From Sinomonas atrocyanea (GTDB lineage Bacteria > Actinomycetota > Actinomycetes > Actinomycetales > Micrococcaceae), in assembly GCF_030812675.1 (NCBI RefSeq), contig NZ_JAUSTE010000006.1:1-64000 (forward strand): 64,000 nucleotides of DNA, read 5' to 3'. The stretch's first letter is position 1, and each line of letters begins with the position of its first letter. Positions 1 through 64,000 of the stretch are shown here, piece after piece. A program made the position numbers and the translations under genes. The notes under the pieces are model-generated. The model saw only the letters and a list, made by a program, of their open reading frames with translations, did no database searches and was not told the DNA's origin.

Positions 1-24
1 CACACTATTGAGTTCTCAAACAAC
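1..24 (-). promoter_or_regulatory. boxA-like element of an rRNA operon leader
   Basis: Read on the minus strand, the first bases give TTGTTTGAGAACTCAATAG, which matches the boxA/leader motif found in front of 16S and 23S genes of Micrococcales and other Actinobacteria (remembered family pattern, not a database match). Nothing upstream of it resembles a 16S 3' end, so it is more likely the 16S leader than the 16S-23S spacer. The rRNA operon would lie to the left of the window on the minus strand. Confidence 0.55.
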
Positions 25-87
25 ACGCCGCACCCGGTAACAACCACACCAGCCAAACCGGCCAGGCCCTCCCGGAGCAACTTCTCT

Positions 88-117
88 AACCTACCAGAGC
101 GTCTTTCCCGGCGCAAA
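88..117 (-). promoter_or_regulatory. possible promoter of the rRNA leader
   Basis: On the minus strand TTTGCG (112-117) and TAGGTT (88-93) are separated by 18 bases and lie about 65 bases upstream of the boxA-like element. This fits a sigma-70 type promoter reading leftward into the presumed rRNA operon. It is a pattern call only; other A/T-rich points in the stretch could serve. Confidence 0.3.
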
Positions 118-360
118 TCCGTCTGTTTCGGATTCACTTCGTGGAAAGCCCTCCGAACCGTATTTCCGGTCGCGACTGATCGCTTCCGTTTCCGGTTCTT
201 CTGGTGGGGTTTGGCCGTCTGTGTCCTCCGCGTTTCCGCGGCAACCCCCGACGACTCCGAAAACATTACCGGCGGCGCGCGCACCGGGCAAATCGGCTGC
301 ATCCCGGGCGTGTCGTCGGCGCCTGCGCTGGTGTCGCAGCACGCCGAGCCCGAGAACGCC
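118..360. other. gene-free stretch upstream of the presumed rRNA operon
   Basis: No coding region is convincing here. Short open frames on both strands are arginine/proline-rich shadows without a ribosome binding site. The stretch is less GC-rich than its surroundings between 120 and 210 and probably holds further rRNA promoter elements, but I cannot point to a second clear -35/-10 pair. Confidence 0.4.
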
Positions 361-394
361 GAAGGGCGGCACCCCTGTGGGGGTGCCGCCCTTC
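361..394 (-). terminator. strong hairpin after rpsN
   Basis: Perfect 15-bp inverted repeat GAAGGGCGGCACCCC / GGGGTGCCGCCCTTC with a TGTG loop, 36 bases beyond the rpsN stop. It has no clear T-tract, as is usual in high-GC Actinobacteria. It most likely ends the rpmB-rpmG-rpsN transcript before the rRNA promoter region. Confidence 0.8.
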
Positions 395-429
395 GCACGG
401 GTCAGGCCTTCGCCACGATGGCGGAGTTC

Positions 430-735
430 CTACCAGGACGACTTGGTGACGCCAGGAAGCTCGCCCTTGTGGGCCATCTCGCGGAAACGGACGCGCGAGA
501 TGCCGAACTTCTGGAACGTGCCGCGGGGGCGGCCGTCGATCTGGTCGCGGTTGCGCAGGCGCACCGGCGAGGCGTTGCGCGGGAGCTTCTGGAGACCGAG
601 GCGGGCGGCCTCGCGGGCCTCGTCCGTCGCGTTCTCGTCGACCAGGGTCTTCTTCAGCTCGGCGCGCTTCGCGGCGTAGTGCTCAACGATGGCCTTGCGC
701 TGCTCGTTGCGGGCAATCTTGGACTTCTTGGCCAT
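430..735 (-). CDS. rpsN: 30S ribosomal protein S14, zinc-free type
   Basis: 101-residue S14 of the small ribosomal subunit, which binds the 3' domain of 16S rRNA in the head of the 30S subunit. The start [10 protein letters not shown] and the C-terminal [26 protein letters not shown] block are typical. It is the long form without the CxxC zinc ribbon. It is the last gene of rpmB-rpmG-rpsN, two bases after the rpmG stop, and a strong hairpin follows. In many Actinobacteria this zinc-free set is a Zur-controlled paralogue, but in Micrococcaceae it can be the main copy; I saw no convincing Zur box. Confidence 0.97.
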
Positions 736-737
736 GT

Positions 738-908
738 TTAGCGCTCCTCTCGGAAGTCGACGTGCTTGCGGACGACCGGGTCGTACTTCTTCATGACCAG
801 ACGGTCGGGGTCGTTGCGGCGGTTCTTGCGGGTCACGTAGGTGTACCCGGTGCCCGCCGTGGACTTGAGCTTGATGATGGGACGAGCGTCCTTGTCCTTC
901 TTGGCCAT
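738..908 (-). CDS. rpmG: 50S ribosomal protein L33, zinc-free type
   Basis: 56-residue L33, too short for many ORF callers, read from the sequence: it begins [16 protein letters not shown] and ends KHVDFREER before a TAA stop. L33 sits near the E site of the large subunit. The cysteine pairs of the zinc-binding form are absent. Its ATG overlaps the rpmB stop by one base (TGATG), so the two are probably translationally coupled; rpsN follows after two bases. Confidence 0.95.
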
Positions 909-1144
909 CAGAGCTTCACACCCTTCGCAAGCAGCTCCGAGACGACCGCGTCAATGCCGCGGACGTCGATGGTCTTGATGCCACGGGCCGACAGCGTCAG
1001 GGTGACGTTGCGGCGCAGGGACGGGACCCAGTAGCGCTTCTTCTGGATGTTGGGGTCGAACCGACGCTTGGTGCGGCGGTGCGAGTGGGAAATGCTGTGA
1101 CCGAACGAGGGCGATGCCCCGGTCACCTGGCAATGCGCTGCCAT
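908..1144 (-). CDS. rpmB: 50S ribosomal protein L28
   Basis: 78-residue L28, first gene of the three-gene ribosomal operon. Hallmarks are [18 protein letters not shown] near the N-terminus and [17 protein letters not shown] in the middle; L28 is needed for late 50S assembly. A GGAGG ribosome binding site lies six bases before the ATG. Only one cysteine is present, so it cannot bind zinc as the four-cysteine form does. Confidence 0.96.
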
Positions 1145-1375
1145 GTTCGCTCCTCCAAGGTGTAGTCAAACAGTTGCAGTAAAAATGGCGTTCCGCATGA
1201 GCGTCCCGCCACCTCGATGCACCGTTCGCCTGCAGCTTTCCGGAGGGTGAACCAGGCGGGGTGAGAGCCAGCCGAAGTTCCCTCGCCGCGGTTTGACGGT
1301 GACTTCAGTGCCGATAGTGGAAACCACTGCATACGACAGCGTTAAATACTAGGCGCCGCGCCCGGGTGCCGCAAA

Positions 1376-1831
1376 TCAGCCCGCTCCGCCGAGCACCTCC
1401 GTGAGCCTGCCGAGGATGCGGCCGGCCCAGCCGCCGCCCATGATGGTACGCGCCATCTGGTCCCCCGGGTGGTCCGGGCGGTAGCCGGCCTGGACGATCG
1501 TGAGGCGAGTGCCGCCGTCGTGCGCCTCGAGGCGGAAGGTGACGGTCGTGTCCATGTCGTTTCCCTCCCCCTCGTCCGCCCAGGAGATGACGAGCAGCTC
1601 CGGCTCGCGGAGCTCGAGGACCTCGCACGCGATGACCCCTGAGAAGCGCGCGGCCGGGATCGGCTCGGTGCGGAAGTGGAAGCGGCGGCCCACCACGGGG
1701 GCGAAGTCGTTGGGCATGAGCCACTGGGCGAGCAGCTCCGGCGTGGTGAGGGCGTGCCACACCGCGGTGGGCGGCTGCGGCAGGAAGTCCTCGACGCGGA
1801 CCAGGGTGCGGTCTGCGGTGGCGTCCGTCAT
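1376..1831 (-). CDS. SRPBCC (AHSA1-type) protein paired with an ArsR regulator
   Basis: 151-residue START-like protein of the AHSA1/SRPBCC superfamily, whose members form a helix-grip fold with a ligand cavity. The N-terminal RVEDFLPQPPTAVWHALTTPELLAQWLMPNDF is the usual first strand and helix, and WADEGEGNDMDTTVTFRLE fits the central strands. The start codon overlaps the stop of the upstream ArsR gene by four bases (ATGA). ArsR-SRPBCC pairs are common in Actinobacteria and probably respond to a small hydrophobic compound, but the ligand is unknown. Confidence 0.85.
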   Translation of the reverse strand: MTDATADRTLVRVEDFLPQPPTAVWHALTTPELLAQWLMPNDFAPVVGRRFHFRTEPIPAARFSGVIACEVLELREPELLVISWADEGEGNDMDTTVTFRLEAHDGGTRLTIVQAGYRPDHPGDQMARTIMGGGWAGRILGRLTEVLGGAG

Positions 1832-2163
1832 GGTTCCTCTTTCTCCAGGAGTGCGGCGAGCCGCGGGATGCGGCCGCGCCAGAAGTCCTCGTAGGGCTCC
1901 AGCCAGGCCCGCAGCAGGGCGAGGGGCTCCGGCGTGAGCGAGTAGTAGCGGTTCCGGCCCGCCTGGCGCTCGGCGACGAGGCCGACGCCGCGCAGCACCC
2001 TGAGGTGCTCGGCGACGCTCGGGCGGGCCATCTCGTACCGGTCCGCGAGCGCCTGCGCCGTCTGCGCCCCCTCGAGCAGCGCGGCGAGGAGGTCCCTCCG
2101 CACCGGGTGCGCGAGGGCCGCGAACACGTGGTCGGTGGGGGTCTCCCGGCTCTGGCGAGGCAC
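1828..2163 (-). CDS. ArsR-family winged-helix repressor
   Basis: 111-residue DNA-binding protein. Residues about 10-85 form the ArsR winged helix (FAALAHPVRRDLLAALLEG, then the recognition helix MARPSVAEHLRVLRGVGL and a wing at RQAGRNRYYSL). It lacks the metal-binding cysteines of arsenic sensors and resembles the SdpR/YdfF branch that pairs with SRPBCC proteins. It is first in a two-gene operon with the SRPBCC gene. A perfect 16-bp palindrome lies 15 bases upstream of the start and is the obvious candidate for autoregulation. Confidence 0.9.
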   Translation of the reverse strand: MPRQSRETPTDHVFAALAHPVRRDLLAALLEGAQTAQALADRYEMARPSVAEHLRVLRGVGLVAERQAGRNRYYSLTPEPLALLRAWLEPYEDFWRGRIPRLAALLEKEEP

Positions 2164-2177
2164 GCCGTCAGGGATAC

Positions 2178-2193
2178 GTAGGAAATTTCCTAC
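2178..2193. promoter_or_regulatory. 16-bp perfect palindrome, probable ArsR operator
   Basis: GTAGGAAATTTCCTAC is a perfect palindrome in the intergenic space between the divergent ArsR gene (start 2163) and the Rossmann oxidoreductase (start 2302). ArsR dimers bind such AT-centred palindromes over their own promoters. Its position suits autorepression and could also affect the divergent gene. Confidence 0.6.
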
Positions 2194-2216
2194 ACGTCAA
2201 GCTGACTGCGCGGGCG

Positions 2217-2246
2217 TTGACCACATGGAATAGATCGGCCTACTCT
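2217..2246 (+). promoter_or_regulatory. candidate promoter for the Rossmann oxidoreductase
   Basis: TTGACC (2217-2222) and TACTCT (2241-2246) are 18 bases apart, leaving a leader of about 45-50 bases before the ATG at 2302. The -35 is close to consensus and the -10 weaker. Confidence 0.4.
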
Positions 2247-2301
2247 TTAGTTGTAGCTTCAAGTAAGGGCCTCAAGGCCAGCATCACGACGAAAGCCCGC
2301 C

Positions 2302-2985
2302 ATGAGCTTCCTATCCCGCCTCTTTGGAAAGAAGACCATTATGAGTGACATCACCATCATCGGAACCGGCAGCATGGCCCGCGGCATCGCGTCCCGCGCG
2401 GTCGCAGCGGGCAAGAGCGTCCAGCTCCTCGCCCACGAGGACAAGGCCAAGGCCGAGGCGCTGGCCTCGGAGCTCGGCGGCACCGTCACCACGGGCGTGC
2501 TCGGCGACGAGGTCACGGGCGCCATCGTGATCCCCGCCGTGTACTTCGACGCCTCGAAGGCGATCGCGGCCCAGTACGGCGACGCCCTGACCGGCAAGGT
2601 CTACGTGGACATCACCAACCCGGTGGACTTCTCGACCTTCGACGGCCTCGCGGTCGCGGCGGGCACCTCGGCCGCCGAGGAGATCCAGAAGCTGACTCCG
2701 GCCAAGGTCGTCAAGGCCTTCAACACGACCTTCGGCGGGACGCTCATCTCGGGCGCCGTGTCCGGCCAGGAGCTGGACGTGCTCATCGCAGGGGACGACG
2801 AGGCCGCCGTCGGGGCTGTCGCCGACTTCGTCTCCGCGGCGAGCCTCAACGCCGTCGTGGTCGGCCCGCTCCGCCGCGCCCAGCAGCTGGAGCAGACCGG
2901 CTTCCTGAACATCCTGCTCTCTGCCAGCGACTCGCTCCCCGAGTACCAGTGGAACTCGGCGCTGAAGTTCCTCCCGGCCGTCTGA
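2302..2985 (+). CDS. NAD(P)-binding oxidoreductase, F420-reductase-like
   Basis: 227-residue protein of the NADPH-dependent F420 reductase/6-phosphogluconate-like Rossmann group. The nucleotide-binding glycine motif is ITIIGTGSMARGIA, preceded by MSD. NPVDFSTF and VVKAFNTTFGG are the family's second and third blocks. Two starts are possible: ATG 2302 (weak ribosome site, adds MSFLSRLFGKKTI) and ATG 2341 (AAAGAAG upstream, begins directly at MSDITIIG). I keep the longer form but the shorter one is about as likely. Substrate unknown. A strong hairpin follows the stop. Confidence 0.85.
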   Translation: MSFLSRLFGKKTIMSDITIIGTGSMARGIASRAVAAGKSVQLLAHEDKAKAEALASELGGTVTTGVLGDEVTGAIVIPAVYFDASKAIAAQYGDALTGKVYVDITNPVDFSTFDGLAVAAGTSAAEEIQKLTPAKVVKAFNTTFGGTLISGAVSGQELDVLIAGDDEAAVGAVADFVSAASLNAVVVGPLRRAQQLEQTGFLNILLSASDSLPEYQWNSALKFLPAV

Positions 2986-3002
2986 TCCGGCCCCGCACGT
3001 GA

Positions 3003-3039
3003 CGCAGGGGACCACGCCCCGTGGGCGTGGTCCCCTGCG
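3003..3039. terminator. bidirectional terminator hairpin
   Basis: A perfect 17-bp stem (CGCAGGGGACCACGCCC with its complement) closed by a three-base loop. It lies between two convergent genes ending at 2985 and 3059 and can serve both transcripts. Confidence 0.85.
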
Positions 3040-3058
3040 GTGCTCTGGAACGGCGGCC

Positions 3059-3520
3059 CTAGGCGCCCTCAACGAGCTCGGCCAGCCGGTCGATTGAGGC
3101 CCGGAGCTTCTCCGCCGTGGTGGCACGGGCACGGGGAAGGCGCTGCGGGTCCTCGAGCCGGGTCCAGTCGTAGGTGTGCCGCACGAGCGTGCGCCCCTCC
3201 CCCTGCGGCTCGAGCTCCCAGCGCCACAGCTGGCCGATCGGCGCCTGGCCCTGCTCCGCCGGCATCCATGCGATGCGGCGGCCCTCCTCGAATTCCACAA
3301 CGTGGTTCTCGCGGACCGCCCCCTTGGTCAGGGTCATCCGGAAGACATCGCCCACGCCCCCGACACGCTGGCCGGCGGCGGCCTCGCCGAGGTTGTCGTT
3401 GCCATCCCAGCGGGGCTGGGCGGCCGGATCGGCGATGAGGTCGAAGATGGCGGCGCTGGGGGCCGCGATGGCGCGCTCGGCGCTCACCACGCGGGACTCT
3501 GCGGAGGAGGAATCAGTCAT
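3059..3520 (-). CDS. SRPBCC family protein (polyketide cyclase/dehydrase-like)
   Basis: 153-residue START-like domain starting MTDSSSAESRVVSAERAIAAP. The sequence SAAIFDLIADPAAQPRWDG is the typical first strand-helix of SRPBCC proteins, and IGQLWRWELEPQGEGRTLVRHTYDW gives the later strands. A longer reading up to 3583 would run into the repeat-bearing intergenic stretch, so the ATG at 3520 is preferred. It follows the lipase gene in the same direction, but a large hairpin separates them. Ligand unknown. Confidence 0.82.
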   Translation of the reverse strand: MTDSSSAESRVVSAERAIAAPSAAIFDLIADPAAQPRWDGNDNLGEAAAGQRVGGVGDVFRMTLTKGAVRENHVVEFEEGRRIAWMPAEQGQAPIGQLWRWELEPQGEGRTLVRHTYDWTRLEDPQRLPRARATTAEKLRASIDRLAELVEGA

Positions 3521-3561
3521 GGCGCCAGTCAACCAGTCCGCACCGGCCCGCGGAAGGCAGT

Positions 3562-3628
3562 GCGGACGACGCCGGCCCCGCACCCGCCGCTCGCGAGGAG
3601 CCGCAGGCGCGGGGCCGGCGTCGTGCGC
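3562..3628. terminator. long inverted repeat carrying the CCGGCGTCGTGCG element
   Basis: Arms 3562-3581 and 3609-3628 are 20 bases each and pair at 19 positions, enclosing a 27-base loop. The right arm contains the recurrent core CCGGCGTCGTGCGC. It sits between the lipase stop and the downstream SRPBCC start and probably ends or attenuates the lipase transcript. Confidence 0.6.
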
Positions 3629-3660
3629 AGCCGCGGAACGGGGCTGGTGACAGGCCCGGA

Positions 3661-4509
3661 CTAGGCGCAGACCGGCCGGTAGGACGGGTCCGCGGGGCCT
3701 GCCTGCAGGAGCGCGTTGGAGACGAGGGCCCAGACGTTCGGGTCGTTGGGCGACTGGTCGTGCTCGATGGTGTCCAGCGGGCAGTAGTCCTGGAGCACGA
3801 GGTTGGTGACCTGCTTGGACGAACCCGCCAGCGCCTGGGACGTGTACGGGGTGACCACCTCGTCATAGCGCGTGGAGATGACGGTGTACGCCGGCCCGGC
3901 CACGGTGTCGCCGATGGAGTTGAGCTGGGCCATGAAGGCCGAGCCTGCGTACTGGTCGGCACAGGCCTGGCACGCCGTGCTGGTGGCGGTCGTGTCGAGG
4001 ACCATGCCGGCCGGCGACGGGGCGATGAGGCCCTGCGTCCCGTGGTTGGACGGGGCGATGCCGATCAGCTGGTGCACGTACTTGGCCCCGCCGAGGAAGC
4101 CCAGGTAGTAGCGCGGCATCATGCCGCCCTGGCTGTGCCCCACGAGGTCGACCTGCTTCGCGCCGGTCGCGCCGAGCACGGACTGGACGAACTGCCCGAG
4201 CTCGGCCGCGGAGTCCGCGACCGGGCCGCTCGCGGGCACGCCGTTGACCACGCCGTAGTTGAGCGAGAAGACGCAGTAGCCCTGATCCTTGAGCACCGGC
4301 GAGAGCAGCGACCAGTTCTTGGCCATGGTCTCGAAGGTCCCCGGGACGAGCACCACCGGATACGGGTGCACCGCAGAGGGCTTGCACGTGAAGTCGTTCG
4401 CCCCGGGCGGGTCGGGCGAGACCGAGTCGGCCTGGGCGGCGGGCGCCGCGACGAGGCCGAGGGCCAGCAGGGCGGCGGAGAGCAGGGCGGTGAGGTGGAT
4501 TCGGCGCAT
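3661..4509 (-). CDS. secreted triacylglycerol lipase/esterase
   Basis: 282-residue alpha/beta hydrolase. MRRIHLTALLSAALLALGLV and a cut after AQA (about residue 27) form a Sec signal peptide, so the mature enzyme is extracellular. The mature N-terminus YPVVLVPGTFE carries the oxyanion-hole turn and GHSQG (Ser about 126) is the nucleophile elbow. His of TIEHDQSP and an upstream Asp should complete the triad. Four or more cysteines suggest disulfides. It resembles actinobacterial LipA/EstA-type lipases. The ATG at 4509 is chosen because the signal peptide starts there; the upstream extension is unlike protein. Confidence 0.88.
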   Translation of the reverse strand: MRRIHLTALLSAALLALGLVAAPAAQADSVSPDPPGANDFTCKPSAVHPYPVVLVPGTFETMAKNWSLLSPVLKDQGYCVFSLNYGVVNGVPASGPVADSAAELGQFVQSVLGATGAKQVDLVGHSQGGMMPRYYLGFLGGAKYVHQLIGIAPSNHGTQGLIAPSPAGMVLDTTATSTACQACADQYAGSAFMAQLNSIGDTVAGPAYTVISTRYDEVVTPYTSQALAGSSKQVTNLVLQDYCPLDTIEHDQSPNDPNVWALVSNALLQAGPADPSYRPVCA

Positions 4510-4810
4510 CGGCGGCCTCCAGTGTCTCGGGCCGCGGGCTTCGTTGCCCGCGGGCTGCAAGTTACCCTCCGGTAGCTCCCGCGCGTGTCGCAAGAGTGAT
4601 CCACGTCATGTGCACGGATGTGCAGCGGTGGCCGAGAGCCGGGTCCCAGTTCGTGGCCGCCGCCGCCGGACTCCTGCACATCCTCGCGCCCCGCCCGCTC
4701 ACCGCGGGACCTTCGGCCCCCTTACCCGCCAGTAGGAGTGCGGCGTACGATGAATCCACAGCTGAAGGGCCTCCGGCCCGCGGCGGCCCCCGGACGCTAG
4801 GGGAACCGCC
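4510..4810. other. divergent intergenic region, no gene
   Basis: 301 bases between the lipase (leftward) and the acyl-CoA dehydrogenase (rightward). Open frames here are arginine/alanine-rich and lack start signals. Promoters for both neighbours must lie here; TACGAT at 4745-4750 could be a -10 for the dehydrogenase, but no matching -35 is clear. Confidence 0.5.
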
Positions 4811-6823
4811 ATGAGCACGGACATCGACCCCGCCAGTGCTGCAGCAGCCACTGCCGAGGCGGCCAGCATCACCACGGCCAGCGCCGCCGAGGGGAAGGCG
4901 CCCGGCTGGGAGGAATCCCGCGCCGTCGCCGAGGCGAGCCGGCAGACCGACTGGGAGCGGCCGAGCTTCGCCAAGGCCCTCTACCTCGGCGACTTCCAGT
5001 GGGACCTCATGCACCCCGTCGCCGAGCCCACGCCGGAGGACGCCGAGCGCGGCGAGGCGTTCCTTGCCCGGCTCCGCGGCGTGCTGGCGACCATGGACGG
5101 AGCCCGCATCGAGGCCGAGGACCGCATCCCCGACGAGTACCTCCGCTCCCTCGCGGACATCGGCGCCTTCGGGATGAAGATCCCCGCCGAGTACGGCGGG
5201 CTCGGCCTCTCCCTCGCCTACTACGGGCGCGCGCTCATGCTCGTGGGCTCCCTCCACCCCTCGATCGGCGCGCTCCTGTCCGCGCACCAGTCCATCGGCG
5301 TGCCCGAGCCGGTGAAGATGTTCGGCTCGGCGGAGCAGAAGCGGCAGTTCCTCCCGCGCTGCGCGGCCGGCGCGGTGACGGCCTTCCTCCTCACGGAACC
5401 GGACGTCGGCTCAGACCCCGCCCGGCTCACCACGACCGCGCGGCTCTCCGACGACGGCCTCAGCTATGTGCTGGACGGGTCCAAGCTGTGGACCACCAAC
5501 GGGGTGATCGCCGAACTCGTGGTCATCATGGCCGCAGTCCTGCCCCACGGAGCGGCCGGGGACGTCCCGGCGGGCAAGGGCGGCATCACCGCGTTCGTGG
5601 TGGAGATGGACACCCCCGGGATCACGGTCGAGAACCGCAACTCCTTCATGGGGCTCAAGGGCCTTGAGAACGGTGTGACCCGCTTCGACGGGGTCCGCGT
5701 GCCCGCCGCGAACCGCGTGGGCCGCGAGGGGCAGGGCCTCAAGATCGCGCTCACCACCCTCAACACCGGCCGGCTCTCGATCCCGGCCATGTGCGCCGCG
5801 GGGGCGAAGTGGTCCCTGAAGATCGCCCGCGGCTGGTCGGCGGCCCGGGTGCAGTGGGGGCGCCCGATCGGCGAGCACGAGGCCGTCGCCACGAAGATCG
5901 CCTTCATGGCCACGACCGCGTTCGCGCTCGAGGCCGTCTTCGAGGTCTCCGCCGCGCTCGCGGACGCGGGCATGAAGGACGTGCGCATCGAGGCGGCGCT
6001 CGCCAAGCTCTGGTCCTCCGAGATGGCCTACCGGGTCGCCGACGAACTCGTGCAGATCCGTGGCGGCCGCGGCTACGAGACGGCCGCGTCCCTGCGGGCC
6101 CGGGGCGAGCGGGCCGTGCCGGCCGAGCAGCTCCTGCGCGACCTCCGCATCAACCGCATCTTCGAAGGCTCCACCGAGATCATGCACCTCCTGATCGCCC
6201 GCGAGGCCGTGGACGCCCACCTCGCGGCCGCCGGGGACCTCGCGCGCGCCGACGCGACCCTGTCGGAGAAGGCCCGTGCCGCGAGGGACGCCTCGGGCTT
6301 CTACGCCAAGTGGCTGCCCCGGCTCCTCGCCGGCGAGGGCAATGACCCGCGCGCCTACCGCGGATTCGGCACGCTCGCCAGGCACCTCCGCTACGTCGAG
6401 CGGGCCTCGCGCCGCCTGGCCCGGCACACGTTCGCCGGCATGGGCCGCTGGCAGGCCGCCCTCGAGCACCGCCAGGCGTTCCTCGGCCGCGTCGTGGACA
6501 TCGGCGCCGAGCTCTTCGCCATGGCCGCCGTCTGCGCCTGGTCCGAGCACCTGCGGGCCACGGGGGCGGACGGGGCGGAGAGCGCCCGGGACCTTGGCGA
6601 GGCGTTCTGCGAGCAGGCGCGGCGGCGCGTCGAGGCGCTCTTCGCGGCGCTGTGGGACAACACGGACGACGCCGACCGGCGCCTCGCGCGCCGCGTGCTG
6701 GACGGGGAGTTCACCTGGGTCGAGGACGGTGTGCTCGACCCCTCCGAGGGCACCGGGCCGTGGATCGCGCCGCGCTCGGAGGACCCGGGCACGCGGCCCG
6801 ACCTGCACCGCGACGTGCGGTGA
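4811..6823 (+). CDS. acyl-CoA dehydrogenase, long form with C-terminal extension
   Basis: 670-residue FAD flavoenzyme that introduces the alpha-beta double bond in acyl-CoAs. After an Ala/Thr-rich N-terminus (about 90 residues), the core shows LLTEPDVGSDPARLTTTA (FAD and substrate contacts), a WTTNG strand, and INRIFEGSTEIMHLL near residue 450, which carries the usual catalytic glutamate region. About 200 further residues follow, as in the long VLCAD/ACAD9-like architecture rather than the usual 380-residue enzyme. It stands alone, convergent with the GH31 gene. Chain-length preference cannot be read from sequence. Confidence 0.92.
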   Translation: MSTDIDPASAAAATAEAASITTASAAEGKAPGWEESRAVAEASRQTDWERPSFAKALYLGDFQWDLMHPVAEPTPEDAERGEAFLARLRGVLATMDGARIEAEDRIPDEYLRSLADIGAFGMKIPAEYGGLGLSLAYYGRALMLVGSLHPSIGALLSAHQSIGVPEPVKMFGSAEQKRQFLPRCAAGAVTAFLLTEPDVGSDPARLTTTARLSDDGLSYVLDGSKLWTTNGVIAELVVIMAAVLPHGAAGDVPAGKGGITAFVVEMDTPGITVENRNSFMGLKGLENGVTRFDGVRVPAANRVGREGQGLKIALTTLNTGRLSIPAMCAAGAKWSLKIARGWSAARVQWGRPIGEHEAVATKIAFMATTAFALEAVFEVSAALADAGMKDVRIEAALAKLWSSEMAYRVADELVQIRGGRGYETAASLRARGERAVPAEQLLRDLRINRIFEGSTEIMHLLIAREAVDAHLAAAGDLARADATLSEKARAARDASGFYAKWLPRLLAGEGNDPRAYRGFGTLARHLRYVERASRRLARHTFAGMGRWQAALEHRQAFLGRVVDIGAELFAMAAVCAWSEHLRATGADGAESARDLGEAFCEQARRRVEALFAALWDNTDDADRRLARRVLDGEFTWVEDGVLDPSEGTGPWIAPRSEDPGTRPDLHRDVR

Positions 6824-6864
6824 GCCCGGCGCGGCAGGCGCGCGGCCGGCGTCGTGCGCCGGGC
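6824..6864. terminator. hairpin between convergent genes, with repeat core
   Basis: GCCCGGCGC (6824-6832) pairs perfectly with GCGCCGGGC (6856-6864). The loop contains the repeat core CCGGCGTCGTGCGC (6846-6859), which can itself fold as CCGGCG/CGCCGG. It lies between stops at 6823 and 6866. Confidence 0.55.
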
Positions 6865-6865
6865 C

Positions 6866-9328
6866 TCACCCCGCATCGGCGAGGATGAGCTCCACGAGGG
6901 CGCCGAAGAGGCCGTCGTCCAGCCCGAGGCCCGCGAGCGCGGCCACGATCGCGGCGGGAGGGGCGCCCGAGGCGGCCCGGGCGTAGACCTCGCCCTTGAC
7001 GGCGAACTCCGCGTGCACGTCGGTCAGGAGACGCTCGACGGCGGAGACGGTCCGGTTGGGCGCGAGGCTGAAGCCGCCGGCGGCCGTGAGGGTGAGGGCC
7101 TCGGCAGCGTCGATTCCCTCGGCCGTCACGCGCAGGGCCGCGGCCTGCCCGTCGTACTCGGCCACGGCGTCCAGCTCCCGGCCGCCCGCCGCGACGCGGA
7201 CGGTGCCGGGGCGGGCGATCCCCTCGATGGCGAGCTCCCAGGCCCGTGTCCGCGGCACGCCGCCGGCGGTGCCCCGCGCCGGTCCGACCCGCAGGCTGCC
7301 GGCCTCCCAGTCGAATGCGATGGGGGTCCACACCTGGTGCTCGCGCAGCCCGGCGGTGCCGGTGCCGTCGTCCTCGATGACCTCGAACGCGCCGGAGGCG
7401 CCCGCGAAGACGCGCACGCCGACCCGTTCCGGGCAGGCGGTCCCGTTCGCCACCGCACCGGCGGCGAGCGGCAGGATCGCGCCGGCCCGGGCCAGGACCG
7501 GGATCGACTCGAGGGTGCGGAACATCCGCACCCACCGGCCGCCCCGGTAGCGGGTTCCCGTGAAGACGTCGAACCAGTCCCCCGGCGGGAGCCACGCCGT
7601 GACGCTTGCGCGGTTGAGCGCCCGGTCCCGGGGCGTGACGATCGGCGCGACCATGAGCTCGGATCCGAAGAGGAACTGGTTGGGGGCCTCGTACGCCTCG
7701 GCGGCCTCGGGGTGCTCGTAGTAGAGCGGCTCCACGAGGGGCCGTCCCTCGGCGGCGGCGCGGTGGTTCATCGTGTGGAGGTAGGGCACGAGCCGGTGCC
7801 GCAGGCGCAGGAACTCCTCCATCGCCGCCTCCGCGTCCGGCCGGAACCGCCAGGGCTCCTTCCCCGTGAACGGCATCGACGAGCTGTGCAGGCGGGTGAT
7901 CGGCGAGAAGACGCCGAGCTGGACCCACCGGGCGGCGAGGTCGTCGTCCTTGTAGCCGCCCATGTGGCCGCCGATGTCGTGGCTCCACCAGCCGTAACCG
8001 ACGTTCGAGGCGGTCGCCGTGAAGTAGGGCTGGAACGCGAGGGACTCCCACGTGACGATCGTGTCCCCGGAGAACCCGATCGGGTACCGGTGGCTGCCGG
8101 GTCCGGCGTAGCGGGAGAAGGTCAGCGGCAGGCGCCCCCCGCGCGCCGAGTCGAGGAAGTGCACGTGGTTCAGCACCCACAGCGGGTCGAGTCCGCGCAG
8201 GCGCGAGTACGGCCCTGACTGCCAGTCGAGCCACCAGAAGTCCACTCCCGCCTCCTCGAGCGGGTGGTGGACCTCGCGCAGGTAGGCGCCGAGGAACTGC
8301 GGGTCTGCCGGATCGAACGCGATCGACTCCCCGGCCGCCGGGTCGAGGCCGAGGGCCAGCGCGGTGCGCTCGTACGCCTCCTCGTGGGCCGCGATCCCGT
8401 CCGCGGGGTGGACGTTGAGGGTCAGCGCGAGGCCCCTGCCGTGCAGCCACCGGGCGAAGCCCTCCGGGTCGGGGAACAGCTCCCGGTTCCAGGTGTAGCC
8501 GGTCCAGCCCGATCCGTGCGCCGGATCGATCTCGGTGAGGTGCCAGTCCATGTCCAGGACGGCGACGGAGAGGGGGACCTCCTCCGCCGCGAAGCGCTCG
8601 ACCACGCCCCGGTACTCCTGCTCGGAGTACCGGTGGTAGCGGCTCCACCAGTTCCCGAGCGCGAAGCGGGGCACGAGCGGGGTGGGGCCGGAGATGCGGT
8701 AGAAGTCGCGCAGGCAGGCGCGGTAGTCGCGCCCGTAGCCGAAGAAGTACAGGTCCACCCGCCCGGCGGCGCTGCCGCCGTGGCCTGCTGCGGCGCCTGC
8801 ACCCGGCCGGGCGCGGGGAGCGAGCCAGCCGTCATCGTCGAAGACGAGCGTGCTGCTGTCGTCGAGGACCGAGAAGCCGTAGCGGGACATCAGGCCGGGC
8901 TCGAGCTCGCACGCGCCGTCCACCCCGTCGAGGGTGCGGGCGGTGCCGCCGAGGTTCCGCTCGCCTTCCTCGCCGTAGTGCCAGACGCTGTGGTAGTTGC
9001 TCACCCCGCCCAAGACCTTGACCGAGAGCCCGTGCGGGGCGAACGGGCCCTTGTCGTAGACGAGGTGGAGGTGCGCCGTGAGGATCTCGAGCCGGCTGTC
9101 CGAGTCGAGGACCGTGAACTCCGGCGGCTCCAGGTCCCGGTGCAGGACCGCCTGCGAGGCGCGGTCCTCGAACTCCCCGTCCGGGGAGTACTCGAGGCGC
9201 AGCAGGCGCGAGGTCAGCACCGTGATCCTGTAACGGGGGCCGCGCACGACGGCGGCGGCCCGGGGGCGCGGCGAGGTCACCGGGCGGAGGTGGTCGGGCA
9301 GGCGGACGGTCCCCGTGGTCTCGGTCAC
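6866..9328 (-). CDS. glycoside hydrolase family 31 alpha-glycosidase
   Basis: 820-residue GH31 enzyme, likely an alpha-glucosidase or alpha-xylosidase, without a signal peptide and so cytoplasmic. An N-terminal beta-sandwich is followed by the TIM barrel from about residue 215 (PRFALGNWWSRY). The nucleophile is predicted as Asp368 in DFWWLDWQSG and the acid/base as Asp422 in GFSGDTIVTW. YGWWSHDIGGHMGG is a further family signature. A Gly/Ala-rich insertion at about 172-190 interrupts a normally short loop. It lies 114 bases downstream of the antiporter, with a repeat copy between. Substrate unknown. Confidence 0.93.
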   Translation of the reverse strand: MTETTGTVRLPDHLRPVTSPRPRAAAVVRGPRYRITVLTSRLLRLEYSPDGEFEDRASQAVLHRDLEPPEFTVLDSDSRLEILTAHLHLVYDKGPFAPHGLSVKVLGGVSNYHSVWHYGEEGERNLGGTARTLDGVDGACELEPGLMSRYGFSVLDDSSTLVFDDDGWLAPRARPGAGAAAGHGGSAAGRVDLYFFGYGRDYRACLRDFYRISGPTPLVPRFALGNWWSRYHRYSEQEYRGVVERFAAEEVPLSVAVLDMDWHLTEIDPAHGSGWTGYTWNRELFPDPEGFARWLHGRGLALTLNVHPADGIAAHEEAYERTALALGLDPAAGESIAFDPADPQFLGAYLREVHHPLEEAGVDFWWLDWQSGPYSRLRGLDPLWVLNHVHFLDSARGGRLPLTFSRYAGPGSHRYPIGFSGDTIVTWESLAFQPYFTATASNVGYGWWSHDIGGHMGGYKDDDLAARWVQLGVFSPITRLHSSSMPFTGKEPWRFRPDAEAAMEEFLRLRHRLVPYLHTMNHRAAAEGRPLVEPLYYEHPEAAEAYEAPNQFLFGSELMVAPIVTPRDRALNRASVTAWLPPGDWFDVFTGTRYRGGRWVRMFRTLESIPVLARAGAILPLAAGAVANGTACPERVGVRVFAGASGAFEVIEDDGTGTAGLREHQVWTPIAFDWEAGSLRVGPARGTAGGVPRTRAWELAIEGIARPGTVRVAAGGRELDAVAEYDGQAAALRVTAEGIDAAEALTLTAAGGFSLAPNRTVSAVERLLTDVHAEFAVKGEVYARAASGAPPAAIVAALAGLGLDDGLFGALVELILADAG

Positions 9329-9416
9329 GTCATGGAGCCTACCCGCGGAGGGCAGGGCCGAACCGGGTCCTGGCTGGACCTCGGCGTGCGGCGGCCGGGG
9401 CGCGGGAGGCGGCCGG

Positions 9417-9430
9417 CCGGCGTCGTGCGC
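9417..9430. repeat. exact copy of the CCGGCGTCGTGCGY element
   Basis: The 14-base core stands between the antiporter stop (9443) and the GH31 start (9328). It is flanked by GGCCGG and CGGG, so a small CCGGCG/CGCCGG hairpin can form. Same orientation as the copies at 3615, 6846, 18747, 52079 and 58534. Confidence 0.6.
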
Positions 9431-9442
9431 CGGGAGCGTCGG

Positions 9443-11014
9443 TCAGCGGTCGAGGGTGACGGTGCGCAGGTCGAGACGCCGCAGCACACGGTCGACCAGC
9501 TCGGGGTCGTTGCCGGGCTCGTTGCGCGCCGCGAGCATCTCACGCCGGGCCGCGGCCAGGGCGTCGCGCTGGGCGCGCTCCATCGCGGCGAGCACGGCCT
9601 GGATCCGGCGCATCTTCTCGGGATCCTCTGCGTAGTCGGCCTGGAGGATCGTGTGGAGCGAGGACATGCGCCGGGCCAGGGCCCGCCGGCGCCCCTCCGG
9701 GAGCTTCTGCGCCGCCGGCGAGGTGCGCAGGGCCTCGAGCGCCACCCGCTCGGCGCGGCGCGCGAGGGCCCGCTGCGCGCGCTGCTCGGCGGCGCGGTCG
9801 TCGGGGAGGTGCAGCATGCGCATGAGCCAGGGCAGGGTCAGGCCGGGCAGCACGAGCGTGACCACGAGCACCGACGCCGCCGCCGCGACGGCGAAGTTGC
9901 GCCCCGGCGTCGGGGAGCCGTCCGCGAGCGTGGTCGGCAGGGCCAGCGCGAGCGCGAGGGTGGCCAGGCCGCGCATGCCGCACCAGGTCAGGACCACCAC
10001 CTCCCTGAGCGAGCCGGGCGTCTTCTCCCGCCGCTCGGCCCCGCCGATCCAGTACATCGCGTACATCCACACGAAGCGCACGACGATGACGGTCGCGCAG
10101 ATCCCCGCGAGCCCGGGGACGAAGGTCAGCAGGTTCGCCCCCTCGGCCTCGATGACCGAGCGCATCTCGATGCCCACGAGCCCGAACGCCACCCCCGTGG
10201 TCAGCAGTTCGAGGACGTCCCAGAAGGCCGAGCGGGTGAGCCGCTCCCCCGAATCCTGGGGCCGCGCCCGCCGTCCGAGCTCGACCGCGGTCACGACCAC
10301 CGCGACGACCCCCGAGCAGTGCACCAGCTCAGCCAGCAGGTACACGGCGTACGGCGCCACGAGGGAGGCGGCGCTGCGGGCCACGAGGTCGGGGACGAAG
10401 CGGGTGAGGGTCCCGACGACCCAGGCCACCGCGAAGCCGAGCAGGGCCGCACCGGCGGCCCCGACGAGGAACTGCGGGACCACGCTCCAGCCCACGCGGC
10501 CGTGGCTGACGGTCGCGGACACCGCGGCCTGGAAGATCACGATGGCCATTGCGTCGTTGAACAGGCCCTCGGTCTGGAGCACCGTCAGCAGCCGGCGCTG
10601 CATGCTGACCTTGCCCGCGATCGCCTCGACGGCCACGGGGTCCGGCGGGGCGACGATCGCCCCGAGCGCCAGCGCGAGCGGCAGCCCGACCGCGGGGACC
10701 AGCCACCACGTCACCGCCGCGACCGCCGCCACCGTCGCCGCGACCAGCAGCACCGCCAGGAGCACGAGTGAGCGCCAGCGCAGCCTGAACACGGACCAGG
10801 AGGACCGCTGCGCCGCCGCGAACAGCAGCGGCGGCAGGAAGAGCGGCAGGATCAGCTCGGGGTCGATGTGGACGTTCGGGACGAACGGCAGGGACGCGGC
10901 GAGCGCCGAGAACACGAGCATGAGGATCGGATAGGGCAGGCGGATCCGCTCCCCGATCCCCACGATGAGGACCGTCCCGAACAGCAGGCCGACCACCAGC
11001 AGCAGAAATTCCAT
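9443..11014 (-). CDS. Na+/H+ antiporter, CPA1 (NhaP/NHE) family
   Basis: 523-residue membrane antiporter that exchanges Na+ (or K+) for protons. It begins MEFLLLVVGLLFGTV and has about 12 membrane helices. APPDPVAVEAI and EGLFNDAMAIVIF are the family's ion-binding helices, with Asp in PDPV and in FNDA. A cytoplasmic, Arg/Ala-rich helical tail of about 130 residues follows. The ATG at 11014 has an AAGGGGG ribosome site; the ATG at 11038 has none. The GH31 gene lies downstream, but a functional link is not obvious. Confidence 0.92.
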   Translation of the reverse strand: MEFLLLVVGLLFGTVLIVGIGERIRLPYPILMLVFSALAASLPFVPNVHIDPELILPLFLPPLLFAAAQRSSWSVFRLRWRSLVLLAVLLVAATVAAVAAVTWWLVPAVGLPLALALGAIVAPPDPVAVEAIAGKVSMQRRLLTVLQTEGLFNDAMAIVIFQAAVSATVSHGRVGWSVVPQFLVGAAGAALLGFAVAWVVGTLTRFVPDLVARSAASLVAPYAVYLLAELVHCSGVVAVVVTAVELGRRARPQDSGERLTRSAFWDVLELLTTGVAFGLVGIEMRSVIEAEGANLLTFVPGLAGICATVIVVRFVWMYAMYWIGGAERREKTPGSLREVVVLTWCGMRGLATLALALALPTTLADGSPTPGRNFAVAAAASVLVVTLVLPGLTLPWLMRMLHLPDDRAAEQRAQRALARRAERVALEALRTSPAAQKLPEGRRRALARRMSSLHTILQADYAEDPEKMRRIQAVLAAMERAQRDALAAARREMLAARNEPGNDPELVDRVLRRLDLRTVTLDR

Positions 11015-11077
11015 GGGCCCCCTTCGCCTCAGGAGCATTTTTCCATGCTGGCGGTCGGCGCGGTCGGGGGCGTGCGC

Positions 11078-12055
11078 TCAGGTGAGCGGGGAGGCCGACG
11101 GCGAGGCCTCGCCGTCGTGCGTCTGCCCGCCGATGACCCACTCGAAGGCCAGGGCCCGCGACCGGGCACCCTGGGACGCCCGCGAGCGGTTCGGCTCCCC
11201 GAGGTCGACGAGGAGCGATTCGGAGATGCCGACGAGCTCGGCGAGGGTCGCGGGCGTGAACCACTCCGGGCGCGTCGCGAAGAGGATGTCCTCGCTCGAG
11301 GTGTTGCCGCTCGCTCCGGGGGCGAAGGGGCACCCGCCGAGGCCGCCCAGCGCGCCGTCGACCATGGTGGCACCGGCCTGGATCGCGGCGAGCGTGTTGG
11401 CGACGCCGAGGCCCCACGTGTCGTGCCCGTGGTAGACGATCTCGCGCTCGGGGGTCTCCTTCCCCACCCGCGCGACGAGGTCCGCGACCTGGGCGGGCAC
11501 GGCCTGGCCGAGGGTGTCGCAGATGACGATGCCCTGGGCGCCCTCGGTGCGGGGGTCGTTGGCGATGCCGAGGACGCGCTCGGGCGGGACGGGGCCCTCG
11601 AAGGGGCAGGTGAAGGAGGTCGCGATGCACAGCTCCACGGATGCTCCCGCCTCCCGGGCCAGGGCGAGCGACCGCGGCATCGCCTCGAGGCTGGCCTCCG
11701 TGGTCCGTCCGATGTTGGCCAGGTTGTGGGCATCGCTCGCCGAGAAGCAGTACTGCAGGTTCCGGGCGCCCGCCTCCAGGGCGAGCTCCACGTGCTTGGG
11801 GGTGGCCACCCAGAGCCAGCATGCGGCCAGCTCCTCGGCGGTGAGCGCGCGGACGACCTCCAGCGTGTTGGCCATCGGCGGGACCTTGTCTGGGCGGGCG
11901 AGGGAGCCGATCTCGAGTGCGGGCACGCCCAGGGCGAGCAGCCGTCGGGCGAGCGCGACCTTCCGGTCGGCGGGCAGGACCTTGCCCGTGAGCTGCAGCC
12001 CGTCGCGGAGGGTCACGTCGCGAAGCCTGGCCGCCGGGGTGAAGGAGTGGCTCAC
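11078..12055 (-). CDS. hydroxymethylglutaryl-CoA lyase family protein
   Basis: 325-residue TIM-barrel lyase that splits 3-hydroxy-3-methylglutaryl-CoA (or a close analogue) into acetyl-CoA and a keto acid. RDVTLRDGLQ carries the catalytic Arg and metal-binding Asp, YHGHDTWG the two metal-binding histidines, and GCPFAPGASGN the catalytic cysteine signature. The GTG start overlaps the CoA-transferase stop (GTGA), so the two are coupled. Last gene of the importer operon. The C-terminal tail THDGEASPSASPLT is encoded by a hairpin repeat also found at the end of the permease at 17088. Confidence 0.9.
   Translation of the reverse strand: MSHSFTPAARLRDVTLRDGLQLTGKVLPADRKVALARRLLALGVPALEIGSLARPDKVPPMANTLEVVRALTAEELAACWLWVATPKHVELALEAGARNLQYCFSASDAHNLANIGRTTEASLEAMPRSLALAREAGASVELCIATSFTCPFEGPVPPERVLGIANDPRTEGAQGIVICDTLGQAVPAQVADLVARVGKETPEREIVYHGHDTWGLGVANTLAAIQAGATMVDGALGGLGGCPFAPGASGNTSSEDILFATRPEWFTPATLAELVGISESLLVDLGEPNRSRASQGARSRALAFEWVIGGQTHDGEASPSASPLT
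11096..11117. repeat. hairpin repeat in the 3' end of the lyase gene
   Basis: CGACGGCGA / TCGCCGTCG with a GGCC loop, followed by TCGTGCGTC. Nearly identical to 17106-17127, also just before a stop codon. It may act as a transcript-end hairpin embedded in coding sequence. Confidence 0.6.
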
Positions 12056-13326
12056 GCCGTCACCCCCTGCGCTGCGCGGAGGACCGCGTGGATCTCCTCC
12101 TCGGACCGCCCCAGCAGATCGCGGCAGACTTCTTCCGTGTGCTCGCCGAGGTCGGGGCCCAGGGAGCGGACCGGGAGCGAGGCCTCTCCGAGGACCGGCA
12201 CGATCCCCGGGAAGCCCACGTCGGTGATGGTCCGCTCGCCCGTGGAGACGTCGAACTTCTGGATCATGTGCCGGGCGGCGTACTGCGGGTCGGCGCAGAT
12301 GTCCTCTGCGGTGTAGATCGGGCCGGAGGGCACCCCGGCACGGTCGAGGACGTCGAGCGCCTCCGCCGGCGGGAGGGTGGCGGTCCAGACGCCGATCGCG
12401 GCGTCGAGCTCGTCCCGCCGCTCCCAGCGGCCGGCGTTGCCGGCCAGCTCCGGGTCCGCCGCGAGGTCCGGACGGCCGATGATCTGCATGAGCCGGGCGA
12501 AGATGGAGTCCCCGTTGCCCGCGATCACGATGCTCCCGCCGCCCGCGCACACGTAGGCGTTGCTGGGGGCGATGCCCTCCATCCGGCCCCCGGTGCGGGT
12601 CCTGCGGACGCCGTAGGCCTCGTAGTCGGGGATGAGCGATTCCATCATCGAGAAGATGGCCTCGTTGAGGGCCACATCGACGACCCTCTCGGCGAGGGGC
12701 GCGCGGGCCCCCTGGGAACGCTCGCGCTGGAACAGCAGCATCATGGACCCGAAGGCGGCGTAGAGGCCCGCGATCGAGTCTCCGATGGAGATCCCCACCC
12801 GCACGGGCGGCCTGTCCGGGTCGCCCACGAGTTCGCGGAAGCCGCCCACGGCCTCGGCGACGGCGGCGAAGCCGGGGCGGTCCGACAGCGGTCCGGTCTG
12901 GCCGTAGGCGGACAGCCGGGTGATGATCAGGTCCGGGTTGGCGGCGCTGAGGACCTCGGGTCCCAGCCCCCACCGCTCGAGGGTGCCCGGGCGGAAGTTC
13001 TCGAGCAGGATGTCGCAGTGCCGCACGAGGTCGAGGACCAGGTCTCGCCCCGTCTCCGAGCGCAGGTCCAGGACCACCGACTTCTTGTTGCGGTTGATGG
13101 TCCGGTACAGCATCGAGGTGCTGCCCTCGTAGAGCCGCCAGTTGCGCAGCTCGTCCCCCGTGCCCGGACGCTCGACCTTGATGACCTCGGCACCGAAGTC
13201 GGCGAGGAGCCGGCCCGCCGTTGGCGCGGCGATGTAGTTCCCGAGTTCGAGGACGCGGATCCCGGCGAGGGGCGCGAACGCCCGGGGGGCCTCTGCCGAG
13301 CCCGTCTCAGGCCTTGACGTAGTCAT
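12052..13326 (-). CDS. family III CoA-transferase (CaiB/BaiF)
   Basis: 424-residue CoA-transferase. LAGIRVLELGNYIAAPTAGRLLADFGAEVIKVE is the family N-terminus and NRNKKSVVLDL the CoA-binding stretch. Family members usually use an Asp in a (G)YDxxxQA motif; here the equivalent segment reads PGFAAVAEAVGGF and has no Asp, as in a subgroup whose chemistry is less clear to me. It overlaps the substrate-binding protein gene by 20 bases upstream and the lyase by 4 bases downstream. Context suggests it loads CoA onto the imported acid for the lyase to cleave. Confidence 0.88.
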   Translation of the reverse strand: MTTSRPETGSAEAPRAFAPLAGIRVLELGNYIAAPTAGRLLADFGAEVIKVERPGTGDELRNWRLYEGSTSMLYRTINRNKKSVVLDLRSETGRDLVLDLVRHCDILLENFRPGTLERWGLGPEVLSAANPDLIITRLSAYGQTGPLSDRPGFAAVAEAVGGFRELVGDPDRPPVRVGISIGDSIAGLYAAFGSMMLLFQRERSQGARAPLAERVVDVALNEAIFSMMESLIPDYEAYGVRRTRTGGRMEGIAPSNAYVCAGGGSIVIAGNGDSIFARLMQIIGRPDLAADPELAGNAGRWERRDELDAAIGVWTATLPPAEALDVLDRAGVPSGPIYTAEDICADPQYAARHMIQKFDVSTGERTITDVGFPGIVPVLGEASLPVRSLGPDLGEHTEEVCRDLLGRSEEEIHAVLRAAQGVTA

Positions 13327-14425
13327 TGGTGTACGTCTTGCTCAGGTCGATGGCCTTGTCCCCGATCTCGGGGTTGGCCACGCGCTGGGTCTTGAGGACC
13401 GCCTGGGTGCCGTCCTCGGTGAACTTGCCGTCCTTGCTGAGGGTCTTCTTGAGGTCGTCGATCACCTTGGCGTACTGGACCTTGTCGCCGCCCGCGAACT
13501 TCTCGGGCATCTTGGCCGCGATCTCCTGGCCCGAGTGCTCGCTGATGTACCCGAGCGTGCGCTCGATCGCCTTGGCGAGCTTGCCCACGGTGTCCTGGTT
13601 CTTCGAGATCCAGTCCGACTTGGCGTACAGGCAGGCGGACGGCCACGACTCGGTGCCGAAGACCGCCTTGAGCCCGTCGACCGTCCGCACGTCCTGGAGG
13701 ATGACGGGCGCCTTCCCCAGCCGCTTGGCCAGGACCGAGATGTCCGGCTCGAGCATGACCGCCGCGTCGACCTGGTTGTTCTGGACCGCGGCCACCGCGC
13801 TCGAGCCGGCCCCGATCGCGGAGACGGCGGCGTCCGTGGGCTGGAAGCCGTTCTTGGAGAGGAGGTACTTGACGAACATGTCCGTCGACGACCCGGGCGC
13901 GGTCACTCCGACGTTCTTGCCCTTCAGGTCCGCGATGCCCTTGATGGAGCCCTCGTTCTTGGGCGCCACGACCAGCGCGAGGCCGGAGGAGAGGCCCATG
14001 TCGACAAAGGCCTCGATGCTCTGGTTCTTGGCCTGCATCTGGATGGTGTGCTCGTAGTAGCCGCTTGTCACCTGGGTGCTGCCGCCGATCATCGCAGTGA
14101 GGGCCTTCGAGCCGCCCTGGAGGTCCTGGAGCTCGACCTCGACGCCCTCCTCCTTGTAGTAGCCGAGCTGCTGGGCGAGGGTCGTCGGCAGGTAGGTCAG
14201 GAGGGTCTGGCCGCCGACGCCGATGATCACCTTCGCGCCGGAACCCCCGCCCGCCGCGCCGGAGGCCCCGCCGGTGCCTGCCTGCCCGGGCGGCGCCGAG
14301 GAGGGCGCGCCGCAGGCAGCGAGCGCGAGGCCGGCGGCAGTGATGCCTGCCACCGAGAGGACGCGGCGGCGGGTCCAGCCCTCGGAGACGGCCGGGTTCT
14401 GGTGCGGGTCGGGAGACGAGGTCAT
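13307..14425 (-). CDS. ABC transporter substrate-binding lipoprotein, NitT/TauT type
   Basis: 372-residue periplasmic-type binding protein (SsuA/THI5-like fold). Twin-arginine residues WTRRRVLS and the lipobox LAAC (Cys about 38) predict Tat export and lipid anchoring. After a Gly/Ala linker the domain starts KVIIGVGGQTLLTYLPTTLAQQLGYYKEEGVEVEL, typical of the family. It lies 40 bases downstream of the permease. Ligands of the family include alkanesulfonates, aromatic acids and thiamine precursors; with a CoA-transferase and HMG-CoA lyase attached, a small organic acid is the better guess. Confidence 0.92.
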   Translation of the reverse strand: MTSSPDPHQNPAVSEGWTRRRVLSVAGITAAGLALAACGAPSSAPPGQAGTGGASGAAGGGSGAKVIIGVGGQTLLTYLPTTLAQQLGYYKEEGVEVELQDLQGGSKALTAMIGGSTQVTSGYYEHTIQMQAKNQSIEAFVDMGLSSGLALVVAPKNEGSIKGIADLKGKNVGVTAPGSSTDMFVKYLLSKNGFQPTDAAVSAIGAGSSAVAAVQNNQVDAAVMLEPDISVLAKRLGKAPVILQDVRTVDGLKAVFGTESWPSACLYAKSDWISKNQDTVGKLAKAIERTLGYISEHSGQEIAAKMPEKFAGGDKVQYAKVIDDLKKTLSKDGKFTEDGTQAVLKTQRVANPEIGDKAIDLSKTYTNDYVKA

Positions 14426-14465
14426 GGAGGTGGTCCTTCCGGAGATGTCGGTGGGGAGGCTGGGG

Positions 14466-15314
14466 TCAGGCGGACTGGGTGGGGCGCCAGCGCAGGAGCC
14501 GGTGCTCGATGCGGTTGACCGCGAGATCGACGATCAGGACCACGATCATGAGGATGAACATCCCTGCGAAGACGCCCTTGGTGTCGAAGACGCCCTGTGC
14601 CTGGGCGATTGCGTAGCCGACGCCGGCCGAGGCGCCGAGGTACTCGCCGACCACGGCGCCCGTGATCGCGAAGCCGACGCTGATGTGGAGGCTCGAGAAG
14701 ATCCACGTGAGCGCGCTCGGGATGAAGACGTGCCGCAGGAGCTGGCGCTCGGTGGCGCCCAGCATGCGGGCATTGTCGATGAGCACGCGGTCGACGCTCT
14801 TGACGCCCTCGAGGGTGTTGAAGAAGACGATGAAGAACACGAGGGTGAACCCGAAGGCGACCTTGGACCAGATCCCGAGGCCGAACCACAGGAGGAAGAT
14901 CGGGGCGAGGACCACGCGCGGGAGGGCGTTGAACATCTGCAGGAACGGCTGGAACAGCCGCTCGAGGAAACCGATCCGGGCGAGCGCGAACCCGAGGAGC
15001 AGGCCGGCCGCGGCGCCGACGATGAAGGCCAGCAGGGACTCCTGGATGGTGACCCACAGGTGCGGGAACACGTAGCCGGAGGAGATCCAGAGCCACATCG
15101 TGGAGAAGATCTCCGACGGCCGCGGGAAGAAGAACTCGTCGATGACGTGGACCCGGACCAGCACCTCCCATGCCGCGAGCACCGCGACGGTCAGGCCCAG
15201 CTGGAGCAGCCGCATGGCGGGGGTCATCCGGGCACGGCCGCGGGCGGCGCGGCGCTGCCGCGCGGACTCGGTGCGGGGTGCGGCCCCCTGCCGGTTGACG
15301 TCGGCGACGGTCAT
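14466..15314 (-). CDS. ABC transporter permease, NitT/TauT type
   Basis: 282-residue inner-membrane permease with about six helices. The EAA loop that contacts the ATPase is DNARMLGATERQLLRHVFIPSALTW. MTVADVNRQ starts at an ATG overlapping the ATPase stop by four bases; an in-frame extension upstream is not protein-like. Works with the neighbouring ATPase and binding protein. Confidence 0.92.
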   Translation of the reverse strand: MTVADVNRQGAAPRTESARQRRAARGRARMTPAMRLLQLGLTVAVLAAWEVLVRVHVIDEFFFPRPSEIFSTMWLWISSGYVFPHLWVTIQESLLAFIVGAAAGLLLGFALARIGFLERLFQPFLQMFNALPRVVLAPIFLLWFGLGIWSKVAFGFTLVFFIVFFNTLEGVKSVDRVLIDNARMLGATERQLLRHVFIPSALTWIFSSLHISVGFAITGAVVGEYLGASAGVGYAIAQAQGVFDTKGVFAGMFILMIVVLIVDLAVNRIEHRLLRWRPTQSA

Positions 15315-16144
15315 TCCGCTCCCCCTCCCAGGGCCGAGGTCTGGTACGTCTTGGAGACCTCGATGCGCAGCCGCCCCCAGATCTCCCGGTGGAGCTCGAT
15401 GAACTGCGGGTCGTCGCGGATCTCGAGGAGGTCCCTGGGTCTGGGAATGGTGATCTCGTACGAGCCCACCACGGTGCTGCCCGGCCCCGCGCCGAGGATG
15501 ACGACCTCGTCGGAGAGGGCGATGGCCTCGTCCAGGTCGTGGGTGATGAAGACGACGGCCTTGCCGGACTCCTGCCAGAGGGCCAGGAGCTCGTTCTCCA
15601 TGATCTGGCGGGTCTGCACGTCCAGCGCTGAGAACGGCTCGTCCATGAGCAGGATGTCCGGGTTCACGATCCACGCCTGCGCGACGGCGGTGCGCTTGCG
15701 CATGCCGCCGCTGAGCTGGTGGGGGTAGCGGTCGGCGAAGTCCTTGAGCCCCACCTTCTCGAGCCACCTCTGCGCCTCGGTCCGGGCCTCGGCCTTGCCG
15801 GCGCCGGCCATGGTGAGCCCGAGGCTGACGTTGTCGACCACCGTCTTCCACGGCAGGAGCGCGTCCTGCTGGAACATGTACGCCGCGCGCCGGTTCACGC
15901 CCTTGACGGGCTGGCCGAAGCTCTTCGCGGTCCCTTCCGAGGGGGCCAGGAGGCCTGCGGCCATGTTCAGGATGGTGGACTTGCCCGAGCCGGTGGGGCC
16001 GACCACGGACACGAAGCGTCCGGGCCGGACCTTCAGGCTGATGTCGCGCACCGCGACGTAGGTCTCTCCCCCCGGGGTCGTGAACTCCTTCGAGCAGCCC
16101 TCGAGGTCCACGGCATACTCGTCGAGCGCAGTCTGCTGATCCAT
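15311..16144 (-). CDS. ABC transporter ATP-binding protein, NitT/TauT type
   Basis: 277-residue ATPase that powers the importer. Walker A is GPTGSGKS (about residue 50), the Q-loop FQQDALLPW, the signature LSGGMRKR, and Walker B ILLMDEPFSALD, with the H-loop at FITHDLDEA. First gene of a five-gene operon (ATPase, permease, binding protein, CoA-transferase, lyase), divergent from the IclR gene that probably controls it. Confidence 0.94.
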   Translation of the reverse strand: MDQQTALDEYAVDLEGCSKEFTTPGGETYVAVRDISLKVRPGRFVSVVGPTGSGKSTILNMAAGLLAPSEGTAKSFGQPVKGVNRRAAYMFQQDALLPWKTVVDNVSLGLTMAGAGKAEARTEAQRWLEKVGLKDFADRYPHQLSGGMRKRTAVAQAWIVNPDILLMDEPFSALDVQTRQIMENELLALWQESGKAVVFITHDLDEAIALSDEVVILGAGPGSTVVGSYEITIPRPRDLLEIRDDPQFIELHREIWGRLRIEVSKTYQTSALGGGAE

Positions 16145-16159
16145 CCCATTCCCCCCGGG

Positions 16160-16220
16160 CCCACCACATCGTGGGATCTAGTTCAGATTATGGGCCGACG
16201 ATAACAGTGACCGGCGTCAC
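16160..16220. promoter_or_regulatory. divergent regulatory region with two inverted repeats
   Basis: Between the importer operon (start 16144) and the IclR gene (start 16277) are CCCAC-N6-GTGGG (16160-16175) and GTGACCGGCGTCAC (16207-16220). Either could be the IclR-type regulator's operator. No promoter hexamers are convincing, though the stretch 16177-16205 is A/T-rich and suits a -10 in either direction. Confidence 0.4.
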
Positions 16221-16276
16221 GCTCAACCCCTCGCGGCCGAATCGACGGGCCCCCGGCCTCCCCCTACACTCAAGCC

Positions 16277-17056
16277 ATGACCGACCGCGACACCGGGGCG
16301 ACGCCGCTCCTGGTGCTGAAGAAGATCACGGCGATCCTGAGCTCCTTCTCGCTGGCGCGCCCTGAGCTGGGACTGGCCGAGATCCGTTCGATCACCGGCA
16401 TCCCGCACTCGACCGTGCAGCGCCTCGTGGCGAACATGGCCCAGGAAGGGCTCCTGGACCGGCACGGCGACAAGTACCGGGTAGGCCTCCGGGTCGCGCA
16501 CTGGGCCGCCCCCGCCACCCAGGGCCTCGACTACCTCGAGCTCATCACGCCCGTGCTGCAGCGGCTCCGGGACCAGCTCACCGAGACCGTGTGCGTCTTC
16601 AGGGCCTCCGAGCGCCAGCGGGTGTGCGTGGCACTGGCGGAGACCCGGCATATCCTCCGGCGCGCTGTCGAAGTGGGGAGCATCATGCCGCTCCACGTCG
16701 GATCGGCGGGCCGGGTCCTCCTCGCGTGGAGCCCGCAGCTCGCCGATGAGGTCTACGCGTCCGGGCTGAGCGCGATCACCGACCAGACGATCACCAGCCC
16801 GGACGAACTCAAGCGGGCGGTCGCTCAGACGCGGGCCGAGGGCTACGCCATCACCATCGGCGAGCGCGTCACGAGCGCGAGCGGCCTCTCCGCGCCCATC
16901 TTCGGCCCCCAGGCGGAACTCTTCGGTGCCCTCAGCGTCATGGGCCCCACCGCGCGGATGCCGCGGGACGTGTGCGAGTCCTGGGTCGAGCCCCTGCTCG
17001 CGGCCGCGGAGGAAGCCACCCGGCTCCTGGGCGGGAGGATCCCCGCCGCGGCCTAG
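16277..17056 (+). CDS. IclR-family transcriptional regulator
   Basis: 259-residue regulator. The N-terminal winged helix (about 12-75) includes LGLAEIRSITGIPHSTVQRLVANMAQEGLL, and the C-terminal effector domain runs from about 90 (LELITPVLQRLRDQLTETVCVF) to the end, with GSIMPLHVGSAGRVLLAW typical of the ligand pocket. IclR regulators usually sense a pathway acid and control a divergent catabolic operon. The gene lies back to back with the ABC/CoA-transferase/lyase operon, 132 bases apart. Confidence 0.93.
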   Translation: MTDRDTGATPLLVLKKITAILSSFSLARPELGLAEIRSITGIPHSTVQRLVANMAQEGLLDRHGDKYRVGLRVAHWAAPATQGLDYLELITPVLQRLRDQLTETVCVFRASERQRVCVALAETRHILRRAVEVGSIMPLHVGSAGRVLLAWSPQLADEVYASGLSAITDQTITSPDELKRAVAQTRAEGYAITIGERVTSASGLSAPIFGPQAELFGALSVMGPTARMPRDVCESWVEPLLAAAEEATRLLGGRIPAAA

Positions 17057-17087
17057 GGTGGCCTCCTCTTTGGAGGCCGCCGGGGAC

Positions 17088-18569
17088 TCAGGCGGGCGGG
17101 GCCGCCGACGGCGACTCCTCGCCGTCGTGCGCCGCGGCACCGGCCGAGCGGGTGCCAGCCGAGCGGGTCTTGGCCCGCCGCCGCACGAACGGGTAGACGA
17201 CCAGCAGCAGCGCGAGCGCGCCGAGGCTCAGCCAGACCTGGGGTGCGGCGTCCGGGTCGAGGGCCATGAGGACCACGATGAGCCCGACTGCTGCCAGGAC
17301 CACCGCGTTGAGCCACGGGTGCAGCCACATCTTCAGGGCAAGGCCGGCGCGCTCCTGGGCGCTCATCCGGTTGCGCAGGCGCCACTGCGTGAGCGCCACG
17401 AAGGCGTAGACGAAGAGGGCCACGCAGCCGGCGGAGTTCATGATGAAGTCGAAGACGTCCTTTGGCGCGGCGTAGTTCGCGGCGATCGCCCCGTAGCCCA
17501 CCACCGTGGAGAGGAGGATGGCCTTCCACGGCACACCCGCCCCGTTCCGGTCCTCGACCCAGCGCGGGGCGTAGCCGTGCCGCGCGAGGGCGAACAGCAT
17601 GCGCGAGCCCGAGTAGAGACCGGAGTTGAGCACCGAGAGCGCGGCGGTGAGCACCACGGCGTTCATGACCTGCTCGGCGCCGGGGAGCCCGAACCGGCCG
17701 AAGGCGAACGCGAACGGGCTGGCCTTCGCGGGGATTTCGTCCCAGGGGACCACCATGAGCAGGATTGCCACCGAGCCGACGTAGAAGAGCAGGATGCGCC
17801 AGACCACCGTGTTGGTCGACCGTGCCACGGCGCGGGCGGGCTGGTCGGACTCGGCGGCGGCCATGGTGACGATCTCGGTGCCGAAGTAGCTGAAGATGAC
17901 GACGGCGACGCCGTTGAACACCGCCGTCCAGCCGTGCGGCATGAAGCCATGGTCCGTCAGGTGGGCGACCGAGCCGGTGGAGCCGGGGATGACGCCGAAG
18001 ACGTAGAGTGCGCCCACTCCGAGGAACACCACGATGGTGATCACCTTGATCGATGCGAGCCAGAACTCCGTCTCCCCGAAGGAGCGCAGGGACATCAGGT
18101 TCGTGGCGGTGAAGACGAGCATGCCGGCGAGCGCGAACGTCCAGTCCGGCACCGCCGGGAACCACTCGTGGAAGATCCGGCCGACGACGACCGCCTCGAA
18201 GGCGACCACTCCGACCCAGAAGTACCAGTAGAGCCAGCCGATCGTGAACCCGGCCCAGTTGCCGAGCCCCTCTCGGGCGTACTCCATGAAGGAGCCGACG
18301 ACGGGGCGGTTCGTGGACATCTCCCCGAGCATGCGCATCACGAGGACCACGAGCGCCCCGCCGATCGCGTACGAGAGCAGGGCGGCCGGGCCCACGCTGC
18401 GGATCACCGAGCCGGAGCCCACGAAGAGGCTCGCCCCAATGATGCCGCCGAGGGCGATCATCGTCAGGTGACGTGGCCTGAGGCTCGCGCGGCCGGACTC
18501 CGTTGTCCGGTCCGCACCCGCCTCCGCCTCTGGTCGGGTGGGCGCAGCCAAGTTGTCTGGTGCCTGCAT
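17088..18569 (-). CDS. amino acid permease, APC superfamily
   Basis: 493-residue transporter with about 12 membrane helices, closest in feel to the GABA/aspartate/proline permease group (AAT family). MIALGGIIGASLFVGSGSVI is the unwound first helix that binds the amino acid backbone, and SFMEYAREGLGNWAGFTIGWLYWYFW is typical of helix 3. The ATG at 18569 (GGAG upstream) is preferred over 18614. Its C-terminus (AAAHDGEESPSAAPPA) is encoded by the same hairpin repeat as the end of the lyase gene. Separated from the upstream amidohydrolase by a terminator. Confidence 0.92.
   Translation of the reverse strand: MQAPDNLAAPTRPEAEAGADRTTESGRASLRPRHLTMIALGGIIGASLFVGSGSVIRSVGPAALLSYAIGGALVVLVMRMLGEMSTNRPVVGSFMEYAREGLGNWAGFTIGWLYWYFWVGVVAFEAVVVGRIFHEWFPAVPDWTFALAGMLVFTATNLMSLRSFGETEFWLASIKVITIVVFLGVGALYVFGVIPGSTGSVAHLTDHGFMPHGWTAVFNGVAVVIFSYFGTEIVTMAAAESDQPARAVARSTNTVVWRILLFYVGSVAILLMVVPWDEIPAKASPFAFAFGRFGLPGAEQVMNAVVLTAALSVLNSGLYSGSRMLFALARHGYAPRWVEDRNGAGVPWKAILLSTVVGYGAIAANYAAPKDVFDFIMNSAGCVALFVYAFVALTQWRLRNRMSAQERAGLALKMWLHPWLNAVVLAAVGLIVVLMALDPDAAPQVWLSLGALALLLVVYPFVRRRAKTRSAGTRSAGAAAHDGEESPSAAPPA
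17106..17127. repeat. hairpin repeat in the 3' end of the permease gene
   Basis: CGACGGCGA / TCGCCGTCG with a CTCC loop, followed by TCGTGCGCC. Near-identical partner of the copy at 11096-11117, again just ahead of the stop codon of a minus-strand gene. Confidence 0.6.
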
Positions 18570-18720
18570 GCGGATCTCCGTTCCATCCGGGGCGACCGGC
18601 GTGGCGCCGATCACAGTGCCCCGTCAGGATGCGCGAGCGGGCGGGCAGGCGCGATGGATGAACTGCACTGGGGAGCGGGACATCGCTGTGCGCTTCATCC
18701 TGCCTGCCCCGTCGCGGACC

Positions 18721-18748
18721 GGGGCCGCGCCCCGGAAGGCGCGGCCCC
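18721..18748 (-). terminator. terminator hairpin after the amidohydrolase
   Basis: Perfect 11-bp stem GGGGCCGCGCC / GGCGCGGCCCC with a CCGGAA loop, 31 bases past the amidohydrolase stop. The right arm runs directly into a repeat core at 18747-18760. Confidence 0.7.
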
Positions 18749-18778
18749 GGCGTCGTGCGTCCCGGCGGTGGGTGGGAC

Positions 18779-20044
18779 TCAGGCCCTGCCCAGCCACGCC
18801 GAGGCCGCGACCACGAGCGCGGCGGTCCCCGCGGACAGCGTCGGCTGCAGGACGGGGGCGAACATCGGCGAGTGGTTCGCAGGCAGCGAGCTGACCGTCC
18901 CGTCGGCCTCGGCCGCCGCATACACCGCGGCATCGGTGCCGCCCACACCCCAGTAGGTGTAGGGCACACCGAGCGCGGTGGGGACGTCGCTGAAGTCCTC
19001 GCTGGCCGTCTGGCGGCCGAAGTCCTGGACCGTGCCGGCCGGGAAGAAGTCCTCGAACGCGGTGGTGATCCTCGCGGTCGCGTCGGCGTCGTTGTCCGTG
19101 AGCGGGTAGCTGTTGTAGATCTCGATCTCCGGCTCCTTGGGCGAGCCCGACGCCGCCGACTCGGCCTTCGCGATCCGCTCGATCGCGGCCAGGAGCTGGT
19201 CCCGGATGGGCTGGCTGTAGGTGCGGATGTTGAGCTCGAGGACGGCGTGGTCGTCGATGATGTTGCTCTTGGCGCCGACCGCGATCCTGCCCACCGTGAG
19301 GACGGCGAACTCCCCGGGCTGGACCTCGCGCGCCACGACGCCCTGGAGCCGCACCACGACCATGGAGGCCAGCACCGCAGGGTCGATGGACAGGTGCGGC
19401 ATCGAGCCGTGGCTGCCGCGGCCGTAGAGCGTGATGCGGACGCTGTCCGCCATCGACAGGAACGGGCCCGGGTGCGGGCCCACCGTGCCCGCCGGATGCA
19501 CGAGGACGTGCTGGGCGAGGGCGACGTCCGGCGTGGGGATCAGGCCGGCGAGCCCGCCGTCGACCATCGTCTTCGCACCGTCCCCGAGCTCCTCCGCGGG
19601 CTGGAACAGCGCGATGAGGGTCCCGGCCCAGGCGTCGCGCTGCTCGGCGAACAGCCTCGCCGCGCCGAGGAGGGTGCTGACGTGGACATCGTGGCCGCAG
19701 GCGTGCATCACCGGGGTCTGGTTGCCGGCGTCGTCGGTGGCGACGGCGGTGCTCGCGTAGTCGAGGCCGGTCGCCTCCTTGACCGGCAGGGCATCCATGT
19801 CCGCGCGGAGCAGGGCCGTGGGTCCGTCCCCGTTCGCGAGGACACCGACGACGCCGGTGCCGCCCACCTTGGAGTGGACCTCGTACCCCAGGCCGGTGAG
19901 CTGCTCGGCGACGATCCCCGAGGTGCGCTCCTCCTGGTGGCTCAGCTCGGGATGGACGTGGAAGTCCTTGTAGAGCGCCTCCTGCCAGTCGCGGAGTGCG
20001 TCCTGGCCGGACAGGATCCTTCGGGCGGATGCGGTGGAGGTCAT
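18779..20044 (-). CDS. M20D-family amidohydrolase (amidase/deacylase)
   Basis: 421-residue zinc peptidase-fold hydrolase of the hippurate hydrolase/N-acyl-amino-acid deacylase group. HPELSHQEERTS is the N-terminal signature, HACGHDVH and AEELGDGAK contain metal ligands and the catalytic Glu, and GRGSHGSMPH belongs to the lid/dimer domain. No signal peptide, so cytoplasmic. It lies 53 bases after the MFS exporter in the same direction, so the two are probably co-transcribed. The ATG at 20044 has GGAG upstream. Exact substrate unknown. Confidence 0.92.
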   Translation of the reverse strand: MTSTASARRILSGQDALRDWQEALYKDFHVHPELSHQEERTSGIVAEQLTGLGYEVHSKVGGTGVVGVLANGDGPTALLRADMDALPVKEATGLDYASTAVATDDAGNQTPVMHACGHDVHVSTLLGAARLFAEQRDAWAGTLIALFQPAEELGDGAKTMVDGGLAGLIPTPDVALAQHVLVHPAGTVGPHPGPFLSMADSVRITLYGRGSHGSMPHLSIDPAVLASMVVVRLQGVVAREVQPGEFAVLTVGRIAVGAKSNIIDDHAVLELNIRTYSQPIRDQLLAAIERIAKAESAASGSPKEPEIEIYNSYPLTDNDADATARITTAFEDFFPAGTVQDFGRQTASEDFSDVPTALGVPYTYWGVGGTDAAVYAAAEADGTVSSLPANHSPMFAPVLQPTLSAGTAALVVAASAWLGRA

Positions 20045-20097
20045 GACGTGCTCCTTCGGTGATCCTTGAGGGGTGATCCTTGAGGTAGGGGCGAAGC

Positions 20098-21615
20098 TTA
20101 CTTCCCTGTGCTGGAGTCTTCCCGGCCCTTCGGCACGGTCATCATGATCGAGGCGATCGCCACGACGACCATGAGCAGGTTGAAGACGAGCGCCACGACG
20201 GCCGCTTGACGCAGGTCGATGTTGTCGGTGCGGCCGTGGTTCGTCAGGACGTCGCCGACGAACTGGGCGCCCGTGCTGCCCAGCGCGGTGAACACCGCCA
20301 GGGAGATCGCGGCGCCGATCGCGCTGCCGAGCGAGGAGGCCATCTTGTAGATGCCGGAGCCGGTGCCGGCCTTGTCCGCGGGTAGGTTGGCCAGTGCCGC
20401 GTCCGTCGAGGGGGTGGCGTAGAAGGCGAGGCCGAGCCCGAACAGCGCGTACGCGACGATGGCGAACCACTGGTACTGGCCGAGCAGCAGGTTGGTCGGC
20501 ATGAGCAGGATGACGGCGATGCCCACGATCCCGCTGCCCCAGATCATCGGCAGGCGCGGCCCGAACCGCTGCAGGAGCTTCTCGCCGACCCGGATGAAGG
20601 CGATGATGGTGACCGCGTAGCCCAAGGTGAGCAGGCCGGCGTCGGACGCCTTCATCCCGCCAGCCAGCTGCAGGAGCTGCTGCGTCACCAGGAGCATGCC
20701 GATGTTGCCGTTGAGCAGGAAGTTGGAGACGGTCGCGCCCGTGAAGGTGCGGTTCTTGAACAGCGCGAGGTCAATGAACGGGTTCGCGGACCGCCGCTCG
20801 AGCCCCACGAGCGCGATGATCCCGACGACGGCGACGACGAGCAGGCCGAGGGTGACCGGGCTCCCCCAGCCGATCTTCGAGCCGAAGATGAGCACGATCA
20901 TCAGGGAGAGGATGGCGACGACGAAGACGAGGACGCCCGGCAGGTCGAACCTGCGCGGTCCGGCCTGGACGACCCTGCTCTCCGGCGTCCCCCACATGAG
21001 CATGATCGAGAGCGCGGAGACGACGATCGCGGCGATGAAGATCCACCGCCACCCGGCGAACGTGGCGACGTAGCCGCCCAGGATCGAGGCCAGCCCGGAG
21101 CCGCCCCACGAGCCGATCGACCACATCGACACGGCGCGCTGGCGGCCCGGACCGTCCCAGTACGTCTTCACGAGGGCCATGGTGGCCGGCATGATGCAGG
21201 CGGCCGAGAGGCCTTGGACCGCGCGGCCGGCGAGCATGAGCGGGAGTGCCACCGGACCCGCGGCGAACACGATCAGGAGGGCCCCGAGGATGCTCAGGCC
21301 GTTGCCGAGCAGGCTGATGCGGACCCTGCCGATCCGGTCCGCCAGGCCGCCGGCGATCACGATGAACATGCCCGAGAACAGCGCGGTGATCGACACGGCG
21401 AGGTTCATCGCGTCCGGTGAGATGAGCGGATGGTCCCAGACCTTCTTGGCAGGGTCCGAGTACGCCCCGTTGATCTCGTTCAGGACGTTCGGCGCCACAG
21501 TTCCCATTGAACCGGCGAACAGCCAGAAGGTGACGACGCCGAGCACAATGCCCAAGAGCAGCCTGTCGTTGCCTTGGAACGTCGTCCGGGCAGGGACGGG
21601 GGTGGTGCTTGCCAT
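20098..21615 (-). CDS. MFS transporter, DHA2 (14-helix) drug:H+ antiporter type
   Basis: 505-residue transporter of the major facilitator superfamily with about 14 helices. GGLADRIGRVRISLLGN is the loop 2-3 signature and the helix 5 stretch GSWGGSGLASILGGYV carries the antiporter motif C glycine pattern. A TAGTTGA-N4-TCAACTA palindrome 34-51 bases upstream resembles MarR-type operators, which often control this kind of exporter. Downstream is the M20 amidohydrolase. Substrate unknown. Confidence 0.9.
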   Translation of the reverse strand: MASTTPVPARTTFQGNDRLLLGIVLGVVTFWLFAGSMGTVAPNVLNEINGAYSDPAKKVWDHPLISPDAMNLAVSITALFSGMFIVIAGGLADRIGRVRISLLGNGLSILGALLIVFAAGPVALPLMLAGRAVQGLSAACIMPATMALVKTYWDGPGRQRAVSMWSIGSWGGSGLASILGGYVATFAGWRWIFIAAIVVSALSIMLMWGTPESRVVQAGPRRFDLPGVLVFVVAILSLMIVLIFGSKIGWGSPVTLGLLVVAVVGIIALVGLERRSANPFIDLALFKNRTFTGATVSNFLLNGNIGMLLVTQQLLQLAGGMKASDAGLLTLGYAVTIIAFIRVGEKLLQRFGPRLPMIWGSGIVGIAVILLMPTNLLLGQYQWFAIVAYALFGLGLAFYATPSTDAALANLPADKAGTGSGIYKMASSLGSAIGAAISLAVFTALGSTGAQFVGDVLTNHGRTDNIDLRQAAVVALVFNLLMVVVAIASIMMTVPKGREDSSTGK

Positions 21616-21648
21616 GACAGCTCCTCAGGGAAACCGACATCCATGTTT

Positions 21649-21666
21649 TAGTTGACTTTTCAACTA
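21649..21666. promoter_or_regulatory. MarR-type palindrome upstream of the MFS exporter
   Basis: TAGTTGACTTTTCAACTA is a perfect inverted repeat of seven bases around a four-base spacer, 34 bases before the exporter start and between it and the PucR stop. MarR-family proteins favour TTGA-N4-TCAA centres. It may overlap the -35/-10 region of the exporter promoter. Confidence 0.6.
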
Positions 21667-21763
21667 TTGCACGGTGGTCCGGCGGCTCCCAGCGCGTTGC
21701 CGTCCCGTGCCAAGTCTGGTCCGTCACACAGCTGCTGGCTATGGGCCCGCCCCACTTAGGCCC

Positions 21764-23164
21764 TCAGGCTCGCAGCGCGAGCCAGAGGTGCGCGGCCACA
21801 TCCGGGTCGTCGACGTCGACGCCGAGCAGCTCCCCGACGCGGGCCATCCGGTGGCGCACGGAGTTGCGGTGCACACCGAGCTCCCGGGCCGTGGCCTCCC
21901 AGTGGCCGCGGTGCTTCAGATAGGCGCGCACCGTGGGCAGCAGCTCCCCGCCCGCGCCCGCGAGCGCCTCCGCCCACTCGTCGGCGGGCAGCTCGAGCCC
22001 GTGCCCCACCCGGACCACCGTCCCGGCGGGGGTATGTCCGGCGGCCTCTGCCACCTGGGCTGCGATCTCCCGCACGCGCCGCAGCGGCACCGGGCCGCCC
22101 CAGGCCCCGTGCGCGCCGTCGGGAAGCGACGGCCTCGGCGCATCGGCCGCCAGGAGCACGTGCTGCAGGCCCCCATCCTCGGTGGCGAGCGCACCGGTCC
22201 GCAGTCTGTACCGACCCTGGCCCGGGACCAGCACCGCGAGGAACACCGACTCGGGCAGCGCGGCGCCCATCTGTCCCGCGAGGAGACGGGCGGCGTCGTC
22301 GTGCCCGGAGAGGACCAGGGCCACGAGCATGCCGTCCCCGCGGGCGCGCTCCTCCTCCGCCCGGCGCAGCCCCGCGGCCCGGTGGGCCAGGAGGGTCGAC
22401 GCGGTGAGGAACAGGTGACGCTCGGCGGGGGCGAGCTGCCCACCGCGGCCCACGGCGAGGTAGGCGCCCGCCCCCGGCTCCACGGGGTACAGCGCGGCAG
22501 GGCCCGCCGCGAGCTGCACCGTCGCGGTGGCGCCCCGCCCCGCTGCGCGCAGCGCGGCCGCCTCCCGGCGCAGGTCATCGAGGAGGGCCGCGGTCGCACC
22601 GTCGGCCCCCGCGCACGAGGCCGCCCTGCCGTCTCCCGGCAGGTAGGCCACCCAGGTGCCCAGCGCGTGGGCGAGCTCGCGCACGATGGCGGGCTCGGCG
22701 TCGTCCCTCGAGGCCGCCCGCGTGAGGGCTACCTGGAGACCGAGCAGGGCGGTGAGCTCGGCCTCGCCACCGCGGCGGACGAGCTCCCAGTATGCGCGGG
22801 AGACGGCGAGGAACGGCGACTCGCGCGGGACGGTCAGCAGCGGCAGCCCTGCCTCCGCGCACGCGGTGCGCAGCTCGTCGGGCACCATGCTGTGCCCCGA
22901 TCCGAGGCCCAGCCCGAGGGCAGCGACGCGGCCGGCCACGAGCCGCGCCACATAGGCGCGGGCCGCCTCGGCGCGCCCGGCGCCGTCCCGGCCGGCCAGC
23001 TGCATGCCGACCGTGAGCAGCAGTTCCCCGCCGTCGAGGAACACCGTGGGGTCCTCGAGCTCGGACACGTGCACGCCCGTGAGCTCCACGCGCGGCAGGG
23101 GCACGGGCCAATACGGGACCAGGTCGCCCCGGGCCGCGTCGGCGAGCTGGGCGAGCGTGATCAT
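21764..23164 (-). CDS. PucR-family transcriptional regulator
   Basis: 466-residue regulator. An N-terminal PucR sensor domain (about 1-120, MITLAQLADAARGDLVPYW) is followed by a middle GGDEF-like region and a C-terminal helix-turn-helix: YLKHRGHWEATARELGVHRN and SVRHRMARVGELLG. PucR-type activators often sense nitrogen compounds (ureides, GABA, amino acids). It is divergent from the aminotransferase operon at 23477 and is the likely regulator. The ATG at 23164 is chosen because the conserved domain begins there. Confidence 0.9.
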   Translation of the reverse strand: MITLAQLADAARGDLVPYWPVPLPRVELTGVHVSELEDPTVFLDGGELLLTVGMQLAGRDGAGRAEAARAYVARLVAGRVAALGLGLGSGHSMVPDELRTACAEAGLPLLTVPRESPFLAVSRAYWELVRRGGEAELTALLGLQVALTRAASRDDAEPAIVRELAHALGTWVAYLPGDGRAASCAGADGATAALLDDLRREAAALRAAGRGATATVQLAAGPAALYPVEPGAGAYLAVGRGGQLAPAERHLFLTASTLLAHRAAGLRRAEEERARGDGMLVALVLSGHDDAARLLAGQMGAALPESVFLAVLVPGQGRYRLRTGALATEDGGLQHVLLAADAPRPSLPDGAHGAWGGPVPLRRVREIAAQVAEAAGHTPAGTVVRVGHGLELPADEWAEALAGAGGELLPTVRAYLKHRGHWEATARELGVHRNSVRHRMARVGELLGVDVDDPDVAAHLWLALRA

Positions 23165-23476
23165 CGCCGCTGCTCCGGGGTCGCGGGCCCCGGTGTCCGT
23201 TCCTGCCCACCGTGGCCGGCCCGAACCGGCGTGTCGCGGCAGGACACGCCGGTGGGGAGCGCCGCTCGAGGGGCAAGGTGGGCAGGATGGCACGCGCTGG
23301 GCGGGATCACCGGCCTGAAGGCCGCGCTCGGGTGCCGCTGCGCCCTGGCCCCTCGCGCACCCCGTTGTGCATTCAGTCTCATGGGAACCAAGTATGGGCC
23401 AGAACGTCCAGAGACGTGCCCACGGCCCCCTCCCTACTGTGGTCTCAACCACATGAACTCAACGCCGGGAGGACCC
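23165..23476. promoter_or_regulatory. 312-bp divergent control region between pucR and the aminotransferase operon
   Basis: No gene is seen. An 11-bp perfect hairpin ACCGGCGTGTC / GACACGCCGGT (23225-23253) is nested inside a 10-bp inverted repeat CCTGCCCACC / GGTGGGCAGG (23202-23211 and 23277-23286). A separate palindrome TGTGGTCTCAACCACA lies at 23438-23453, overlapping a possible -10 (TACTGT 23435-23440) of the aminotransferase. The last is the best PucR operator candidate. Confidence 0.45.
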
Positions 23477-24847
23477 ATGACCGCCGCACCCGTTGCCCCC
23501 TCCGCCGATCCGGCCGCCGTCCCGCAGCGCGCCCGCCGCCTCGCCACCGAGTTGCCGGGCCCGCGCTCGCGCGAGCTCGAGGCCGAGCGCCGCCGCCACG
23601 TCACCGAGGGCTTCGGCATCACGCTGCCGGTGTTCATCGACCGGGCCGAGGGCGCGCTGCTCGTGGACGTGGACGGGAACCGGATCATCGACTTCGCCTC
23701 GGGCATCGCGGTGACGAGCGTGGGCGCAGCGAACCCGCGCGTGGCCGAGCGCGCAGCCGCCCAGCTGGCCCGCTTCACGCACACGTGCTTCATGGTCACG
23801 GAGTACTCCTCCTTCGTGGACGTGTGCCGCTGGCTCAACGAGCACACGCCGGGCGACTTCGACAAGCGCACCGCCCTCTTCTCGACGGGCGCGGAGGCGG
23901 TCGAGAACGCGGTCAAGGTCGCCCGTTCGGCGACCCGGCGCCCGAATGTCCTCGTCTTCGACGAGGCCTACCACGGCCGCACGCAGCTGACCATGGCCAT
24001 GACCGCCAAGGAGAACCCGTACCGCCTCAACTTCGGCCCGCTCCCCGGCGCAGTGTTCCGGGGCCCGACGGCGCCCGCGCACCTGGCGCCTGCCGATCCT
24101 GCGGGGTCCACGGCGTACGTCGCCGAGGCCCTCGCGGGGGTCGAGGCGGTCCTCGCCGCGGCCGGGGCCGAGACATTCGCGGCGATGGTCGTCGAGCCCC
24201 TCCAGGGCGAGGGCGGCTTCGTGGTGCACGCGCCGGGCTTCCTGCCGGGGCTGCGCGAGATCGCGACGCGGCATGGGATCGTGCTCGTGGTCGACGAGAT
24301 CCAGGCCGGCATGGGCCGCACGGGCGTGCTGTTCGCCTCCGAGCACGACGGCGTGGCCGGGGACATCACCCTCTCCGCCAAGGCCCTCGGCGCGGGCCTG
24401 CCCCTCTCGGCCGTCACCGGCCGCGCCGAGCTCATGAACGCCGTCCACCCGGGCGGCCTCGGCGGGACCTACGCGGGCAACCCGGTCGCGTGCGAGGCTG
24501 CGCTCGCCGTCTTCGAGCTCCTCGAGGACGGCTCGCTGCTCGCCGGGGCGCGGGCCGTCGAGGCCGCGGTGCGGGCGCGCTTCGAGCCGCTCCTCGCGCG
24601 CGACGGCGTGGCCTCCGTCCGCGGCCGCGGCGCCATGATGGCGGTCGAGTTCGCCGACGCCTCCGGCCCCCGCGCCGACATCGCGAAGGCCGCGGCCGCC
24701 GCGGCCAACGCCGCCGGGGTCCTGACCCTCACGTGCGGGACGCACGGCAACGTGATCCGGCTCCTTCCCCCGCTCGGCATCGAGCCCGAGGTCCTCGAGG
24801 AAGGCCTGGCAGTGCTCGAGGCCGCGATCCGCGGGGCGCTCTCGTGA
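23477..24847 (+). CDS. class III aminotransferase, 4-aminobutyrate/5-aminovalerate type
   Basis: 456-residue PLP enzyme transferring the terminal amino group of GABA or 5-aminovalerate to 2-oxoglutarate. The PLP lysine is K302 (TLSAKALGAG), Asp273 in VVDEIQAG pairs with the pyridine nitrogen, and FSTGAEAVENAVKVAR and GEGGFVV are class hallmarks of GabT/DavT. GGGAGG lies just before the ATG. It heads an operon with a SUGCT-like CoA-transferase, glutaryl-CoA dehydrogenase and an aldehyde dehydrogenase, so I favour 5-aminovalerate (DavT) as the physiological substrate; GABA activity is likely too. Confidence 0.93.
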   Translation: MTAAPVAPSADPAAVPQRARRLATELPGPRSRELEAERRRHVTEGFGITLPVFIDRAEGALLVDVDGNRIIDFASGIAVTSVGAANPRVAERAAAQLARFTHTCFMVTEYSSFVDVCRWLNEHTPGDFDKRTALFSTGAEAVENAVKVARSATRRPNVLVFDEAYHGRTQLTMAMTAKENPYRLNFGPLPGAVFRGPTAPAHLAPADPAGSTAYVAEALAGVEAVLAAAGAETFAAMVVEPLQGEGGFVVHAPGFLPGLREIATRHGIVLVVDEIQAGMGRTGVLFASEHDGVAGDITLSAKALGAGLPLSAVTGRAELMNAVHPGGLGGTYAGNPVACEAALAVFELLEDGSLLAGARAVEAAVRARFEPLLARDGVASVRGRGAMMAVEFADASGPRADIAKAAAAAANAAGVLTLTCGTHGNVIRLLPPLGIEPEVLEEGLAVLEAAIRGALS

Positions 24848-26178
24848 CCGCGGCCGAGGGGGGCGGCGCGGGCCGCGCCCCGGAGCCCGCGGTGACCGCG
24901 CCGGCGGGAGGCGGCCACGCGACGTCGTCCGCCCGAACCACAGCTGAAGGTGCCCCCACCTTCGGACAGGACCCCCGTCCGGAGCGCCGGGCAACGACCG
25001 AAGTGCAGGGCGTTTCCGCCGCGACCGCCCCGCTCGAGGGGGTGCTGGTCGCCGACTTCTCCCGGGTGCTCGCCGGGCCCCTCGCCACGATGACGCTCGC
25101 GGACCTGGGGGCGCGGGTGGTGAAGGTGGAGCGGCCCGGGTCCGGGGACGACACCCGGCACTGGGGGCCGCCGTTCTCCGAGACGGGCTCGACGTACTTC
25201 GAGAGCGTGAACCGGAACAAGGAGTCGGTCGAGCTGGACCTCGGCGATCCCGAAGGCCTCGCGCTCGCGCGGGAGCTCGCGCTGCGGGCCGACGTGCTCG
25301 TGGAGAACTTCAAGCCCGGCGGACTGGAGAGGCTCGGGCTCGGGTATGCCTCGCTCGCGGCGGAGAACCCGGGGCTGGTGTACGCGTCGATCTCCGGATT
25401 CGGCGCGGCGGGCGGGCGCGACCTCCCGGGGTACGACTTCATCGTCCAGGCCCTCGGCGGCCTCATGTCCATCACCGGTGCCCCGGACGGCTCGCCCGGG
25501 GCCGGCCCGATGAAGGCCGGCGTGGCGCTCGTGGACGTGCTCACCGCCAAGGACGCCACGATCGGCATCCTCGCGGCCCTCGCCGAACGGGCCCGGACCG
25601 GGCGGGGGCGGCGCGTGGAGGTGAACCTGCTCTCCTCGCTCCAGGGCGCGCTGGCGAACCAGGCCCAGGCGTACCTCGGTGCCGGCGTGGTGCCGCGCCG
25701 GATGGGCAACGAGCACCCCTCGATCGTGCCGTACCAGCTGCTCGCGACCGCCGACGCACCCCTCGCCGTCGCGGCTGGGAACGACGGGCAGTTCGCGCGG
25801 CTGTGCGACGCGGCCGGCGCCCCTGAGCTCGCCGAAGACCCGCGTTTCGCCACGAACAGGGCCCGGGTGGCCCACCGGGCCGAGCTCGTCCCGCTGCTCG
25901 AGGCCGGGCTCTCCAGTGCCTCCGCCGAGGTCTGGCAGGACAAGCTGACCGCGCTCGGCATCCCGTGCGGGCGCGTGGCCGACATCGGGGAGGGCCTCGA
26001 GTACGCCGAATCGCTCGGGCTGTCGCCCACGGTCGAGGTCTGCGACCGCAGCGGCGCCGCCGTGGGCCGGCAGGTGCGCCACCCCATCACCTGGACGCCG
26101 CCGCTGCCGCCGCGCATCCAGGCGCCGCCCGCGCTGGGCGCCGACACGGCCGACGTCGTCCGCTGGCTCCGCACCTGA
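24844..26178 (+). CDS. family III CoA-transferase, probable glutarate CoA-transferase
   Basis: 444-residue CoA-transferase. LEGVLVADFSRVLAGPLATM opens the family domain at about residue 62, and GYDFIVQALGGLMSITG contains the catalytic Asp motif and resembles human SUGCT (succinate-hydroxymethylglutarate/glutarate CoA-transferase). The GTG start overlaps the aminotransferase stop (GTGA). The first 55 residues are low-complexity and include a GAAGGTG/CACCTTC hairpin; a GTG at 25003 is an alternative but has no ribosome site. Predicted to convert glutarate plus succinyl-CoA into glutaryl-CoA for the next gene product. Confidence 0.9.
   Translation: MTAAEGGGAGRAPEPAVTAPAGGGHATSSARTTAEGAPTFGQDPRPERRATTEVQGVSAATAPLEGVLVADFSRVLAGPLATMTLADLGARVVKVERPGSGDDTRHWGPPFSETGSTYFESVNRNKESVELDLGDPEGLALARELALRADVLVENFKPGGLERLGLGYASLAAENPGLVYASISGFGAAGGRDLPGYDFIVQALGGLMSITGAPDGSPGAGPMKAGVALVDVLTAKDATIGILAALAERARTGRGRRVEVNLLSSLQGALANQAQAYLGAGVVPRRMGNEHPSIVPYQLLATADAPLAVAAGNDGQFARLCDAAGAPELAEDPRFATNRARVAHRAELVPLLEAGLSSASAEVWQDKLTALGIPCGRVADIGEGLEYAESLGLSPTVEVCDRSGAAVGRQVRHPITWTPPLPPRIQAPPALGADTADVVRWLRT
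24946..24963. repeat. small hairpin in the variable N-terminus of the CoA-transferase
   Basis: GAAGGTG-CCCC-CACCTTC, a perfect 7-bp stem inside a non-conserved, low-complexity part of the coding sequence. It looks inserted rather than selected as protein. Confidence 0.45.
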
Positions 26179-26233
26179 CTCCCCAACCCGACGGACCCGA
26201 CTCCCCGACCCCGTGAGGGGTCCTTGGCGGCGG

Positions 26234-26293
26234 GTTGTGGGGTCTCTGGCAGTGACCAGAGACCCCGCAACCGCCCGCCAGAGACCCCACAAC
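26234..26293 (+). promoter_or_regulatory. alternative hairpins in the leader of glutaryl-CoA dehydrogenase
   Basis: The arm GTTGTGGGGTCTCTGG (26234-26249) can pair with CCAGAGACCCCGCAAC (26256-26271, six-base loop, one G-T wobble) or perfectly with CCAGAGACCCCACAAC (26278-26293). The second copy ends a few bases before the ribosome site (AAAGGA). The competing structures suggest attenuation, processing or a repeat element between the second and third operon genes. Confidence 0.5.
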
Positions 26294-26314
26294 TCCTGAA
26301 AGGAACCCACCGCC

Positions 26315-27553
26315 ATGACTGCCACCGCTAGCCTTTCGGGCATGGACACCGCCGCAGGCACCGCCAGCTCGCCCGACCGCGTCCCTGACCCCGCGGACCT
26401 GATCTCCTTCGACTCCCTCCTCACGCCCGAGGAACTCGCCCTGCGCGACACGGTCCGCGAGTTCGTCCGCGCGGAGATCAGGCCGAACATCGCCCGCTGG
26501 TACGAGGACGCGCACTTCCCGCTCGAGATCGTCCCCGAACTCGCCAAGCTGGGCCTGCTGGGCATGCACCTGCACGGGTACGGCTGCGCCGGCCGCTCGG
26601 CCGTCGAGTACGGCCTCGCCGGTGCCGAGCTCGAGGCCGGCGACTCCGGCCTGCGCACGTTCGTCTCCGTCCAGGGCTCCCTCGCCATGTCCGCCATCCA
26701 CAAGCACGGCTCCGAGGCCCAGAAGCAGGAATGGCTGCCGCAGATGGCCGCCGGCGAGGCGATCGGCTGCTTCGGCCTCACCGAGCCCACCGCCGGCTCC
26801 GACCCCGGATCCATGACCACCTTCGCCCGCCGCGACGGCGAGAGCCCCACCGCGGACTGGGTCCTCACCGGCACCAAGCGCTGGATCGGCCTCGCGAACG
26901 TGGCCAAGGTCGCCGTCGTCTGGGCCATGACCGACGCCGGCGTGCGCGGCTTCGTGGTCCCCACCGCGACCCCCGGCTACACCGCCACCCCGATCCAGCC
27001 CAAGCTCTCGATGCGCGCCTCCATCCAGTGCGAGATCGAGCTCGACGAGGTCCGCCTCCCCCACGACGCGGTCCTGCCCAACGTCACCGGGCTCAAGGGC
27101 CCGTTCTCGTGCCTGAACGAAGCCCGCTACGGCATCATCTGGGGCGCCATGGGCGCCGCCCGCGATGCGTTCGAGGATGCCCTCGCCTACTCCAAGGAGC
27201 GCCTCCAGTTCGGCCGACCGCTCGCCGGCTACCAGCTCACCCAGGCCAAGCTCGTGGACATGGCACTGGAGATCAACAAGGGCTTCCTCCTCGCCCTCCA
27301 CCTCGGCCGGCTCAAGGACGCCGGGAAGCTCGCCCACCACCAGATCTCCGTCGGCAAGCTCAACAACTGCCGCGAGGCCATCGAGATCTGCCGCGAGGCC
27401 CGCACCATCCTCGGCGGCAACGGCATCACCCTCGAGCACTCGCCCCTGCGCCACGCCAACAACCTCGAGTCGGTGCGCACCTACGAGGGCACCGACGAGG
27501 TCCATACCCTCATCCTCGGCCAGCAGCTCACCGGAGAGGCGGCCTTCCGGTGA
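26315..27553 (+). CDS. gcdH: glutaryl-CoA dehydrogenase
   Basis: 412-residue flavoenzyme that oxidises and decarboxylates glutaryl-CoA to crotonyl-CoA. FGLTEPTAGSDPGSM is the FAD-binding segment, NEARYGIIWGAMGAARDAFEDAL and the C-terminal TYEGTDEVHTLILGQ with its catalytic Glu are close to known GCDH proteins. The first 30 residues are variable. Preceded by the double-hairpin leader; followed by the aldehyde dehydrogenase with a GTGA overlap. It places the operon in lysine/5-aminovalerate/glutarate breakdown. The crotonase at 38867 could take the product further. Confidence 0.92.
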   Translation: MTATASLSGMDTAAGTASSPDRVPDPADLISFDSLLTPEELALRDTVREFVRAEIRPNIARWYEDAHFPLEIVPELAKLGLLGMHLHGYGCAGRSAVEYGLAGAELEAGDSGLRTFVSVQGSLAMSAIHKHGSEAQKQEWLPQMAAGEAIGCFGLTEPTAGSDPGSMTTFARRDGESPTADWVLTGTKRWIGLANVAKVAVVWAMTDAGVRGFVVPTATPGYTATPIQPKLSMRASIQCEIELDEVRLPHDAVLPNVTGLKGPFSCLNEARYGIIWGAMGAARDAFEDALAYSKERLQFGRPLAGYQLTQAKLVDMALEINKGFLLALHLGRLKDAGKLAHHQISVGKLNNCREAIEICREARTILGGNGITLEHSPLRHANNLESVRTYEGTDEVHTLILGQQLTGEAAFR

Positions 27554-29115
27554 GCGCGGGCACGGACACGGCGCACGACGGAGCTCTGGCCACCCCGGGG
27601 GCGGCACTCCCCGTCCCGCTGCGCCTCCTGATCGGCGGCGCGTGGGTCGCGGGCGACGGCGCGCCGCTCGCCTCTCGCAACCCGGCCCGCCCGGACGAGG
27701 TCGTCGCCGAGGGCACCCAGGCCGTGCCCGCCGACGTCGACCGCGCGGTCCGCGCGGCCCGCGCCACCGCCCGCGAGTGGGCCCGCACCCCGATCCACGC
27801 CCGCGGCGCCGTCCTGGCCCGCGCGGCGGCCGCGCTCGAGGAGCGCGCGGACCAGCTCGGCCTCGAGCTCGCGCGCGAGGAGGGCAAGACGCTCGCCGAG
27901 GGCACCGGGGAGGTGCTGCGCGCGGCGCAGATCCTGCGCTACTACGCGGGCGAGGGCGACCGCGTGGCCGGCGAGCACTTCGCGTCCCCGCGCCGCGGCG
28001 AACGGATCCTCGTGACCCGCAGGCCCCTCGGCGTCGTCGGGATCGTGACCCCCTTCAACTTCCCCATCGCCATCCCGGCCTGGAAGATCGCGCCGGCGCT
28101 CGTCTACGGGAACACGGTGGTCTGGAAGCCGGCCTCGACCGTGCCGCTGCTCGCGATGCGGCTCGCCGAGGCGCTCGACGGCGCCGGCCTGCCCGCCGGG
28201 ACGCTCAACCTCCTGATCGGGCCCGGCGCCCTGGGCACGGCGCTCGTGCGGCAGCCCGGACTCGACGGGCTCTCCTTCACCGGCTCCACCGGGGTGGGCC
28301 GCATGCTCGCCGGTGAGGCCGCCTCCCGAGGGGTGCCGTTCCAGGGCGAGATGGGCGGGAAGAACGCCGCGATCGTCCTCGCCGACGCCGACCTCGACCT
28401 CGCCGCGGAGCAGGTGCTCTTCGGCGCGTTCCGCTCGAGCGGTCAGAAGTGCACCGCGACGTCCCGGCTCATCGTCGCCGACGAGGTCGCGGACGAGTTC
28501 CTCGCACTCCTGACGGCCCGGCTCGACGCGTGGCGCCTGGGCGATCCCACCGACCCGTCCGTGCACATGGGCCCGCTCGTCACCCCGGCCGCGGCCGAGG
28601 GAGTGCGGGCAGCGATCGCCGCCGCCGAGGCCGAGGGGGCGCGGGTCGCCTACTGTGGCCCCTCCCCCACCGCGTCCGACGGCGGGGACGCGCCGTCCGC
28701 GTTCGTCCCGCCGACAGTCCTCGAGGTCGGCGCCGGCTCCCCGGTCGGCGACCATGCGGCGGCCGGCGAGCGGCCGGCGTCCTGCGTCCCGTGCGGGAAC
28801 ACGGCATGGCGCGAGGAGCTGTTCGGCCCGGTGCTCGCGATGCGCCGCGCGGCCTCGACGGAGGAGGCGTTCGCGCTCGCCGAGGACTCGGAGTTCGGGC
28901 TGTCCGCGGCGCTGTTCACGCGGGGCATCGCCACGGCGCTCGAGGCGGTCGACGCACTCGATGTGGGCATCCTGCACGTCAACTCGGAGTCGGCGGGGGC
29001 TGACCCGCATGTGCCCTTCGGCGGGGCTAAGAAGTCCGGGTACGGGCCCAAGGAGCAGGGCGCGGCGGCGCGGGAGTTCTTCACCCACACCACCACGGTC
29101 TACCTGCGGGGGTAG
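27550..29115 (+). CDS. NAD(P)-dependent aldehyde dehydrogenase, glutarate/succinate semialdehyde type
   Basis: 521-residue ALDH. The cofactor region VVGIVTPFNFPIAIPAWKIAPAL, Glu in QGEMGGKNAAIV and catalytic Cys in SSGQKCTAT are all present, and FGGAKKSGYGPKEQG is the usual C-terminal block. By operon context it should oxidise glutarate semialdehyde (DavD role); succinate or 2-oxoglutarate semialdehyde are alternatives. The GTG start overlaps the gcdH stop. Residues about 400-420 (from GDHAAAG to GNTAW) are an extra in-frame block right before REELFGPV, encoded by a copy of the window's GC-rich repeat. Confidence 0.92.
   Translation: MSAGTDTAHDGALATPGAALPVPLRLLIGGAWVAGDGAPLASRNPARPDEVVAEGTQAVPADVDRAVRAARATAREWARTPIHARGAVLARAAAALEERADQLGLELAREEGKTLAEGTGEVLRAAQILRYYAGEGDRVAGEHFASPRRGERILVTRRPLGVVGIVTPFNFPIAIPAWKIAPALVYGNTVVWKPASTVPLLAMRLAEALDGAGLPAGTLNLLIGPGALGTALVRQPGLDGLSFTGSTGVGRMLAGEAASRGVPFQGEMGGKNAAIVLADADLDLAAEQVLFGAFRSSGQKCTATSRLIVADEVADEFLALLTARLDAWRLGDPTDPSVHMGPLVTPAAAEGVRAAIAAAEAEGARVAYCGPSPTASDGGDAPSAFVPPTVLEVGAGSPVGDHAAAGERPASCVPCGNTAWREELFGPVLAMRRAASTEEAFALAEDSEFGLSAALFTRGIATALEAVDALDVGILHVNSESAGADPHVPFGGAKKSGYGPKEQGAAAREFFTHTTTVYLRG
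28747..28809 (+). repeat. 63-bp in-frame insertion with a repeat copy inside the aldehyde dehydrogenase
   Basis: Codes for 21 residues absent from ordinary ALDHs between GAGSPV and REELFGPV. It contains CCGGCGTCCTGCGT (28774-28787), a one-mismatch copy of the recurrent 14-base core. The length is a multiple of three, so the frame is kept. Confidence 0.55.
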
Positions 29116-29118
29116 GGC

Positions 29119-30405
29119 TCAGGCGGCCGTCGTCCTCCTCCGCCGCCGGAGGATGACGGCGCGCCCCGCCAGCCCGACGGCGAACATCACCACGCCCGCG
29201 ACCACCGCCTGCCATGGCAGGGTCGCGACGAGGACGAGGCAGCCGATCGCCCCGAGGACGTTGAGGGTGCGCGGCCAGCGGCGGTCCGCGGCCGGCTGGG
29301 TGAAGGCGGAGGCGTTCGCGACCGCGTAGTACACCAGCACGCCGAAGGACGAGAAGCCGATGACCCCGCGCAGGTCCGTGGTCAGGACGAGGAGGCTGAC
29401 CACCACGGCGAGGGCCAGCTCGGCGTGGTGCGGGACCCGGTGCACGGGGTGGACCGCGCCGAGCCACGCGGGGAGGTCGCGCTCGCGGGCCATCGCGAGG
29501 CTGGTGCGCCCGATCCCGGCGATGAGCGCGAGCAGCGCTCCGAGGCTCGCGACTGCGCCGCCGATGCGCACCACGGGACCGAGCCCGTCCAGGCCCACGG
29601 CGTGGGCGGCGTCGGCCAACGGCGCGGAGGAACCGGCGAGGACGCCCGGGTCGGCCGCGGCGAGCGCCGTGACGCCGACGATCGCGTAGACCACGACCGC
29701 GATCCCCAGCGCGAGCGGGATGGCCCGGGGAATCGTGGTCCTAGGGTCGCGGACCTCCTCCCCCATGGTGGCGATGCGGGCATAGCCGGCGAAGGCGAAG
29801 AACAGCAGGCCCGCGGCCTGCAGCACGCCGTAGACCCCGCCGGAGCCCGCGGGCTGGTCCGCCGCGAGGGTTCCCGGGCCCGCGTGGCCGCTCGCCCAGA
29901 GCCCGACGACGAGCACGGCCAGGGCAGCGAGGGTGATGGTGACGAGGACGCGCGTGAGCTGGGCGGTCCGGGTCACGCCGCGGTAGTTCAGCCCCGCGAG
30001 GGCGAGGACTGCGGCCACCGCGACGAGCCGCTGGATCCACCCGGACCCGGGGACCGACGCGGGCACCGCGTAGCTCGCGAAGGTCAGGGCCATCGCCGCG
30101 CACGAGGCCGTCTTGCCGACCACGAACCCCCACCCGGCGGTGAACCCCCACCACGGGCCGAGTCGCTCGCGGCCGTAGACGTAGGTGCCGCCCGAGGTCG
30201 GGTAGGCGGCGGCCAGCTGGGCGGACGCCGTCGCGTTGCAGTACGCGACGAACGCCGCGATCGCGAGGCCCACGAGCAGCCACGAACCGGCCGCGCGGGA
30301 GGCGGGGCCGAACGCGGCGAACACCCCCGCACCGATCATGGAGCCGAGGCCGATCACCACGGCATCGAACAGCCCGAGCCTCCGGGCGAGCTGGGGTTTG
30401 GTCAC
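29119..30405 (-). CDS. amino acid permease, APC superfamily
   Basis: 428-residue permease with about 12 helices, of the APA/LAT-like group. VVIGLGSMIGAGVFAAFGP is helix 1 with its unwound glycine stretch, and AYPTSGGTYVYGRERLGPWWGFTAGW is helix 3. It is convergent with the aldehyde dehydrogenase, with only three bases between stops. It may import the amino compound used by the glutarate operon, but direction and specificity are inference. Confidence 0.9.
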   Translation of the reverse strand: MTKPQLARRLGLFDAVVIGLGSMIGAGVFAAFGPASRAAGSWLLVGLAIAAFVAYCNATASAQLAAAYPTSGGTYVYGRERLGPWWGFTAGWGFVVGKTASCAAMALTFASYAVPASVPGSGWIQRLVAVAAVLALAGLNYRGVTRTAQLTRVLVTITLAALAVLVVGLWASGHAGPGTLAADQPAGSGGVYGVLQAAGLLFFAFAGYARIATMGEEVRDPRTTIPRAIPLALGIAVVVYAIVGVTALAAADPGVLAGSSAPLADAAHAVGLDGLGPVVRIGGAVASLGALLALIAGIGRTSLAMARERDLPAWLGAVHPVHRVPHHAELALAVVVSLLVLTTDLRGVIGFSSFGVLVYYAVANASAFTQPAADRRWPRTLNVLGAIGCLVLVATLPWQAVVAGVVMFAVGLAGRAVILRRRRRTTAA

Positions 30406-30491
30406 GGGAACACTCTAACGAGCGGAGACAAGGCCGATCGGCGGCTGGTTTCGACTCCGCTCAACCACCGGAGGTCCCGCCGCCGGCGCGC

Positions 30492-31556
30492 TCAGTCCCC
30501 GCCGAACGCGGCCTCGACCTCGTGCGGGTCGACGTCCTCGATCCTGGCCGGGTTCCACCGGGGCGCGCCATCCTTGTCGACCAGGAGCGCCCGGATGCCC
30601 TCGCGCATGTCGCCGCGGGCCACGAGCGCCGCGCCGAGCTGGAGGTCCTGGGCGAGCACGTCGACCACGTCCATGACGGCCGCACGCCGCAGCGCCTCGA
30701 GCGTGACCACGGCGGAGAACGGGCAGACGGAACGGACCGCCTCCTCGGCAGCGCGGGCACCCTCGTGCCCCTCGGCGGCGAGCTCGACGAGCCGGTCCAG
30801 GATCGTCTGGGCGTCGTCGCCGGCATAGGCCTCGTCCACCCAGTCCCGCTCGGCGGCGAGCGGTGCCTCGGAGGCCGGCAGCGCGAGCGAGCGCACGGCG
30901 TCGTGCGCGATGGTGAGCGCCGTCTCCTCGGATACCTCAGGGGCGCCGAGCCTTGCGTCCAGGAGGTCCAGGAGCCCGCCGAGCCGCTCGGAGGGCACGA
31001 GGTGGTCGGCCCAGCCGAGGTACACGGCGTCGGCGCCGGTCGCGGTCGAGGAGGTGAGCGCGAGGTGGGTTCCGAGCTCGCCCGGGGCGCGGGCGAGCAG
31101 CGCGGCCATGCCGACGTCCGGGGTGAACCCGATCCGCGTCTCGGGCATCGCCACGGACGTCCGCTCGGTCACGACCCGCACCGAGCCGTGGGCCGAGATG
31201 CCGAGACCGCCGCCCATCGTGATGCCGTCCATGAGCGCCACGTACGGCTTCGGGTACGCCGCGATGAGGGCGTTGAGGCGGTATTCGTCCGCCCAGAACC
31301 CGACGGCCGCCTCGTCGGGGCCGTCCCGCAGGGCGCGGACGTCCCCGCCCGCGCAGAGCCCGCGGCCCTCGCCGCGCACGACGACGGCACGCACCCCGGG
31401 CTCCTCGGCCCACCGCTCGAGGGCGTCCTCCATCGCCAGGACCATGTCCCGGTCGAGGGAGTTGAGGGCGCGGGCCCTGTCCAGGGTGAGGATGCCCAAG
31501 GCTCCCCGGGTCTCGGCGCGGACGTACTCGCTGGTGGGAAGGTGCTGCTCGGCCAT
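30492..31556 (-). CDS. enoyl-CoA hydratase/3-hydroxyisobutyryl-CoA hydrolase family protein
   Basis: 354-residue crotonase-fold protein. GRGLCAGGDVRAL and DGITMGGGLGISAHGSVRVVTE form the oxyanion hole, and MPETRIGFTPDVGMAALLARAPG is characteristic of 3-hydroxyisobutyryl-CoA hydrolases of valine catabolism rather than true hydratases. Length also fits that group. Good ribosome site (GGAGG). It lies 51 bases downstream of the PuuD-like gene on the same strand. Confidence 0.88.
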   Translation of the reverse strand: MAEQHLPTSEYVRAETRGALGILTLDRARALNSLDRDMVLAMEDALERWAEEPGVRAVVVRGEGRGLCAGGDVRALRDGPDEAAVGFWADEYRLNALIAAYPKPYVALMDGITMGGGLGISAHGSVRVVTERTSVAMPETRIGFTPDVGMAALLARAPGELGTHLALTSSTATGADAVYLGWADHLVPSERLGGLLDLLDARLGAPEVSEETALTIAHDAVRSLALPASEAPLAAERDWVDEAYAGDDAQTILDRLVELAAEGHEGARAAEEAVRSVCPFSAVVTLEALRRAAVMDVVDVLAQDLQLGAALVARGDMREGIRALLVDKDGAPRWNPARIEDVDPHEVEAAFGGD

Positions 31557-31606
31557 GGGCGCTCCTCCTGGTGGACGTGGCTTCTCGAACGGACGGATGT
31601 GGCCCC

Positions 31607-32455
31607 TCAGCGCGCGGGGGTGACTCCTCGCGGCGACGGACGCGGCTCCTCGACGACAGGAGCGGTGGCGGCGGGCTGCCGGCTGCGGGTCCGGGGCGCG
31701 TCGCGGCAGGCCGCGACGAAGGCGCCCATGATGGCCTCGAGCTGGCCGGGCGCGGCGCGGACGGTCTGGGGATCCTCCGGGTGCCACTGGACGGCGACGA
31801 GCCAGACGTCGGGGTCCGCCGCCTCGACCGCCTCGATCACGCCGTCGGATGCGGTGGCGCTCACGCGCAGGCCGGCCCCGAGCACCGCAGCGGCCTGGTG
31901 GTGGCCCGAGACCACCCTGGCCCGGTCGCCGAGCACGCCGGCGAGGCGGGTTCCGGGCTCGATCGCCACGTCGTGGAGGACCATCGGTCCGGTCGGGTCG
32001 GCCTGGTTGAGGTGCATCCCGGGGGCGCCGTCCACAGTGGTCCGGGGCAGGTCCTCGTGCAGGGAACCGCCGAGCACCACATTGACCAGCTGCAGCCCCC
32101 GGCAGATGCCGAGGACCGGACGGGCGGCGGCGAGGGCGCCGCGCACGAGGTGCGCCTCGGCGGCGTCCGCGGCGCGGTCCACCCCGTCGATCGTCGGGTG
32201 TGCGGCGTCCCCGCCGTACAGGGCCGGGTCCACGTCGCCGCCGCCCATGACCACGACGCCGTCGAAGTCCTCGGCCGCTGGCAGGGCGCCGGCGGCCGCG
32301 TCGAGCACGACGGCCCGTGCCCCGGCGGCCTCCAGCGCGGCGGCCGCGCTCGCGGTGAGGCCCGCGAGTTCGGCGTGGAACCACGGCTCGTGCGAGGGTG
32401 CGCTGTCCGCCCAGGTCACCGCCACCCGCGGGGCCCCGACGGCCGGCGCGCTCAT
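31607..32455 (-). CDS. gamma-glutamyl-GABA hydrolase-like class I amidotransferase
   Basis: 282-residue peptidase C26/PuuD-like hydrolase. Nucleophile Cys is in GICRGLQLVNVVLGG and His-Glu in VQWHPEDPQ; GGGDVDPALYGG is a family signature. PuuD frees GABA from gamma-glutamyl-GABA in putrescine breakdown. Its ATG overlaps the upstream GST-like gene stop by four bases (ATGA). The last 35 residues are a Pro/Arg-rich tail beyond the usual end. Near the aminotransferase operon, a role in amino-acid or polyamine use is plausible. Confidence 0.87.
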   Translation of the reverse strand: MSAPAVGAPRVAVTWADSAPSHEPWFHAELAGLTASAAAALEAAGARAVVLDAAAGALPAAEDFDGVVVMGGGDVDPALYGGDAAHPTIDGVDRAADAAEAHLVRGALAAARPVLGICRGLQLVNVVLGGSLHEDLPRTTVDGAPGMHLNQADPTGPMVLHDVAIEPGTRLAGVLGDRARVVSGHHQAAAVLGAGLRVSATASDGVIEAVEAADPDVWLVAVQWHPEDPQTVRAAPGQLEAIMGAFVAACRDAPRTRSRQPAATAPVVEEPRPSPRGVTPAR

Positions 32456-33549
32456 GCGCCGCCGGCCGCGGGATCAGCCGGGTAGAGCGGGTTGTGGCCG
32501 GCGGCAACGCGCTCGGCCTCGGGCGGCGGCCCGGGCGGGGTGCCGTCGCCGAAGGGCCGGCCGCCGAGTTCCTCGCGGCCGTGCGGGCTGAGCCAGTTCG
32601 ACAGGTCCGGACCCTCGGGGACGATCCCGGTCGGATTGATGTCCTCGTGGACGATGTAGTAATGCTGCTTGATCTGCACGAAGTCGATCGTGTCGCCGAA
32701 ACCGGGCGTCTGGAACAGGTCCCGGGCGTAGCCCCACAGGGCCGGCATCTCGGTGAGCTTGTTCCGGTTGCACTTGAAGTGGCCGTGGTACACGGGGTCG
32801 AAGCGCGCGAGGGTGGTGAAGAGGCGCACATCGGCCTCGGTGATGGTGTCCCCGACGAGGTAGCGCTGGCGGCTGAGGCGGTCCTCGAGCCAGTCCATGG
32901 CGTCCCACAGGCGGGCGTACGCGCGGTTGTAGGAGGCCTGGGACCCGGCGAAGCCGCAGCGGTAGACGCCGTTGTTGACGTCCTTGAAGACCCGCGCGTT
33001 GACCTCGTCGATCTCGGCGCGGAGGGCCTCGGGGTACAGGTCCGGGGCGCCCTTGCGGTGGAACGCGGTCCACTCGAGCTCGAAGTCGAGGGTGATCTGC
33101 GGGTAGTCGTTGGTGACGACGGCCCCGCTGGAGACGTCCACGATCGCGGGGACGGTGATGCCGCGGGGGTAGTCCGGGAAGCGCCGGAAGTAGGCCTCCT
33201 GGAGCCGCTCGATGCCGAGGACGGGGTCCCGGCCGTCAGGGTCGAGGTCGAAGGTCCACGAGCGTGAATCATGGGTCGGCCCCGGGAGGCCGAGCGAGAT
33301 CACGTCCTCGAGGCCGAGCAGCCGGCGCACGATCACGGTCCGGTTGGCCCACGGGCAGGCGCGGGCGGCGACGAGGCGGTAGCGGCCGCTCTCGGCCGGC
33401 CAGGCCTTCGCGCCGTCCGGCGCGGGACTGCCGGGCGGGAACTCGCCGTCCCGCGTGACGCGGTCCTCGATGTAGCTCGTGTCCCGGGTGAACTCCTCGC
33501 CCGTGTGCACGTAGGCGCCCCTGGTGCTGAATGCTTCGCTGCCGGCCAT
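32452..33549 (-). CDS. glutathionyl-hydroquinone reductase-like protein (Xi-class GST family)
   Basis: 365-residue thioredoxin-fold plus helical-domain protein of the ECM4/YqjG family. RYRLVAARACPWANR carries the catalytic Cys-Pro-Trp motif, and VTNDYPQITLDFE follows in the thiol-binding site. Most Actinobacteria make mycothiol rather than glutathione, so the natural thiol is probably mycothiol. The enzyme should remove thiols from conjugated quinones. Heads a small set with the PuuD-like gene. Confidence 0.9.
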   Translation of the reverse strand: MAGSEAFSTRGAYVHTGEEFTRDTSYIEDRVTRDGEFPPGSPAPDGAKAWPAESGRYRLVAARACPWANRTVIVRRLLGLEDVISLGLPGPTHDSRSWTFDLDPDGRDPVLGIERLQEAYFRRFPDYPRGITVPAIVDVSSGAVVTNDYPQITLDFELEWTAFHRKGAPDLYPEALRAEIDEVNARVFKDVNNGVYRCGFAGSQASYNRAYARLWDAMDWLEDRLSRQRYLVGDTITEADVRLFTTLARFDPVYHGHFKCNRNKLTEMPALWGYARDLFQTPGFGDTIDFVQIKQHYYIVHEDINPTGIVPEGPDLSNWLSPHGREELGGRPFGDGTPPGPPPEAERVAAGHNPLYPADPAAGGA

Positions 33550-33614
33550 GCCGCCAGCCTAGCGCGCGCCTCCGACAGCGAGGGCTGCTTCCTGCGTGCG
33601 CGGGCGGCGCCGCG

Positions 33615-34478
33615 TCAGCCGATGCCGGCCGGTGCCGGCTCCCGCTCCGGCTCTGCGGCGGCCTTCCCCGCGCGGGCGGTCCTCCCCGAAACACGCCGCT
33701 CGAGGTACCGGGCGAAGTGCGAGATGAGGATGTTCGTGACCACGTACACCGCGGCGATGACGAGGAAGGTCTGGATGAGGTGGTTGGTGTACGCGGTGAG
33801 GTTGTTCGCAGTCTTCATCAGCTCGGGATAGCTGACGGCGTAGCCGAGGGTCGTGTCCTTCAGGAGCACCACGAGCTGGGCCACCATGGACGGCACGACG
33901 ATCCGGACGGCCTGCGGCAGCACCACGAACCGGGTCGCCTGCGAGTTCCGCATCCCCAGGCTCAGGGCCGCCTCGACCTGGCCGGCCGGAAGGGCGAGGA
34001 TCCCGGCGCGGAAGATCTCGGCCATCACCGCCGAGCTGCACAGCGTGATGGGGATGACGAGCTTCCAGAAGATGTCAGGGTTGATCCCGTAGTTCGGCAG
34101 GCCGCTGACGAAGATGTACACCACGAGCAGCAGGGGCACCGACCGGAAGAACTCGATGTACGCCGTCGCGGGCCAGCGCAGCCACGGACGGTGCGAGGTG
34201 CGGCCGAGGGCCATGAGGAGCGCCGTCGGGATCGCGAACAGCGCCGACGCGGCCGCCGCGAGCGCGGTGTTGCCGAGGCCGGCCAGGAGGAACTGGATGT
34301 AGGGCCACTGGGTGAACTCGGCCCAGCGGTCGGAGGCGAGCTGCCCGGCCTGGCCGAAGCGCTGCACGACGAGGAAGGCCACGGCGAGGATCGCGAGGAC
34401 GCTCAGCACCGTGACGATCCGGATCGTGCGCCGGCCGCGGGGGCCCGCGGCGTCGAAGATGTGCTCCTGGGTGCTCAC
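33615..34478 (-). CDS. polar amino acid ABC transporter permease
   Basis: 287-residue HisM/GluD-like permease. About five helices; the EAA-type loop is AALSLGMRNSQATRFVVLPQAVRIVVPSM-like, and YIEFFRSVPLLLVVYI is the family's helix signature. GTG start overlaps the stop of the first permease gene. The Arg/Glu/Pro tail after ARYLERR is variable. Forms a pair with the upstream permease. Confidence 0.9.
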   Translation of the reverse strand: MSTQEHIFDAAGPRGRRTIRIVTVLSVLAILAVAFLVVQRFGQAGQLASDRWAEFTQWPYIQFLLAGLGNTALAAAASALFAIPTALLMALGRTSHRPWLRWPATAYIEFFRSVPLLLVVYIFVSGLPNYGINPDIFWKLVIPITLCSSAVMAEIFRAGILALPAGQVEAALSLGMRNSQATRFVVLPQAVRIVVPSMVAQLVVLLKDTTLGYAVSYPELMKTANNLTAYTNHLIQTFLVIAAVYVVTNILISHFARYLERRVSGRTARAGKAAAEPEREPAPAGIG

Positions 34479-35122
34479 CGCTGGACCCTCCACCGCTTCT
34501 CGAGCCGCGCCCCCACCCCGCCTGCGAGCAGCGAGATGATCACGTAGGCGAACGCGACGATGCCGTACGCCGTGAGGCCCAGGGCTGCCTGGTTGTTGAT
34601 CTCGGAGACCTGCAGGGTGAGGTCCTTGACACCGATGACGCCCGCGAGCGAGGAGCTCAGCAGGATCCCGATGAACACGTTCACGAGCGGCTGGACCACG
34701 CTCCGGTAGGCCTGCGGGAACAGGACGTGGCGGAGCACCCCGAAGAAGTCCAGGCCGATCGAGCGCGCGGCCTCGATCTGCCCGACAGAGACGGCGTTGA
34801 TGCCGGTGCGGATCGCCTCGCAGGTGAAGGCGCCCCCGAGCAGGGTCATGGACAGCGCCGCGCACGTGAAGAGGTCGAACGTCAGCCCGATGTCCGGCAG
34901 CCCGAACGTCACCACGACGAGGAGGCTGATCAGCGGGATGTTGACGAACAGCTCCACGTACACCCGCCCCACCGCGCGCAGCGGCACGATGGGGCTGATC
35001 CGGAAGGCGGCCATCACGGTGCCGAGCACGAGCGAGCCCAGAAAGCTCACCGCGGTGAGCCTGACCGTCATCCACAGCCCGTCGAGCAGCTCCGGGAGGT
35101 AGGTGGTGAACAGCTCCTGCAT
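34475..35122 (-). CDS. polar amino acid ABC transporter permease
   Basis: 215-residue GluC/HisQ-like permease. YVELFVNIPLISLLVVVTFG is the periplasmic helix motif and EAARSIGLDFFGVLRHVLFPQAYR contains the ATPase-contact loop. It follows the binding protein by 10 bases and overlaps the next permease, so the three genes form one transcript. No ATP-binding subunit is present nearby. Confidence 0.91.
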   Translation of the reverse strand: MQELFTTYLPELLDGLWMTVRLTAVSFLGSLVLGTVMAAFRISPIVPLRAVGRVYVELFVNIPLISLLVVVTFGLPDIGLTFDLFTCAALSMTLLGGAFTCEAIRTGINAVSVGQIEAARSIGLDFFGVLRHVLFPQAYRSVVQPLVNVFIGILLSSSLAGVIGVKDLTLQVSEINNQAALGLTAYGIVAFAYVIISLLAGGVGARLEKRWRVQR

Positions 35123-35132
35123 GGCGGCCGGG

Positions 35133-36104
35133 TCAGGAGGCGATGGCCGGCGGCTTGGGCGGATCCGTCTTGACGACCTGGCCCACGGTGGCCTTCCAGA
35201 GCGCGGCCCAGGTGCCGTCCTCCTCGATGGACTTGAGCCAGGCGTTGACGAACGCGAGCGCGTCGCTGCCCTTGTGCAGCCCGATCCCGTACGGGTCGGA
35301 GTTGCCGAACGGGTCGCCGACGATCTTGACGTCCTTGTTCTTGGCCACGTCCGAGAGCAGGATCGACTGGTCGATCACGTAGGCGTCCACGCGGCCCTGC
35401 TGGACGGCGGCGAGGCACTTGGGGTTGTCGTCGAACGTCTGCACGTTCGCCTTCGGCGCGTACTTCTGCAGGAGGGCGACGCCGGTGCTCGCCGCCTGGG
35501 TGGCGACGTTCTTGCCGGCGAGGTCATCGACGGAGTTGATGCTCGAGTTCGTCGACTTCACGAGGATGGCCGACTTCGACTCGTAGTACGGCCCGGCGAA
35601 GTCGACCTTCTGCTGGCGTGCCGGCGTGATCGAGTAGGTCGCGATGACGAGGTCCACGGACTGGTTCTGCAGCAGGGTCTCACGGGTGTCCACCGTGACC
35701 TGGCTGAGGTTCTCCTTGGGCTGGCCGGTGATGTACTTCGCGAGCAGCTGGGAGATGCCGGCGTCGAAGCCCGCGACCTTCCCGGTGGCCGGGTCCCGCA
35801 GCGAGAACAGCGAGGACGTGTCGGTGCCGCCCCGGTTGATCATGCCCCGGGCCTTGATGGCCTTGGCCCACGCGTTCCCGTCCACGAGCGAGGCGTCCGC
35901 GACCTTGCCCTTCGACAGCACGGCGTCGTACGCCGCGAGGTCGATCACCGATCCGGAGGCACCCGCCGAACCCGACCCGGACGGCGCCGGGAGCGAGGGG
36001 CTGCTCGAGCACGCGGCCAGCGCACCTGCGCCCAGGGTCCCCAGGCCGATGCCGAGGAGCTTCCTCCTGCTGAGCTGGAGCCCGGCGATCTCGATGCGTT
36101 CCAT
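35133..36104 (-). CDS. amino acid ABC transporter substrate-binding lipoprotein (glutamate type)
   Basis: 323-residue binding protein of the GluB/PBPb family. Twin-arginine SRRKLLGIG and lipobox LAAC (Cys about 32) predict a Tat-exported lipoprotein. FDAGISQLLAKYITGQ and VDLVIATYSITPARQQKVDFAGPYY are the ligand-binding core and hinge typical of glutamate/aspartate binders. ATG 36104 has GGAGG upstream; 36149 has not. First gene of binding protein-permease-permease. Confidence 0.91.
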   Translation of the reverse strand: MERIEIAGLQLSRRKLLGIGLGTLGAGALAACSSSPSLPAPSGSGSAGASGSVIDLAAYDAVLSKGKVADASLVDGNAWAKAIKARGMINRGGTDTSSLFSLRDPATGKVAGFDAGISQLLAKYITGQPKENLSQVTVDTRETLLQNQSVDLVIATYSITPARQQKVDFAGPYYESKSAILVKSTNSSINSVDDLAGKNVATQAASTGVALLQKYAPKANVQTFDDNPKCLAAVQQGRVDAYVIDQSILLSDVAKNKDVKIVGDPFGNSDPYGIGLHKGSDALAFVNAWLKSIEEDGTWAALWKATVGQVVKTDPPKPPAIAS

Positions 36105-36278
36105 GGGTGTACCTCCATGACGTCTGGCCCGCGAGCGCGGGCCGTCCAATGGCGGGGCCGAGGCCCCTCGACGATCTACGATTCGCCAGTCTAAGCATGA
36201 TTTCCGTCACGCACGCAGGTGCGCCGCGGGAAACGTGGGACTACTGTGAAAATCCCCAGACCCTCCGAACGCTAGGAC

Positions 36279-37478
36279 GTGCACGTGGACGTGGACCTGG
36301 AAGCGACCGAACCAGCTGTCTCGCCGGAGACGATGGAGTGGATCACGCGGCTGATCGAGCTCGACACGACGAGCCGGGACACGAACCTGCCGCTCATCGA
36401 CCTCGTGGCCGCGGAGGTGCGCCGCCACGGCGTCGAGCCCGTCCTGGTCCCGAATGCGGACGGGAGTAAGGCCAACCTGGTCGCCACGTTCCCGGCCTCG
36501 GACGGCTCGGTCCACGGCGGGATCGTCCTCTCCGGCCACACCGACGTGGTCCCCGTGGACGGCCAGGAGTGGTCGAGCGCACCGTTCACGCCCCAGGTCC
36601 GCGACGGGCGCCTGTACGGCCGGGGGGCGTGCGACATGAAGGGGTTCGTGGGAGCCGTCGTCGCCCGGATTGGGCAGATCGCCGCCTCGGACCTGCGCGA
36701 GCCGCTCCATCTCGCGTTCTCCTACGACGAGGAGATCGGCTGCCTCGGTGCCGAGGACCTCGTCAAGGACATGGTGGGGCGCGGGCTCCGCCCGAGGGCG
36801 TGCATCGTCGGCGAGCCCACGGGCATGCGGGTGATCCGCGGCCACAAGTCCATCAACCTCGTCCGCGTGGACTTCCACGGCGTCGCCGCCCACTCCTCGC
36901 TCACGCCGCGGGGCGTGAACGCGATCGAGCACGCCGCGGCGTTCGCCCGGTTCGTCCGCTCGGTGGCCGACGAGTTCCGCGAGCAGGGCCCGTACGACGA
37001 CGCGTTCGATGTCCCGTACACGACCTGCACCGTCAACCTCATCGAGGGCGGAATCGCCGTCAACACGATCCCGGCGGACTGCAGCCTCCACTTCGAGTTC
37101 CGGTCCATCGGCGGCGTCGACTCCCGCGCCCTCCTCGAGCGCTTCCGGGCTGAACTCACGCGCATCGAGGGAAAGATGAGGGCGGAGCACCCGCAGGCGG
37201 GCCTCGACGTGACCATCGTCGCCGCCGCACCGGGCCTCGAGACGGCAGCGGACGCCGAGGTGGTCCGCCTCGCCGCCGAGTTCGGCGGCGAGCCGAGCAC
37301 CGAGAAGGTCGCGTACGGCACCGAGGCCGGCCTGTTCGACCAGGGCGGCATCCCCACGGTCGTATGCGGCCCCGGGGACATCGCCCAGGCCCACTCCGCC
37401 GACGAGTACGTCGACCTGCCCCAGCTGGCGCGCTGCGAGGCCTTCCTCGACCGCGTCATCGCCCACCTGAAGGCCTGA
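36279..37478 (+). CDS. M20-family deacetylase, acetylornithine deacetylase-like
   Basis: 399-residue zinc hydrolase of the ArgE/DapE group. GIVLSGHTDVVPVDGQEWSS holds the first metal His and Asp, GRGACDMKGFVG the bridging Asp, and SYDEEIGCLGA the catalytic Glu pair; HSADEYVD near the C-terminus holds the last His. It removes N-acyl groups from ornithine or related amino acids. GTG at 36279 is used; in-frame GTGs follow at 36285 and 36291. It lies divergent to the amino-acid importer and upstream of an MHS transporter, not in an arginine cluster, so a catabolic role is possible. Confidence 0.88.
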   Translation: MHVDVDLEATEPAVSPETMEWITRLIELDTTSRDTNLPLIDLVAAEVRRHGVEPVLVPNADGSKANLVATFPASDGSVHGGIVLSGHTDVVPVDGQEWSSAPFTPQVRDGRLYGRGACDMKGFVGAVVARIGQIAASDLREPLHLAFSYDEEIGCLGAEDLVKDMVGRGLRPRACIVGEPTGMRVIRGHKSINLVRVDFHGVAAHSSLTPRGVNAIEHAAAFARFVRSVADEFREQGPYDDAFDVPYTTCTVNLIEGGIAVNTIPADCSLHFEFRSIGGVDSRALLERFRAELTRIEGKMRAEHPQAGLDVTIVAAAPGLETAADAEVVRLAAEFGGEPSTEKVAYGTEAGLFDQGGIPTVVCGPGDIAQAHSADEYVDLPQLARCEAFLDRVIAHLKA

Positions 37479-37506
37479 CCGGCCCGGACCCACCCGAAGG
37501 AGCGCC

Positions 37507-38790
37507 ATGCCAGCCATCCCCGCCACCGCCGGGGTCACCCCGGAACGGCTCGCCGCGGCCCGCCGGGCCGTCGTCAGCAGCTCGATCGGCGCCGCGCTCG
37601 AGTGGTTCGACATCATCGTCTACGCCTCGTTCGCGATCGTGATCGCCGAGAACTTCTTCCCGGAGGGCGACAGCACCCTCGGTCTTATCCTGACCTTCGC
37701 GACGTTCGCCATCTCCTACCTGGTCCGGCCCCTCGGCGGCATGTTCCTGGGCTCGTACGGCGACCGGCACGGCCGCAAGAAGGCCCTGACCGTCACCCTC
37801 GCGCTCATGATGCTCGGGACCCTCATCATGGCCATCGCCCCGACCCATGCGCTCATCGGGGCGTGGGCGGGGATCATCATCCTCATCTCGCGGCTCATCC
37901 AGGGCTTCTCTGCCGGCGGCGAGTTCGGCACCGCCACGACCTTCCTCGTCGAGACCGCCCCGCACCGCAAGGCCTACTACGCCTCGTGGCAGGTCGCGGC
38001 CCAGGGCATCTCGATGTTCCTGGCCTCCGCGTTCGGGTTCGCGCTGTTCAGCTGGCTGACGAAGGACCAGCTGTACTCGTGGGGCTGGCGCATCCCGTTC
38101 ATCCTGGGGATCTTCATCGGCCCGGTGGGCCTCTACATCCGCTCGCGCCTGACCGAGACGGAGGAGTTCGAGCGGAGCGAGAAGCACGCCGCGCCGATCC
38201 GCGCCGTCTTCTCCACCCACCTCGGCAGGCTCCTGGCCGCCTCGGCGAGCATCGGCGTCGCCACCATCTCGATCTACCTGATCCTCTACATGCCCACCTT
38301 CGCGGTGAAGAGCCTGCATGTCACCGCGGGCGCCGCCTATCTGGGCGGCGTGGTCGCGGGCCTCGTGATCCTCGTCGGGACGCCGTTCGTCGGCAGCCTC
38401 GCCGACCGGGTGGGCCCGGCGCGGCTCATGCTCTGGGCCGCCGTGGCGGCCCTCGTGCTCGCATGGCCGCTCTTCCAGCTGATCATCAGCACCCCGACGC
38501 TGCCGGTCTTCATCCTCGTCATCACGGCACTCGGCATCCTGTGCGCGCTCTACTTCGGCCCGCTGCCCACCCTGCTCACCGAGATCTTCCCGATCAACGT
38601 GCGCACCACCGGGGTGGGCGTGGCCTACAACGTGGGCGTCACCGTGATGGGCGGCCTCGCACCGCTCGTGCTCACGTGGCTCCTGGGCCTCACGGGCGCC
38701 CTGGCCGCGCCGAGCTTCTACTACATGGCGGTGGCCGTGATCTCGCTGATCGGGCTCGCCGTCGCGAAGCGGAAATACCACGCCCGGTGA
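37507..38790 (+). CDS. MFS transporter, metabolite:H+ symporter (MHS) family
   Basis: 427-residue, 12-helix symporter. ALEWFDIIVYASFAIVIAENFF is the characteristic first helix, GSYGDRHGRKKAL the loop 2-3 signature, and RLIQGFSAGGEFGTATTFL the helix 4-5 block of KgtP/ShiA/ProP-like carriers of organic acids and betaines. It starts 28 bases after the deacetylase, GGAG upstream, so the two are probably one operon: uptake plus hydrolysis of an N-acyl compound is a reasonable guess. Confidence 0.92.
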   Translation: MPAIPATAGVTPERLAAARRAVVSSSIGAALEWFDIIVYASFAIVIAENFFPEGDSTLGLILTFATFAISYLVRPLGGMFLGSYGDRHGRKKALTVTLALMMLGTLIMAIAPTHALIGAWAGIIILISRLIQGFSAGGEFGTATTFLVETAPHRKAYYASWQVAAQGISMFLASAFGFALFSWLTKDQLYSWGWRIPFILGIFIGPVGLYIRSRLTETEEFERSEKHAAPIRAVFSTHLGRLLAASASIGVATISIYLILYMPTFAVKSLHVTAGAAYLGGVVAGLVILVGTPFVGSLADRVGPARLMLWAAVAALVLAWPLFQLIISTPTLPVFILVITALGILCALYFGPLPTLLTEIFPINVRTTGVGVAYNVGVTVMGGLAPLVLTWLLGLTGALAAPSFYYMAVAVISLIGLAVAKRKYHAR

Positions 38791-38797
38791 GACTGGG

Positions 38798-38827
38798 TTT
38801 CACCACCGCGGCGGGGACCGCTAGCGT
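38798..38827 (+). promoter_or_regulatory. candidate promoter of the crotonase gene
   Basis: TTTCAC (38798-38803) and TAGCGT (38822-38827) with an 18-base spacer, leaving about 33 bases of leader with a GAGG ribosome site before the ATG at 38867. Confidence 0.4.
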
Positions 38828-38866
38828 GGGGGTCGGAACACACCATCGACGGCGAGGACGTGACCC

Positions 38867-39709
38867 ATGGCCCCCACCAGCAGCGATTCGGCCAGCATCG
38901 ACCTGGGCAGCTACGCAACGCTCGAGCTCGAGCTCACGGAGGGCATCCTGACCCTCACCGTGAACCGCCCGAAGGCGCTCAACGCCCTCTCCCAGCAGGT
39001 CATCGCGGATCTGTGGAAGGCCTTCACCGCGATCGAGGACTCCTGCACGCACGACGCCGGGTGGCCCGTCCGCGGGGTCATCGTCACCGGCGCGGGGGGC
39101 AAGGCCTTCGTGGCGGGCGCGGACATCCGCGAGATGGCGTCGATGGATCCGGACGACGCCGCCGAGTATGCGCGCTCGGCGCAGGGCGTGACGCTCCTGA
39201 TCGAGAAGGTGCCGGTGCCGGTCATCGCGGCAGTGGACGGGTTCGCCCTCGGGGGCGGCTGCGAGCTGGCCCTCGCGTGCGACTTCATCTACGCCTCCGA
39301 GGCGGCGCAGTTCGGCCAGCCCGAGGTCAACCTCGGGCTCGTGCCGGGCTTCGGCGGCTCGGTGCGCCTGCCCCAGCGCGTGGGACTGGGTCCCGCGCGC
39401 GAGCTCATCTACACCGGCCGCCGGATCGACGCGGCCGAGGCCCTGCGCCTCGGGCTCGTCAACCGCGTCCTCCCCAGCCGCGAGGAGCTCCTCGCGGCGG
39501 CGCGCGCCACCCTCGGCGAGATCGCCCCGAAGGCCCCGCTCGCCGTCGGGCTCGCCAAGCAGTCCATCACCCGCGCGTACGGGCGCCACACCGGCCAGGG
39601 CCTCGAGATCGAGGCCGAGCTGTTCCGGGAGGCGTTCACCACCGAGGACATGCACGAGGGCACCGGGGCGTTCCTCGAGAAGCGCACGGCGGCGTTCGCC
39701 GGGAAGTAG
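38867..39709 (+). CDS. enoyl-CoA hydratase (crotonase)
   Basis: 280-residue enzyme that hydrates trans-2-enoyl-CoA, most likely crotonyl-CoA to 3-hydroxybutyryl-CoA. AFVAGADIREM and DGFALGGGCELALACD form the oxyanion hole and hold the first catalytic Glu; the second Glu is in FGQPEVNLGLVPGFGGSVRL. A short extra loop, SCTHDAG at residues 59-65, replaces the usual tight turn; it is coded by an exact, reverse-oriented copy of the window repeat. It could use crotonyl-CoA from the gcdH operon. Confidence 0.92.
   Translation: MAPTSSDSASIDLGSYATLELELTEGILTLTVNRPKALNALSQQVIADLWKAFTAIEDSCTHDAGWPVRGVIVTGAGGKAFVAGADIREMASMDPDDAAEYARSAQGVTLLIEKVPVPVIAAVDGFALGGGCELALACDFIYASEAAQFGQPEVNLGLVPGFGGSVRLPQRVGLGPARELIYTGRRIDAAEALRLGLVNRVLPSREELLAAARATLGEIAPKAPLAVGLAKQSITRAYGRHTGQGLEIEAELFREAFTTEDMHEGTGAFLEKRTAAFAGK
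39047..39060 (-). repeat. exact copy of the repeat core inside the crotonase gene, opposite orientation
   Basis: ACGCACGACGCCGG on the plus strand is the exact complement of CCGGCGTCGTGCGT. It codes for T-H-D-A-G in a surface loop. It is the only exact copy facing the other way. Confidence 0.55.
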
Positions 39710-39710
39710 C

Positions 39711-39726
39711 GCCGGCCGGAGCCGGC
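39711..39726 (+). terminator. short hairpin after the crotonase gene
   Basis: GCCGGC-CGGA-GCCGGC starting two bases after the stop codon. Only six pairs, so a weak call. Confidence 0.4.
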
Positions 39727-39756
39727 GGCCCGGGCTGCTGTGGCACCGGCCACAAG

Positions 39757-39772
39757 GGTTGAGAATTCAACC
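39757..39772. promoter_or_regulatory. MarR-type palindrome upstream of the flavin electron-transfer operon
   Basis: GGTTGAGAATTCAACC is a perfect inverted repeat with a TTGA-N4-TCAA centre, 65 bases before the membrane reductase start. Same centre as at 21649 and 45926. Confidence 0.55.
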
Positions 39773-39836
39773 AACGCACGGCTGAGGGCAAGGACCGCCA
39801 CAGCAAATCGACAGGGTGCTGCCCGATTGTTGAAGC

Positions 39837-41279
39837 ATGACGGCGACACTTCCCACTCCCCAGCCCCGCACGGAGGCACTGCCCCGGGCAACCCGGCGGG
39901 CCGCCCTGGGCCGTGAGCTCCGGGCCCGCGGACGGCGCCGCCTGATCGGCGCGGACCTGCTCAGCGTGGCCGCGTGGAGCTCGGCGGCCGCCGCCGTGGC
40001 CCTCTACCTCGCGGACGGCGGGGCCGGGCAGTTCGGCTCGGTCCCCTCGGCGCTCACCGCCATCGGCATCATCGCCGGGCTCATCGGCACGGACCTCGTG
40101 CTCGTGATGCTCCTCCTCGCCGCGCGGCTGCCCTGGATCGACCGGGCCATCGGCCACGACCGGGCCATGGCCGTGCACGGCAGCCTCGGCAAGCCCTCGC
40201 TCTACCTGCTCCTGGCCCACATGGTCTTCCTCCTGCTCGGCTACGGCGCCTCCGAGGGCCTCAACCCGATCGCCGAGGCCGTGAGCCTGTGGAACCTCGT
40301 GCCGGACATGTGGCTCGCCTTCGTCTCCATCGCGCTGTTCATCGCGGTCGTCGTGACCTCCCTCGTGGCGGTGCGGCGGAAGATGCCGTACGAGTTCTGG
40401 CACGGAATCCACCTCCTCACCTACGCGGCGGTCCTGACCGCCATTCCCCACCAGTTCAGCGTCGGCGCCCTCTTCGCCGAGGGGCACTGGCAGCGCCTCT
40501 ACTGGGAGGTCTTCTACTGGGGCGTGGTCGTGGCGCTCGTCTGGTTCCGCGTGGTCACCCCCCTGGTGCGCACGTGGCGCCACCAGCTCACGGTGACCCA
40601 GGTGGCCCAGGAGGGCGCCGGCGTCGTGAGCATCGAGATGACGGGCCTGCGCCTGCACGAGCTCACCGGAGAGGGCGGCCGGTTCTTCATCTGGCGCTTC
40701 CTGGCCCCCGGCCTGTGGTGGCACGCGCACCCGTTCAGCCTCTCCGCCGAGCCGCGCGGCGACGCCCTGCGCATCACCGTCCGCAGCCTCGGCCGCGGCA
40801 GCGCCGCCCTCGCGCGGCTCCGCCCGGGCACCAAAGTGGCCCTCGCCGGCCCCTACGGCAACTTCGCCCACACCTCCCGCACCCGCCCGGGCCTGGTGCT
40901 CGTCGGCTCGGGGATCGGCATCACCCCGATCCGCGCCCTGCTGGAGCGGGCCGAGTTCGCCCCCGGCGACGCGACAGTGATCCTGCGGGCCAGCGCCCCG
41001 CACCAGCTCTACCTGCGCGAGGAGATCGCCGCCCTGTGCCAGGCCCGTGGCGCGGTGCTGTACGAGCTCGTGGGCCGTCGCGCCCGCGGCAGCTCCTGGC
41101 TCCCCCGGCACCAGACGGGGCTGCACCTGACCGACTACCTCCCCGCCGGCGCCCCCACGCTGGCCGACTCCGACGTCTACGTCTGCGGACCCCGCGAGTG
41201 GTCCGACGCCGTCCTCGCCGACGCGAAGGCCTCCGGTTCCCGCGACGAGACCCTCCATCGCGAAAGGTTCGACTGGTGA
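39837..41279 (+). CDS. ferric-reductase-like membrane flavohaemoprotein
   Basis: 480-residue protein. About 1-230: six membrane helices of the ferric reductase transmembrane family with likely haem histidines in MAVHGSLGKPSLYLLLAHMV and FWHGIHLLTY. About 235-480: ferredoxin-NADP reductase-like module with HPFSLSAEP (FAD), GPYGNF, GSGIGITPIRALL (NAD(P) phosphates) and YVCGPREWSD. It should carry electrons from cytoplasmic NAD(P)H across the membrane. The next two genes, with coupled starts, encode an FMN-binding protein and the enzyme that attaches its FMN, so electrons probably pass to an extracellular flavin. Confidence 0.92.
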   Translation: MTATLPTPQPRTEALPRATRRAALGRELRARGRRRLIGADLLSVAAWSSAAAAVALYLADGGAGQFGSVPSALTAIGIIAGLIGTDLVLVMLLLAARLPWIDRAIGHDRAMAVHGSLGKPSLYLLLAHMVFLLLGYGASEGLNPIAEAVSLWNLVPDMWLAFVSIALFIAVVVTSLVAVRRKMPYEFWHGIHLLTYAAVLTAIPHQFSVGALFAEGHWQRLYWEVFYWGVVVALVWFRVVTPLVRTWRHQLTVTQVAQEGAGVVSIEMTGLRLHELTGEGGRFFIWRFLAPGLWWHAHPFSLSAEPRGDALRITVRSLGRGSAALARLRPGTKVALAGPYGNFAHTSRTRPGLVLVGSGIGITPIRALLERAEFAPGDATVILRASAPHQLYLREEIAALCQARGAVLYELVGRRARGSSWLPRHQTGLHLTDYLPAGAPTLADSDVYVCGPREWSDAVLADAKASGSRDETLHRERFDW

Positions 41280-41818
41280 GAAAACGCGCAGCACTCTCCG
41301 CCTCCGTCGCCTCCCTCGGCATCCTCGCCATCGGCTGGCAGGCCGGCGCGCACGCCCTCGAGGCCGCCCAGCCCACCGCAGCCGGCGCAGCCGGGACCTC
41401 CGGGACCCCCGGTGCGGCGAACGGCACGGGAAGCACGACGGCGGCCTCCGGCTCGGGCGCCTCCGGATCCTCCGCGTCGGGCTCGGGTTCCTCGGGCTCG
41501 GGGACCGCATCCCAGGCGACCGCGGGTGCGCAGGCCAAGGCCCAGACCACCTACGCGGGGCAGGCCGTCTCGACCCGCTACGGCGACGTCCAGGTCCAGA
41601 TCACCGTGCAGAACGGCAAGATCACCGACGTCACAGCCCTGCACCTGACCGACGCCGAGATGCGCTCCCAGATGATCAGCGCCAACGCGGCGCCGATCCT
41701 GCGCTCCGAGGTGCTCCAGGCCCAGTCTGCCAACATCCAGACCGTCAGCGGCGCCACGATCACCTCCGACGCCTACCTCCAGTCCCTCCAGGCGGCCCTC
41801 GATGCAGCCCATCTCTGA
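41276..41818 (+). CDS. secreted or anchored FMN-binding domain protein
   Basis: 180-residue protein. An N-terminal hydrophobic segment (ALSASVASLGILAIGWQAG) is a signal peptide or anchor, followed by a Gly/Ser/Ala/Thr linker of about 60 residues and an FMN-binding domain of the RnfG/NqrC type. SGAT (158-161) matches the covalent flavinylation motif, with Thr161 as the expected FMN attachment site. The GTG start overlaps the reductase stop; the 3' end overlaps apbE by 17 bases. Likely an extracytoplasmic one-electron carrier. Confidence 0.9.
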   Translation: MRKRAALSASVASLGILAIGWQAGAHALEAAQPTAAGAAGTSGTPGAANGTGSTTAASGSGASGSSASGSGSSGSGTASQATAGAQAKAQTTYAGQAVSTRYGDVQVQITVQNGKITDVTALHLTDAEMRSQMISANAAPILRSEVLQAQSANIQTVSGATITSDAYLQSLQAALDAAHL

Positions 41819-42668
41819 GCCCGCACCGGGCAACCCGGCGCCGACCGGCCCGGCACTGCGCGCCCGCACGTTCGTGTGCATGGGCACCGTGGTCAGCCTC
41901 ACCGTGCCCGTGGGTCCCGGCGAGGGCCTGCAGGCCGACCTCGCCCGGCTCGAGGCCGCGACCGCCGCGGTGGAGGACCAGTTCGCGGCCCTCGACGCCC
42001 AGTTCAGCCTGTACCGGCCCGACTCGGAGGCGAGCCGGATTGCCCGCGGCGAGCTGACCCTCCTGCAGGCCAGCCCCCTGATGCGGGAGCTGTACGCCGA
42101 CGCCGTGCGGTGGCGCCGCCGGACCGAGGGCGCCTTCACCCCCGAACGCCCGGACGGGCTGCTCGACCTGAGCGGGCTCGTCAAGGGCTACGCGATCGCC
42201 GAGGCGGGGCGCTCCCTTGCGGCGCTCGGCGTGCACGACTGGTGCCTCAACGCCGGCGGCGACGTGCTCGTCTCCGGTTCCCCCGCGCCGTCGTCCGCTG
42301 AGCCCTCCCCGTGGCTCGCCGGGATCGTGGACCCCGCCGACCGGCGCACCCTGCTGGGTGCCTGTCCGCTGGGGGCCCGGCCATCCCCGCGGCTCGCGCT
42401 GGCGACCTCGGGCTCGGCCGAGCGCGGCGACCACATCTGGACCGTGGGCCTGCGCGGCGCCTCCGGCCCCCGCCGGCCCGAGTTCACCCAGGTGAGCGTG
42501 GCGGCGCAGGACATCGTGACCGCGGACGTGCTCGCCACGGCGATCGTGGCCGGCGGCCGGCCCACCCTCGATGCGGTCACCGCCCGCTGGGAGGTGGACG
42601 TGCTCGCCGTGGCGGACGACGGCGGCCTGCTCGCCACCCCGGGATTCCGCGCCCCGCGCGCGGCGTAG
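41802..42668 (+). CDS. apbE: FAD:protein FMN transferase (ApbE family)
   Basis: 288-residue flavin transferase that moves FMN from FAD to Thr/Ser of a target protein using Mg2+. CMGTVVSLTV, LDAQFSLYRPDSEASRI, DLSGLVKGYAIAEA and LNAGGDVLVSG are the family blocks; TADVLATAIVAGG near the C-terminus carries a metal ligand. No clear signal peptide, so it may act inside the cell before export, unlike the lipoprotein form of Gram-negatives. It overlaps the FMN-binding gene, its obvious substrate. Confidence 0.94.
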   Translation: MQPISEPAPGNPAPTGPALRARTFVCMGTVVSLTVPVGPGEGLQADLARLEAATAAVEDQFAALDAQFSLYRPDSEASRIARGELTLLQASPLMRELYADAVRWRRRTEGAFTPERPDGLLDLSGLVKGYAIAEAGRSLAALGVHDWCLNAGGDVLVSGSPAPSSAEPSPWLAGIVDPADRRTLLGACPLGARPSPRLALATSGSAERGDHIWTVGLRGASGPRRPEFTQVSVAAQDIVTADVLATAIVAGGRPTLDAVTARWEVDVLAVADDGGLLATPGFRAPRAA

Positions 42669-42702
42669 CACCGCTCCCCGGCCCGCCCTGCCGCGCGACG
42701 GG

Positions 42703-42759
42703 GTCCGCGGCGCACCGGCTCGTCAGCGGCGTACAGGCTCGTCAGAGGCGTACGGGCTC
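42703..42759. repeat. three tandem 19-bp repeats at the end of the SGNH hydrolase gene
   Basis: GTCCGCGGCGCACCGGCTC, GTCAGCGGCGTACAGGCTC and GTCAGAGGCGTACGGGCTC follow one another. The third contains the stop codon and last codons (EPVRL-stop) of the minus-strand hydrolase, so the outer two look like duplicated gene ends. Confidence 0.6.
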
Positions 42760-43509
42760 GGGGTACTTCGGGCTCAGGCTGTCGCCCGAGGAGCGGCCCG
42801 TGATGCGCCGGACGACCCACGGCCAGGCGTACTCCCGCGTCCACGCGGCGTTGGCGCGGAACTGCTCGACGCGGCTCAGCTTCGGCAGCGGCACGGCGTC
42901 CGGCACCTCGGCGAGGCCCTCGTGCTCGAGCAGCTCGAGGACCCGGTTGGCCATCGTCGCGTGGCCGAGCGCGGACATGTGCATCCGGTCGACATCCCAC
43001 ATGCGCCAGTCCTGGAAATCGTGGAAGCGCCAGTAGTCCACGAGGGTTGCCCCGTGGCGGTCGGCGATCCAGCGGACCTGCTCGTTGTAGATCGCGGTGC
43101 GGCCGCGCATGGCCCCGAACACCTTGGACGAGCCCGCGTCGAAGCCCGTGAAGAGCAGCACGCGCGCGCCCCCATCCACGAGGCGGCCCACCGCGGCGTC
43201 GTAGCCCTCCATGAGCGCGTCGATGTCCACCTTGGGCCGGAGGATGTCGTTCGCCCCGGCGTAGAGCGTCACGAGCGTGGGGCGCAGCGCGAGGGCAGGG
43301 TCGATCTGCTCAGCGAGGATCTGGCGGATCTTGCGCCCGCGGATCGCGAGGTTCGCGTAGCCCAGGCCCGGGTCGGCGCGCTGGAGCTGCTCGGCCACCC
43401 GGTCGGCCCAGCCGCGCACCCCGTTGGGACGCGACGGGTCGGCGTCGCCGACCCCCTCGGTGAACGAGTCACCGAGGGCCACGAAGCGGGAGGTGAAGGA
43501 CTCGCTCAC
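42742..43509 (-). CDS. SGNH/GDSL-family hydrolase
   Basis: 255-residue esterase-like protein. Block I is FVALGDSFTEGVGD (nucleophile Ser), the Gly-Asn blocks are near LAIRG and YAGANDIL, and the Asp/His block is VDRMHMSALGH. No signal peptide. The GTG start overlaps the MarR stop (GTGA), so the two are coupled. It is a clear paralogue of the hydrolase at 55403, sharing the RPNGVRGWADRVAE stretch and the MHMS-A-GH end. Substrate unknown; acyl or acetyl esters of polysaccharide or lipid are typical. Confidence 0.9.
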   Translation of the reverse strand: MSESFTSRFVALGDSFTEGVGDADPSRPNGVRGWADRVAEQLQRADPGLGYANLAIRGRKIRQILAEQIDPALALRPTLVTLYAGANDILRPKVDIDALMEGYDAAVGRLVDGGARVLLFTGFDAGSSKVFGAMRGRTAIYNEQVRWIADRHGATLVDYWRFHDFQDWRMWDVDRMHMSALGHATMANRVLELLEHEGLAEVPDAVPLPKLSRVEQFRANAAWTREYAWPWVVRRITGRSSGDSLSPKYPEPVRL

Positions 43510-44033
43510 GGTGCCACCTCGCCGTCGTGCACCGGGCCGAGGAGACGCTCGCGGGACGGGTCCCGGAAGATCCAGTTCTCCTCCTGGAGCCGGCCGACGA
43601 TCTTCTCGCCGATGTCCGCCATCCGGGCCACGTCCTCCGCGCCGAGGGCGTCGAACACGAGGTTGCGCACACGCTCGACGTGCTCGGGGGCCAGGTCCAC
43701 GATGGTCTCCCAGCCGGCGTCCGTGAGGTGCGCGGTGGTGACGCGGGCGTCGTCCGGGGAGGGCCGGCGGTCGATCCACCCCCGCCCCTGGAGCTTCGTC
43801 ACCACGTGCGAGAGGCGCGAGAGCGAGGCCGAGGTGCGGGAGGCGAGCTCCTTCATCGGCAGCATGCGGCCCTCGGCCTCCGAGAGCATCGCGAGCACGT
43901 TGTAGTCGAACAGGGACAGCTTGTTCAGCTGCGTCAGGTGCGCATCGAGGGCTGCCGGCAGGAGCGTGGTCACGCTCAGCAGGGCAAGCCACGCCCGGCG
44001 CTCCTGGGCGTCAAGCCAGCGGGGTTCCGTCAC
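43506..44033 (-). CDS. MarR-family transcriptional regulator
   Basis: 175-residue dimeric winged-helix regulator. The DNA-binding part is LFDYNVLAMLSEAEGRMLPMKELASRTSASLSRLSHVV with wing RGWIDRRPSPDDARVT, flanked by dimerisation helices. Start GTG at 44033; an ORF extension upstream is not protein-like. Coupled to the SGNH hydrolase. Three TTGA-N4-TCAA palindromes in the window (21649, 39757, 45926) are of the kind MarR proteins bind, although none lies directly in front of this gene. Confidence 0.92.
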   Translation of the reverse strand: MTEPRWLDAQERRAWLALLSVTTLLPAALDAHLTQLNKLSLFDYNVLAMLSEAEGRMLPMKELASRTSASLSRLSHVVTKLQGRGWIDRRPSPDDARVTTAHLTDAGWETIVDLAPEHVERVRNLVFDALGAEDVARMADIGEKIVGRLQEENWIFRDPSRERLLGPVHDGEVAP

Positions 44034-44045
44034 GGGTACCAAGCA

Positions 44046-44057
44046 TAGGCTGTGGGG
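44046..44057 (+). promoter_or_regulatory. -10 hexamer of a probably leaderless gene
   Basis: TAGGCT (44046-44051) stands six bases before the ATG at 44058 and there is no ribosome binding site. This is the arrangement of leaderless actinobacterial transcripts. A -35 is not clear. Confidence 0.4.
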
Positions 44058-44342
44058 ATGCTCATCGTTTCGCTCACCTACACCGTGCCCCTCGACGTCG
44101 TCGAAGCCCACCTCGGGGCCCACCGGGCGTGGCTCCGCGACGCCGTGGACCGCGCGCTCGTGGTCGCCGCGGGGCGCAAGAATCCGCGCACCGGCGGGAT
44201 CCTCCTCTCCCTCGCGGACCGGGACGCGCTCGAGGCCGCGATCGCCGAGGACCCCTTCTCGGTGCACGGCGTGGCCGAGTTCGAGGTCATCGAGGCAGAC
44301 ATGACCGCCGCGGCCGCGGGGTTCGAGGCACTGCTCGCCTGA
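44058..44342 (+). CDS. YciI-family protein
   Basis: 94-residue ferredoxin-like-fold protein starting MLIVSLTYTVPLDVVEAHLGAHRAWL. Retains His and Asp near HRAWLRDAVD and an SVHGVAEFEVIEAD end typical of YciI domains (dimeric, often small-molecule dehydratase-like; function mostly unknown). The upstream GTG at 44052 is possible, but ATG 44058 matches the family N-terminus. Confidence 0.85.
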   Translation: MLIVSLTYTVPLDVVEAHLGAHRAWLRDAVDRALVVAAGRKNPRTGGILLSLADRDALEAAIAEDPFSVHGVAEFEVIEADMTAAAAGFEALLA

Positions 44343-44465
44343 CCCCGGGAGGACGAGCTCTGCCCCGGGCTGTTCCGTCCCGCGCGCCCGCGCCATAGCC
44401 TGTCCCCGTTGGGCTCCGGATGCCCCCGGGGCGCTCCCCGGTGTTATCCCAGCGGAGGACAGGCC

Positions 44466-45794
44466 ATGGCTGCAGGACTCGCAGGAATCGACCACATCGT
44501 GGTGCTCATGCTCGAGAACCGCTCGTTCGACCATCTCCTCGGGTACCTCTACCACGCCGAGGGGAACGTCTCGCCGGGCGGGGCGCCGTTCGAGGGCCTG
44601 ACGGGGACCGAGAGCTGCCCCGGGACCGATGGCCGGCCCGTCGGCGTCTACCCCATCACCCCGACCACCCCGGACGCGTACTTCATGCCTGGCGCCGACC
44701 CCGGCGAGGGCTTCGCCAAGGCCAACAACCAGCTCTTCGGGACCACGAAGCCCGCTCCCGGAGCCGTGCCCACGATGACCGGGTTCGTGGCCGACTACGC
44801 CCAGGCCATCAAGGACAACCAGGCCAAGAAGTGGTACGTGGTGCCGGGCACAGAGCCCGGCTGGATCATGGGCTGCTTCGCCCCGGAGACGCTCCCCGTC
44901 CTCAGCGGGCTCGCGCGCGGGTTCGCCGTGTGCGACCACTGGTTCAGCTCCGTGCCGACCGAGACCATGCCCAACCGGGCCTTCACCTGCGCCGGGACGA
45001 GCCAGGGCCACATGGACGATGTCACGAAGTCCTTCACCGTGCCGAGCATCTTCGGCCTCCTCGGCCAGCACGGGGTGCCGTGGAAGATCTACGGCTACAG
45101 CAAGCCGCCCCTCACCCGCCTCAACTTCCCGGACACGCAGAAGGCCCCGGCGGCGAACATCGGCAGGTTCGCAGACTTCCGCGCCGACGCCGCGGCCGGC
45201 ACCCTGCCCGGCTTCGCCTTCGTGGAGCCGGCCTGGAGCTCCACCGGCAACAGCCAGCACCCCAACTACAGCATGGCCGCCGGGGAGCAGCTCATCCTCG
45301 ACACCTACACCGCGCTCCGCACCGGCCCCACCTGGGCCAAGACCCTGCTGATGGTGACGTACGACGAGCACGGCGGGTGCTACGACCACGTTCCGCCGCC
45401 CGCGGGCGCGACTCCGCCGGACGGATCCCCGGGCGAGTTCGGGTTCGACTTCACGCGCTTCGGGCCCCGCGTTCCCACGGTGCTCGTGAGCCCGCTCATC
45501 CCCGCCGGCACCGTGTTCCGCGTGCCCGCGGGATCCACGCCGCTGGACCACACGAGCATCCTGGCCACCGTGGAACGCCGATTCGGGCTCCCGCCGCTCA
45601 CCCGCCGGGATGCGGCCGCGCCCGATGTCGGCGGGGCCCTCACGCTCGCGGCGGCCCGCACCGACGATCCCCTCGCCGGCGTGTCCGCGCCGCCGCCGCC
45701 CGCTGTCCCCGCTGCCCTGGCTGCCACGCCCTCGCACCTCGCGGATGTCCGGGACGAGCTCATGGCGCGGTTCGCCCCGGCGCAGACCCCCTAG
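44466..45794 (+). CDS. phosphoesterase/phospholipase C family protein
   Basis: 442-residue member of the bacterial phospholipase C/AcpA alkaline-phosphatase-like superfamily. IDHIVVLMLENRSFDHLLGY holds the metal-binding Glu-Asn and the start of the active site; SSVPTETMPNRAFTCAGTS carries the Thr/Asn cluster; TYDEHGGCYDHVPPP and the late GSTPLDHTSILATVERRFGL give further metal ligands. No signal peptide is visible, unusual for secreted relatives. ATG 44466 has GGAGG; 44409 has no ribosome site. Could act on phospholipids or phosphomonoesters. Confidence 0.9.
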   Translation: MAAGLAGIDHIVVLMLENRSFDHLLGYLYHAEGNVSPGGAPFEGLTGTESCPGTDGRPVGVYPITPTTPDAYFMPGADPGEGFAKANNQLFGTTKPAPGAVPTMTGFVADYAQAIKDNQAKKWYVVPGTEPGWIMGCFAPETLPVLSGLARGFAVCDHWFSSVPTETMPNRAFTCAGTSQGHMDDVTKSFTVPSIFGLLGQHGVPWKIYGYSKPPLTRLNFPDTQKAPAANIGRFADFRADAAAGTLPGFAFVEPAWSSTGNSQHPNYSMAAGEQLILDTYTALRTGPTWAKTLLMVTYDEHGGCYDHVPPPAGATPPDGSPGEFGFDFTRFGPRVPTVLVSPLIPAGTVFRVPAGSTPLDHTSILATVERRFGLPPLTRRDAAAPDVGGALTLAAARTDDPLAGVSAPPPPAVPAALAATPSHLADVRDELMARFAPAQTP

Positions 45795-45832
45795 ACCGCG
45801 GGCGTACCGTCCTGCTCACGCTGCAGCGTCCG

Positions 45833-45863
45833 CCTCGGCGCGTCGCCGCGCGACACGCCGAGG
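45833..45863 (+). terminator. terminator hairpin after the phosphoesterase
   Basis: CCTCGGCG-C-GTCG pairs with CGAC-A-CGCCGAGG (one internal mismatch), five-base loop, 39 bases after the stop. Confidence 0.65.
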
Positions 45864-45925
45864 GAACCCGGCATCCCGCTCCGGTGCGAGCAGAATCGCG
45901 CAGCCGGGGGAATGCCATGGGATGG

Positions 45926-45937
45926 TTGAATGTTCAA
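45926..45937. promoter_or_regulatory. MarR-type palindrome over the start region of the flavin monooxygenase
   Basis: TTGAATGTTCAA, a perfect TTGA-N4-TCAA inverted repeat ending six bases before the ATG at 45944. A bound repressor would block initiation directly. The upstream in-frame ATG (45917) would translate through the palindrome, so 45944 is preferred. Confidence 0.5.
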
Positions 45938-45943
45938 GTGACC

Positions 45944-46992
45944 ATGGACTTCGGCATCTTCACCTTCGGCGAGCTCACCCGGGGCCCCTCGGGCTCCGGG
46001 CGCTCAGCCGCCCAGCGCATCGACGAGACCCTCCGGCTGGCCCGGCTCGCGGACGAGGCCGGGCTGGACGTGATCGGCCTCGGCGAGCACCACCGCCACG
46101 ACTTCGCGTTCTCTGCCCCGGAGATCGTGCTCGCCGCGATCGCCCGTGAGACCCACCGCATCCGCCTCACCACGGCCGTCACGGTCCTCTCCACCGCGGA
46201 CCCGGCGCGCGTGTTCGAGCAGTTCGCCACCCTCGACATCGTCTCCGGCGGCCGCGCGGAGATCCTCGCCGGACGCGGCGTCTTCCCCGAATCCTTCCCG
46301 CTCTTCGGCTACGACCCCGCCGACTACGACGCCCTCTTCGAGGACAAGCTCGAACTCCTGCTGCAGATGCGCGAGCAGGCGGACGTCACGTGGCCCGCCC
46401 CGGGCGCCGGCACCCGGCGGCGCGCGCACCATGCCCTCCATGAGGCCGCCATCGCGCCGCGCCCGCTCCAGGAACGGCTGCCGATCTGGCGGGGCGTGGG
46501 CGGCACCCCTTCGAGCTTCGTCCGGGCCGGCCAGGCCGGAGTCCCGCTGTTCCTCGCGCTCCTGTCCGGGCACCAGCACTTCGTGCGGCTCGTCGAGCTC
46601 TACCGGACGGCGGGCCCCAGGCCGGGCACGCAGCGTCGTCCCTGAGGGTCGGGACGGGCAGCCACTTCTACGCCGCGCGCACCTCCCAGGAGGCCCGCGA
46701 CGCGTTCTACCCCCACTACGCCGCGTACATCGAGCAGAACATGCCGCGGCCCGCGGGCACGTTCCCGCGCGAGCACTTCGACGCGTGGGCCGGCCCCGGC
46801 GGCGGCCTCCTCGTGGGCAGCCCCGCCGAGGTCACGGAGCGCATCCTCGCCACGCACGAGGCCCTCGGCACGAGCCGGTTCATGGCCCAGGTGGGCCTGG
46901 GGACCCTCCCGTTCGCGGAGACCGCGGCGTCCGTGGAGCTGCTGGCCACGGAGATTGTGCCGGCGGTGAAGAAGGCCCTCGGCGAGCGCTGA
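45944..46992 (+). pseudogene. LLM-class flavin-dependent monooxygenase, frameshifted
   Basis: Luciferase-like FMN monooxygenase, about 350 residues if intact. The N-terminal part MDFGIFTFGELTRG through SGHQHFVRLVELYRTAG runs in one frame to a stop at 46645. The rest, from AGHAASSLRVGTGSHFYAA to EIVPAVKKALGER, continues in the -1 frame to 46992. The break maps to the CCCC run at 46615-46618: one missing C, or slippage there, restores TAGPQAGHAASSLRVG. Otherwise both halves are well conserved, so it is a recent lesion, a sequencing error or, less likely, programmed frameshifting. Confidence 0.8.
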
Positions 46993-46998
46993 GCCCGC

Positions 46999-47011
46999 TA
47001 GCGTAGACGGC
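46999..47011 (+). promoter_or_regulatory. -10 hexamer of a probably leaderless gluQRS
   Basis: TAGCGT (46999-47004) is seven bases before the gluQRS ATG, with no Shine-Dalgarno sequence between. Identical hexamer to the crotonase candidate promoter. Confidence 0.4.
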
Positions 47012-47911
47012 ATGACCTCCGGCGCCGGCCGCTTCGCCCCCAGCCCCTCCGGCGAGCTGCACCTCGGGAACCTCCGCACGGCGCTGCTCGCGTGGCTCTT
47101 CGCCCGGTCGGCAGGCCGGCGGTTCATCCTGCGCGTCGAGGACCTGGACCGGGCCCGGGCGGGAGCCGAGGAGGTCCAGCTGAGGGATCTCGCCGCCGTC
47201 GGCCTCGACTGGGACGGCGAGGTGGTCCGCCAGACCGAGCGGGGCAGGCTCTACGAGGACGCGATCGCGCGCCTGGCCGCGGCGGGCCTCACCTACGAGT
47301 GCTACTGCACCCGCCGCGAGATCCAGGAGGCTCCGAGCGCGCCGCATGCCCCGCAGGGCGCGTACCCCGGCTCCTGCCGCGACCTCACCGAGGCGCAGCG
47401 CGCACGGCGCCGCGCGGAGCGTCCCGCCGCGATCCGCCTCCGCGCCTCGGTCACCGACTGGGCCGTCACGGACGTGCTCCACGGCCGGTACTCGGGCGTG
47501 GTGGACGACTTCGTGCTGCGGCGCAACGACGGGGTCGTCGCGTACAACCTGGCCGTGGTCGTGGACGACGCGGCCCAGGGCGTCGACCAGGTGGTCCGCG
47601 GCGACGACCTGCTCCCCTCTGCCCCGCGGCAGGCCTACCTCGCCGGGCTCCTCGGGGTGCCCGTGCCCGAGTACGCCCATGTGCCGCTCGTGCTCAACCC
47701 CGCCGGCCGCCGGCTGGCCAAGCGCGACGGCGCGGTGACACTCGGCGCGCTGGCGGCGGCCGGCGTCGGGCCCGAGGAGGTGACGGGGCTTCTCCTGGGA
47801 TCCCTCGGGCTGCCCACGACGCTGACCGAGGCGCTCGCGGCCTTCGATCCGGACGCGCTCCCCCGCGACCCGTGGGTGCTCGACCCGCAGGACCTGACCC
47901 CCAGAAGGTGA
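47012..47911 (+). CDS. gluQRS: glutamyl-Q tRNA(Asp) synthetase
   Basis: 299-residue truncated glutamyl-tRNA synthetase lacking the anticodon domain. It activates glutamate and attaches it to queuosine at position 34 of tRNA(Asp). RFAPSPSGELHLGNLRTAL is the HIGH-like motif, CYCTRREI includes zinc-ligand cysteines, and RRLAKRDGAVTL is the KMSKS-like loop. Its last residues (PQDLTPRR) and stop are encoded inside the 14-bp repeat array at 47888-47984, suggesting that the original end has been overwritten. Confidence 0.93.
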   Translation: MTSGAGRFAPSPSGELHLGNLRTALLAWLFARSAGRRFILRVEDLDRARAGAEEVQLRDLAAVGLDWDGEVVRQTERGRLYEDAIARLAAAGLTYECYCTRREIQEAPSAPHAPQGAYPGSCRDLTEAQRARRRAERPAAIRLRASVTDWAVTDVLHGRYSGVVDDFVLRRNDGVVAYNLAVVVDDAAQGVDQVVRGDDLLPSAPRQAYLAGLLGVPVPEYAHVPLVLNPAGRRLAKRDGAVTLGALAAAGVGPEEVTGLLLGSLGLPTTLTEALAAFDPDALPRDPWVLDPQDLTPRR

Positions 47912-47984
47912 CTCCCAGGAGGTGACCCCCAGGAGGTGACTCCCAGACTGGGTCTGGGGGTCAGGTCCTGGGAGTCACCTCCTG
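47888..47984. repeat. 14-bp repeat array with nested inverted repeats
   Basis: Three direct units AGGTGACYCCCAGR (47906-47919, 47920-47933, 47934-47947), a degenerate unit before them and an inverted unit at 47967-47980. Two perfect inverted repeats result: 18 bp (47888-47905 with 47953-47970) and 17 bp (47930-47946 with 47968-47984). It lies between convergent gluQRS and the FAD monooxygenase, so it may act as a two-way terminator. Units contain AGGAGGTGA, the full complement of the 16S 3' end. Confidence 0.8.
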
Positions 47985-48010
47985 CGGGCGTGCGCCGGGG
48001 TCGCGCGGCG

Positions 48011-49162
48011 TCAGCCCTGCATCGTGAAGCGCGCGGCCGTGCGCTCAGCGAGCCAGGGCACGCGGTAGAGCGTGCGGAAGGCCGCGTTGCGGGCGGCCAT
48101 GACGCCCCCGGGCAGCGCGCGGCCGAGCGCCATGTTGACCCTCGCCTGCCGGGCCGCGAAGCGCGCGGCCCGGAGCCGCTCCGCCTCGGCCGCGGCCCAC
48201 AGCTCGGGCCACCCGTCACCGGAGGCGTCCCCGGGCGCCCGGATGTCCGCGGCGATGAGGGGCACGAGGGCCTCGGCGTCGAGCCAGCCGAGGTTCATCC
48301 CCTGCCCGCCGATCGGGCTCACCTCGTGCGCGGCGTCGCCGGCGAGCAGGACCCTGCCGGAGCGCAGCCGGGCCGCGAGTCGCTCGGTGACCGTGAACGC
48401 GCTGAGCATGCTGCACGTGGACGGGTCCGGCCGCACCCCGGTCCGCTCCCCCACGATCCGGGCGAGGTCGCGGGCCGACGGGTCCAGGGCCGGCTCGGGC
48501 ACGTGCGCGACCCAGCGCCGCACGCCCCTCGGGAGCGGGAACGACTCGACGATCCCCGCGGCCTCGAGGTGCAGCACCGCGGCCGCCCCGTCCCCGGTCG
48601 TGTCGGCGAAGTCGCCCATCAGGTACGCGTCGGGCAGCGCGCGGGTGCGCACGGGGACACCGAGGCCCGCACGCAGGGGCGAGCGGGCGCCGTCGGCCGC
48701 GACGACCCAGCGGCCCGACACACGCTGCCCGTCCTCGCAGCGCACGACGGCGCCGCCCGCCTCGCGCTCGGCCCGCACCGCCCGCACGCCGCGACGCAGG
48801 GCCCCGGGTGCGAGCTCGGCGAGCCGGTCCTCGAGCGCCTCCTCGGTGGCCCACTGGGGCACGGCGAGCACGGGCGGCCGGAAGGCGATCCGGGCCACCG
48901 CATGGGCGGTGCCGGAGTCGCGGGTGCGTGCGGCGCCCTCGTGGATGGGCACGCCGACGGCGGCGATCCGGTCCGCGACGCCGGCCCGCGCGAGGACCCG
49001 CAGCCCGGGCGGGTGGACGCCGATCGCCCGGGTGTGCCGGCCGCGCTCGGGCCTGGCTTCCAGGACCGCGACGTCGAGGCCGAGGTCGGCGAGCAGCACC
49101 GCGAAGCAGAGCCCCACGGGGCCCGCGCCCACCACGACCGCGTCGTGCCGCCCGGCGGCCAT
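48011..49162 (-). CDS. FAD-dependent aromatic monooxygenase
   Basis: 383-residue flavoprotein hydroxylase of the PHBH/UbiH group. AVVVGAGPVGLCFAVLLADLG is the FAD dinucleotide-binding motif, WVVAADGARSPLR the DG motif, and VLLAGDAAHEVSPIGGQGMNLG the GD motif that binds the FAD ribityl. It lies 44 bases downstream of a type III polyketide synthase on the same strand and probably hydroxylates the resorcinol, pyrone or quinone-type product. Confidence 0.92.
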   Translation of the reverse strand: MAAGRHDAVVVGAGPVGLCFAVLLADLGLDVAVLEARPERGRHTRAIGVHPPGLRVLARAGVADRIAAVGVPIHEGAARTRDSGTAHAVARIAFRPPVLAVPQWATEEALEDRLAELAPGALRRGVRAVRAEREAGGAVVRCEDGQRVSGRWVVAADGARSPLRAGLGVPVRTRALPDAYLMGDFADTTGDGAAAVLHLEAAGIVESFPLPRGVRRWVAHVPEPALDPSARDLARIVGERTGVRPDPSTCSMLSAFTVTERLAARLRSGRVLLAGDAAHEVSPIGGQGMNLGWLDAEALVPLIAADIRAPGDASGDGWPELWAAAEAERLRAARFAARQARVNMALGRALPGGVMAARNAAFRTLYRVPWLAERTAARFTMQG

Positions 49163-49206
49163 CCTCAGGCGCCCATGCTCGGCCCGCCGCCCTCAGGCGC
49201 CCCGGC

Positions 49207-50400
49207 TCACGGGAGTTTCCGGGTCATGAGGGCCGTCTCGACGGTCAGGCCGGGGCCGAAGGCCATGGCGCAGATCCGTTCTGCCCCGGGCGAGCCGGGG
49301 TCCGACCCCGGCGAGGCTGCAGCGCTCGGCGAGGACGCGGCGTCGTCCGTGTCCCCGTCCGGGAGGGCGAGGATCCGCTCGAGGACGAACATGATGGTGG
49401 CGCTGGACATGTTGCCGAATTCGCGCAGGGTCTCGTAGGCGGGCGCGCCCTGCTGCGGCGAGAGGCCGAGGCGGGCCACGACCTTGTCCACGATGCTGCG
49501 GCCGCCGGGGTGGATGGCCCAGTGCTCGATCTCGGCGTGGGGGCGGCCCACGAGCGAGGCGTCGCGGGCGAGAAGGGGTTCGAGGGCGCCGGTGATGTGG
49601 TCGTCGATGATGTGGGGAACGTAGGTGCCCAGGACCATCTCGAAGCCCTGGTCGCCGATGTTCCAGGCCATGTTCTCCTCGCCGACCGGGGTGAGCGTGG
49701 TCTCGAACGCGTCGAGGCTCACCGCAGGGCGGCTCAGGGGCAGGTCGCGGGCCGTGACCACCGCGGCGGCCGCGCCGTCCGCGAAGAGGGAGGCGCCGAG
49801 GATGGTGTCCGGGTCGTTGGAGCTGCGCACGTGCAGGGTGCACAGCTCGACGATCGCCACGAGGACCACGGCATTCGGGTCCGCGTCGCAGAACGCCTTG
49901 GCCATGCGCAGGGCGGGGAACGCGGCATAGCAGCCCATGAAGCCGAGGTGGAAGCGCTGCACGGACGGGCTCAGGCCGAGGTCGCGCACAATGCGGTAGT
50001 CCGGGCCGGGGTTGAAGAACCCGGTGCACGAGACGGTGACCACGTGGGTGACGTCCTCGGGCGCGATCCCGTCCGCGTTGTCGAGGGCCCGGCGCGCCGT
50101 GTCGGTGAACAGGGGCGTGGCCTCGCGGACGAACACGTCGTTGCGGGTCTTGGTGCTCGGGCTCAGGAGCCGGCCCGTAGAGGGGTCGAAGAAATCGGGA
50201 TCGTGGTCCGGCCGGTCCCATGAGAACTCCGCGAGGGCCGAGTAGCGGGTGTCGATCGCGGCGGCGTCGAAGCACGTCGTGACGAGGCGCTGGCCGAGGC
50301 GGGTGAGGCCCTCCTGCGCTGCGAACACGTCGCGGGCCTCGGCCTGCTTGAGCACGGTGGACGGGACAGCGGTCTCGAGGGACCTCACCAGGACGGTCAT
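49207..50400 (-). CDS. type III polyketide synthase (chalcone synthase-like)
   Basis: 397-residue ketosynthase homodimer. Triad: Cys157 in HLGFMGCYAAFPAL, His297 in WAIHPGGRSIVD, Asn330 in FGNMSSATI. It would extend an acyl-CoA starter with malonyl-CoA to a resorcinol or pyrone. ATG 50400 is chosen because the conserved protein starts MTVLVRSLETAVPS. Residues about 348-374 (GDTDDAASSPSA..., rich in Ser/Ala/Pro/Gly) are an extra block between LALPD and AERICAMAFGPG, coded by a repeat-like stretch with GCGGCGTCGTCCGT. Co-directional with the FAD monooxygenase. Confidence 0.93.
   Translation of the reverse strand: MTVLVRSLETAVPSTVLKQAEARDVFAAQEGLTRLGQRLVTTCFDAAAIDTRYSALAEFSWDRPDHDPDFFDPSTGRLLSPSTKTRNDVFVREATPLFTDTARRALDNADGIAPEDVTHVVTVSCTGFFNPGPDYRIVRDLGLSPSVQRFHLGFMGCYAAFPALRMAKAFCDADPNAVVLVAIVELCTLHVRSSNDPDTILGASLFADGAAAAVVTARDLPLSRPAVSLDAFETTLTPVGEENMAWNIGDQGFEMVLGTYVPHIIDDHITGALEPLLARDASLVGRPHAEIEHWAIHPGGRSIVDKVVARLGLSPQQGAPAYETLREFGNMSSATIMFVLERILALPDGDTDDAASSPSAAASPGSDPGSPGAERICAMAFGPGLTVETALMTRKLP
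49279..49359 (-). repeat. in-frame low-complexity insertion in the polyketide synthase
   Basis: About 27 codons between two conserved C-terminal segments. Contains GCGGCGTCGTCCGT (49337-49350), a degenerate copy of the recurrent core. Exact borders are an estimate from remembered family length. Confidence 0.45.
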
Positions 50401-50460
50401 GGGCCATTCTTCCCCCGAGGCGGGGGGCGAAAACAAGGGGTGGGCGAGCCTGCCCGCAGG

Positions 50461-50544
50461 AGGTGACCTCCAGAAGGTGACCTCCAGAAGGTGATCCTCA
50501 GGTGGTGACCCTCAGGAGGTGACTCCCAGGAGGTGACCTTCAGC
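50461..50544. repeat. six tandem 14-bp repeats upstream of the polyketide synthase
   Basis: Consecutive units: AGGTGACCTCCAGA twice, AGGTGATCCTCAGG, TGGTGACCCTCAGG, AGGTGACTCCCAGG, AGGTGACCTTCAGC. They lie between the App1 stop (50570) and the synthase start (50400), in its likely promoter region. The unit is the same as at 47906-47947, so the two arrays bracket the synthase-monooxygenase operon. Confidence 0.85.
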
Positions 50545-50569
50545 CGGTAGGGGCCTCGTCAGGGCCGGG

Positions 50570-51739
50570 TCAGAGGACGCCGGCGGACTCGAGCTGCTGG
50601 GCGAGCCCCGCGCCGTCGGGCGCCGAGGCCCAGGTGAGGCCGGGGCGGGAGGCGCCCCCCGCGGCGTCGTGCGTGGTGCCGCCCGAGAAGACCGCCTGGC
50701 TGGCCGAGAGCTCCCGGATCGCGACCGCGGCCACGGAGTCGGGGTGCTCTGCGGCGAATTCGGCGTAGATGGACTCGTCGTGCTGGCCGTTGTCGCCCAC
50801 GAGGAGCCAGCGGATGCCCGGGAACTCCGCGGCGAGGCGCTCGAGGTTCTCCCGCTTGTGGTCCCGGCCCGAGCGGAACCAGCGCTCCGGAGTCATCCCC
50901 CAGTCCGTGAGCAGGAGCGGGCCCGCCGGGTACAGATTGCGGCCCAGGAACCGCTGGAGCGTGGGCGCAGCGTTCCACGGACCGGTGGAGAGGTAGACGA
51001 CCGGCGCCTCCGGGTGCTCGGTCGCAAGCCGGTCCAGCAGCACCGCCATGCCCGGCGTGGGCGTGCGCGCCCGCTCGCTGAGCACGAAGGTGTTCCACAG
51101 GGCGAGGAACGGCCGCGGGAGGGCGGTGACCATGACGGTGTCGTCGATGTCGGAGACGATCCCGAAGCCTGCCCCCGGCTCGACCACGAGCACCTGCGCC
51201 ACGTCCGGCTCGGCGCCGTCCGCACTCATCCGCACCTCGTGCCAGCCCGGCTCGAGCTCCACGTCCACGAGCGCGTCGACCACCCCGCCGGCGTCGGCAT
51301 GCACGACGGCGCGCGTCACCCCGATCTCTACCGTCACCTCGGCGTGCTGGATCGGCACGGAGGTGAACGAGACCCAGCCGCGGAAGTTGTTGAACGCGTC
51401 CGACTCCCCGTGGAGCCCCGGCCTCGAGTACATGACGCGGCCGAGCACCCGCACCCGCCGGGTGGACCCGTACCCGCGGTAGGCGACCACCTGGGCCACG
51501 TAGTCCCCCCGCTGGGCCTGGCGGGTGCGCAGGTCGTTCCACCTTTGCGCGACGCGCTGCGCGAGGCGGAATAGCGGCTTGAGGCGGGGCGAGGCTCCTG
51601 CGCACTCCGGGACCGGCGCAGCGGCGATGGGCCGTGCTGCGGGGGCAGTGGCGGTGGCGGGCGCCCCGCCGCTGGGCCCGGCGCCGCCGGTGCGGGGGCC
51701 GTCCGGGCCGGAGACGGCGTGGGCGTGCTGCGCGGTCAT
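50570..51739 (-). CDS. App1-family (DUF2183) phosphatase
   Basis: 389-residue HAD-like phosphatase domain protein related to yeast phosphatidate phosphatase App1. GFGIVSDIDDTVMVTALPRP contains the DxDxT catalytic motif (about residue 210), VVYLSTGPWNAAPTLQRFL and DHKRENLERLAAEFPGIRWLLVGDNGQHD give the later HAD motifs. N-terminal 60 residues are Ala/Pro-rich. Near the C-terminus GTTHDAAGGASRPG is coded by a degenerate repeat copy. ATG 51739 chosen over 51832, which adds unlikely sequence. Lipid phosphatase activity is a family inference. Confidence 0.9.
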   Translation of the reverse strand: MTAQHAHAVSGPDGPRTGGAGPSGGAPATATAPAARPIAAAPVPECAGASPRLKPLFRLAQRVAQRWNDLRTRQAQRGDYVAQVVAYRGYGSTRRVRVLGRVMYSRPGLHGESDAFNNFRGWVSFTSVPIQHAEVTVEIGVTRAVVHADAGGVVDALVDVELEPGWHEVRMSADGAEPDVAQVLVVEPGAGFGIVSDIDDTVMVTALPRPFLALWNTFVLSERARTPTPGMAVLLDRLATEHPEAPVVYLSTGPWNAAPTLQRFLGRNLYPAGPLLLTDWGMTPERWFRSGRDHKRENLERLAAEFPGIRWLLVGDNGQHDESIYAEFAAEHPDSVAAVAIRELSASQAVFSGGTTHDAAGGASRPGLTWASAPDGAGLAQQLESAGVL

Positions 51740-51858
51740 GGTCCAACTCTCCCACGAGGGTGGGGGCCGCATCACATCGGGCCGCCCCGTGCGGCAGCCC
51801 CGTGTCCGCGGCCCGGCCCGGATCCGCTGCAACGGGGACGCCGGGCGGGGGCTCCTGC

Positions 51859-53334
51859 TCAGACGCGCGCCAGCTGTTCGATGTCCTCGAGGAACGCTGC
51901 CGCGACCTCCTCGCTCACGGTCGTCTTCGTCTCGGCGATGGCCTCGAGGTAGTCCTGGGTGCTGGGCCCCCGGCGGGCCGGGGCGGCCGCGGAGCCGGAG
52001 CCTTCGGGGGTACCCCCGGGCCTCGGCTCCTGATCCGGCGCGGAGCCGCCGGCGAGGTCAGCGCCGCCGGAGGGCAGGCCGGCGTCGTGCGCGAGGTCCC
52101 CGGCGTCGCGGTGGACGGCCCCGCCTGCCGCGGGCGATCCCGCCATCCCCGCCACGGGCACCGGCTCCGGCACCGGCTCCGCGGCGTACACGGCCTTCTC
52201 GAGCGCGCGCTGCGACGCGGACCGTGCCGCGAACTCGATGTCCGCCGGCGAGAACCCCTCGGTGTGCGCCACGAGCTGCTCCACGTCCACCTCCGGCAGG
52301 ACCGCCTCGGGGATGAAGCGCTGCCACATGGCCCGGCGCGCCTCGGCGTCCGGGAGGCCGATCGGGATCACGTAGTCGAAGCGGCCGTGGCGCAGGAAGG
52401 CGGAGTCGAGGGCTCGGATGAAGTTGGTCGCGCACACGAGGAGGCGGCCGGGCTGCTCGCGGAACGCCGGGATGATCTTGAGCAACTCGTTGGTGACGCC
52501 CTGGTTGGGGCTCGGCGGGTCCCCGGCGCGGTGGGAAGCGATCTCCTCGACCTCGTCGAGGAACACCACCGCGTGCTCGAGCTCGGAGATCTCCAGGAAC
52601 GTGGTGCGGAGTGCCCCGGCGAGGCCCTCGGGCCCGGCGGCGAGCCGGGACGGGAACACCTCGACGAACGGCCATTCGAGGCGGGAGGCGATCGCCTTCG
52701 CGAACGTCGTCTTGCCCGTCCCGGGCGGGCCGAAGAGCACGACGGCGCGCGGGGGGACCACGCCGAACTCGTCCGCGAGCTCGGCCTGGGCCAGCGGGAG
52801 CACGAGCCGGCGCTCGAGGAGCTGCTTCTCCCGCTTCATGCCCGCGACCTTGTCCCACAGGTCGCGCGGGAGGACCCGGCCGCCCAGCTGGGCCAGGGGC
52901 TCGAGCTCGGTCCGCTGCACCGGGATCTGCCGCTCGAAGAAGCGCAGGTTCTGCACGTCCTTGAACCCGCGGGAGAGGAAGGCCTCGAGGCGGGTCTCGG
53001 TGTCCGGCATGAGCGCGGACAGCTTGGCCAGGCCCAGGGGCGCCATACGGTTCTCGAGGGCGGCGAGGAGCGCGGTGCCTATCCCACGGGAGCGCCACTC
53101 CGGGAGGGTCGCGAGGAACACGATCCAGCCCTGCTCGTGCGCTGCCCGGCCCACCGCGGCCCCGACCACGTCGTCGCCGTGCAGGGCCACGACGGCCACA
53201 TCCTTCTGGCAGCTCGCGAGGACCTCGGAGAGCGAGTACACCGGTTCGATGCCCGAGGCCGTCATCGCGCTCCAGAGGTGCAGGATCCCGTCCAGGTCCG
53301 AGGGGTGGAAGTCCCTGATCCGCCACGTGGTCAT
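51859..53334 (-). CDS. GNAT acetyltransferase fused to an AAA ATPase
   Basis: 491-residue two-domain protein. Residues 1-135 form a GNAT fold (acetyl-CoA loop RSRGIGTALLAAL at 81-93). Residues about 145-400 form an AAA module of the CDC48/FtsH kind: Walker A GPPGTGKTT (202-210), Walker B VVFLDEVEE (256-264), sensor CATNF and Arg-finger region LRHGRFDYVIP. A Gly/Pro/Ser-rich stretch at about 395-460 carries an exact repeat copy (HDAG) and a CGGGGGTACCCCCG palindrome before a final helix. It may be an AAA machine that senses or modifies proteins; targets are unknown. Confidence 0.9.
   Translation of the reverse strand: MTTWRIRDFHPSDLDGILHLWSAMTASGIEPVYSLSEVLASCQKDVAVVALHGDDVVGAAVGRAAHEQGWIVFLATLPEWRSRGIGTALLAALENRMAPLGLAKLSALMPDTETRLEAFLSRGFKDVQNLRFFERQIPVQRTELEPLAQLGGRVLPRDLWDKVAGMKREKQLLERRLVLPLAQAELADEFGVVPPRAVVLFGPPGTGKTTFAKAIASRLEWPFVEVFPSRLAAGPEGLAGALRTTFLEISELEHAVVFLDEVEEIASHRAGDPPSPNQGVTNELLKIIPAFREQPGRLLVCATNFIRALDSAFLRHGRFDYVIPIGLPDAEARRAMWQRFIPEAVLPEVDVEQLVAHTEGFSPADIEFAARSASQRALEKAVYAAEPVPEPVPVAGMAGSPAAGGAVHRDAGDLAHDAGLPSGGADLAGGSAPDQEPRPGGTPEGSGSAAAPARRGPSTQDYLEAIAETKTTVSEEVAAAFLEDIEQLARV
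52005..52092. repeat. repeat-rich linker inside the GNAT-AAA gene
   Basis: Contains the perfect 14-bp palindrome CGGGGGTACCCCCG (52005-52018) and an exact repeat core CCGGCGTCGTGCGC (52079-52092). Codes for the disordered linker between the AAA domain and the C-terminal helix. Confidence 0.6.
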
Positions 53335-53526
53335 CGCCGGTGCTCCTTCGCTCCGCGGGCCCCTTCTCGGCCGCTGGGGCGAGTCTATCGACGGCACGTG
53401 GCGGGGAGGTTGCACGGGCGGAGAGGTTGCACGGGCGGGGTCCGCTCCTGCCCCCGTGGGCCCGCGTTGCCTCGGCGACGAGGCGGCATCCAGTCGGCGA
53501 CCAGACTGCTCTGGCAGGATCCGTGC

Positions 53527-53898
53527 ATGAGCATCGTGAAGATCAACGCCATCACCGTTCCCGCCGACTCCGGCGACGAGCTTGCCCGCCGCTTCGCTGC
53601 CCGCGCCGGGGCGGTGGACGGCCAGCCCGGCTTCGAGGGCTTCGAACTGCTGCAGCCGACCGACGGCCGGAACGTCTGGCTCGTCGTGACGCGCTGGGCC
53701 GACGAGGACAGCTTCGAGGCGTGGAAGAACTCGGCCTCGTTCGGGCGCGGACACGGCCGGCCCGAGGGTGCGGGCGCGGGTGCAGGTGCCGAGGGCGCAG
53801 CGGGCGCAGAGGCAGGCGCCGAGGGCGGGGAGCGCCAGCGCCCGGTGGGCATGTCCGCCGAGCTGTGGAGCTTCGTGCCCGCGGACCTCGGCCGGTAG
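53527..53898 (+). CDS. antibiotic biosynthesis monooxygenase domain protein, MhuD/IsdG-like haem oxygenase
   Basis: 123-residue dimeric alpha-beta barrel protein. MSIVKINAITVPADSGDELARRF and VWLVVTRWADEDSFEAWKNS match actinobacterial haem-degrading monooxygenases, with the haem-site Asn in KINAI; the His in GRGHGRP may be the haem ligand. A Gly/Ala/Glu-rich insert of about 30 residues after that His lengthens it beyond the usual ~105. A -10-like CAGGAT six bases before the ATG suggests leaderless expression. Role in iron release from haem is inferred. Confidence 0.85.
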   Translation: MSIVKINAITVPADSGDELARRFAARAGAVDGQPGFEGFELLQPTDGRNVWLVVTRWADEDSFEAWKNSASFGRGHGRPEGAGAGAGAEGAAGAEAGAEGGERQRPVGMSAELWSFVPADLGR

Positions 53899-53927
53899 GC
53901 CGGCTCCGCCGAACAGTCGCTCGGAAG

Positions 53928-53987
53928 GCCCTGCGTTTCGGTCAGAGCCCCCGTCTGCAGCCGGAGATTCTGACCGAAGGGCAGGGC
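53928..53987. terminator. bidirectional terminator hairpin
   Basis: CCCTGCGTTTCGGTCAGA (53929-53946) pairs with TCTGACCGAAGGGCAGGG (53969-53986) at 16 of 18 positions, 22-base loop, between convergent genes ending at 53898 and 54094. Confidence 0.7.
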
Positions 53988-54093
53988 GCTTTCCTTCAGC
54001 CGGGCGCGGGCCCCGCGCGCCGGACGGCTCCGCGCGCCGAGCGGCTCCAGCCCGGCAGCCCCGCCGCCCGGCCGCGCCTCAGGGGCGCCCGCC

Positions 54094-55287
54094 TCAGCTG
54101 TGCCGGCGACGCAGTGCGAGGGCGAGCACCGCGGCCACCGCGGCCGCCACCGTCATGATCACCGCCATCGGCACGGCAGTCCGGTCTCCGGCGAGCCCGG
54201 ACAGCGGCGACACGATCGCGCCGAACACGAACTGGACGGCCCCGAGCACGGCTGATCCGCTGCCCGAGACGTGCCGCACGGCGTCGAGGGCCAGTGCGGA
54301 GGAGTTGCCCATGAGGAAGCCCACGCTCGTCACCGCGCACCAGATCGGGATCGCGAGGAGCCATCGCGGCACGGGCGCGAGTGCGAGCGCGAGGATGGCC
54401 ACGCAGAAGAGCAGCAGCAGTGGCGCCGCCACGCCCACGATCCGCTGCGCCGGAATGCGCTTGACCAGCCGGGACGAGATGTACCCGGCAGCGATGAGCC
54501 CGGCGGCGTTGAGCCCGAAGAGCGCCCCGTACGCGAGCGGCGGCAGGCCCATCACCACCTGGTACACGAACGGCGAGGCGGGGATGTAGGACATCATCGC
54601 GGCGAACGAGGTCGCGAAGAGCCCCGCGTACCCGAGGTACCGGGGCACCCTGAACAGCTGGGCGAGGCCGCCGAGGATGCCGTGCTCCCCGCGGGACTCG
54701 GGTGGGAGCGTCTCGCGGACCACGGACGAGACGCTGAGCATCATGAGCGCGAACAGCCCGGCGAGGGTCCACATGATCCCGCGCCACCCGATGGGCCCCT
54801 CGAGCAGCGCCCCGAGCGACGGCGCCACCGCCGGCGCCACGCCGTTGACGGTCATGAGGAGGCTGAGGGTGCGGGCCGTCTCCGACCCGCGGGTGAGGTC
54901 CACGATGATGGCCCGGGCGATCACGATCCCGGCAGCGCCGAACAGCCCCTGCCCGAGCCGGGCGGCGATGAGCACCTCGAGGTTGGGCGCGAGCGCGGCC
55001 GCGACCGAGGAGAGGATCGCGCCGACGTTCCCGATGAGCAGCGGCCTGAGCCGGCCGAACTTGTCCGAGATCGAGCCGAACGCGAGCTGCCCCGCCGCCA
55101 TCCCGAGCAGGAACCCCGTGAGCGTGAGCTGCACGCCGGAGGCCGTTGCGGCGAACTCCTGCTGCACGCGCGGGAAGCTCGGCAGGTACAGATCGGTCGA
55201 GAGCGGCGCAGTCATGGACAGGAACGCGAGGACCAGCAGCCACGGCGCGCTGATCCCCTCGCTGCGGTTCAGCGGTTTCGGGGGCAT
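54094..55287 (-). CDS. Bcr/CflA-type MFS drug exporter
   Basis: 397-residue, 12-helix drug:H+ antiporter. STDLYLPSFP is the Bcr/CflA helix 1 motif, GSISDKFGRLRPLLIG the loop 2-3 signature, and VNGVAPAVAPSLGALL motif C on helix 5. Starts MPPKPLNRSEGISAPWLLVL. Stands alone between a terminator and an SGNH hydrolase stop. Substrates of the family include bicyclomycin, chloramphenicol and sulfonamides; nothing here fixes one. Confidence 0.91.
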   Translation of the reverse strand: MPPKPLNRSEGISAPWLLVLAFLSMTAPLSTDLYLPSFPRVQQEFAATASGVQLTLTGFLLGMAAGQLAFGSISDKFGRLRPLLIGNVGAILSSVAAALAPNLEVLIAARLGQGLFGAAGIVIARAIIVDLTRGSETARTLSLLMTVNGVAPAVAPSLGALLEGPIGWRGIMWTLAGLFALMMLSVSSVVRETLPPESRGEHGILGGLAQLFRVPRYLGYAGLFATSFAAMMSYIPASPFVYQVVMGLPPLAYGALFGLNAAGLIAAGYISSRLVKRIPAQRIVGVAAPLLLLFCVAILALALAPVPRWLLAIPIWCAVTSVGFLMGNSSALALDAVRHVSGSGSAVLGAVQFVFGAIVSPLSGLAGDRTAVPMAVIMTVAAAVAAVLALALRRRHS

Positions 55288-55402
55288 GGCACGGCGATGG
55301 TTGAGACGTCAGGCACCCGCCCAGACTACGCGCCCGGCACGTACGACGCCGCCCCCGCGCCTCCCGCGTGACGCCGCCTCCCGCGCGGGTCGGCCGCTGG
55401 CG

Positions 55403-56263
55403 CTAGGGCGCCTTCTGGGCCCAGCCCGGCGTGCCTTCGAGCACCTCGGGATGCTCCTCGGCGTAGCGGCGGAGGCCGCCCTTGCGGGGGACCTTCACCG
55501 GGTCGGGCCAGCGGGGGGACAGGTCGTCACCGAGGGTCACGCCGCGGATCTTCCGACCGATGAGGGGCACGACCCAGTCGCCGAGCCACGCCCTCTGGGC
55601 TGCGACCCACTCGCGCGGGCCGCGCCGCATCCGGGGCTCGCGCCCGCGCTGCTTCGCGCTCTGGGGGTACCCGAGCTGGTCGACCACCTGGCGGGCGAGG
55701 AACTTGTGGCCGGCCTTGGACATGTGGAGGCGATCGGTGTCCCACATCCTCCGGTCGGCATACTCGTCGAAGCACCAGTAGTCCACGAGGACGGCGCCGA
55801 GCTCGCGCGCGAGGCCCCGGACGCGCTCGTTGTACTGCCAGTTCCGGTGCTTGAGCGGCTCGAGCAGGGGGTTGACCTTCACGTCGTACCCCGTGAACAG
55901 CACCAGGGTCGCCCCGGTCGCGGCGAGCTGGCGCACGAGGTCCTCGTACTGCCCGAGCAGCTGGTCCATGTCGGTGCCGAGGTCGAGGATGTCGTTGCCG
56001 CCCGCGTAGAGGGTCACGAGCGTCGGCTCCATGGCCAGCGCCGGCGCGAGCTGGTCCGCGACGATCTGCCGCAGCCGCTTCGACCGGACAGCGAGGTTGG
56101 CGTACTCCCAGCCCTTCTCGGCCTTGGCGAGCTTCTCGGCCACCCGGTCGGCCCATCCGCGCACGCCATTGGGTAGGGCAGGGTTCCAGTCCCCCACGCC
56201 TTCGGTGAAGGAGTCGCCCAGGGCGACGAACCTCTTCCGGTTCCCGCGCACACTGCCTGCCAC
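55403..56263 (-). CDS. SGNH/GDSL-family hydrolase
   Basis: 286-residue paralogue of the hydrolase at 42742. Nucleophile block FVALGDSFTEGVGD, YAGGNDIL and TDRLHMSKAGHKFLA are all present. It is longer by about 30 residues with a basic C-terminus. No signal peptide. Preceded by a repeat-bearing gap next to the LCP gene. Esterase activity likely; substrate unknown. Confidence 0.9.
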   Translation of the reverse strand: MAGSVRGNRKRFVALGDSFTEGVGDWNPALPNGVRGWADRVAEKLAKAEKGWEYANLAVRSKRLRQIVADQLAPALAMEPTLVTLYAGGNDILDLGTDMDQLLGQYEDLVRQLAATGATLVLFTGYDVKVNPLLEPLKHRNWQYNERVRGLARELGAVLVDYWCFDEYADRRMWDTDRLHMSKAGHKFLARQVVDQLGYPQSAKQRGREPRMRRGPREWVAAQRAWLGDWVVPLIGRKIRGVTLGDDLSPRWPDPVKVPRKGGLRRYAEEHPEVLEGTPGWAQKAP

Positions 56264-56334
56264 CCGGCGAGCCTAGGGCCGGCGTGCTACCGGCGGCCGA
56301 CGGGAGGGTGAACGCGAGGCAACGGCCACAGACG

Positions 56335-56396
56335 TGATTCCTCAACCCGACGGAAGTGACCCCTCAACCCGACGACGGAGGTGACCCCTCGGCCCG
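56335..56396. repeat. imperfect direct repeats downstream of the LCP gene
   Basis: CTCAACCCGACG appears twice, each followed by a GGAAGTGACCCC or GGAGGTGACCCC stretch, giving units of about 21-25 bases. The AGGTGACCCC part resembles the 14-bp unit of the arrays at 47906 and 50461. Confidence 0.5.
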
Positions 56397-57824
56397 TCAC
56401 TTGACGCAGGGGACCCCGCCGCCGACGAGGGCGTCGGACCAGTCGCCGGCGTTGAACGTCGAGGACGGCGACGGCGACGCGGCCGCCGGCGGAGCCTGCC
56501 CGGACGCGGGCTGCCCGGCCTGCCCCTGGGCACCAGACCCCTGCCCGGCCGGCGTCTGGCCCGTGGACGAGTCCTGTCCAGCGCCAGACCCCTGCGCGCC
56601 AGATCCCTGGGTGCCCGCGCCGTCCGAGGACCCCGCAGCCGGGGCCGCCGGCGCCGGCCGCGCGGGCTGGGCAGCGGCCGAGGACGCGGGTGCCGGCTTG
56701 GGGTTCAGCAGGTCGGCGACCTGGGCCTGGATGGCCTGCTTGTCCACGATGTTCACAGACTCGCCGGTGTCGCTCGTGCCGAACTGGACGATCGGCAGGG
56801 TCACGAACTTCGTCTTGTTCTCGGTCAGCTGCTTGGCCTTGAGGCCGAAGTCGATGAGGTTCAGGCCTTGGTCCACGGCGATCTTGTCCTTGAGGGCATC
56901 GAGGATCCCGGTGACCCTGCCGAGGTCCGTGAACGTGCCCTTCTGCTTGAGCTGGGTCGCGAGCGAGGAGATGAATGCCTGCTGGCGGCGCGAGCGGTCG
57001 AGGTCGCTCAGCGCCACCCCGGAGCCCGAGGTGTCGCGCCGCTGCCGGACGAACGCCACCGCCTGCTGGGCGTTGATCTGCTGGACGCCAGCCTTGAAGT
57101 CGGCCCCCGAGTAGGAGTCCTGCGTGGCCTCCTGGAGGCACACCGTGATGGGGGCGACCGCCTTCGCGACGGAGAGGAAGGCGGCCATGGTGACCTCGGC
57201 GAAGTGGTCGATCCTGATGTTCAGGAAGTTCTCGACGGTGGAGATCTCCGCCTTGCGGCCGGCGTCCCTGGCGGCCTGGTAGATCTCGTCCTGGCTCTTG
57301 CCGTTGGGGCTGGCGGCGAACTCGCGCATGGCCTGGTCCATCGCGTAGCCGTAGGCCTGCTTGACCTTGCCCTGCTGGATGCCGTCGGGCGAGCCCGCGA
57401 GGTCCACATAGTCGTCGCGGGGGACGGAGATGATCGTGGCCCGGCTGCCGTCCTTGGGCACGTGCAGGACCATGAGGACGTTGCTGTTGTAGCCGCCGTC
57501 GTCCGAGCTGCCCGAGTGGAGCGCGTCGTACTCCTCCTGGCTCAGTGGCTTGCCGTTCTCGTCGAGGCGCGAGTCCAGCCCCATGAGGAGGATGTTGACG
57601 TCCTGGTCCAGGCCCTTGCCGCCGGTCAGGGCGTCCGAGCGCCGGATCCCGTTCTCGAAGCCGAAGTAGGTGGCCGCCGCCCACACTCCCGCCCCGAGGA
57701 CGAGCGCGACCGCGACGACCCCGGCGAGCACGGCCGCGCGGCGGCGGCGGTAGGTCCACCGGCGGTCGTACGCGAGCGACTTCTGGTACAGGTTGCGGAA
57801 GGACGCGTCCTCGGGTCGGCGCAT
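56397..57824 (-). CDS. LytR-CpsA-Psr (LCP) family cell-wall glycopolymer ligase
   Basis: 475-residue LCP protein. A basic cytoplasmic start, one membrane helix (AVLAGVVAVALVLGAGVWAA, about 30-50) and an extracellular LCP domain. ILLMGLDSRLDENG, ATIISVPRDDYVDL (conserved Arg/Asp for pyrophosphate), KVKQAYGYAM and FAFVRQRRDTSG-like segments are family blocks. These enzymes transfer polyprenyl-phosphate-linked polymers to peptidoglycan. The C-terminal ~110 residues are Gly/Ser/Ala/Pro/Gln-rich, probably crossing the wall. It takes the place where jetD would be expected after jetC. Confidence 0.92.
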   Translation of the reverse strand: MRRPEDASFRNLYQKSLAYDRRWTYRRRRAAVLAGVVAVALVLGAGVWAAATYFGFENGIRRSDALTGGKGLDQDVNILLMGLDSRLDENGKPLSQEEYDALHSGSSDDGGYNSNVLMVLHVPKDGSRATIISVPRDDYVDLAGSPDGIQQGKVKQAYGYAMDQAMREFAASPNGKSQDEIYQAARDAGRKAEISTVENFLNIRIDHFAEVTMAAFLSVAKAVAPITVCLQEATQDSYSGADFKAGVQQINAQQAVAFVRQRRDTSGSGVALSDLDRSRRQQAFISSLATQLKQKGTFTDLGRVTGILDALKDKIAVDQGLNLIDFGLKAKQLTENKTKFVTLPIVQFGTSDTGESVNIVDKQAIQAQVADLLNPKPAPASSAAAQPARPAPAAPAAGSSDGAGTQGSGAQGSGAGQDSSTGQTPAGQGSGAQGQAGQPASGQAPPAAASPSPSSTFNAGDWSDALVGGGVPCVK

Positions 57825-57925
57825 GCGGGGTACCTCTCGGTGGACTCGGGGCGCGCCCAGCCCGGACGCGCCCCCACGCTAGCGCCGGAGCCTCAACGGC
57901 AGCTGGAAGCGCGCCGGGGCGGCAG

Positions 57926-57941
57926 CGGGCCAAGCGGCCCG
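57926..57941 (-). terminator. hairpin directly after jetC
   Basis: CGGGCC-AAGC-GGCCCG, ending on the base next to the jetC stop codon. It suggests that the jetABC transcript ends here and that no fourth gene has been read through. Six base pairs only. Confidence 0.45.
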
Positions 57942-60900
57942 TCAGCGCAGCACGATGTCCACCGGGTTCGCCTGGGAGACCGGCCCCCCGGGCACCGCCG
58001 GGCCCTCGATGAGCCCCGACCGGTTGGTGCGCTTGTCCCGGAGGATCTCCGTGACGGACCCGAGGTAGCGCGAGAGGTCGATCACGTTCTCCGGGGCCGC
58101 GAGGAGCAGCTGGAAGCCGAACTCGTGCAGGGCCGCGATGCCCTGGCCCGCGAACTCCTCGGACGCGAGCACGAACGCCTCGTCCATCATGACCGTCCCG
58201 TAGCCGGTGAACCCGTGCTCGGCGATGCCCAGCTGATAGCTCAGCGCCGCGGCCATGATGAACGCGGTGAAGCGCTGCCGCTCGCCGCCGGACATCGAGC
58301 CCGTGTCCGCGTGCACGAACACCTCGTCCCGCGCCGTGCCCGCGGCAGCGTCGCGCGAGACGCGGTGCTCCTTGCACGAGATGAACACGTGCGAGCGCGT
58401 GTCGAGCACGTCGGACCGCCACCGCCGGTCCTCGGGCGTCTGGGACGCGAGCCGCTTCACGAGCGCCTCGAGCGTCTTGTACCGAACGGTGAGCTGGTCC
58501 TCGCCGGTGCCGCTCCCGCCCGAGGTGGCGGGGCCGGCGTCGTGCGCCGCAGCGGAATTCGCGGACGACGGCGCGTGGCGCGCCCTGAGCGCGGAGACGA
58601 TCGCCTCCTTGAACTGCTTCGCGGACGCCGGGACGGTCTGGCGGATGTCCAGCTCGAGGTAGGAGCCGTCATGGAAGTCCACCCCGGCGAGGATCGAGTT
58701 CAGCGGCAGGATGCGGGCCGCGATGCCGCGGCGCTCCTCGTCGAGCAGGTGCAGCAGGGTCGAGAAGGACTCGTGCGTGCGCTGGGCGAAGAACTCCCGG
58801 AACTGCGCCTCCTGCGCGGGCAGGCCCTCCGAGACGATCTGCCGGTAGCGGGCCTCGAACGCGGCCGCGGCCCCGATCGAGACGCCGTGGTCCGCCGCGA
58901 CCACGGGGCCCCAGTCGCGCTGGAACTGCTCGAAGATGCGGGTGAGGCGCTCGGCGGCGGCCTGGGCACGGCTCTCCGCGGCGTGGACGCGGGCGGCGAG
59001 GCGGCCGTGGACCTCGGCGGCGATCCGCTCGAGGTCGTGCTGGTCCTCGGCCTGGCCGAACTCGTCGAAGAGCGGGCCGAGCGTGCTGGTCGCCGCGGCC
59101 GACGGCGGGGCGTCGGCGAGGCGGGTCCGCGCGGCCTCGAGGAGGCGGTCGGCGGTCACGAGCTGGGCATCGAGCTGGCGGTACTCGCTCTGGAGCACCG
59201 CGGCGGCCTCGGTGGAGGCCTGGTGCTCGGCGCGGGCCGCCTCGACCTTGGCGCGCAGCGGCTCGAGGTCGCCCTGGGCCGCGAGCGCGTCCTCGAGGCG
59301 GGTGCCGATGCGGCGCAGCTCCTCCTCTGCCGCCGCGGAGGAGACCTCCTCCCACGCCCGCTCGTCCCGGGCCACGCGCCGCAGCGCCTCGAGCCGGCGG
59401 GAGAGCCCCTGGTGGGAGTCCTCGCTGGCCTGGGCGGCCTCGGCCGCGGCGGCGAGGGAGGCCTCGAGCTCGAGGACCCGGGCGGCGAGGAGCTCGACCT
59501 TGGCCGCGTTGTCGAAGCCGAGGACGAAGTCGGCGCGGGCCGCGAAGCGGTCGTCCTTCTCGACGGTGCCGCGGCCGCGCTTGACCACGCCGCCGAGGCT
59601 CAGTCCGCGCTCGAGGCCGGCGAGCTCGTCGGGATCCTCGACGCACGTGTAGGCGAAGTCCACCGCGATGCGCTCGCGGAGGTAGTCGCCGGCCGGGCCT
59701 TCGACGACCTCCAGCTTGGAGAGCAGGTCCCGCTCCCCCGCGGAGGCCAGGGCGGCCTCGGCGCCGGGGACGCGGCTGGAGAGGTCGACGGCGCGCAGCG
59801 CCCCGCGCACCGGGTTCGCGTCGAGCCACCGGGTCACCGCCGCGAAATGCTCCCCGGGGACGAGCAGGGTCGTGGCCAGCGAGCGCAGGGCCCGCTCGGC
59901 GGCCGGGCGCCACCGCTCCTCGTCCTCGGCGAGGTCGGTCAGCTCCCCGCCGAACGGCATCTCGTCCTCGTCGAGGCCGAGGGCCGCGGCGATCGCGGCG
60001 CGGTTCTCGACCGCGTGCTGGGGCAGGAGGCTCTTGCTCTGCGCGAGGGCCGAGAGCTCCGAACGGGCCTCGGCGAGCTCTCGCTTGGCGGTCGCGTGGG
60101 CCTCGAACGCGTCGAAGCGGGCCTCCCGCAGCGCCGCCGTGTCCCCCTCGAGCCCGGCGAGGGCCTCGGCGGCCCGGCGGTGCGCAGCCTCCCAGCCCTC
60201 GGCCGAGAACGGGAGGTCGAGGCCGGCGTCGTGCAGGCCCTCCTTCGCGGCCGCCTCGACCTCGCGGCGGAGGCGCAGGCCGACCGTCGCGTTGTCCCGG
60301 GCCTGCTCGAGGGCGGAGATCTGGTTGCCGCCGGCGCTGTTGTACTCGGCTTCGAGGGAGCGCAGCTCGGCGGCCAGGGCGTCGCGGCGGTGGCGCTCGG
60401 CGGAGAGCTCCTTCGCCTTGGCCTGGGCTCGGTCCCGGATGCCGACGATGAGCCGCTCCTGGACGGTGACGGCGTGCGACTGGCGGACGGCGTCGAAGGG
60501 CTCGTCGGCGAGCTCGCGCAGGCGTGCCGCCTCGGTCAGGGCGGCCTCGTACTCCTGATTCAGGCCGGGGACCGGGGCGAGCTGGTCGCGCTGGAGCCTG
60601 ATGTCCTCGAGCCGGGCCCGGATGGACATGAGGTTGCTGAACTCCTCGACCACCTCGTCGGCGGCCGCGAGCGTGGCCGGCGGGTCGAGGACCTGGTCCC
60701 GGAAGAAGCTGTTGACGCTGCCGCCGAGGCCCTTGCCTGCCTGGATCACGCGCAGGAGCGGGAGCGCCTGGTCGCTCGAGATGCCCAGGAGCCGGCGGAA
60801 GCGCTCGGCGAAGTTCTTGTGGACGTCGAAGACCTGCGCCTCGGGGAAGACGGCCTCGAGCCCGCTGCGGGTGAAGCGCCGGCCCTGGGCCTGGCCGATG

Positions 60901-61400
60901 ATCCCCTCGACCGCGGCCACGTCCAGCGGCACCGAGTCGATGAGGTAGAAGCGGCCGAGGCTGGACTCCGTGCCGTTCTTGGGCAGGTCGAACAGCGCCG
61001 TGAGCGTGTAGGAGGTGCCGGCCGCGTTGTCGAACGTGAGGGCGACGGCGCTCCAGGTGGCCCCCGGGCGCTGGAATGCGCTCGCACGGCCCTCCCCCAC
61101 GGCCACGTCGCCGACCTTGCCCCGCATGTAGGTGTAGGTGGTGCGGCGGTCCTCGCTGTGCCCGGCGCGGGCCGCTGCGGCCTCATTGGAGCGCGGGCGG
61201 GCGTCGAACACGCGGGCGATCGCATCGAACAGCGTCGACTTGCCCACCCCCGAGTTGCCCGTGAGCATGGTGCCGGCCCGGTCCACGTGCATGGTGTGCG
61301 CCCCATGGAAGGTGCCCCAGTTGACGACCTGGACGAGGCTGAGCCGGTACTGTCCGGGGTTGATGTCCGTCCCGAGCGGGAGCATGGTCGCGACGCTCAC
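57942..61400 (-). CDS. jetC: SMC-like ATPase JetC (MksB-type) of a Wadjet system
   Basis: 1152-residue SMC/MukB-type protein. The N-terminal head has Walker [10 protein letters not shown] (48-56) after [17 protein letters not shown]; long coiled coils (about 250-460 and 660-830) flank a hinge region; the C-terminal head has the signature [10 protein letters not shown] (about 1035) and Walker B VMMDEAF (about 1070). Such proteins extrude plasmid DNA loops in Wadjet defence. GTG start overlaps the jetB stop. Two repeat copies code for loops at about 389-393 (LHDAGL) and 941-968 ([12 protein letters not shown]...), the latter just before the C-terminal head. Confidence 0.93.
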
Positions 61401-62263
61401 AGGAGCCCCTCCGTCTCGCCGGAATCGCCGAGGTCACCCTGTGGGTCCCCAAGGTCAGGGTTTCCGACCTCTTCCAGAGGATCGGCCTCGTCGGGGCTGT
61501 GCGCGCCCTCGGCCTCGTCTGGCCCGTCCCCGCCTCCTCCGGCGAGGTCCACGCCCAAGGCGACCTGGCCGGCGTCGTCCGCGGCACCTCCATCCCGCGA
61601 GGGCCCCGCCGCGGCGACGGCCTCGAGGTGCCGGGTGACGTCGCCGATGTTCTCGAACGGCAGGGCGAGCGGCAGCGCGTTGGAGATGAGGTACACGTCC
61701 TCGAGCGGGGTGGGGATGAGGAGGCGGCGGGCCTGGAGCTTGGCGACCGCGCGGTGGACGGTATCGGCGTCACGGAGCGCGTCCTGCTCCTCGGCCGGCT
61801 GGTAGTGGGCCACGACGTCGGCGAGCTCCTCGAGCGTGACGGTCGGCTCCGTCTGGGCCGTGGCATGCCGGTCCAGGAGCAGCCGGAGCCGCAGGAGGAG
61901 GATGGTCTCGACCCTGCTGAGCGCGCGCTGCTGGCGCAGGACCGTGGCGCGCGAGGCCGTGCCCAGCAGCTCCGGGTCCACCGGCCGCAGCACGGCGACC
62001 TTGCGCTCGTGGTCGATGTGGAGACGGAGGAAGAGCTCGGACAGCCGCGAGCGCAGCACGTCCTCGTGGTCCAGCAGCGTGGTCCACGCCTTCTCGTCCC
62101 GGCCGCCGTCGAGGTACGGGCCCTTCAGGAGGCGGACCAGGACGTGGCGGACCCGCAGCGGGAGGACGCCGGTGTCGCCGTCGTACAGGGCCGTGCCGGG
62201 CACGAACGGCTCCTCCGGGGCGACCTCGGAGTCCAAGGGGGCGACCTCGGCAGCAGTTTCCAT
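61397..62263 (-). CDS. jetB: Wadjet subunit JetB (MksE-like, DUF4194)
   Basis: 288-residue MksE/kite-like subunit that binds JetA and JetC. The core, about 30-210, shows [23 protein letters not shown] and later [30 protein letters not shown], a winged-helix pattern of DUF4194. The last ~70 residues are an acidic Gly/Asp/Glu-rich tail, longer than I expect for the family (about 200-220). ATG 62263 overlaps the jetA stop by one base (TGATG); an ORF extension to 62407 is not protein-like. Confidence 0.9.
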
Positions 62264-63876
62264 CAGTTCTCCTCCCGGGAGGTCGCAGGGGCCATGGTGC
62301 TCCGGACGCCTGCCGGCGCCCCCGCCGGTCCCACGGTCACCGTCGTGTTGGGGACGAAGGCGGTGCGCCGCGTCCCGTCGACCTGTTCGAATTCCAGCGG
62401 CGCCCACGCGTCCCGGCCGAAGCCCACGCCCCGGTTGAGCAGGTGCCCGAGGAGCGCGCGGATCGAGTTGATGTGCTGCTCATCGGCGGGCAGCTGGGCC
62501 CAGATATCGGGCAGCTCGGCGCGGCCGCCACCTGCCTCGAGGGCCACATCCACGGCTTCCCGCAGCGCCGCGGCCTTGGCCTTCCCCGTGCGGGCGGAGC
62601 GGACGCGGTCCTCCCGGCCGAAGGAGATGGGGTCGGCGAGCCGGGGCGGCGGCGCGAGTTCGTCCGGGTCGAAGAGCTTGACCATGGACAGGGACTCGAA
62701 CTCTGCGCCGAACAGCTCGGGGGCCGGCGCGAACCCCGACTCCTCGCGGACGTACGGGAGGTGGCGGACGGCCTGCTCCGCCCGCCGGATCGCGTCGCGG
62801 AGCCGGACGGACTGGCGGTAGTCGTCGCTCTGGACATAGGTGTTCAGGCTCTCCGAGAGCTTGCCGTAGATGCGCTGGATCTGGGCGTTGGCCTCGCGCA
62901 GCTCCGCTACGAGGTGCCGGAGGGTCTCGCGCTCCTCGTGCCCGAGGCCGTCGGCGAAGTCCCGGGAGAGGACCTCGGAGATGGCGCCCCGGAAGCGCAT
63001 CTGCTGCTCGGGGTCATCCAGGAACGCCGTGAACGAGCGGAAGGTGCGGCCCTCGCTGGAGGCGCGCAGCCGGCGGTCCGCCTCGAGGACCTGGGCCATC
63101 GTGGCGCCCTTCGTCAGCGACTCCTCGATGATCTGGTTGCGCAGCTGGCCCACCGAGTCCTCGATGCGGTCCCGCATGCGCTTGAAGTCGGCCGGGACGC
63201 CGGCGGCAAGGTCGAGGATGTTCTCGGCGGCCTCGAGGGCCGTCTCGTCGTCGAGGCTCCCGGTCTGCTCCCCGGCGCGCATGGCCCGCACGAGCTCGAG
63301 CCGCTCCTCGATCTCGGCCTCGAGGGCCTCGATCCTCGCGGTCGTGTCCGGGTTGGTCTCGCGCGCGAGCCTCTCCACGTCGCCGAGGAGTGTGCCGAGG
63401 CGCGATCCGGTCAGCGTGGACCGCTCGGAGGAGAGCGAGTCGAGGAACGCGAGCACGCGCGCCGTCGCCTCGGTGAGCTCGTACACGATCCGGCCGCCGT
63501 GCGCGCGGCGGGCGAGGAACCGGCGGCGGGTCCAGTCGTCGGCCACGGCGCGGCCGGTCGCGGCGCCGGCGGTGGGCGCGGCCCCGGAGGCGGCGTCGTG
63601 GGCGCGGAGGTCCTCGAGGAAGGCGTCGAGCTCCTCGTGGAACTGTTCGAGCTCCACCTGCGGGCGGTTGCGCGAGAACGCGGTCTGCAGCGCGGCGATG
63701 GTCCACGGGGCCGAGCGGGTGAGCGCCCACGCCGGCCCGCGGTGGAGCGACTCGAGCTCGGCGAGGCGGACCAGCATGGCGGACGACGGCGACCCCGCCG
63801 GCGCGGGTCCCTCGCCGCGCGCCGGGGTACGTGCAAGCGAGGGGGCCGGCAGCGGTCGCGGAGAGGGTTCTGGCAC
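62263..63876 (-). CDS. jetA: Wadjet subunit JetA (MksF-like kleisin, DUF3375)
   Basis: 537-residue kleisin-like subunit of the SMC complex. After about 33 Pro/Ala/Arg-rich residues the DUF3375 domain starts [21 protein letters not shown]; later [23 protein letters not shown] is a winged helix and long helices with [23 protein letters not shown] follow. GTG 63876 stands eight bases after a TAGAGT -10, so the mRNA is probably leaderless; ATG 63777 would start right at the conserved domain but has no ribosome site. A degenerate repeat codes RAHDAASG near residue 92. First gene of jetA-jetB-jetC. Confidence 0.92.
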
Positions 63877-63884
63877 GGCTGACC

Positions 63885-63890
63885 ACTCTA
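63885..63890 (-). promoter_or_regulatory. -10 element of jetA
   Basis: TAGAGT on the minus strand, eight bases before the GTG start. Fits leaderless transcription of the Wadjet operon. No convincing -35. Confidence 0.4.
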
Positions 63891-64000
63891 CCGGGCGTCC
63901 ACCGGGCGTCCACCGGCACGGCAGGAACCCGTCCGGCCGTTCCCCCGTTGGAACACGAGAGAGACTGCTCGGACCGTGGGGATACAGAACTGTCGGCGCC

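Follow-up and report, generated by a model that had tools for sequence, protein, structure and literature searches.

What does a Wadjet-type operon do when it stops short of its nuclease gene? The question is raised by three genes near the right edge of the window, that is, the whole 64,000-nucleotide stretch of Sinomonas atrocyanea DNA analyzed here. The original prediction described intact jetA, jetB and jetC genes without an adjacent jetD and offered three options: jetD lies elsewhere, possibly to the right of position 64000; another nuclease serves; or the complex works without cutting, as a condensin. The features concerned are the following.

62263..63876, minus strand: jetA, MksF-like kleisin, DUF3375 (Pfam and PADLOC)
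61397..62263, minus strand: jetB, MksE-like KITE subunit, DUF4194; its ATG at 62263 is preceded by GGAGGA
57942..61400, minus strand: jetC, MksB-like SMC ATPase of 1152 aa (Pfam, PADLOC and solved-chain matches)
61233..61259, minus strand: JetC Walker A, GNSGVGKST, present in 79 of 80 related loci (best 80 of 166)
58272..58292, minus strand: JetC ABC signature, SGGERQR (motif reading, compared across groups)
58173..58193, minus strand: JetC Walker B with catalytic glutamate, VMMDEAF (motif reading)
57825..57941, minus strand: 117-bp spacer after jetC, the expected jetD site, with a GC-rich inverted repeat at 57848-57874
56397..57824, minus strand: LCP (LytR-CpsA-Psr) gene, PF03816, next downstream, a neighbor outside the complex
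55403-56263: GDSL/SGNH-hydrolase-like gene (window copy), downstream of the operon

The three genes belong to the Wadjet group. jetA and jetB share one base (TGATG) and jetB and jetC share four (GTGA), and the coordinates, junctions and profile matches all agree with the predicted intact genes and short overlaps. Pfam assigned JetA to DUF3375 (2.7e-89), JetB to DUF4194 (1e-28) and JetC to AAA_29 and SbcC_Walker_B; the PADLOC scores were 750.6 bits for JetA1, 422 bits for JetB1 and 1108.9 bits for JetC1, the JetB query in both searches being the longer 336-aa frame. Both profile sets thus place the genes inside the Jet/Mks families, type I, and the locus has the JetABC core of the group: a DUF3375 kleisin, a DUF4194 KITE protein and an SMC-type ATPase in the order A-B-C. 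Because the PADLOC match begins at JetA residue 30 and the first internal methionine is residue 34, jetA probably starts at the ATG at 63777 rather than at the GTG at 63876. Against solved type I Wadjet structures, JetC aligns over nearly its full length (about residues 18-1111; chains 8as8, 9qxt and 8dk2) and JetA in its N-terminal part (about residues 45-334; chains 8dk1, 9qxt and 8as8), and JetB matched no solved chain. JetC carries all three predicted ATPase motifs. In the 80 related loci (best 80 of 166), Walker A is missing only in L029, where jetC is a split gene, and TVMMDEAF is kept in 78; the exceptions are L027, a metagenome assembly that reads MMDDAF with Asp replacing Glu, and L081, where jetC is broken.

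In type I Wadjet, jetD directly follows jetC, and at this locus it does not. Since the operon runs leftward, a downstream jetD would be expected at positions below 57942 instead of beyond 64000. Our own JetD profile, which recovers JetD in 27/27 armed control loci, found none at the locus or anywhere in positions 56001-76000 of the contig; the option of a jetD gene past the right edge therefore falls, as the 12 kb beyond it contain no JetD. The option that jetD lies elsewhere held in part: the whole-genome profile search gave sole JetD_C and DUF3322 matches, both on another contig, where the one jetD of the genome is part of a separate, complete jetABCD operon of its own. The small hairpin predicted after jetC also held only in part. 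The inverted repeat is there; however, the spacer folds no better than shuffled sequences (z -0.06) and has no terminator-like T-run, and we rejected the hairpin as a terminator or other element. The LCP gene lies where it was predicted, on the same strand; by tblastn, 6 of the 80 related loci (best 80 of 166) have such a gene close to the operon, all of them from Sinomonas and none from the Arthrobacter group.

The arrangement recurs in relatives. By tblastn and the JetD profile, jetD adjoins none of the 80 related loci (best 80 of 166), three of which (L032, L075 and L079) contain just 0.6-1.1 kb beyond jetC. The profile was also negative at all of 35 more loci, namely the window's own and 34 chosen for the absence of a nearby JetD_C match.

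Nor was a substitute nuclease recognized beside the operon. PADLOC, applied to 10 of the 12 neighboring genes, gave no match, and the first downstream genes at 10 of 15 Micrococcaceae orphan (jetD-less) loci fell into non-nuclease families in eight cases and had no assigned family in two. Neighbors were clustered at 81 loci (the window's and 80 related ones, with the layouts of L008 and L081 not viewed) and also at 62 loci. In 67 loci the operon is preceded by an acyl-CoA-dehydrogenase-like gene, and two families of small size occur in 47 and 44 loci, none of these in Sinomonas; the GDSL/SGNH-hydrolase-like gene, named by a look at its sequence, lies downstream in 20 loci, eight of them from Sinomonas. 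As no neighbor family is nuclease-like and none is common to all loci, a replacement partner beside the operon was rejected. The option of another nuclease is thus disfavored for the scanned neighbors, the genome-wide search having covered the JetD families. A docking site for JetD was also sought in JetB, whose IFDR motif contacts JetD according to a review (PMC10586767). Many JetD-less rows, and also some of the armed rows, have an N-terminal stretch resembling LF/LY/LW-x-GD-x-G, which is absent from the largest armed clade; it does not sort armed from JetD-less operons and was rejected as a docking sign. Since no solved chain was matched by JetB, the stretch could not be identified with IFDR.

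The orphan operon is a conserved nuclease-less lineage. In 100 Micrococcaceae genomes we found 66 JetA loci, 24 with jetD 5-6 kb away and 42 without, the latter one per genome; in three genomes (G052, G076 and G087) JetA is near a contig end and the region past jetC is out of sight. The orphan is fixed by genus, being present in 42 of 43 genomes of 12 genera and in none of the 57 genomes of the other 20, so that only one genus is mixed against 20.8 in shuffles. Canonical Wadjet, in contrast, is patchy, with 14 mixed genera against 15.6 in shuffles. The orphan operon is missing from G037, a genome of the window's genus, and one of the 12 genera (g10), by its single sampled locus, falls in another clade. 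Given its absence from G037, the split or broken jetC genes of L029 and L081 and the Walker B Asp of L027, the operon is not indispensable. ScpA, by which alone Smc-ScpAB was judged, was found in all 42 orphan genomes. A survey of the whole class, after four rows below the cut-off and the second halves of two split JetA matches were dropped, gave at least 41 loci, a lower bound, as in many genomes no more than seven of the JetA candidates were scored.

On the Jet tree, 26 Micrococcaceae orphan rows form a single clade (SH-aLRT 100) that spans many genera and stands apart from the armed operons found in those genomes. This tree came from a quick search under LG+G4 with no bootstrap and covers genomes of the window's class only; its rows include the window's locus and 12 of the 80 related loci, with L081, L168 and L169 left out, and the program cautioned about long branches coming together at the junctions of the main clades and marked 12 rows as compositionally odd. 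Mapped on a tree of RpoB and RpoC from 39 genomes, the orphan requires seven changes (shuffled mean 13.2) and the canonical operon 14. Orphan JetA and JetC distances correlate with those of RpoBC at r 0.72 (14 genomes; 0/5000 permutations as high). However, canonical loci also track RpoBC (r 0.51, 13 genomes, 7/5000 permutations), as does a canonical clade of seven rows (r 0.72, 47/5000), and with ParA and ScpB as markers the values differ little, 0.43 for the orphan and 0.36 for the canonical operon, a marker test too weak to separate them. The argument for vertical inheritance therefore draws mainly on the genus pattern.

A natural explanation, to which we assign a probability of about 0.6, is that this JetABC is a nuclease-free complex of the MksBEF type, a housekeeping Wadjet paralog of a Micrococcaceae lineage that most likely acts on the chromosome. 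Among the options of the original prediction, the non-cutting condensin is the best supported, as most orphan genomes have no JetD_C match and no neighboring nuclease was recognized. A complete JetABC (MksFEB) complex with intact ATPase motifs would work without the JetD/MksG nuclease: as in the solved Wadjet and MukBEF complexes, DNA loops would be extruded by JetC at the cost of ATP, with JetA as the kleisin and JetB as the KITE subunit, and the step that would be missing is the activation of JetD by JetABC on a small circle. The substrate would be the host chromosome, with a role in compaction, segregation or replication-linked organization alongside Smc-ScpAB, and plasmid defense would be left to the separate jetABCD operon. 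Against a chromosomal role counts that MksBEFG of C. glutamicum is described as acting only on non-chromosomal DNA (PMC7083940).

Another scenario is that JetABC still fights foreign DNA, trapping or silencing plasmids or phages or passing them to an unrelated nuclease encoded elsewhere. The relatives of the orphan are anti-plasmid systems, and Smc5/6 is described as silencing some viral genomes without cutting (PMC7617805). Moreover, two jetD-less JetABC operons, in Arthrobacter, are carried by large replicons of 1.35 and 0.75 Mb that are classed as plasmids, and a RecB-family nuclease/helicase gene lies immediately upstream of one of these operons. Against this stand the fixation of the orphan by genus, the first downstream genes at the ten loci (eight assigned to families, none of them a nuclease family, and two unassigned) and the lack of PADLOC matches in 10 of the 12 neighbors, and we regard a continuing defense role as rather unlikely, with a real minority chance.

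It is considerably less probable that the orphan is half of a split Wadjet borrowing JetD from a canonical operon elsewhere in the genome. A full JetD match does occur in the host and in 12 of the remaining 41 orphan genomes, which hence have both systems, and some cross-talk with JetD is possible in these; canonical operons are also slightly commoner in orphan genomes (13/42 vs 10/58; Fisher p 0.15). But JetD_C matches are wholly absent from 28 of the 42 orphan genomes, so that a JetD supplied in trans cannot explain the orphan operons in general; in 25 of the 42, JetD_C, DUF3322 and DUF2399 are all without a match. In addition, the Micrococcaceae orphan clade is separated on the tree from the armed operons that its genomes also carry, and in 27/27 armed loci JetD lies directly against the jetC of its own operon. 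Finally, a decaying Wadjet remnant that lost its effector, as the missing jetD, the split or broken jetC at two of the 80 related loci (best 80 of 166) and the changed Walker B residue at one might suggest, is already contradicted for the clade by 78 of these 80 operons being intact by length, by purifying selection on the orphan genes (pairwise dN/dS of 0.04-0.32), by the single clade across many genera and by the absence of any JetD remnant in open frames of at least 60 codons beside the 115 loci.

The complex shares its three subunits, gene order and type I PADLOC models with type I Wadjet/MksBEFG of C. glutamicum, M. smegmatis, P. aeruginosa PA14 and E. coli GF4-3, and differs from type I Wadjet by having no adjoining jetD and by being genus-fixed rather than patchy in Micrococcaceae. 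JetD-less complexes of the Wadjet group have already been published, and the orphan, with no MksG/JetD gene in its operon, is an additional one. By description, it resembles P. aeruginosa MksBEF, likewise a Wadjet-group complex without JetD beside SMC-ScpAB (PMC10586767, PMC7485682); that complex organizes the chromosome, whereas for the Sinomonas complex we infer such a role. E. coli MukBEF also has no MksG/JetD, as do several further members of the group according to PMC7617805, but MukBEF apparently replaced Smc-ScpAB (PMC10586767), whereas the orphan-bearing genomes of our survey all keep ScpA. A parallel in layout, with the two operons side by side in one strain, is Paenarthrobacter lasiusi S21, listed in Table 6 of PMC11719660 with a JetABC-only locus and a separate JetA1-B1-C1-D1; its JetA-JetB-JetC, likened here by description, is cataloged there as "Wadjet" defense.

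According to a proposal in a review that regards the relationship as unresolved (PMC10586767), the chromosome organizers MukBEF and MksBEF derive from a defense system, MksBEF by losing JetD. With somewhat less than even odds, we suggest that several actinobacterial lineages separately dropped JetD and that one disarmed copy, in Micrococcaceae, turned into an extra SMC complex, fixed by genus and present on top of Smc-ScpAB, in some genomes beside an armed paralog; the tree is compatible with repeated loss and does not itself fix the direction of change.

In summary, counting every JetABC as "Wadjet", of which P. lasiusi is a recorded instance (PMC11719660), would inflate the tally of plasmid defense, more than doubling the apparent number of defended genomes, as 52 of the 100 Micrococcaceae genomes have JetA and 23 have JetA with JetD nearby. 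Since a single soil-type bacterium has both the armed and the disarmed version in its genome, the idea of a passage from defense to organization becomes testable by swapping JetD or the subunits. If the disarming reading is true, cells with both systems would offer a natural experiment on the conversion of a plasmid-cutting loop extruder into a chromosome organizer.

The window, which makes up the first 64 kb of contig C6, contains an operon of three overlapping genes:

62263-63876, minus strand: jetA (Pfam DUF3375; PADLOC type I JetA, 751 bits)
ATG at 62263 to 61397, minus strand: jetB (Pfam DUF4194; PADLOC type I JetB, 422 bits)
61400-57942, minus strand: jetC (Pfam AAA_29 and SbcC_Walker_B; PADLOC type I JetC, 1109 bits)

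The overlaps are one base (jetA/jetB) and four bases (jetB/jetC). Pfam, PADLOC, and reading of the junctions bear out the original prediction, which had assigned these genes to the Jet/Mks families with short overlaps. Pfam also confirms an LCP gene as the next gene after jetC, on the same strand; the small hairpin proposed between them is not above chance. The nearest named relatives of the window JetA are from Sinomonas (Micrococcaceae), with 97% identity to S. atrocyanea. JetC contains Walker A, signature, and Walker B motifs and resembles the solved Wadjet JetC chains 8as8, 9qxt, and 8dk2 over nearly its full length; for JetA, the resemblance to solved chains is confined to the N-terminal part, and no solved chain matched JetB.

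In line with the suggestion that jetD lies elsewhere, the genome (4.12 Mb, 32 contigs) has one such gene. JetD_C and DUF3322 each have a single match; both fall in one gene of contig C7, and this gene terminates a separate operon:

6562-13355 of the contig C7 locus L006: complete canonical type I Wadjet jetABCD, jetD last

Thus, the host has one armed (JetD-containing) and one unarmed operon. The two are distant, as the best tblastn segment between the window JetC and the C7 operon is about 27% identical. The C7 operon provides a natural control for the unarmed one within the same genome.

A search of genome contigs with JetA yielded 166 relatives, and the best 80 were retained, all from Sinomonas, Arthrobacter, Pseudarthrobacter, or Paenarthrobacter. 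Among these 80, jetA, jetB, and jetC were matched in every locus, and JetD was found beside the operon in none, either by tblastn or by an iterated JetD profile. Over 142 loci the profile gave a clean split: the 27 positives (best score per locus at least 248 bits) were exactly those chosen as armed, and the 115 negatives comprised the 80 related loci, that of the window, and a further 34 (14 from Micrococcaceae, 20 from the class) picked for having no JetD_C match nearby. JetC is intact by length in 78 of the best 80 (it is split in L029 and broken in L081); in a metagenome-assembled Arthrobacter (L027), Walker B reads MMDDAF instead of MMDEAF, with Asp for Glu. Pairwise dN/dS of the three genes within Sinomonas is 0.04-0.32. 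JetABC without JetD also occurs on two Arthrobacter replicons filed as plasmids, NZ_AP024648.1 (1.35 Mb; JetC 68% identical to that of the window) and NZ_CP012477.1 (0.75 Mb; 40%), the latter with a RecB-family nuclease/helicase gene directly upstream.

We searched 100 Micrococcaceae genomes, evenly sampled from a larger group, for JetA and JetD_C in an identical set. Of 66 JetA loci, 24 have JetD 5.2-6.3 kb away (JetA 409-493 bits), and 42, one per genome, have no nearby JetD (257-364 bits). Among these 42 genomes, 13 encode a full JetD elsewhere, one retains a remnant with two in-frame stops, and 28 have no JetD_C match; JetD_C, DUF2399, and DUF3322 are all negative in 25. The other three of the 28 (G020, G072, G092) belong to one genus, in which all four sampled genomes (also G048) have a DUF3322-only match of 20-22 bits; the open frames concerned are short, at 139-215 aa, and JetD_C does not match there. 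One genome, G015 (contigs C64, C115), has JetD (DUF3322 and JetD_C) with no JetA match, plus a separate DUF2399 match; this orphan jetD is the converse of the JetD-less operon.

Genera either have the unarmed operon or lack it, almost without exception: it is present in 42 of the 43 genomes from 12 genera and in none of the 57 from the remaining 20. One genus is mixed, compared to 20.8 in shuffles (0/2000 as low). The armed operon, found in 23 genomes from 16 genera, leaves 14 genera mixed versus 15.6 in shuffles. ScpA is present in 96 of the 100 genomes, and the four without it have no orphan operon. In a survey of 197 genomes of the class, which scored some of the JetA candidates and so found at least 41 JetA loci, 23 of these 41 have no nearby JetD, and 17 of these 23 genomes have no JetD_C match; absence is not proven for G158, where a split JetA sits near the contig start.

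In a quick JetA+JetC tree of 72 loci, 26 Micrococcaceae unarmed operons form one clade (SH-aLRT 100). Unarmed operons from other families lie elsewhere, and one clade mixes both types. Since the sole sampled locus of genus g10 falls in this mixed clade, the count of 42 of 43 spans two lineages. The armed/unarmed label requires five changes, for which the midpoint root allows either direction, and the tree program flagged long branches at the junction of the main clades. In genus g78, close kin operons (L166 and L141-L143) occur with and without JetD, pointing to a recent loss or gain of JetD. Mapped onto a tree of RpoB+RpoC from 39 genomes, the unarmed operon requires 7 changes, against a mean of 13.2 after shuffling; the armed operon requires 14. 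Distances correlate with RpoBC at r 0.72 for unarmed JetA+JetC (14 genomes; 0/5000 permutations as high), 0.51 for armed loci (13 genomes; 7/5000), and 0.72 for a seven-row armed clade (47/5000); with ParA+ScpB as markers, the unarmed/armed contrast is weak (0.43 vs 0.36).

Clustering of neighbour families found none accompanying the operon in all groups, and PADLOC models matched none of 10 of the 12 neighbours of the window operon. In the Arthrobacter group, an acyl-CoA-dehydrogenase-like gene, named from sequence, usually diverges upstream (67 loci), and downstream genes vary. The Sinomonas surroundings differ:

9888-15930 of the contig C6 locus L005, beyond the right edge of the window and upstream of jetA: TerD (three genes) and TelA (one gene), tellurite/stress type

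Upstream members of these families are also seen in Sinomonas loci and in Arthrobacter cavernae. A GDSL/SGNH-hydrolase-like gene, downstream in 20 loci (8 from Sinomonas), is taken for an old neighbour. The first downstream genes in 10 Micrococcaceae loci encode an epimerase, multicopper oxidase, sigma factor, RlmN-like protein, DUF6176, CrcB, EamA, and cation efflux protein, and two are unassigned.

In published work, Wadjet-group complexes can lack JetD (PMC10586767, PMC7617805), the two-operon pattern is tabulated for Paenarthrobacter lasiusi (PMC11719660), and 42% of Actinobacteria versus 7% of others have at least one Wadjet system, a count that may or may not require JetD (PMC10482375). 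The titles and abstract openings surveyed contained no description of the Micrococcaceae lineage as such, which the operon list of PMC7617805 may include.

An SMC complex that would act without cutting DNA is consistent with the signs of selection, the intact ATPase motifs, retention by genus, and the lack of JetD. Its role may possibly still be in non-cutting defense. Against a chromosomal role, one report confines the C. glutamicum MksBEFG to non-chromosomal DNA (PMC7083940). Judged from the analogous MksBEF of P. aeruginosa (PMC7485682) and MukBEF (PMC7617805), the likeliest role of the unarmed complex would be chromosome work beside Smc-ScpAB.
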